DNA of 24,521 nucleotides from a virus, in the IMG/VR virus record IMGVR_UViG_3300048546_000630, positions 1-24,521 of that record; one strand, given 5' to 3'. Below, piece after piece: positions 1-24,521 of the stretch; position 1 is the stretch's first letter; each line of letters opens with the position of its first letter. The notes beneath the pieces were generated by a model. The model ran no database searches and was not told where the DNA came from. It saw only the letters and a program-made list of their open reading frames with translations. Both the position numbers and the translations under genes were made by a program.

Positions 1-3000
1 ATGATTCTAATACATCAAATAGTGATTTATCAATATATCTTACTAATTGAATGTATTCACCTATATTTAATGTATATCTATCAAAATAATAATTTCTTAA
101 TTTACTTAATTCACCATAATTATCTCTAAATTCATCTCGTGGGTCTCCTATGTAATCATCAAGATTAAATCCACCAATAGATTTCATTATATCTAAATTT
201 ATTTCTTTTGTAGGAGAGAAAAATAATCCTAACTTATCACTATCTAGTGGAGATTGGTCAAATGATTTTTTAGTTGCTCTATTTCTGTATGATAAATCTG
301 TTATTTTAGTTTGTGATTCGAATCTTACTTTATTACCAAAACTATAACCTGCAGATGGAACTTCAGCAGTTACATCTCTATCAAATATTACATATTGATA
401 TGGGTAATCTGTTATAGATGGGAAATCAGAAGCTGTTGCGAATGTTCCATAAGTTCTACCAACAGATACATTCTTTATAAACTGGTCACCTCCACTATGT
501 CTATTTTTAGGATGTTCAAAATCTAATCTAAACATTAAATCTTCAGTTGATGAAGAAATATGATTTCCATTTATTGCCTCTGGCATTAATGTATGGTTAC
601 TAATAACTGATTCACTAAGAGGAGATGACCATAATCTAACTTCATCAATTGAACCTGTTAGAGTAGAACCTCCTACTTTTAATTGATATCCATCATCCCA
701 ACCATTATCACTAGCTGGAACATATACAGTAGCTAATGCACTATTTCTTATTCTTTCTTTATATCCTTCTTTTAAGTAAACATCTATTCTATCATCATTA
801 CCACCACTACCAGTTATTCTATTAATCGCTATTTGAGTAAACTCATCATTAAAGAATGCAACTTTAGATGTAGAAGATGAAACAAATTCACTTCCACTTA
901 ATATATTAAATGTTAATGTACCTAGTGAACCTGAATTTGGATAATCAATATCTAGATTCCAACCAGAACCACTAATAATTTGTTGGTCTTGTTTTTGGTC
1001 TGTTTGTACTCTAACCTCAACACAATCAGCATGTTTTCCATTATGAGATTTCCATGGAACTATTACAGATGAAGTACCACTTATGTTTAGTGCAGCAGTT
1101 CTATCTTCAAATGTAAATGTAGTAGTTGTATCTTTATTTGCATTTTGTGGGCCACCAAATTCTACTACACTAAGTAATGATTGTGGTATTCCATAACAAC
1201 TTAATGCAGCTGATATTGCTCTCTTAGTACCTTTATGTTTCTGTAAGTATGGTAGGTTGTTAAGTAATCTTCTCCAAATTTCTTGTTGTCTATCTTTACC
1301 ACTCATTGTAGATACAACTTGACCATCTGAGTCTTTACCAAATGCATATTCCCAAAGAGCCTGAGATTGTATTCCTAAATCAGCATCGAATCCAAGAGAT
1401 TCCAACATATGATAAATAAGTTTATCATTTATTCCATTCTCAAACTTATGTTCTAATTTTTTTACTCTATTGATACCATCGATATGTGTCCATAATATAT
1501 CAAAGTGTTGGCCAATCATATCAAAGAATAATGTAAACGATTCTCCTTCTTGGTCATTTTGTACATGAGCTGGTAAGTTATTAACTAATCTTGATGTATT
1601 ATTTTCATCATGTGTTCTAGCACTTGAGATAAGTGCATTATACCAAGTAGTTACTGATGAATCAGTAGATGCGGATAATGCTGAACCTCCAGCTCCTGGC
1701 CAAGTTAATCCACTAAGTGATGAACTTGTGTATAAGAATTTTTCAAATGAATCAAATCCTTTTTTAACATCATTAATTTTACCAAGAGTTCTTTTAGCTT
1801 CATTAGAAACAGCAACAGAACTTGAAGCTGAACCTGTTATTGTACTTGATGTTCCGCTTCCAAAATCAATTGAACTACCAGATACTAATCCATTATATCT
1901 GTTTTCATATGATTGTATCAACTTAACTTTATAAACAAAGTTTTCAGTTCTCTCTTCAGCTGATGAATATTTTATAAAATCAGCCCAATTAATTCTAGGA
2001 GTTCCAGTTTTAGAATAATATGTTCCTGTACCAGATGTTTCTACTAAGGTGTTAGATGCTGTTACAAATGATATATCTAAATTTTCTAATGAAAATTCTG
2101 ATGATGATACAAATTGATTAATAACATCATTTGATGAAGTAGAACCACTTGATATTAAATCATCTAATATTTGATAACCAATTACATCATTAACTTCTAA
2201 TGCAAAGTTAGGAGTAAGTGGAGTACAATTTTTAGAAATATCATCTATAATTGTTATTTCATCAATTAAAGGAATTGCCTGTAATTTGGATATCCAAATC
2301 CTATCATTTGGATTAAGAGTTTGAGGAAGTGGTTCATATAATTTTAATATTAATGATTTTTCTTCCTTTATTTTTTTTGTAGTATTATTAGTTAAATCAT
2401 CTTGGAATGTAGATAGTGTATCTGTATCAATACCCCAAGTTGCAATTAACTTATTAGTACCTTCTCCTAAATGTAAGTAATGAGTTAAGAATGGAGATAT
2501 TGAAGATTCAAATACTGATGTATCAAATGTATCTATGAACGCCTCTTTAATATCAGATATAAGTTGGCCTCTTCGTATTGTTAAATCACCAGCATCAAAC
2601 GAAATACTAATTTCTTCTGTTTTACCCGCAGTTACTCGATCTCCTTCTGAGTTATATGGTATTAATAATAAATCAAATTGTATTACTCCATCAACCTCTG
2701 TTGGTTTAATATTTGCAGATGATAATTTAGATACAACATCACCAACATTAAATGTAGTAAGTCCAGAACCAGGAAGTCTTCCCAATGATGTTTTGGATGA
2801 TACTACTCCTGCATATATTTGAATGTAGTTTGTATTTATTGATTGCCAACTAACATCAAATGGTACATTGTATCCTTTAAAATCAGCACCAACAATATTT
2901 TGTGGGTAATTAATATTTGTAATATCAGGACCAGGTATAAAAGCTTTACTCTCAACTGTTACTGATATTTTTTCTAGTGGACTACTTCCAGCTGCTTTTG

Positions 3001-4573
3001 AAACTGCCTGTAAATAAATTACATAATTACCAACCCCATTAAAGAAATCTGATTGAGTTAAAACTAAACTACCATTTAAATCTATTTTTCTTTTTGTTCT
3101 ACCAAGAGTATAAATTACTTCTTCTGCATTTAAACTCTTATAAGGTATCTTTATAGAATCATTAGAAGATATGTTTAATCTAAAGTTATTGATTGATGCC
3201 TTTACTGCTGGAGTAAGTGGTGAAGCTTCACGAGGTGTTTTTTGAGCATTAACTATAATGTTAGTTTGACCCGCTGATAAATTTAGGTCAAGTGTTCCAG
3301 TAGTAACTTTTTTATTACTTCTTTTCTCTGGTGTATTATATTCAAATGTTACAGTATGTGTAAAATCCGAGATACCAACTGATTTGAAAGATATACTTGG
3401 AACTTCTCCGTTAACTGTTGGAGTATATGTTAAATCAAAGTCATCTTCATCTAAAAGGAATCCACTTTTACCCCAAGAAGTTTCATATCTAATAATATCA
3501 TCAGCCGATACAAAACTTTCTACATTAATTTTAACTGGAACATCAGGTGTAGGAGGAACTATTGCAGATAGATTAAAATCTAAACTAACAAATTGAGATT
3601 TATTTATAGTATCTGTTATATTATTAATTTGATTTGGAATAGCAACAGATTCTCCATTTTTCTCTAATTTAAATTCGTAGTAACTATATGTTACGGTAGA
3701 AACTGGTCTTGGTTTTTTAGGTTTGTTTCTTTTAATTGGTTTAGAAAATCCTCCTTGGAATCTTCTAGCTACTGGAATACCTGCTCCGATACCTCTATTT
3801 CCATTTTCATCGGGAAATCTGTTTCCACCGGGTGCACGATAAATATCGTCTGAGAACAGTGCATTGTTGTCGAAATCATTTTCGAATGCTTCATTTGCAA
3901 ATGTTCTTGTACCAGTTCCTCTAATGGGTATTAATTCACCCATTTCTTCTTCATCAAAATCAATGAAATCATCATCGTTTGTTATTATAGGTGCAACAGT
4001 TTTTGTTAATGTTTTCTGTACAGCAAATAATTTATATTCTTCATCGGATTGATAACCACTTTTAACTATTTTAAATATTTGTGGTGTTAGTAATTCTTTT
4101 CCTGAAAATTGGAATACATGAGTTGGTGTATTTAAAGTATCTTTTCCATTTAATACAATACTTCCTCCCATATTTGAAGCAACTGAAACTGATATACTTC
4201 TACTTTCTGATAAAGGTTTTTCAGGTGGTGTTGGGTATCTACAAGTTGATTGTTTATTTATGGTTGCTAATGGATTGTAATTTAAAGCGGTTCTGTCAGT
4301 ACATCCACTAACAACTCTATACTCTTCTATATCATAATTATCAAGTTCAAACTGATTATCAGGAATAAGGTTTCCAGCTTCATCAATAAATCCTTCTGCA
4401 GAAACTCGTTCTCCAGAGGTTGTTGTTGTAACAGCACTTATGGCCTCACCTGCAGCAATTATGGCATTATCAGAGTAACCTCCTCCAGTAAGGATAGGCG
4501 TACCAAATTGCTCAACTACTTCATCACTAAAGTTTGAATCTGTTGGTAATCCTCTTATTATTCTTCTTGCCAT
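1..4573 (-). CDS. Giant tail/baseplate-associated protein with LamG-like domain (3' end outside window)
   Basis: I translated the minus strand from the ATG at 4573 (MARRIIRGLP) down to the left edge and met no stop, giving at least 1,524 codons; the C terminus lies outside the window. Residues 90-113 form one cysteine motif (GCTDRTALNYNPLA...C). Residues about 390-900 look like strings of beta-sandwich modules. Residues about 1000-1140 are helical and include a segment reading KGTKRAISAALSCYGIPQSL, followed by EFGGP. Residues about 1150-1335 resemble a laminin-G/concanavalin fold ending in SIDEVRLWSSPLSESVISNH, a typical LamG tail motif. It starts 27 bases after the preceding stop, has no Shine-Dalgarno sequence, and is the last gene of the baseplate operon visible here. 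It is probably a wedge-periphery or fibre protein contacting surface glycans; its T4 equivalent is not clear. Confidence 0.85.
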   Translation of the reverse strand, partial: MARRIIRGLPTDSNFSDEVVEQFGTPILTGGGYSDNAIIAAGEAISAVTTTTSGERVSAEGFIDEAGNLIPDNQFELDNYDIEEYRVVSGCTDRTALNYNPLATINKQSTCRYPTPPEKPLSESRSISVSVASNMGGSIVLNGKDTLNTPTHVFQFSGKELLTPQIFKIVKSGYQSDEEYKLFAVQKTLTKTVAPIITNDDDFIDFDEEEMGELIPIRGTGTRTFANEAFENDFDNNALFSDDIYRAPGGNRFPDENGNRGIGAGIPVARRFQGGFSKPIKRNKPKKPRPVSTVTYSYYEFKLEKNGESVAIPNQINNITDTINKSQFVSLDFNLSAIVPPTPDVPVKINVESFVSADDIIRYETSWGKSGFLLDEDDFDLTYTPTVNGEVPSISFKSVGISDFTHTVTFEYNTPEKRSNKKVTTGTLDLNLSAGQTNIIVNAQKTPREASPLTPAVKASINNFRLNISSNDSIKIPYKSLNAEEVIYTLGRTKRKIDLNGSLVLTQSDFFNGVGNYVIYLQAVSKAAGSSPLEKISVTVESKAFIPGPDITNINYPQNIVGADFKGYNVPFDVSWQSINTNYIQIYAGVVSSKTSLGRLPGSGLTTFNVGDVVSKLSSANIKPTEVDGVIQFDLLLIPYNSEGDRVTAGKTEEISISFDAGDLTIRRGQLISDIKEAFIDTFDTSVFESSISPFLTHYLHLGEGTNKLIATWGIDTDTLSTFQDDLTNNTTKKIKEEKSLILKLYEPLPQTLNPNDRIWISKLQAIPLIDEITIIDDISKNCTPLTPNFALEVNDVIGYQILDDLISSGSTSSNDVINQFVSSSEFSLENLDISFVTASNTLVETSGTGTYYSKTGTPRINWADFIKYSSAEERTENFVYKVKLIQSYENRYNGLVSGSSIDFGSGTSSTITGSASSSVAVSNEAKRTLGKINDVKKGFDSFEKFLYTSSSLSGLTWPGAGGSALSASTDSSVTTWYNALISSARTHDENNTSRLVNNLPAHVQNDQEGESFTLFFDMIGQHFDILWTHIDGINRVKKLEHKFENGINDKLIYHMLESLGFDADLGIQSQALWEYAFGKDSDGQVVSTMSGKDRQQEIWRRLLNNLPYLQKHKGTKRAISAALSCYGIPQSLLSVVEFGGPQNANKDTTTTFTFEDRTAALNISGTSSVIVPWKSHNGKHADCVEVRVQTDQKQDQQIISGSGWNLDIDYPNSGSLGTLTFNILSGSEFVSSSTSKVAFFNDEFTQIAINRITGSGGNDDRIDVYLKEGYKERIRNSALATVYVPASDNGWDDGYQLKVGGSTLTGSIDEVRLWSSPLSESVISNHTLMPEAINGNHISSSTEDLMFRLDFEHPKNRHSGGDQFIKNVSVGRTYGTFATASDFPSITDYPYQYVIFDRDVTAEVPSAGYSFGNKVRFESQTKITDLSYRNRATKKSFDQSPLDSDKLGLFFSPTKEINLDIMKSIGGFNLDDYIGDPRDEFRDNYGELSKLRNYYFDRYTLNIGEYIQLVRYIDKSLFDVLES

Positions 4574-4600
4574 ATCTATAAATATATTTTTACTATATTA

Positions 4601-6658
4601 CTACATTTCTCTTCTTACTTTCGGTCTTCTCAATACTATATCTCCACTATTTGCACCTGCTCCTCCAAGATTTAAATCAATATTTGTATTTTTAACCACA
4701 TCTGCTGTATCTGAAATCCTACCTTCTTCAATTAGGAATGCAACATAATTATCATTTACTAATGGTGCAGTTGCAGTCATTCCTCCTCTTGGTCCTCCTC
4801 CAACTGCTATCTTATTAATTTTAGGTACTTTTGGTGGTGGATTAGTTCGTACCGGGGTTGGAGGTGATGGTGGTGGTGGAGGTGTAGGTTTAACTCTAAT
4901 AGGAGCTTTTACATCTGGTGGTAAAACTTTTACACAACTACCTAGTTCAGATATTACTATACCTGGCATTTTTTGAACTGTACCTTTTTCTGCACATATT
5001 GTTGTTGAATCACCAGGAAGTAACATACTTGTTGTTTTTAAATTTCCAATAGCATCTTTGTAAGTTACAGACATTGGTACTGGAAGTACTTCATTATAAA
5101 AAGGGTTAGGAACTTTTCGTCCTAATCCATAATTGTTATTGTAACTATCAGAACCAAATTGGTTTTGACCATAATATTCTGCAATTTGTTTGTAATCAGG
5201 TGCCTCATAAATAAATGGCATTTGTGGTGTTGGAGCAATATTATTATTTTTAATATTGTACATCATTGTTGATACCACATTTGCAGGTTTAGGAGTTTCT
5301 CTTACATCTCCTTTAAATTTAAATTGTCCCTTATCATGAGTAATAGTAAATGAATCAAACTCTACACCTGAAACATTCTTGTTTACACCATTTTCTTTAT
5401 ATTTTATTTGTGCAGTTGCAGACCAAACATAATATTTTTTAGTTACAGTTTCAATTTTATTTTTGTATTTACAAGTTCCATTATCAACAGTTGCATTTGG
5501 ATTGTAATTAAGTGCAGTACTATCTGTACATCCTTTAATTGCTGGTTCTTCTTCCTCAACCTCAACTGGTTCAGGTGGTCTTTTATATCTACAACTACCA
5601 TCATTATCTTGTGCTAATGGATTGTAATTTTCAGCCTTAGGGTCTGTACACCCTCTTACCCTTGCACTTACTTTATCAGGAACAGTTGAGTTATATATTG
5701 AATTTGAAGTATTTGATTTTAAAATTTGTTTAACTTTATCAAATGTAATTTGTTCTTCTTTAGTTAATATATTATCTGTTTGTATATCTCTTTTTGGTAA
5801 AAAGAAATCAATACAATTTATTAAAGATTGTTGAGCATCTCTTTCTAATTGTTCTACTGATAGTTCAATACAATCAGCTTCATCTCCAAGTGGTTTACCA
5901 AAATTAATATCATTTACTTGCCAGTTTCTACGCTGAGAATAATATTCCATTGATTTAATAAACTTTGTTTTAATTCTGTTTAAGAAAATTTCAAAGCTTT
6001 CTATTTCAAATTCTTCTTTTATTAAGTTAATATAATTAATTCCTTCTTGTTCTGTTCCTTTTGAGAATAAAAAGTTTTGTATAATTTTTTCTAAATCTAA
6101 TTTATCTATAAAAGCCTGAACAAAGTAAATAACATCATCTCTAAAGTTTTTATTATCAAGAAATACTGATAATCTTTTTTCTAAATCTTTATTTTCTCCT
6201 TTTGCTCTATTTGGTAAAACTCTAATTTCAGTTCTTGATGGAGATATTTCATGTACCCATAAGTCATCACCACCAGATTTATTACTACCAACTCTTCTAT
6301 TTAAAAGAGTAACTTGTGTTTTAAATATTCCATTTGAATATCCAGCATCTCTAATTAACTTTTCGAGGTCTACTATAAATTCAGGAGTACCATCTTTCTT
6401 TTTAGTAAATTCATTATTAGATATTATAAAGTAATTAGAAAAGTTTTCATCATTAATATGAATATATCTTACCAATCTCCCATCTTCCATTTGTGGTAAT
6501 TGGTTTTCATTTGAATCATATAAAATAAATTCGATCATATCAGAACAACCCAACCCAAAGTTAGATTTAGATATTTCTTTTTCAAATACCTTTCTATCTT
6601 CAGAGTCAACCTTGTACCCTTTTCTATCGATTATATCTTTAAATCCTTTTATTGCCAT
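4601..6658 (-). CDS. Tail structural protein with two GCTD cysteine motifs and a proline-rich linker
   Basis: This 685-residue protein has no function I can name. Residues 1-150 form a compact domain including FGLGCSDMIEFILYDSNEN and LWVHEISPSRTEIRVLP. Residues 160-310 are charged and helical. Two cysteine motifs follow at about 336-359 (GCTDPKAENYNPLA...GSC) and 376-399 (GCTDSTALNYNPNA...GTC). A beta-rich region comes next, then a proline-rich linker at about 584-611 with a run of five prolines, and a glycine-rich, basic C terminus ending RRPKVRREM. The gene lies 6 bases after the coiled-coil gene and 27 bases before the giant tail gene, and its leader is A/T rich with no Shine-Dalgarno sequence. 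Shared motif and adjacency suggest it partners the giant protein in the outer baseplate or fibre attachment. That role is inferred. Confidence 0.85.
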   Translation of the reverse strand: MAIKGFKDIIDRKGYKVDSEDRKVFEKEISKSNFGLGCSDMIEFILYDSNENQLPQMEDGRLVRYIHINDENFSNYFIISNNEFTKKKDGTPEFIVDLEKLIRDAGYSNGIFKTQVTLLNRRVGSNKSGGDDLWVHEISPSRTEIRVLPNRAKGENKDLEKRLSVFLDNKNFRDDVIYFVQAFIDKLDLEKIIQNFLFSKGTEQEGINYINLIKEEFEIESFEIFLNRIKTKFIKSMEYYSQRRNWQVNDINFGKPLGDEADCIELSVEQLERDAQQSLINCIDFFLPKRDIQTDNILTKEEQITFDKVKQILKSNTSNSIYNSTVPDKVSARVRGCTDPKAENYNPLAQDNDGSCRYKRPPEPVEVEEEEPAIKGCTDSTALNYNPNATVDNGTCKYKNKIETVTKKYYVWSATAQIKYKENGVNKNVSGVEFDSFTITHDKGQFKFKGDVRETPKPANVVSTMMYNIKNNNIAPTPQMPFIYEAPDYKQIAEYYGQNQFGSDSYNNNYGLGRKVPNPFYNEVLPVPMSVTYKDAIGNLKTTSMLLPGDSTTICAEKGTVQKMPGIVISELGSCVKVLPPDVKAPIRVKPTPPPPPSPPTPVRTNPPPKVPKINKIAVGGGPRGGMTATAPLVNDNYVAFLIEEGRISDTADVVKNTNIDLNLGGAGANSGDIVLRRPKVRREM

Positions 6659-6664
6659 AATATT

Positions 6665-7900
6665 TTAGTTTCCAGAACCACCCTTTCTTCTCTTACGATA
6701 GAATAGTGCTTTTAGTTTAAAACTTTTTTGTCCAACATTAACAGTTATCTCATCTTCAAAGGTTTTCTTTCTTCCTTTTGGACTATTAACATTTCTGATT
6801 TTCTTAACATCTAGTTGTTCCGTACCAGGAGTTGAACCATTTCTTTTTGGAAGAGTTCCACTTGTTTTAGTAAATCCAATCCATGGACTTCCATGTCCAC
6901 CTTTCTTATATTTAGCACTAATTGACCAATTTACTTCTTTTTCTTCATCTAAGTTAATTATTTCTAATTTAGTTCCATTCTTATCCCAACCATTTGATTT
7001 TGCAAGTGATTGGAATCTGAAATCAAAATCATCGGATGTTCTATTAACAACTTTAACTCCCCCTTCACCTGAAACATCAGCTCCTTGAGCAGCTTCTTTA
7101 TTTTCAGCTGCTTTTTCTTGTTGTTGAGCAAGATTCTCAGCCTGTTGTTGTAGTGTTTTTACTAAATCTTTTTGAGCATCAAGGAGTTGTTTTAAGGTAG
7201 ACTTTTGTGCTTGTAATCCTCGAACTTGTGCAGTAAGAGAAACTCTCTCTATACCCTCCTTAGTACCCTTAATAACAGATTGTTGGAAGTTATCCAACAG
7301 ACCCGAGTATCTTTCATTTGCTACTTGTGTTTCATTCTCAGATGCGGCTCTTTGTAATTCTGCAGAATCCAATGATATCTCAAGAGTAGCTATTTGAGAT
7401 ATTTTTTCTTCAGTTAAAGCTATCTGGTCATTTAGTTGTTCTCTTAAATCTTCTAGGTCACTTACCTTCTCATCAAAGTTATTTTGAAGTTTATCATATT
7501 TTGACTTAAGAATGTATGGGCCTTTTTGTAGTTTTTGTTTTTTTATTAACTCATCAACCTCTACATCAACTGCCTTTACTAACTCATCTTCATTATATTT
7601 AGGTTTTTCTAAGTATCCTGATGTTTCTCCACTAAAGGAAGTTTGTTCTTCAACTTCTACTTCATCAAATTCATCAGAATCAACCCAATCAGATTTGTAT
7701 CTTGGTGATATTTGTTTTCTTTTAATTGGTTTTGAACCAAATGGAACTGCCTTTTTTTCTTTTACAAATGGTTTAACTTGTTTACCATCCTTTTTACGCA
7801 CAAGAATACCACCAGTTTTTTTATCTCTGGTCTTATCTATTGCTTTAGAACCCTTTGTTAAAAGTTCTTTTAATCTGTAATCTTCAGGTCTAGCTGCCAT
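6665..7900 (-). CDS. Coiled-coil tail structural protein
   Basis: This 411-residue protein begins with a lysine-rich, low-complexity segment (about 1-70). Residues about 110-275 form a long predicted coiled coil rich in E, Q, K and L, with repeated LREQLNDQ and QQQAENLAQQQEKAAE stretches. A beta-rich C-terminal domain of about 130 residues contains SDDFDFRFQSL and VNWSISAKYKKGG and ends in the very basic RKRRKGGSGN. The organisation of coiled-coil shaft plus terminal globular domain fits a trimeric fibre or baseplate connector. The start is one base after the stop of the DNRLRE-like gene, has no Shine-Dalgarno sequence, and the next gene follows 6 bases after this stop. I recognise no family; the structural role rests on position in the baseplate operon and on the coiled coil. 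Confidence 0.8.
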   Translation of the reverse strand: MAARPEDYRLKELLTKGSKAIDKTRDKKTGGILVRKKDGKQVKPFVKEKKAVPFGSKPIKRKQISPRYKSDWVDSDEFDEVEVEEQTSFSGETSGYLEKPKYNEDELVKAVDVEVDELIKKQKLQKGPYILKSKYDKLQNNFDEKVSDLEDLREQLNDQIALTEEKISQIATLEISLDSAELQRAASENETQVANERYSGLLDNFQQSVIKGTKEGIERVSLTAQVRGLQAQKSTLKQLLDAQKDLVKTLQQQAENLAQQQEKAAENKEAAQGADVSGEGGVKVVNRTSDDFDFRFQSLAKSNGWDKNGTKLEIINLDEEKEVNWSISAKYKKGGHGSPWIGFTKTSGTLPKRNGSTPGTEQLDVKKIRNVNSPKGRKKTFEDEITVNVGQKSFKLKALFYRKRRKGGSGN

Positions 7901-7901
7901 T

Positions 7902-8963
7902 TTATAATTCTACTGTGAAAGTTAAATCCTTATCATCAAAGTATTCAACTACACCATTTCTATTTATTTTTATTTCAATATAATAATCTCTATTAATTTC
8001 CCAATTTGTTAAATTTAATTTAAAGAAGTGGCCATTAGAATCACAACTAACCTTAGTATAGTTATCATCAAATGGAACAACCACTTCACCAGTTACTACA
8101 TCTTTAATTTGATAGTATGTAGTTGATGGTAAGTATTTAACATCATTATAAGAGTATGTGTTGGTATAAGTTTTAAGAGGATATGTTTCTCTTGCAAAAA
8201 CTCTGATTGTAGGTTTACTTCCCCTCTTATACGAAGTTTTTAATCTCTTAAAAGTTACATGGATATCATCGGATGTAAGTTCTGTAAGAGAGCCTGTTGT
8301 ATAAGCAGAATCATCCCAACCAATTCTTAGTTTAGGTTGGTAAATTGTATTTGTTTCTTTAGAAAAGAATTTTAATTGTCCATAATCATTGGTATCATTC
8401 TCTAATGCAGAATCATGCATTAATATTAGTCCATTATTTGGGAATGTACCAGCCACCCATTTATTAATTGGGTCTAATACATTCATGGATATATCAGTTG
8501 ATGAATAAGAGAAAGATTGAGATACCGCCGAACCAGTTAACCACATTCCTCCTTTACCATTAAATGAACCAGAACTTTGTAATGATGCTGAACCTATTAA
8601 CCATTTATCATCGGTTGTTCTATTATTCCATGTACAACCATCAGTTGATATCTTATCAAATCGAGTACCAATACCAACATCCCATGATTGAGAAACTATA
8701 TAACCATATAGTGTATAATCAGTTGGTATTTCTATTGATTCACATTCTCTAAGTACTAAATCTGCAGATGAAGCTGTAATTTCTCCACTTGCAATTGAAG
8801 AAGATATTTCATTTGTATTAAATTCAATTAATGTATGGGCAATATCTTTTAAATTACCGTAGTATGTTTTGGATATTTCCAATATCTCATCTCTACCAGT
8901 ATTTTGAGATGGTTGTTGTAAATAAATTGTTGAATCTTTAGATGCTGTTACGAAATAATACAT
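7902..8963 (-). CDS. DNRLRE-like beta-sandwich tail protein
   Basis: This 353-residue protein opens with TASKDSTIYLQQPSQNTGRD and then IAHTLIEFN, the pattern of DNRLRE/CBM96-type modules (a strand near DSTIY, a polar N/G segment, then a hydrophobic strand). The module probably continues through KWVAGTFPNNGLIL and the strand-rich KLRIGWDD near residue 215. The last 130 residues are another beta domain ending YFDDKDLTFTVEL. DNRLRE modules in secreted proteins are linked with binding carbohydrate or cell wall, so a role in host contact is plausible. The start overlaps the gp6 stop by one base (TAATG). A strong AAGGGGGAGGG ribosome site (8971-8981) sits 7 bases upstream inside the end of gp6, so translation here is probably independent as well as coupled. 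The family call is by eye. Confidence 0.75.
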   Translation of the reverse strand: MYYFVTASKDSTIYLQQPSQNTGRDEILEISKTYYGNLKDIAHTLIEFNTNEISSSIASGEITASSADLVLRECESIEIPTDYTLYGYIVSQSWDVGIGTRFDKISTDGCTWNNRTTDDKWLIGSASLQSSGSFNGKGGMWLTGSAVSQSFSYSSTDISMNVLDPINKWVAGTFPNNGLILMHDSALENDTNDYGQLKFFSKETNTIYQPKLRIGWDDSAYTTGSLTELTSDDIHVTFKRLKTSYKRGSKPTIRVFARETYPLKTYTNTYSYNDVKYLPSTTYYQIKDVVTGEVVVPFDDNYTKVSCDSNGHFFKLNLTNWEINRDYYIEIKINRNGVVEYFDDKDLTFTVEL

Positions 8964-10978
8964 TATACAACCCTCCCCCTTATATCTTTGTCAGGAAACT
9001 TCACTTCAAATACAGAAGGGTCTAAAGATGGATAAACCATTTTACCTTTAGTTGCATCTTCTATATTATATGAATTATCTGAATAGTTTCCTAAACACTT
9101 GTTAGTGATTTCACATTTTGGTACTGATTGAACTCCCTCAACACCTGCGATTAATAACTCTACCTCAGATACATTAATTGCCATATTAAATGTCCAATTA
9201 TCTATATCGAAGTAATTTGCCAACTCTTGTTGTACTTTAACTAATACTTCTCTTTTGTTATATCCACCATAGGTTCTTATTTCAAAATCTACCCCTATGT
9301 TTATAACAAATCCATCAATTAAATTAACACCATCAGTTAACATTCTAAATTCACTAATGTATGTTTTTAGATTTTCTTTAACTGCCTGATTTAAAGTTGT
9401 TATATTTTGATTTGAATCATATCCAAGTACATATAAGTTAATTGCAAATGGATTATTTTTTTCATTTATATTACTTTTCTTAGCACCTAAGAATTTAGTT
9501 ACCTCATCTTTTATTTCTTGTTCTGATAACTTTTTTTCTTTTAATGATTCTACTAATCCAACAAACTCGTTAAGAGAATCTGGATTTGAAAGAATAGATG
9601 CAGGAGAATTATTATCTAACTCACCATCTGGTGCACAATATGCTTTAGCAACACCACCAAACTTAGGAGGTAATGATAATGCTCTTACTTGATAATCTTT
9701 TCTTGTTACTGCTCTGTTTTGTGAACCAAAGTTTGCCAATGCGTTTTCTCTAATCTCTTCTATTGTATCAGCACCCTTTCCACCTGTTCCTGTTTCTTCG
9801 TTATCACACGCTACTGAATTTTTAGCTACTCTATATAAAGCTACTTCATCACCTTGGAACGATGCGTTATCTTCATCGAATTCAATTGTTTCAATATTAG
9901 TTAATTCACCAACACCAACATTTGATTCAACACCACCACCTGCTAAATAAGATATTGTAAACTTACCAGTCGGAGCCTGTCCATATGATTTTGTTTTTAG
10001 AAAGTTTGAAGGATCAAATGATGCTCCCATTTTATCAATAGAAGAGTTTAAACCCAATCCAACATTTTTAAAGTTAGGAATTAATGTTTCATCAGATGAT
10101 GTTGAGTTACCTCCACCAAATACTATTGATGTTGTATTATCTTCGTTTACTTTAGTTGTAAATCTTCTTGATGTTTTTATTACTTTAAGAATATTAGGTA
10201 CAGAATCTTTGAACTGAGCCAAATCTTTATCTGTTTGTTCTGAGTTAGGATAATCAATAAAAATCATCTCTTGTGCTAAGTAAGGAACTTTATACCATTT
10301 ATTTCCATTTGAATCTCTTACATCATAGATATCAATTACATTATCATCTCCTAATCTTACTTTAGAAAATTGTTGAGGAGTTGAACCAAAATCAAATTCT
10401 ATTTCTTTAAGTTCTGCAGACATTGCATTTACAAACTTTTTTATTAGGTAAGAAGTGGGTGTTCCTGAATTACTTTGATATATAGAAATTTCTCTTTCAT
10501 CTTCTACTGAAAAATCAAGTAGTTCTGATGTTCTAAAAAGAGTTCCATTTGTTGCCGATTTAACAACCATTCCTTCTTTAATTCTTAAACAATATTCTAA
10601 ATCAGGTTGAACATCATCACCAGTTCCTTTTGATGGTACTGTTTGATATACAGCCAGTTTTACTATTGATGGAGATGTTACCTTTGGTTTATATCCAAGA
10701 TACTCAGCTAATGCAACTACATTTGACTTATCTTCAGAATATAACATTAATGATTCTTTTAATGTATCATCTGTATAATAAGATAAAACATCACCAAGAT
10801 AAGATGCCATTTCTATGAACATCATTCCAGGAGAAGATTCGTTAAAATCAGAATAGGTTTGTGGGAAATATGTTTTTGCATATTCAATTAAGTTCTCTCT
10901 AAATTTAGAGAAATCTTTATTGAGGTATTTTATATCCCTACCTTGATTCGATTTTCTTGTTGAACTATTTAATGCCAT
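8963..10978 (-). CDS. 6: Baseplate wedge protein, T4 gp6 / baseplate-J-like
   Basis: This 671-residue protein is close in length to T4 gp6 (about 660). The N terminus (IKYLNKDFSKFRENLIEYAKTYFPQTYSDFNESSPGM, with a following LGDVLSYYTDDTLKE) is the characteristic start of marine T4-type gp6 proteins, and the region ENALANFGSQNRAVTRKDYQ with the following VRALSLP is the conserved baseplate-J core. In T4, gp6 dimers form the inner ring joining neighbouring baseplate wedges. The gene lies 3 bases after gp25, its usual neighbour and partner. The start is fixed by GAGGGA (10985-10990), 6 bases upstream, which overlaps the end of the gp25 gene. The stop shares a base with the next start (TAATG). No truncation or frameshift is seen. 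Confidence 0.93.
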   Translation of the reverse strand: MALNSSTRKSNQGRDIKYLNKDFSKFRENLIEYAKTYFPQTYSDFNESSPGMMFIEMASYLGDVLSYYTDDTLKESLMLYSEDKSNVVALAEYLGYKPKVTSPSIVKLAVYQTVPSKGTGDDVQPDLEYCLRIKEGMVVKSATNGTLFRTSELLDFSVEDEREISIYQSNSGTPTSYLIKKFVNAMSAELKEIEFDFGSTPQQFSKVRLGDDNVIDIYDVRDSNGNKWYKVPYLAQEMIFIDYPNSEQTDKDLAQFKDSVPNILKVIKTSRRFTTKVNEDNTTSIVFGGGNSTSSDETLIPNFKNVGLGLNSSIDKMGASFDPSNFLKTKSYGQAPTGKFTISYLAGGGVESNVGVGELTNIETIEFDEDNASFQGDEVALYRVAKNSVACDNEETGTGGKGADTIEEIRENALANFGSQNRAVTRKDYQVRALSLPPKFGGVAKAYCAPDGELDNNSPASILSNPDSLNEFVGLVESLKEKKLSEQEIKDEVTKFLGAKKSNINEKNNPFAINLYVLGYDSNQNITTLNQAVKENLKTYISEFRMLTDGVNLIDGFVINIGVDFEIRTYGGYNKREVLVKVQQELANYFDIDNWTFNMAINVSEVELLIAGVEGVQSVPKCEITNKCLGNYSDNSYNIEDATKGKMVYPSLDPSVFEVKFPDKDIRGRVV

Positions 10979-10981
10979 TTT

Positions 10982-11413
10982 TTATCCCTCTACCGTAAAT
11001 GTTAATTCTTGAGATTCAAATTGTCCACCAACAGAAAACTTTACTTTAATTCCTGCTGTATTTCTATCTTTCATCTCGTCTGTCATATCTACTTCTATTT
11101 CTTCTATATCAATATAAGGTAACCAAAAATTAACACTATCTGTTATTACTGATTCAAGTCTTTCTTCTAAATTATCTGTCATTTGTTCAAATAACAATCC
11201 TTGAAGACCTGTTCCAAAATCTGGTTGTAAAATTCTCTCACCTCTATTTGTTAATAGTAAATTTTTTAAATTACTTTTTGCTTGTTCAAATGATGAAAAT
11301 GCTTGATTAAAATAACCATTGTTACCTCTCTGTACAGGTAAAGTAATTCCATATGCATGGTTACTAAACTCTGCGGTATCTTTTACTATTTTCTTATCAA
11401 GAATGTAAGCCAT
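10982..11413 (-). CDS. 25: Baseplate wedge protein gp25 (GPW/gp25 family)
   Basis: This 143-residue protein matches the GPW/gp25 family in length and signature: residues 53-70 read LLTNRGERILQPDFGTGL, the conserved core, followed by LLFEQMTDNLEERLE and an acidic strand EEIEVDM. gp25 sits at the inner baseplate against the sheath start and nucleates sheath polymerisation, in contact with gp6 and gp53. It precedes gp6 by 3 bases. An AAGGG ribosome site at 11421-11425 lies 7 bases upstream of the ATG, so the start is well supported. It is complete, with nothing odd in its sequence. Confidence 0.95.
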   Translation of the reverse strand: MAYILDKKIVKDTAEFSNHAYGITLPVQRGNNGYFNQAFSSFEQAKSNLKNLLLTNRGERILQPDFGTGLQGLLFEQMTDNLEERLESVITDSVNFWLPYIDIEEIEVDMTDEMKDRNTAGIKVKFSVGGQFESQELTFTVEG

Positions 11414-11428
11414 CTATTTTCCCTTATA

Positions 11429-12046
11429 TTATCTCTTAAACTTTTTAACAAGTTCAGAGTTATCTCTATTTAATATTCTATCTAAACCAGGTAAACCAGT
11501 TTGAACTCCTAATCCAGTTTTACTTGGTTTTGTTCCTACTGATCCATATCCCATTTTTTGTGCCATTTGAGCTCTTAAAGCCTCAGTACCACCTGCTCCA
11601 AGTGATGTATCCATATTAACTGTTTGATTAATATCTGGTTCTGCATCCATATACGAAGGTATATGAGTATTTTCAGTAACTTGTTGTGTTTGTTGTGGTA
11701 ATGAATCCAATACAGATTTACCTCCTGTTGGTCCACTACTTCTTTGTGCTTTTGTAAATGGTTTTGTTTCGTTTAAAACTTTATTTAAAATTGCATTATT
11801 TGAAAATGTTTTCTGTGGTGCAGCAATTCTTTGTTCATTTAATGCTTCTTCAGCTTTTTTAAATGGGTCTGATTCTTGTATAGGTTCTATATTTTTTTGA
11901 ACCTTTATTTTTGAATCTGATAATCTCTTCTTAACTTCTTCTTCTAATATCTTAGGAAAAGTTTTAGATAAAAAATGTTCTTGTCGTTTGGCAACCTCGG
12001 CCTCCACAAGTGTCTTTATTACTTTAATTAATTGCTTATTATTCAT
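11429..12046 (-). CDS. Unknown basic helical protein in the baseplate operon
   Basis: I do not recognise this 205-residue protein. Residues 1-50 are strongly helical and charged (KQLIKVIKTLVEAEVAKRQEHF then KILEEEVKKRL). The middle is low in hydrophobics and rich in Q, T, P and N. The C terminus is glycine-rich and then basic, ending NSELVKKFKR. It looks largely disordered, like a scaffold, chaperone or assembly factor. It begins after a 59-base gap, unusually long for this operon. That gap contains the motif TATTTATAT-T-AAGATAA ending 12 bases before the ATG, very like the leader of the first gene of the operon, so an internal promoter is possible. No Shine-Dalgarno sequence is visible. It could be the gp53 equivalent by position, but the sequence does not show it. 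Confidence 0.7.
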   Translation of the reverse strand: MNNKQLIKVIKTLVEAEVAKRQEHFLSKTFPKILEEEVKKRLSDSKIKVQKNIEPIQESDPFKKAEEALNEQRIAAPQKTFSNNAILNKVLNETKPFTKAQRSSGPTGGKSVLDSLPQQTQQVTENTHIPSYMDAEPDINQTVNMDTSLGAGGTEALRAQMAQKMGYGSVGTKPSKTGLGVQTGLPGLDRILNRDNSELVKKFKR

Positions 12047-12058
12047 TTCTAATTCTTG

Positions 12059-12075
12059 TTATCTTAATATAAATA
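12059..12075 (-). promoter_or_regulatory. Candidate phage promoter/leader motif (internal, tail operon)
   Basis: On the minus strand the sequence reads TATTTATAT-T-AAGATAA, with AAGATAA ending exactly 12 bases before the ATG at 12046. The same two blocks, spaced by two bases instead of one, stand exactly 12 bases before the ATG at 14316. Conservation of both blocks and their distance suggests a shared promoter or translation-leader element. The sequence is A/T rich, so chance similarity cannot be excluded. Confidence 0.35.
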
Positions 12076-12105
12076 TATGTACTTTAATTTTATGGTTCTA
12101 AATAG

Positions 12106-12666
12106 CTATGGAATGGTAAATCCTGTTCCCAACACTGCTCCTGGTAAAGATACTGGACCTGTTGGGCCTGGATATAATGAAACAGTAACATATGAAAATT
12201 GTGGTGTCATTATGTGCAGTTTCATTCCACCAATTAGTATATCTAAGAACAAACCACTATCATCAGTTGGAGAATTGGGCCCAACAGGACTCCATGTTCC
12301 TGGTGATGAACACATTGCTAATGTACAAGATACATTCATGATAGATGTAGTAGCTGGAACTAATGGTGGCATCAATTGTAAAGTGGCTCCTGTCCAATAC
12401 CCAATAACTCCTTTACCGATATCATCTGCAAAAGTATGTAATCCTTTTTGTTTAGCCTGAGCTTTCATACAAGCAATGTTTACCAAAGATTCCATTGTTT
12501 CTTTATTACCCTTTTGTATTGGAACTTGATTTGCTGTTTGTAATCCTGTTATTATACAATTATTATACTCTGAAGTTATTTTCTTTGCAAAATCTTTAGA
12601 ATCTTTAATACCATCCTGATTTTGCATGTAAGCTAACATACTTTGTTTGAATATTGAGAAAGACAT
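12106..12666 (-). CDS. Unknown structural protein at the gp5.4 (spike tip) position
   Basis: This 186-residue protein has a helical N-terminal half (SMLAYMQNQDGIKDSKDFAKK, with CIITGLQTANQVP) and a hydrophobic, proline/glycine/serine-rich C-terminal half (GVIGYWTGATLQLMPPLVPA then MNVSCTLAMCSSPG and LYPGPTGPVSLPGAVLGTGF). It follows the gp5-like spike gene by 2 bases, where T4 encodes the PAAR-repeat tip gp5.4. The PAAR pattern of repeated VGDxxxHGG with metal-binding H/C was not found, so I do not call it PAAR. Cysteines at about 60, 120 and 125 could bind metal. The start is weakly supported: only AGAG lies upstream and the spacing to the previous stop is tight. A baseplate-centre or tail-tip role is inferred from position alone. 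Confidence 0.7.
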   Translation of the reverse strand: MSFSIFKQSMLAYMQNQDGIKDSKDFAKKITSEYNNCIITGLQTANQVPIQKGNKETMESLVNIACMKAQAKQKGLHTFADDIGKGVIGYWTGATLQLMPPLVPATTSIMNVSCTLAMCSSPGTWSPVGPNSPTDDSGLFLDILIGGMKLHIMTPQFSYVTVSLYPGPTGPVSLPGAVLGTGFTIP

Positions 12667-12668
12667 GA

Positions 12669-13904
12669 TTACTCTGTATAGTTAAGTGTTGATAATATAG
12701 TATCTAACTTTGATTTAATTTTATTAAAATCACCACGATTGTTTGGGCCCATTGTAGTTGGCCCTGCCGGTGTTGAAAAAATTTGAGCGTTTATAGCATC
12801 ACAGAGTTCAGCCATAATATCAATAAGAGTTTGTCCTCTAGCTAAAGGTTCTGTTGTTTCTTCTGTATTTAAATATATTTCTCCTTGGTCTCCTAATATA
12901 AATACATTATTATCATTTGTAGTAATTCTAACATCACCATTGAAATCCATATCAGCACCATCTAATCCATTATCTATTGTAAGTTTACCATCTGATATAA
13001 ATGAGTAGTTTCCTTTAGAGTAAAATAACATTTCAGAATCTTTTGATGATAAAACAATTCTACCACTATTGATAAGAACTTGGTCAGTTCCTTTTAATTC
13101 AGGTTCTTCCGCATATATTGGTTCTGTTTCTAATGGTGTATCAACTGTACCAGGAGTAAATTCTAATAAATGTTCTCCACTTGATAGTACAATAGTTGAA
13201 CCATCATCAACAATATCTTCAAAAGTAGGTTGACCAGGTTTTAAAGATTCTAATGATTTAGCACCTTGTCTGTTTCGTATTATGATTGTTGGAGCTAAAA
13301 CATTATCTATGTTGTTGTATCCACTAAATCTAATTGATTGTCCAAAACGAGATTGTAAAACTTTATCACCTTCAAAAAATTGTAATGGATTTATTTGAGT
13401 TGATTCAAAATACTCATTTTTTAATGCAGAATCATCACCACCAGATGAATTGGGTGTTCCTGTTTGAGAAGTTGTTTTATAATCAGATGAACCACCATCT
13501 GCAGCTTTTTCGTTTTCTGGTTGGATACTCTTTCCTACATCCTCTATGAAATTTCCTGAGTTTACTTGAGTTGATGTTATTCTTCTATAAACATTTGTAC
13601 CATTTCCAAGTGTAACTATTTCAACAGTTTCACCAATTAAAGGTAAATCTAAAATAGAATAATCAAATGGTGGGTAGTATCTAAGTTGATCAGGATGAGA
13701 TGTAACATCATCTAATCTTCTAAGTTTTACAGAACCTATTTTATAAGTACTTCTTGCTTCTCCTTCACTTTGAACTCCAGTTTCTATTATTTCAGGATGT
13801 TCTTCATTGAGTATAACATCTAAAACTATTCCAATTGAAACTTTAGTCCTTACTTTATTGGACCTACCTTGTCTTACTGCAGCGGATTGTGATTGTCTAC
13901 TCAT
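12669..13904 (-). CDS. Baseplate spike/hub protein, gp5-like OB-fold plus beta-helix, no lysozyme domain
   Basis: This 411-residue protein carries an N-terminal OB-like domain (about 20-120: KVSIGIVLDVI, RYYPPFDYSILDLPLIGETV, EIVTLGNGTNVYRR), a linker rich in S, G, T and D (about 125-165), then EGDKVLQSRFGQSIRFSG, a segment typical of marine T4-type gp5 homologues. Short beta repeats follow (STIVLSSGEHLLEF, SGRIVLSSKDSEMLFYSKG, GDVRITTNDNNVFILGDQGE) that would form a trimeric beta-prism spike. The C terminus is helical (QTLIDIMAELCDAINAQI). T4 gp5 has a lysozyme domain between OB and helix; here only the short linker is present, so peptidoglycan cutting during entry must come from elsewhere. 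The gene overlaps its upstream neighbour by 8 bases. Complete. Confidence 0.85.
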   Translation of the reverse strand: MSRQSQSAAVRQGRSNKVRTKVSIGIVLDVILNEEHPEIIETGVQSEGEARSTYKIGSVKLRRLDDVTSHPDQLRYYPPFDYSILDLPLIGETVEIVTLGNGTNVYRRITSTQVNSGNFIEDVGKSIQPENEKAADGGSSDYKTTSQTGTPNSSGGDDSALKNEYFESTQINPLQFFEGDKVLQSRFGQSIRFSGYNNIDNVLAPTIIIRNRQGAKSLESLKPGQPTFEDIVDDGSTIVLSSGEHLLEFTPGTVDTPLETEPIYAEEPELKGTDQVLINSGRIVLSSKDSEMLFYSKGNYSFISDGKLTIDNGLDGADMDFNGDVRITTNDNNVFILGDQGEIYLNTEETTEPLARGQTLIDIMAELCDAINAQIFSTPAGPTTMGPNNRGDFNKIKSKLDTILSTLNYTE

Positions 13905-14316
13905 TTGTTTTTCCCACTTTTTGTTTTAACTCTTCAACCTCATTAGTAAGTTCATCTACTTTTACATCTTGTTCATCAGCTACTTGTGAAATTGTTTCAT
14001 CTAATTGTTGAAGTAATTGTTCTTTTTCTTTATCGGATAAGAATCCCATCTCTCCTTCTGATTTATTATCAGATGCTATCATTCTTTGAGCTATAGCTGC
14101 CATTTTAATAAGTGATTCATCGTTTCTAACAGATGTATCTACTAAATCTTTTAATATTGGGCCTATAACTGCCATATCACCAGAATGTCTAATTACTTTT
14201 TTCATTTCAGCAATTAGTTCTGAGATTCTTTGTTTCTTGTTTTGTTGGTTATCATAGATATCCTTAAACAATCCACTAAGATTTTTTCCTGGAAATAATT
14301 CAAATTCTGTACTCAT
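13897..14316 (-). CDS. Small coiled-coil protein, first gene of the tail operon
   Basis: This 139-residue protein is not assigned to a family. Its N terminus reads ELFPGKNLSGLFKDIYDNQQ and is followed by helices (RISELIAEMKKVIRH, ESLIKMAAIAQRMIASD). Residues about 95-135 are an acidic coiled coil (EKEQLLQQLDETISQVADEQ, VDELTNEVEELKQKVG). It opens the baseplate operon behind a terminator and overlaps the spike gene by 8 bases, implying translational coupling and a function linked to baseplate assembly. The length resembles T4 UvsY (137), but I see no sequence similarity. Its start has no Shine-Dalgarno sequence and lies 3 bases downstream of an 11-base inverted repeat (14320-14353). Confidence 0.75.
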   Translation of the reverse strand: MSTEFELFPGKNLSGLFKDIYDNQQNKKQRISELIAEMKKVIRHSGDMAVIGPILKDLVDTSVRNDESLIKMAAIAQRMIASDNKSEGEMGFLSDKEKEQLLQQLDETISQVADEQDVKVDELTNEVEELKQKVGKTNE

Positions 14317-14319
14317 AAT

Positions 14320-14353
14320 TTTACCATATTATCTTGTATATAAATATGGTAAA
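14320..14353. repeat. 11-bp perfect inverted repeat upstream of the tail operon
   Basis: Arms TTTACCATATT (14320-14330) and AATATGGTAAA (14343-14353) are perfect reverse complements around a 12-base spacer. It lies between the terminator of the holin-like gene and the ATG at 14316, only 3 bases from that ATG. It could be an operator for a dimeric regulator or a hairpin in the leader RNA that masks the start codon. It overlaps the candidate leader motif at 14329-14346. Confidence 0.6.
14329..14346 (-). promoter_or_regulatory. Candidate promoter/leader motif of the tail operon
   Basis: The minus strand reads TATTTATAT-AC-AAGATAA, with AAGATAA ending 12 bases before the ATG at 14316, matching the element before 12046. 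It immediately follows a terminator, so a promoter is needed here for the tail genes. It lacks a -35/-33 TTG at a proper distance, as expected if a gp55-type sigma uses only a -10-like element. Motif identity is inferred. Confidence 0.4.
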
Positions 14354-14354
14354 C

Positions 14355-14385
14355 AAAAAAACCTCACTTTTTAGAGTGAGGTTTT
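14355..14385 (-). terminator. Intrinsic terminator after the holin-like gene
   Basis: Perfect 11-bp stem AAAACCTCACT / AGTGAGGTTTT (14358-14368 and 14375-14385) around a 6-base loop. Read on the minus strand it ends in seven T residues (14361-14355). It lies 30 bases after the stop of the holin-like gene and 38 bases before the start of the tail operon, so it separates two transcription units. Confidence 0.9.
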
Positions 14386-14415
14386 CCTATAATGTACATT
14401 CCTAGATGGCTGTAA

Positions 14416-14652
14416 TTATGCCTTCTTTTTTAAGATGTGGTATAAAACTCCAGCACCTACTAATCCTAGTAGTCCTTCGTTACTTAATGAACCGATAATA
14501 CCCATAATGTTATCCACTACTGATACTTCAGGCCAAAAAGGAATATCTGCTCCCTTGAATAGTACTTCTAGTACTACTCCAAGAGCAATGATACTAATAC
14601 CGATTTCTGTAAGTGATTTTGCCCAATCACCGATTTTGTTTAGAAATTCCAT
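14416..14652 (-). CDS. Small two-span membrane protein, holin-like
   Basis: This 78-residue protein has an amphipathic N terminus (MEFLNKIGDWAKSLTEIG), a first membrane span at about 16-36 (IGISIIALGVVLEVLF), a short loop containing FWPEVSVVDN, a second span at about 50-72 (GLLGLVGAGVLYHIL) and a lysine tail (KKKA). Size, two spans and charged tail fit a class II-like holin, but many small phage membrane proteins share this form and no sequence signature proves it. It is a single-gene unit: a terminator stands 170 bases upstream and another 30 bases downstream. The start is fixed by AGAGGAG (14660-14666) 7 bases before the ATG, one of the strongest ribosome sites in the window. That isolation and strong site suit a dose- and timing-sensitive lysis protein; the lysis role is inferred. 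Confidence 0.75.
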   Translation of the reverse strand: MEFLNKIGDWAKSLTEIGISIIALGVVLEVLFKGADIPFWPEVSVVDNIMGIIGSLSNEGLLGLVGAGVLYHILKKKA

Positions 14653-14956
14653 AGTATATCTCCTCTGTTTATAATTAAAAGTATTATAACCTCTTCCTTA
14701 TTTAAAACATCGGACATCATTTATATGTCAACAATAACTATGGTATATATGATAAAAAAAATTCCAATATATATTCAACCCCCAATTAAAGAAGTGTATG
14801 AAAGGTTTATATATTTATGTACAAAAAAACCCCATCGGAATGATGGAGTTTTATACTAACCACTTTGTTATACGATTAGAGATTTAATGAGGAATTTTAT
14901 AACCTATTATTAGTGTCCTCTATCTTCATATAAGTATATGTTCACTTGCCGATAAC
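14653..14956. other. 304-base intergenic region: terminator plus leader of the holin-like gene
   Basis: No gene of useful length and no tRNA-like fold was seen on either strand. From the carbamoyltransferase stop leftward it contains about 105 bases of unassigned A/T-rich DNA, the terminator at 14823-14852, then about 170 bases of leader. The leader holds CATAAATA (14812-14819, minus), a TATATATTGGAATTTTTTTT block (14754-14773), TATAAATG (14718-14725, minus, one base from the T4 late octamer), a weak TTTT-N20-TACTTTTA (14676-14707) and AGAGGAG just before the ATG. Which of these is the real promoter cannot be settled by eye. Confidence 0.6.
14823..14852 (-). terminator. Intrinsic terminator after the carbamoyltransferase operon
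   Basis: An 11-bp stem (14826-14836 with 14842-14852) closes a 5-base loop; in minus-strand RNA all positions pair, one as U-G. It ends in seven T residues on the minus strand (14829-14823). It lies about 105 bases after the carbamoyltransferase stop and marks the end of the right-hand transcription unit. Confidence 0.88.
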
Positions 14957-16657
14957 TTATAATATTTTCTTTTTGATAATATAGTTGTTAAGTATTAAAG
15001 TATCCATTTCACAATTTAAAAATGTTTTAATTGCATCTTCTGATGTAAGAACCATTGTTTGGTCTTTTAAATTAAATGAAGTATTAATTACAATTGGAAA
15101 CTTATTTTTCTTTTCTAAACTATCAAGTAACTTATATATTCTTCTATGTTGTATTTTATTAACAGTTTGTATTCTTGCCGAACCATCTATATGTGTTATA
15201 GCTGGTAATTCTTTTTTATACTCATCTCTAACCTTTACAACCTGATTCATATATGGAACAGTATCTTTGTAATGAAAATATTTATTGGAACTAGATTCTC
15301 GTACCATTGGTGCAAATGGTCTGAATCCTTCTCTCTTTTTTATAACTCTATTTAAACGAGATTTCATTTGAGGGTCTCTTGGGTTTGCAAGTATAGAACG
15401 ATTACCCAATGCTCTTGCTCCAAATTCCATTCTACCCTCAACCCATCCAATAACATTACCATCTTTAATTTCTTCAGCAACAATATCCACAATCTGTTCA
15501 TGTAGTTTTCTCTCATACCAAACATCCTTATCATATTTTTCTAATGTAGATAATATATTATCAGTAGTAACAGGAGGGCCTAAGAATGGATTAGAGTTAT
15601 CAACTCTAACTTCTGATTTACTATAATAATAATGTAAAGCACATCCAATAGCCGAACCAGCATCTGAAGGAGCTGGTGGTATGTATAGGTTTTTAAACTT
15701 TGTTCTTTTTAGAATCTTTCCATTAGCAGTACCATTATATGCACATCCTCCACTTAAACACAAGTTATCTGATTTTGTTAAATGATATAATTTATCTAAT
15801 AATCTAAAAAATAGATATTCATAAATTAATTGTAAACAAGCTGCTATATCCTTATGTTCTTGTTTTAAATCCTCTTCAGGTAATCTGTTTGGTATTTCAA
15901 ATAGTTCTGATAGTTTTTCGTTGAACATAGTATTAGTTGAATACTCATATGTAAAATAATCCATATTCAATTCAAATCCCCCTCCATTAGTTTCTTTATA
16001 TAGTTTTTTAAACTTATCTAGATATGGAGAAACATTCCCATATGGTGCCAACCCCATAACTTTATATTCACCTTCGTTTGGTTTGAATCCTAAGAAGGAA
16101 GTTATAGTAGAATATAACATTCCTAATGAGTGAGGAAAATCTATTGATGATAATTTAGTAATATCCGTATCACCAGAAGCTATACAGGTTGTTTCCCACT
16201 CACCCACACCATCTACTGATAATATAGCCGATTTACCAAATGGTGAAGTATAGTGAGCATATGCTAAATGTGATAGATGGTGGTCACAATAAACTATTTT
16301 TGTATCTTTACCACACAAATCATCTAGTTGTTCTTTTATATCATTGTATAATTTTTTGTTTCGTGAAATTATACTTTTTCTACTAAGAAAGTTTGTCCAT
16401 CCACCTTTCTTAGTTGATTCTGTAATTCTTTCTAATTTTAAATCAGGATTTTCATAGAAACAAATAACCTCTAAGTTATCTGGAGTGAGGGAGTGTTCAT
16501 TTAGTAGCCAATTAATAGTGTTAATCGGAAATGATAAATCGTGTTTTATTCCTGTAAATCTTTCTTCTTCACATGCACCCAATACTTTACCATCTTTAAT
16601 TAAAGAGGCAGCTGAATCATGATATCCGCAACTTATTCCTAAAATATAACCTTTCAT
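14957..16657 (-). CDS. Carbamoyltransferase, NodU/CmcH/TobZ family
   Basis: This full-length 566-residue enzyme has both family domains. The N-terminal ASKHA-like (YrdC/Kae1-type) part shows GISCGYHDSAA (7-17), CEEERF (29-34), the metal-binding HHLSH (126-130), SVDGVGEWETT (147-157) and LSGGCAYNGTANG (301-313). The C-terminal domain shows EGRMEFGARALGNRSILANP (406-425), GFRPFAPM and INTSFN. The family moves the carbamoyl group from carbamoyl phosphate, through carbamoyl-AMP, to a hydroxyl of a sugar or nucleoside-like acceptor. The substrate is unknown here. The start lies 5 bases after the sigma-factor stop, so it is the last gene of its transcription unit and ends before a terminator. Homologues are known in marine T4-type phages; two glycosyltransferase-like genes and a nucleotidyltransferase upstream suggest a sugar acceptor, which is inference. 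Confidence 0.93.
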   Translation of the reverse strand: MKGYILGISCGYHDSAASLIKDGKVLGACEEERFTGIKHDLSFPINTINWLLNEHSLTPDNLEVICFYENPDLKLERITESTKKGGWTNFLSRKSIISRNKKLYNDIKEQLDDLCGKDTKIVYCDHHLSHLAYAHYTSPFGKSAILSVDGVGEWETTCIASGDTDITKLSSIDFPHSLGMLYSTITSFLGFKPNEGEYKVMGLAPYGNVSPYLDKFKKLYKETNGGGFELNMDYFTYEYSTNTMFNEKLSELFEIPNRLPEEDLKQEHKDIAACLQLIYEYLFFRLLDKLYHLTKSDNLCLSGGCAYNGTANGKILKRTKFKNLYIPPAPSDAGSAIGCALHYYYSKSEVRVDNSNPFLGPPVTTDNILSTLEKYDKDVWYERKLHEQIVDIVAEEIKDGNVIGWVEGRMEFGARALGNRSILANPRDPQMKSRLNRVIKKREGFRPFAPMVRESSSNKYFHYKDTVPYMNQVVKVRDEYKKELPAITHIDGSARIQTVNKIQHRRIYKLLDSLEKKNKFPIVINTSFNLKDQTMVLTSEDAIKTFLNCEMDTLILNNYIIKKKIL

Positions 16658-16662
16658 TTATT

Positions 16663-17442
16663 CTATAAATAATCATTATCTATATAAGGATTTGAATCAA
16701 TATCTTTTTGTCCATCCTCTTTAGCAGACCAAAAATCTTTTCTTCTTGGTTCTCTGAATTCACCATATTCTAAATAATCATTTAACATTTTCTTTTGATG
16801 TTTCTTCATTACATTTACAACCTTAGTAATATAATGAGTTTTACAATCTGTCATTTCTCTTATTAAAAGATATAAATGTTTTTTGTTAAAGTTTTCAATG
16901 TACTCACTTCTTCTAAATAATTCTAATATTGCATCTGCTATTTGTAAATCTCTTTTCTTAACAAATACATTGTTTAAATTATTATCCCAATACTTTAACA
17001 TTATATTTTTAAATTCTTTAAACTCATTGTTTTCAGATTCCTCATTAAAATCATTTTCAGGATTCCATGTTTCTGGCATTGCAGATAAAAGGGAATTTTG
17101 TTTCCATCTTTTATAGTTACCATTGTTCTTTAAAATCAAATGGTTCTTTGCAATAATAGTAAAGTAAGAAAATGCTCTACCTTTACCTTCTTTAAACATA
17201 TGAATTTTTTCTACCATTGTAGAAACTACTTCTGTTTGAATATCTTTTTTGGATACATCAAAATAAGAAAACTTAAATGTATTTAATACATTTTCTGCTA
17301 ATTTTTCAAATGGATATTTGATTCTTGTTTCATAAATTTCAGACCTTTTTTGTGAGTCTTTACATTTATTATACTCTATAATTGCTTCTTGAGCTGGAGC
17401 GCCAAAGTAAATCTTGGACTTTTTTCTTCTAGGTTTCGGCAT
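16663..17442 (-). CDS. 55: gp55-like sigma factor for late transcription
   Basis: This 259-residue protein is longer than T4 gp55 (185). Residues about 40-110 resemble sigma region 2: RIKYPFEKLAENVLNTF, then EVVSTMVEKIHMFKEGKG and RAFSYFTIIAKNHLILKNN, the last being the characteristic segment of gp55 homologues in marine T4-type phages. The remainder is charged and helical; the C terminus ends DNDYL. gp55 binds host core RNA polymerase and directs it to late promoters through a short -10-like element, with the sliding clamp as activator. It follows the small membrane gene by 2 bases and precedes the carbamoyltransferase by 5. Its start has no Shine-Dalgarno sequence. Assignment is by motif recognition; a full comparison would settle region 4-like parts. 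Confidence 0.8.
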   Translation of the reverse strand: MPKPRRKKSKIYFGAPAQEAIIEYNKCKDSQKRSEIYETRIKYPFEKLAENVLNTFKFSYFDVSKKDIQTEVVSTMVEKIHMFKEGKGRAFSYFTIIAKNHLILKNNGNYKRWKQNSLLSAMPETWNPENDFNEESENNEFKEFKNIMLKYWDNNLNNVFVKKRDLQIADAILELFRRSEYIENFNKKHLYLLIREMTDCKTHYITKVVNVMKKHQKKMLNDYLEYGEFREPRRKDFWSAKEDGQKDIDSNPYIDNDYL

Positions 17443-17444
17443 TT

Positions 17445-17720
17445 TTAGATTTCGTTGTTTAGGTTGTCAATCATTTTTGTAAGTTCAGAAAACGAAGCTC
17501 CCACCTCATCATCTTTTTCAAATACTTGTCTATTATCAATATCTTTCATTTTTTGTAAAGTATTACCAATGCGATTTCTAATATCTGAAATTGTTGAAAC
17601 TACTTTATCTTCTAATTGTTCATTCTGTATTAATAAGTTTCTTATTCCAATAATTAAAATGAAATTAATTAAAATAGATACTCCAATAACTACATTAGAT
17701 ATGGTTAATAGTTCTATCAT
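17445..17720 (-). CDS. Small single-span membrane protein with coiled coil
   Basis: This 91-residue protein has one N-terminal membrane span (about 8-30, SNVVIGVSILINFILIIGI) followed by a helical soluble part (about 33-62, QNEQLEDKVVSTISDIRNRI) and a conserved-looking acidic stretch FEKDDEVGASFSELTKMID. There is no signal-peptidase site, so it is probably a membrane-anchored coiled coil with a cytoplasmic or periplasmic tail; topology cannot be fixed. It lies between the exported lysozyme-like gene (9 bases) and the sigma factor (2 bases). Position beside the lysozyme suggests a spanin or lysis accessory, but nothing in the sequence proves this. No Shine-Dalgarno sequence precedes the ATG; the leader is A-rich. 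Confidence 0.75.
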   Translation of the reverse strand: MIELLTISNVVIGVSILINFILIIGIRNLLIQNEQLEDKVVSTISDIRNRIGNTLQKMKDIDNRQVFEKDDEVGASFSELTKMIDNLNNEI

Positions 17721-17729
17721 GTTTTTGTT

Positions 17730-18317
17730 TTAATTTAAGTTAATATCGTATCCACTAAATTTCTCCATGTACGATGTAATTTTTGTTCCGTTTCCATCTT
17801 TAAAAACTTTACCATTTTTAAAGTATCGTTTTACTGAACCTTGTCCTCCAAGATGAGCAGCTGCCAATATACCACTTTCTGAAATATACATACCATTAAT
17901 GGTTTGTCCATCGAATACATCAATGTACTTTTGTAATTTTTCTTTGTTGTGTAATAATAACGCCATCATTGCTTCTTCTTGTAGTTGTGGGTTACTTAAG
18001 AATTCTTTTTTTGTTACTTTGAATCCTAATCCTTTTAGAGTACTTCTTCCAAATTGGTATTTACCCATGTATCCCCATTTGTTTGTAACAGTATAATCGT
18101 TACTAGATTCTCTAAATCCAACAGCATCTAGAAACTTTTCTAATTCTTCTTGATGATATTGTTTAAGTTTTAATTCCTCAGCTTGTTTTCTGAGTTCTTC
18201 TGATTCTAATAATTCGGTAATAATGGGTTTTTTACTTCCATCATTTAAAGCCGCTGAATCAATCATTCCAAACGATAGTAAAGTAACTATCGTGGCTAAT
18301 ATTATAGGTTTTCTCAT
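17730..18317 (-). CDS. Exported lysozyme/transglycosylase-like muralytic enzyme (probable endolysin)
   Basis: This 195-residue protein starts with a signal peptide (MRKPIILATIVTLLSFGMID, likely cleaved after SAA near residue 23). A charged helix follows (about 33-60), then a lysozyme-like core: GFRESSNDY with the probable catalytic Glu at 70, and NKWGYMGKYQFGRSTLKGLG (79-98), resembling the goose/SLT-type fold, then ISESGILAAAHLGGQGSVKRY. The family cleaves the glycan backbone of peptidoglycan. Secretion by the host Sec system would place it in the periplasm without needing a large holin hole. It has its own Bacteroidota-type promoter (18348-18379) and the best ribosome site in the window (AAGGAG, 18325-18330, 7 bases from the ATG). 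The exact glycosidase class is not settled. Confidence 0.8.
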   Translation of the reverse strand: MRKPIILATIVTLLSFGMIDSAALNDGSKKPIITELLESEELRKQAEELKLKQYHQEELEKFLDAVGFRESSNDYTVTNKWGYMGKYQFGRSTLKGLGFKVTKKEFLSNPQLQEEAMMALLLHNKEKLQKYIDVFDGQTINGMYISESGILAAAHLGGQGSVKRYFKNGKVFKDGNGTKITSYMEKFSGYDINLN

Positions 18318-18324
18318 AAAGTTT

Positions 18325-18330
18325 CTCCTT
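18325..18330 (-). promoter_or_regulatory. Strong Shine-Dalgarno site of the lysozyme-like gene
   Basis: AAGGAG on the minus strand, 7 bases before the ATG at 18317. It decides this start and contrasts with the A/T-rich, Shine-Dalgarno-free leaders of most neighbours. Confidence 0.85.
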
Positions 18331-18347
18331 TTGATTAAACTATACTA

Positions 18348-18379
18348 CTAATATACGAAAAAAATTCCATATATACAAG
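18348..18379 (-). promoter_or_regulatory. Bacteroidota-type promoter for the lysozyme-like gene
   Basis: The minus strand reads CTTG (18379-18376), 20 bases, then TATATTAG (18355-18348). This matches the -33 TTG and -7 TAnnTTTG elements of Bacteroidota primary-sigma promoters with one mismatch in the -7. The spacer ends in TTTTTTTCG, as at the 20259-20290 promoter. It lies about 30 bases before the ATG. Confidence 0.6.
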
Positions 18380-18394
18380 CTTTTTCAAGATTAT

Positions 18395-18688
18395 TTAAGC
18401 TTCACCCATTGGGCCGTAATATAGTCCTCTCATAACTGAATCTTCGTTAAAATCATCTGAATCGAAGATTCCTTCATCAAAACTATTTCCTAAATCGTTT
18501 AATATTTCTTTATTTTCTAAGACCATATCTTCTATTTCTCCTATGTTATCATCAAGAGCTTTTTGAAAATCTTGTTCCGAAATAATATCATTCTCGATTA
18601 ATACATCAAGAAGAGTTTGGGTTATTATCGTTTGATTAAGTAATTTACTACTTAATTTTTTTATTATTTCCTTTGATCTTAAGTTCAT
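18395..18688 (-). CDS. Small acidic protein of unknown function
   Basis: This 97-residue protein is not recognised. The N terminus is basic (MNLRSKEIIKKLSSKLLNQ), followed by a helical segment TLLDVLIENDIISEQDFQKA that resembles a short helix-turn-helix-like or docking motif, then a strongly acidic region (NIGEIEDMVLENKEILNDLG and DEGIFDSDDFNEDS) ending GLYYGPMGEA. The start codon lies 41 bases inside the preceding gene, in another frame; no later in-frame ATG before residue 54 offers a better start, so the overlap is kept. It is the last gene before the lysozyme promoter. Confidence 0.65.
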   Translation of the reverse strand: MNLRSKEIIKKLSSKLLNQTIITQTLLDVLIENDIISEQDFQKALDDNIGEIEDMVLENKEILNDLGNSFDEGIFDSDDFNEDSVMRGLYYGPMGEA

Positions 18689-18914
18689 CTAATAAATCTT
18701 TTAGGTTATTTCTATCTTCTTCTCCGTAAATTAAATCACCAAAAGCTCTTGTGATTGTTTTATTAGTGTACCCCATTGCCGATGCAAGTCTTACACAGAC
18801 TACTTTATATTCTTGAATATCCATATCATCTGGTACATCAAGTTCTATTTTACTTGCTTCTCTATTGTTCTCTACAAAGTCTTTGTCTGTATATGTAAAT
18901 ATAAGTTTTCCCAT
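18648..18914 (-). CDS. Small conserved-looking phage protein of unknown function
   Basis: This 88-residue protein begins MGKLIFTYTDKDFVENNREA, then VPDDMDIQEYKVVCVRLASA and MGYTNKTITRAFGDLIYG, and ends in a lysine-rich tail. The middle is helical with a small hydrophobic core, suggesting a compact soluble protein. It begins 11 bases after the deformylase stop and overlaps the next gene by 41 bases. There is no Shine-Dalgarno sequence; the leader is AACTAAAA. No function can be given. Confidence 0.7.
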   Translation of the reverse strand: MGKLIFTYTDKDFVENNREASKIELDVPDDMDIQEYKVVCVRLASAMGYTNKTITRAFGDLIYGEEDRNNLKDLLDELKIKGNNKKIK

Positions 18915-18925
18915 TTTTAGTTAAA

Positions 18926-19537
18926 TTATAAGATTTCAGCTCCCTCTGAAAGTAAAGGTTCAGCCTTTTTGTATTTCATAAATTCAGTAGAGCCATCTGA
19001 TAGTTTTACCATCACTCTTTCGTTTCTACCATATTTCTTTCCTCTTGTGATAGTTTCAGTATATCTTCTTGATGTATCTGTTATGAGAATACCATTTAAA
19101 TGGTCTATCTCATGTTGAGCACATACACACTCTAATAATCCTTCATCACCAAAAAATTCATTTGAATCTTTCCATTCTGTTTTATCAGGTGAAAATATAA
19201 CTGTTCCTAAGTTATCACACTCTATTGTAAATGATTTATGTCTTACTGTTTTAACTGGTTTACGCATTGATTTATCTAACGATAAACATTGTTCTATATA
19301 AGCAACTGTTTGTTCTGATGCTTCTGTAACCCTTGGGTTAACTAATATCAATGGTTCTTTTACATTTATTAAACACACTCTATCTGTTAATCCTATTTGG
19401 TTTGCAGATAATCCTAATCCACCATGCTTTTCTAATTCTTTTTTTAATTTATCAGAAATAGTATCAATATCTGATTGAGACATTGGTCTTGGTAAAAGTG
19501 TTGTTCTTAATTTACTTGGGTCTTTAATTAATTTCAT
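18926..19537 (-). CDS. def: Peptide deformylase
   Basis: This 203-residue enzyme shows all three deformylase motifs: GLGLSANQIG (40-49; usual GxGxAAxQxG), EQCLS (82-86; usual EGCLS, metal-ligand Cys84) and QHEIDHLNG (141-149; metal ligands His142 and His146, catalytic Glu143). It removes the N-formyl group from nascent proteins on the ribosome and is a familiar gene of marine T4-type phages. A tail of about 50 residues after the core (SRRYTETITRGKKYGRNERV then a basic/acidic end) is longer than in most phage deformylases. The start overlaps the previous stop (ATGA), so the two are translationally coupled. No key residue is missing. Confidence 0.93.
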   Translation of the reverse strand: MKLIKDPSKLRTTLLPRPMSQSDIDTISDKLKKELEKHGGLGLSANQIGLTDRVCLINVKEPLILVNPRVTEASEQTVAYIEQCLSLDKSMRKPVKTVRHKSFTIECDNLGTVIFSPDKTEWKDSNEFFGDEGLLECVCAQHEIDHLNGILITDTSRRYTETITRGKKYGRNERVMVKLSDGSTEFMKYKKAEPLLSEGAEIL

Positions 19538-19767
19538 TTAAATAATTCTAATTGTTGTGAATCTGTTAATGTTTCTCTTGTGGATATATCTGCTCCCATT
19601 TTTCTACGAGTTACAGTTTTACCCCCATCTGGTGATTCGTATATCCATGCTCTATCATCAGATTTAAAAAAGTTTTCTTGTTGTAACCAATACAACTCTC
19701 TTACCTTTGAACCTAACTCAAAATCGTTAGGATATTTTTCTACTAATTTTTTTATGTGTGCTTCCAT
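19534..19767 (-). CDS. Small protein of unknown function, start chosen at the TAATG junction
   Basis: The protein read from 19767 has 77 residues (MEAHIKKLVEKYPNDFELGS...). The frame can be extended to an ATG at 19803, but that would overlap the nucleotidyltransferase by 37 bases, whereas the ATG at 19767 shares one base with its stop (TAATG), the arrangement used elsewhere in the window, so I chose it. The N-terminal half is helical; then WLQQENFFKSDDRAWIYES, and DGGKTVTRRKMGADISTRE, a short stretch I associate with small proteins of marine phages. It ends LTDSQQLELFK and overlaps deformylase by four bases. No function is assigned. Confidence 0.75.
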   Translation of the reverse strand: MEAHIKKLVEKYPNDFELGSKVRELYWLQQENFFKSDDRAWIYESPDGGKTVTRRKMGADISTRETLTDSQQLELFK

Positions 19768-20240
19768 TATTCTGCTATGTTTAAATATTTTTCTAATAAC
19801 CATGATGAAGATTGAATCTTTTTACCCAATCCCCATACTGAATCTATTCTATATGAATTACATACATCGTTCTCTGGTGTAGTTGTTTCTGTTCTATCTC
19901 CACCATTACCAAATGCCATTACACCCTTTGGTAATTCACCATGTTCGTTCATAAACTTTCTTTTTGCATGGTCAATGAAATCAATTGCCGTATCATCCCC
20001 ATGTATAAGTGGATTCATTACATAAACATAATCCACATCTCTTAATGATTCCATTATAAACTTTCGTTCACCTTCTTTCATAAAAGATTTACCTTTTTTT
20101 CTTCTTAACCAACTATCGTTGTTAAGTCCTATCCAAACCTCATCTGCTAATTTCTTAGCGTTTTGGATACATTCAATATGACCCTTATGTACCGGATCAA
20201 ATCCTCCACTAATTAAAATTACTTTATACTTTTTACTCAT
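19767..20240 (-). CDS. Cytidylyltransferase-like nucleotidyltransferase
   Basis: This 157-residue protein has the Rossmann-like nucleotidyltransferase signature SGGFDPVHKGHIECIQNAKK (11-30) with the HxGH motif at 18-21, then ADEVWIGLNNDSWLRRKKG and the late motif KIQSSSWLLEKY, an analogue of ISSTxxR that carries no arginine. The family couples CTP or ATP to a phosphorylated small molecule such as glycerol-3-phosphate, a sugar phosphate, phosphopantetheine or NMN. It most resembles the RfaE/HldE C-terminal and glycerol-3-phosphate cytidylyltransferase group by eye, so a role in making an activated sugar or polyol is possible. It starts a new transcription unit behind its own promoter (20259-20290), with an A/T-rich leader and no Shine-Dalgarno sequence. 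Confidence 0.82.
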   Translation of the reverse strand: MSKKYKVILISGGFDPVHKGHIECIQNAKKLADEVWIGLNNDSWLRRKKGKSFMKEGERKFIMESLRDVDYVYVMNPLIHGDDTAIDFIDHAKRKFMNEHGELPKGVMAFGNGGDRTETTTPENDVCNSYRIDSVWGLGKKIQSSSWLLEKYLNIAE

Positions 20241-20258
20241 TATAAACTATTTGTTATA

Positions 20259-20290
20259 CAAATATACGAAAAATATTTTACAATTCCAAA
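20259..20290 (-). promoter_or_regulatory. Bacteroidota-type promoter before the nucleotidyltransferase
   Basis: The minus strand reads TTTG (20290-20287), 20 bases, then TATATTTG (20266-20259), a full match to -33 TTTG and -7 TAnnTTTG. The spacer ends in TTTTTCG. The -33 element abuts the metK stop codon, and the -7 lies about 18 bases before the ATG, so the leader is very short. Confidence 0.68.
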
Positions 20291-21250
20291 TTATTTCCAA
20301 GAAAAGCCTGCACCCATGTGTCCAAACGCCGCAGATTCTCCAAAAATTGGTCTTTTAAGTTCTAAAAAGTCAATGATTCCTTTTGGTGATAAATCATATC
20401 CTTTAATAAATTCATGTTCTCCATCAACGATTGCAGTTGCTTGAAGAGGTTTATCATATCCAATTGCATAAGCAAGTTGAACCATCACTTCTTGTACCTC
20501 TGGTCTTTCTTCTAAGATATCTACTGCGATTCTTCTTCCCATATAAGCTGCACTCCTATCAACCTTAGTACAATCTTTACCACTAAATGCTCCACCACCA
20601 AGTGGAACTCTCGGCCCATAATTATCTACTGCTAACTTTCTACCAGTTAATCCAGCATCAGCAGTAAACCCACCAATGTTCCAATCTCCTGCAGGATTAC
20701 AATGTAATGATTCAATAAAGTAATCAGAATAATCTTCAAAATATTCCATTACTAATTGTTGTAACTTATCGGCTGGTGCATTCTGAAATGAACAAACAAC
20801 TCTAAGTGAGTTACCATTCATAGTAACTTGAGTTTTACCATCGTAAGGATATTTACTAAATACATGCTTGTTAAGTTCTCTTGATAAGAAATATTCTTGT
20901 GGTAAAAATTGTTCGTTATCTCTGCAAGCATAACCAATCATAATTCCTTGATCTCCTGCTCCACCAGTATCAACTCCATTAGCAATCTCTGGTGATTGTT
21001 TTGTAAGATGAACTATTGTATCTTCTACACCTGATATATTATATACAACTAACTTGATATCATCTTCAGTAATATCTGCCGTTGAGGTTACTTCACCGGT
21101 AACAAATACTTTTCCATTACCACCACAGGTTTCAATTGCACATCGTGAGTTTGGGTCTTGTGTTAGATATAAATCTAAAATAGTGTCTGATATTCTATCA
21201 CACATTTTGTCGGGATGTTTCGGTGAAACACATTCTGCTGTTCTAATCAT
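20291..21250 (-). CDS. metK: S-adenosylmethionine synthetase, compact form
   Basis: This 319-residue enzyme makes S-adenosylmethionine from methionine and ATP. Motifs in order: CVSPKHPDKMCDRISD (ATP-binding His12, usual GHPDK), GEVTSTA, KQSPEIANGVDTGGAGDQG (usual GAGDQG with the gating loop), DGKTQVT, IGGFTADAGLTGRKLAVDNY, GGGAFSGKDCTKVDRSAAYM, and YDLSPKGIIDFLELKRPIF. Bacterial MetK is usually about 380-400 residues; here the gating loop, the LPWLRPD region and the C-terminal tail are shortened while every motif I could check remains, so it is probably active. It starts inside the stop of the 56-residue gene (ATGA) and ends at the next promoter. AdoMet could supply methyl groups for DNA or glycan modification; that use is inferred. 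Confidence 0.93.
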   Translation of the reverse strand: MIRTAECVSPKHPDKMCDRISDTILDLYLTQDPNSRCAIETCGGNGKVFVTGEVTSTADITEDDIKLVVYNISGVEDTIVHLTKQSPEIANGVDTGGAGDQGIMIGYACRDNEQFLPQEYFLSRELNKHVFSKYPYDGKTQVTMNGNSLRVVCSFQNAPADKLQQLVMEYFEDYSDYFIESLHCNPAGDWNIGGFTADAGLTGRKLAVDNYGPRVPLGGGAFSGKDCTKVDRSAAYMGRRIAVDILEERPEVQEVMVQLAYAIGYDKPLQATAIVDGEHEFIKGYDLSPKGIIDFLELKRPIFGESAAFGHMGAGFSWK

Positions 21251-21417
21251 TGTTTTGTTATTTGTGTTTTTAAATCTTTATATTTTTTATTCCACTTAGC
21301 AATTTCTTCCTTGTAACTTTTTTTTATATTTTCTTGTTTATCAAGTTTACTTCTAAGTTCTTTATTTTGTTTTTCTAAACTCTCTATTTTGAGTTCGTAT
21401 AATCTTTGATGTTCCAT
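21247..21417 (-). CDS. Small coiled-coil protein (56 residues)
   Basis: Too short for many gene finders, this 56-residue frame (MEHQRLYELKIESLEKQNKE then LRSKLDKQEN...KQ) is an almost uninterrupted charged coiled coil. Support: its ATG is one base after the thyA stop, its TGA overlaps the metK ATG (ATGA), it fills an otherwise empty 168-base gap exactly, and its helix-breaking residue content is near nil. Heptad-like spacing of L/I suggests a dimer. No family is recognised; it could be a regulator or partner of a neighbouring enzyme. Confidence 0.7.
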   Translation of the reverse strand: MEHQRLYELKIESLEKQNKELRSKLDKQENIKKSYKEEIAKWNKKYKDLKTQITKQ

Positions 21418-21418
21418 T

Positions 21419-22240
21419 TTAATTACTTAAGGGTGCTTTAATTGTTGGGTGATATTCGTAATCTTTAATTTCATAATCCCATTCTCCATTTAAGATATCT
21501 ACATTACTTAATTGAATCGTTGGTAATTTAAACGATGTTCTTTTTACTTGTTCTTGTGCCTGTTGTAAATGGTTTTTATATAAGTGTACATCTCCTAATG
21601 AACCAATCAGTTCACCGGGTTTTAAATTTGTTTCTTCACATAGTAAAAGTAATAAAGTACCATAAGATGCGATATTAAATGGTAACCCTAAGAAAGTATC
21701 AACACTTCTTTGATTCCACATTAAAGATAACTTACCATCGTTTACATAACATTGAAATCCATAATGACAAGGTGGTAATACCATCTTATCAAGTTCTCCA
21801 ACATTCCATGCAGATACCATTAATCTTCTACTATTAGGATTTTCTTTTATATTTTTAATAAGTTGTTCTATTTGGTCAACTCTAATATGATTAACCATTT
21901 CATCATAACCAAACCAATTTCTCCATTGTTTACCATATACAGGTCCTAGTGTACCATCGGTTCTTCCACTCTTGTTGTAATCACCATCCCATATATGACA
22001 ATTATTATCTTGAAGATATTTAATATCTGTTCTTCCTTTTAAAAACCATCTCAATTCTGTCATCATAGTTTTTACTGCCATCTTCTTGGTTGTGAGTAAA
22101 GGAAATCCAATACTCATATCATGTCTAATTTGTTTACCAAATATTGATAGAGTTCCTGTACCAGTCCTATCTTCTTTTTTCTTTCCTAAGATTAATACAT
22201 CTTGTAGAATTTTTTGATAATCGTTATCTAACTTGTTCAT
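21419..22240 (-). CDS. thyA: Thymidylate synthase (ThyA type)
   Basis: This 273-residue enzyme converts dUMP to dTMP with methylene-tetrahydrofolate. It shows RTGTG (25-29), PLLTTKK, ELRWFLKG, LGPVYGKQWRNW, PNSRRL (135-140), the catalytic cysteine in LPPCHYGFQ (Cys158), QRSVDTFLGLPFNIASYGTL with the dUMP-selecting Asn189, and GDVHLYKNHL. Asn189 argues against a dCMP hydroxymethylase, which has Asp. The C terminus ends HPTIKAPLSN instead of the usual hydrophobic end such as APVAI. The start overlaps the previous stop (ATGA). It would supply dTMP for an AT-rich genome. Confidence 0.95.
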   Translation of the reverse strand: MNKLDNDYQKILQDVLILGKKKEDRTGTGTLSIFGKQIRHDMSIGFPLLTTKKMAVKTMMTELRWFLKGRTDIKYLQDNNCHIWDGDYNKSGRTDGTLGPVYGKQWRNWFGYDEMVNHIRVDQIEQLIKNIKENPNSRRLMVSAWNVGELDKMVLPPCHYGFQCYVNDGKLSLMWNQRSVDTFLGLPFNIASYGTLLLLLCEETNLKPGELIGSLGDVHLYKNHLQQAQEQVKRTSFKLPTIQLSNVDILNGEWDYEIKDYEYHPTIKAPLSN

Positions 22241-22737
22241 ATTACTGAAATATTTTTATTAAGTTCTATGCTTTCTTTTTTATTTAATAAAAAATAGTAT
22301 TTACCGTTTTTTAAGTTTAAACTATTTTTAACTTTCTTTAAAGTACTTTTATCTAACTCACATCCTTCATCATAACCAAATCTAATAACTAAATTGTTTT
22401 TACTGAAGTTAGGAACTGGTTGTGGCCATGGTTCTTGATTAAAAAATCTAATATTTTTATTTTTTAAAGAATCTACTAAATATTTTTTTTGAGTTTTAGT
22501 TGGAAGTTCATCTGAATGTGGTTCTTTATCACCTCGTACACTCATTATAATATTTTCAGAAGTATCTGTTTTTAAAAATGAAATTATACTATCCAATATA
22601 TCTGGATACAATGAAGCGTTTATAGTAATTTTTATATCACTATCTAATACCTCCATGTATGAATATATATAGAAAGAATCATTATATCGATTCATATAAC
22701 CATTTTGTTTGATAAGATTATTTACAAATGTTTTCAT
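22237..22737 (-). CDS. Unknown protein between glycosyltransferase-like and thymidylate synthase genes
   Basis: No family is recognised. Read from the ATG at 22737 the protein has 166 residues (MKTFVNNLIKQNGYMNRYND...). An ATG at 22746 would add three residues (MGK), but the 22737 start makes the four-base ATGA overlap with the preceding gene that is used at the neighbouring junctions, so I prefer it. Features: alternating strands and helices, IKITINASLYPDILDSIISF, MSVRGDKEPHSDELP, RFFNQEPWPQPVP and VIRFGYDEGCELD, then a lysine/asparagine-rich end. The mixed alpha/beta pattern and neighbours allow a small glycan- or nucleotide-related enzyme, but no catalytic motif is visible. It overlaps thyA by four bases. 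Confidence 0.75.
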   Translation of the reverse strand: MKTFVNNLIKQNGYMNRYNDSFYIYSYMEVLDSDIKITINASLYPDILDSIISFLKTDTSENIIMSVRGDKEPHSDELPTKTQKKYLVDSLKNKNIRFFNQEPWPQPVPNFSKNNLVIRFGYDEGCELDKSTLKKVKNSLNLKNGKYYFLLNKKESIELNKNISVI

Positions 22738-23432
22738 TTTTCCCATCTTTGTATTAAAGAAAATTCTTCAAATTGTTTTACTGGATGTGGTAAATAATCA
22801 TAAATATCTAATAAGGTTGTTCTTATATAAACATCAGCGGGAAGGATTCCTTTCTTAACACCTTTAATCAATTTAGCTGCTCCAATTGGATTTAGTAAAT
22901 ACCCATGAGCTCCAAACAACCACATAGTATCACAATGACACAATCCTTCTTTTTGATTCCATACTTGATAAACATCATGTTCGTTTTTACATATTGGTCT
23001 TTTGTGTATTCCATCTTCTTTGGTTAACCATTCTGATTTAAAGTTTCCATAATAATAACTTCCCCAATTTGGTTCTCCCAAATTTAATAAATCTTTATTA
23101 AAGTTTTTTAAAATGTTTAAATCAATTTTGTTATTAGTTAAAATAGCATCATGTTCAAGTATTAGTATTGGTTGATTTAGTTCCATACATTTTAGCCATA
23201 AATTATAATGAGAAAAAAATGTAGCTATTTCTGCATCAATACTTCCTGCACCAAATCTTTTTATATCTAGTATATTAAAATTTGAATCAATAAATGTTTG
23301 CCAAACATTATCTGTATTAACTCCTTTGAATAAGTTAACATCAATATCAATTTCTTTAAATACTTTTTGAGTATGTTTTGCACTTTTTATACTTCTATCA
23401 GATGTATCAACATATATTACAAAAGATTTCAT
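22734..23432 (-). CDS. Glycosyltransferase family 25-like protein
   Basis: This 232-residue protein has a GT-A-like layout: a first strand SFVIYVDTSDRSIKSAKHTQ (R at 13), then DAEIATFFSHYNLWLKCMEL, ILILEHDAIL (usual LILEDD), GAHGYLLNPIGAAKLIKG and LPADVYIRTTL. These segments parallel the GT25 family of lipopolysaccharide galactosyltransferases (E-x-x-C/F-x-x-SH-x-x-x-W, LEDD, GxxGYLIS, D-x-x-I). The Asp-Asp metal motif reads HDA, so metal use may differ. It overlaps both neighbours by four bases (ATGA at its start). It probably adds a sugar to a glycan, protein or DNA base; the acceptor is unknown. Confidence 0.78.
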   Translation of the reverse strand: MKSFVIYVDTSDRSIKSAKHTQKVFKEIDIDVNLFKGVNTDNVWQTFIDSNFNILDIKRFGAGSIDAEIATFFSHYNLWLKCMELNQPILILEHDAILTNNKIDLNILKNFNKDLLNLGEPNWGSYYYGNFKSEWLTKEDGIHKRPICKNEHDVYQVWNQKEGLCHCDTMWLFGAHGYLLNPIGAAKLIKGVKKGILPADVYIRTTLLDIYDYLPHPVKQFEEFSLIQRWEK

Positions 23433-24298
23433 ATAGATTTTATTAATTTTTCTAAATAATTATTTGCACTATCTAACATGGTATCATTAAGATATAATTT
23501 GAAAGACATATTGTGTTCTGAAAATCCTCCCTTTAAATGTGTAATAAAATCTTTTCCACTAAATTTATATATGTTAGATGAATCTGTTTTGTAATTGTTA
23601 TTTCCAAAGAAAGGTCTAAGGTGTAAAAAGGATTTGCCTTCGAGTAAACATTTTATTGTAGCTCCATGATTAGTATCACCATAACCCCAATCAACAGAAT
23701 AGTCATTAAAGAATTCTTTTTTACATAAAAAGAAATAACAATCAGCCAATCCAAATTCTTTTTGTTTTATATATCCACCATTTTCGTGTCCAATTTCAAA
23801 GTCTATTCCTAAACTATCTATGATATCTTTATTTCCTAAATAACCAGTTAAGGTAAGATGTTTAGAATCCGCCGAAACATATTCATTTGTTTTTAGTGAA
23901 TTTAATAAATTAGATAAAAGATTTTCTGAATAAAATATATCATTGTGTTGTAGTACAATATATTCTCCTATTGCATATTCAATACCAATATTATATGCAA
24001 TAGATGCCCACATACTATGATTTGTAATATCATCTATCTTGTATTTTGTTTTTATATCATCTGTTAATTCATCCTCGGTTAAATATTGTAATCCTTTTAC
24101 TATTTTTAAGTTAGGCAGTTTAATATCAGGAAAACTATTAGTATTATCTACTAATATAATTTCTTTATCTAAATCGCATGTTTTGTTTATATTCTTAATA
24201 GCCATAATAGTAGAAAATATTATCATACTACTATCGGTATCTTTCCACTCATGTAGATTATCACCTTTACTTGCAAATGGAATAATAAAACTAATCAT
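23429..24298 (-). CDS. Glycosyltransferase family 2-like protein
   Basis: This 289-residue protein starts MISFIIPFASKGDNL, the opening strand of GT-A enzymes, followed by IILVDNTNSF, then MWASIAYNIGIEYAIGEYIV and LQHNDIFYSENLLSNLLNSL, where the metal-binding D-x-D position reads HND. The later part contains ADCYFFLCKKEFF, FLHLRPFFGNNNYK and FITHLKGGFSEHNMS. The arrangement is that of a GT2 enzyme transferring sugar from a nucleotide donor. It overlaps the MORN-like gene by 8 bases and the GT25-like gene by four (ATGA), so the set is probably translated together. The acceptor is unknown; an envelope glycan, virion protein or DNA are all open. Confidence 0.78.
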   Translation of the reverse strand: MISFIIPFASKGDNLHEWKDTDSSMIIFSTIMAIKNINKTCDLDKEIILVDNTNSFPDIKLPNLKIVKGLQYLTEDELTDDIKTKYKIDDITNHSMWASIAYNIGIEYAIGEYIVLQHNDIFYSENLLSNLLNSLKTNEYVSADSKHLTLTGYLGNKDIIDSLGIDFEIGHENGGYIKQKEFGLADCYFFLCKKEFFNDYSVDWGYGDTNHGATIKCLLEGKSFLHLRPFFGNNNYKTDSSNIYKFSGKDFITHLKGGFSEHNMSFKLYLNDTMLDSANNYLEKLIKSI

Positions 24299-24521
24299 GA
24301 TTTATTTCTTTATATGGTTTTCCATTTTCGTAAAATAATGCTGAACTACCAACCAACTTACCATTTTTAAATTTATGTTTTGATTCTATATTACTATTAT
24401 GGTGATAGAATTTCCAATCACCAGTTGGTTTACCATTTGAGTTTAATACTCCCTTACCTCGTATATTTCCTTTTCTATAATAATCAACATATTCATACAA
24501 AGAATCAGATAAATAAATTGT
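24291..24521 (-). CDS. MORN-like repeat protein (5' end outside window)
   Basis: The frame is open to the right edge, so the true start lies outside; a TTG at 24500 is possible but the in-frame codons upstream (reading TIYLSDS) continue the pattern. The visible 76 residues repeat the MORN_2/YwqK-like unit: RGKGVLNSNGKPTGDWKFYH, then FKNGKLVGSSALFYENGKPY with the G-x-W/L-x-x-Y/F-x-x-NG rhythm. Such repeats form a beta solenoid used in protein contacts. It overlaps the GT2-like gene by 8 bases. A role as a scaffold for the glycosyltransferases is a guess. Confidence 0.7.
   Translation of the reverse strand, partial: TIYLSDSLYEYVDYYRKGNIRGKGVLNSNGKPTGDWKFYHHNSNIESKHKFKNGKLVGSSALFYENGKPYKEINHD

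Follow-up and report, generated by a model that had tools for sequence, protein, structure and literature searches.

The window analysed here (the whole stretch of DNA, a 24.5-kb virus record of 24,521 nucleotides that is a fragment of a myophage genome) contains two predicted promoters of a type designated class A. Both are on the minus strand, in intergenic DNA, a short distance 5′ of an ATG (18317 and 20240). The two sites and the genes behind them are:

20259..20290, minus strand: class A promoter 2 (predicted); -33 TTTG at 20290-20287, N20, -7 box TATATTTG at 20266-20259
19767..20240, minus strand: CTP_transf_like nucleotidyltransferase, 157 aa (Pfam PF01467, E 9.6e-13), predicted to be driven by promoter 2
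18926..19537, minus strand: peptide deformylase (Pfam PF01327, E 2.8e-22), predicted promoter 2 operon
18348..18378, minus strand: class A promoter 1 (predicted); -33 TTG at 18378-18376, N20, -7 box TATATTAG at 18355-18348
17730..18317, minus strand: first gene behind promoter 1, coding for a lysozyme/transglycosylase-like protein (E 8e-11 to phrog_27932, baseplate hub and tail lysozyme)
17445..17720, minus strand: small ORF of 91 aa, open frame only, between the lysozyme-like and sigma-like genes
16663..17442, minus strand: third gene behind promoter 1, coding for a sigma-factor-like protein of 259 aa (hhalign match to a profile of the T4-gp55 family)
14957..16657, minus strand: NodU-like carbamoyltransferase (phrog_1601, E 1e-116), last gene before the terminator
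14822..14850, minus strand: terminator-like hairpin CTCCATCATTCCGATGGGG followed by T7, read in the sequence; likely the end of the class A operon

In promoter 1, TTCG occupies positions 18359-18356, within the N20 spacer, and TTTTTTTCG lies directly 5′ of the -7 box; the corresponding sequence in promoter 2 is TTTTTCG. If the 4-5 nt distance between -7 box and transcription start found in Flavobacterium johnsoniae (PMC6847099) applies, transcripts are expected to begin near 18343 and 20254. Coordinates and letters agree exactly with the original prediction, which had described two minus-strand sites with identical N20 spacing and TTCG ahead of the -7 box. Chance occurrence in A+T-rich DNA is ruled out: the window has two copies of the full form, TTG-N16-TTCGTATATTWG, and 300 dinucleotide shuffles gave none; TTG-N20-TATATTWG is found twice against 0.14 expected. 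A search for sigma-70 promoters (TTGACA/TATAAT) in the window gave no signal (39 matches, 44.5 in shuffles). The product of 17730..18317 has a signal-peptide-like N-terminus and a weak SLT match; profile searches assigned no family to the 91-aa ORF. The interval 14957-24298 is a dense, one-strand metabolic set that includes SAM synthetase, thymidylate synthase, peptide deformylase, the NodU-like carbamoyltransferase and a glycosyltransferase 25.

Each of the two genes downstream of the sites occurs in about 60 viral contigs, and the aligned upstream regions share the element T(T/A)GG-N~15-TTCG-TATATTTR. These relatives are not independent of one another, and genes were called mechanically as longest ORFs. 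Spacing was measured by anchoring on the -7 box alone, N20 not being imposed. A -33 TTG or TAGG was found at N20 in 22 of 26 sites in G001, 15 of 15 in G003, 11 of 11 in G005, 10 of 12 in immuto, a cultured Flavobacterium phage, and 4 of 4 in phage Mel-JY01. The place orthologous to promoter 1 has the element in 25/25 distinct relatives, and that of promoter 2 in 18/18 distinct relatives with the same gene arrangement, all with N20 (the tie-break favoured 20). The identical spacing of the two window sites is thus no coincidence; N20 is a fixed trait of the whole phage family. In general, class A has TTG or TAG at -33, with G as the usual next base; a spacer fixed at 20 nt, whose last bases are TTCG; and TATATT(T/A)(G/A) as its -7 box. 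The consensus in the window lineage is TT(T/A)GGATAT-N11-TTTTCG-TATATTTR (N11 approximate), and the G005 and immuto lineages have AGTTGC at -33 and TATATTTA(G) at -7.

In 570 kb from 32 non-redundant loci, no upstream word is more enriched than TTCGTATATT (52 occurrences, 0.15 expected), and 61 of the 67 matches to TTCGTATMTTW are intergenic and just 5′ of a gene. Upstream regions with class A number 22, 12, 11, 8 and 3 in five genomes, against 0.0 expected. The -7 box is strongly strand-biased in long records: forward and reverse counts of TTCGTATMTTWR are 26/0 in a 276-kb relative (all 26 on one strand), 0/15 in 214 kb, 11/0 in 168 kb and 11/1 in immuto, where class A copies total 11-12; the reversed pattern gives 0-1 in the same records. 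Taken at the level of sequence, these data support the assignment of the two sites as promoters of Bacteroidota -33/-7 architecture, in a layout common to a large phage family that includes immuto. The exact -7 box does not occur in T4, 44RR, Moby, cyanophages, pelagiphages, Microcystis phage LMM01, crAss001 or Cellulophaga phages; Tenacibaculum phage pT24 has it once. Being absent or single in isolates of known host, it marks this phage family rather than Bacteroidota phages at large.

Could the conserved part be a terminator? In immuto (L126-L128), 14 of the 29 class A sites coincide in part with a hairpin of -6 kcal/mol or better that has the T-tract behind it, and single cases of overlap occur in L057, L118 and G003. 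At the immuto overlaps one T-tract belongs to the terminator and is also the spacer of the promoter, so that the two are compactly fused. PeSL cassettes of T4-like phages are said to combine a terminator hairpin with an early promoter, and immuto partly resembles them in its overlap of hairpin and promoter; the window sites differ in having no hairpin. We consider it very improbable that the element is primarily a terminator, or a composite cassette of the PeSL kind. Folding found a hairpin at neither of the window sites, nor as a rule in G001 (mean z 0.2 and -0.4), and -33 and -7 are conserved regardless. With z values around 0, a hairpin was rejected as the conserved part at the window sites.

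The primary sigma factor of Bacteroidota (sigma-ABfr) recognizes the consensus TTTG / TAnnTTTG (PMC6847099, PMC9723704, PMC7366714). In F. johnsoniae the -33 element is weak and six positions of the -7 box are near-invariant, G at -5 among them (PMC6847099). In our material TAHHTTTG occurs 5′ of genes 104 times in Bacteroidota loci (29.5 expected) and 8 times in other phyla (7.1 expected), and TTG in Bacteroidota loci peaks at N20-N21 from this box. Class A shares with sigma-ABfr promoters the -33 TTG and the -7 TAnnTTTG core, 19-21 nt apart, and the short 5′ leader. Both window sites have TTG or TTTG at the right distance (N20). The -7 box of site 2 matches TAnnTTTG (also as TAHHTTTG), and that of site 1 (TATATTAG) departs from it at one near-invariant position. 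Class A differs from sigma-ABfr promoters in the TTCG before -7, the GG at -33, the exact N20 and a frequent A at -5/-6; the phage sites often have A at -5, where F. johnsoniae has its near-invariant G. In most of 198 Bacteroidota genomes the TTCG form TTCGTATMTTTG is about as frequent as its reversed control. Since TTCG and the frequent A at -5/-6 are not general in Bacteroidota genomes, class A is best described as a phage-elaborated Bacteroidota promoter.

T4 early promoters, too, are of host type and conserve further bases, being “over-fulfilled” relative to the consensus (PMC2988021). Class A has the same features, a host type with additional conserved positions and many copies before early or replication genes (PMC2988021), but its base is the Bacteroidota consensus and not that of E. 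coli. The earlier suggestion that class A genes are read early fits the gene content of relatives, where the genes behind the sites are those for primase, DnaB helicase, DNA polymerase and nuclease as well as small ORFs. The suggestion that the sites have the general host form is not supported as worded, given the conserved TTCG and the frequent TATATTTA and TATATTAG boxes.

The original prediction had also proposed the loose consensus TTG-N19-21-TAnnTTTG as a marker of the host phylum, to be checked by enrichment. In the window this pattern is not enriched (5 matches, 2.7 expected) and four of the five matches lie elsewhere than at the two sites; the proposed check would have failed because its consensus was not the right one. 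The plain host consensus is not enriched in immuto either, despite its known Flavobacterium host. Against their controls, loose-pattern counts are 20 vs 1 in crAss001, 65 vs 27 in pT24, 21 vs 7 in Mosig and 12 vs 2 in S-RIM44. With enrichment in some SAR11 and cyanobacterial phages, the loose pattern fails to discriminate hosts at the genome level and was discarded as a marker.

A second motif, class B, is a single box, ATATTTATA, placed mostly 10-50 nt 5′ of genes and without a -33 partner. Its counts in upstream regions of five genomes are 32 vs 2.2, 28 vs 1.5, 12 vs 1.2, 12 vs 0.9 and 7 vs 1.2 expected. In the window there are three exact copies:

14339..14347, minus strand: class B box ATATTTATA before ORF 13897-14316, also before the orthologue in G001
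12068..12076, minus strand: class B box ATATTTATA before ORF 11429-12046, also before the orthologue in G001
4577..4585, minus strand: class B box ATATTTATA before a 1524-aa ORF (2-4573)

Three copies are not above chance (2.3 expected), and two of them recur before the same genes in G001. All three lie beyond the 14822-14850 hairpin that would end the promoter 1 operon; a second terminator-like hairpin (CCTCAC...GTGAGG-T7) is found just upstream of the 14339..14347 box. The layout is that of the T4 late promoter TATAAATA, a single box that lacks a -35 and usually stands 10-50 nt ahead of structural genes; the sequence of the box is different, and TATAAATA itself is not enriched in any of the five genomes. 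In relatives, class B is found in front of genes for portal, tail tube, hub and other structural proteins, and in immuto in front of those for terminase, sheath, tube, hub and fibres. Among genes with an immuto homologue in G001 and G003 pooled, 0 of 8 behind class A and 18 of 28 behind class B are structural (10/28 non-structural), orthologues being counted in both genomes so that these are not independent cases; those behind class A are homologues of primase, DnaB, DNA polymerase and a nuclease. Within immuto, gene classes behind A and B differ with p 4e-5 (8e-4 without three dual sites).

Of known sigma families, relatives showed only weak Sigma70_r2 matches below cut-off (G005:47645-47800 and G007:5717-5872). 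The match in G005 led to a sigma-like family with a member in each of the six genomes compared, window ORF 16663-17442 being one. Aligned by hhalign to a profile built from nine gp55 proteins (T4, cyanophages, a pelagiphage and others), the window protein scored Prob 88, E 3e-6 over 103 columns, corresponding to the region-2 core. Pfam, PHROGs and NCBIfam returned no match, and we therefore call the protein gp55-like rather than a member of gp55. For an AlphaFold2 model of middling quality (mean pLDDT 68), the PDB matches were mostly sigma factors (best E 0.03) and the BFVD matches were phage sigma factors (best named match E 0.0036). The protein shares the region-2 core with T4 gp55 and is longer, with an extra C-terminal helical region, a helical pair in the model. 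Hence 16663-17442 encodes a probable phage sigma factor, distantly homologous to T4 gp55. The order promoter 1, then sigma-like gene, is kept in 41 of 43 loci.

With class A before replication-type and sigma-like genes and class B before particle genes, the window presents a testable early-to-late switch. We infer from these arrangements which polymerase would read which box, and when. Probably, class A sites are the early promoters of T4-like Bacteroidota myophages, read by the host enzyme, and a phage sigma factor reads the late box ATATTTATA. Soon after infection, the host RNA polymerase, still unmodified and carrying its primary sigma factor (sigma-ABfr type), would transcribe from class A, whose elaborated sequence may make strong promoters, as in T4 early promoters. 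Promoter 2 would serve the CTP-transferase/deformylase operon and promoter 1 the four genes from the lysozyme-like one to the carbamoyltransferase, the small ORF and the sigma-like gene among them. Once made, the sigma-like product would guide host core polymerase to the single box before structural genes. Lysozyme function is usually late, and the lysozyme-like first gene behind promoter 1 counts against this reading, as do the class B boxes before non-structural genes. So does the sigma-like protein, in that it matches no curated family, its model is of middling quality and its PDB matches have E 0.03 or worse. The near-control frequency of TTCG in most Bacteroidota genomes, the frequent replacement of the host G at -5 by A, and the absence of plain-consensus enrichment in immuto count against class A being host-read.

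These same features feed the main rival, in which class A would be a middle-type promoter helped by a phage factor: either the sigma-like protein, its C-terminal domain touching -33, or an activator that fixes spacing and TTCG. The rigid N20, a conserved TTCG and GG not seen as a general host feature, the frequent loss of the near-invariant G, and the length and C-terminal helical pair of the sigma-like protein would all be accounted for. Against it, class A has cores of host type at -7 and -33 and is dense before small ORFs and replication genes, and no other abundant motif that could be a host-read early promoter was found in immuto or G005. We regard the phage-factor alternative as rather unlikely, though it deserves some weight, and retain host-read early transcription.

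The baseplate wedge protein of the window is 43% identical to that of Mel-JY01, labelled a Microcystis phage, and 37% to that of immuto, which was grown on Flavobacterium sp. LMO8. A Bacteroidota host is likely, mainly from kinship with immuto and in addition from the promoter type. The label of Mel-JY01 would favour a host outside this phylum, the likeness to sigma-ABfr promoters being convergent; so would the loose-pattern enrichment in Mosig and S-RIM44, and Shine-Dalgarno-like sites at 8% of genes in G001 and G003 (L142-L166), against 1% in Bacteroidota loci. The baseplate gene and phage pieces were found in none of 395 Bacteroidota genomes, a search that had no positive control and is uninformative. 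We hold such a host to be improbable: immuto, isolated on Flavobacterium, has the exact element, the sigma-like gene and the late box besides its baseplate identity, and T4, 44RR, cyanophages, pelagiphages, LMM01 and Moby all lack the exact -7 box. Mel-JY01 (PP395634.1; L125, L129-L131) has TTG-N20-TAHHTTTG in 9 upstream regions (0.1 expected), no sigma-70 type promoters, and a sigma-like gene in common with immuto; it may in fact infect a member of Bacteroidota that was present in the Microcystis culture. Thymidylate synthase was rejected as a host marker, its nearest relatives spanning Bacteroidota, Geobacillus and a single-cell genome labelled Prochlorococcus. The Prochlorococcus sp. AG-409-L21 single-cell genome (G021, L176) shows a Bacteroidota-like count of TTTG-N19-21-TATMTTTG (19, control 1, in 1.3 Mb) and may be mislabelled or mixed.

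Bacteroidota ribosomes normally ignore Shine-Dalgarno sites. In G001 and G003 such sites are concentrated at late-box genes (16/71, against 32/508 of the others; p 5e-5). Both genomes encode bS21, and G005 has bS21 without such sites. For other Bacteroidota phages, bS21 has been reported late in infection (PMC9723584). Tentatively, and with the odds somewhat against it, one may propose that these widespread Bacteroidota phages, known largely from metagenomes, run a T4-style programme in which TTCG early promoters lead to a new type of sigma factor (gp55-like core plus C-terminal domain) and this in turn to the new late box ATATTTATA, the window lineage pairing the switch with Shine-Dalgarno-led late mRNAs and a phage bS21. 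If true, transcription and translation would be switched together, on a divergent Bacteroidota polymerase. TTCG-TATATTTR with N20 would be a signature of this phage family and of its probable host phylum, and ATATTTATA one of late genes, both readable from metagenomic contigs. With a candidate phage sigma factor and its predicted target named, the use of Bacteroidota RNA polymerase by T4-like phages becomes testable in the Flavobacterium-immuto system.

Rfam gave no match anywhere in the window, including the 304-nt intergenic region 14653-14956. This region holds a terminator-like hairpin, late-box variants at 14939 and 14818, and a partial copy of the sequence upstream of promoter 1 (TATATTGGAATTTTTTT).
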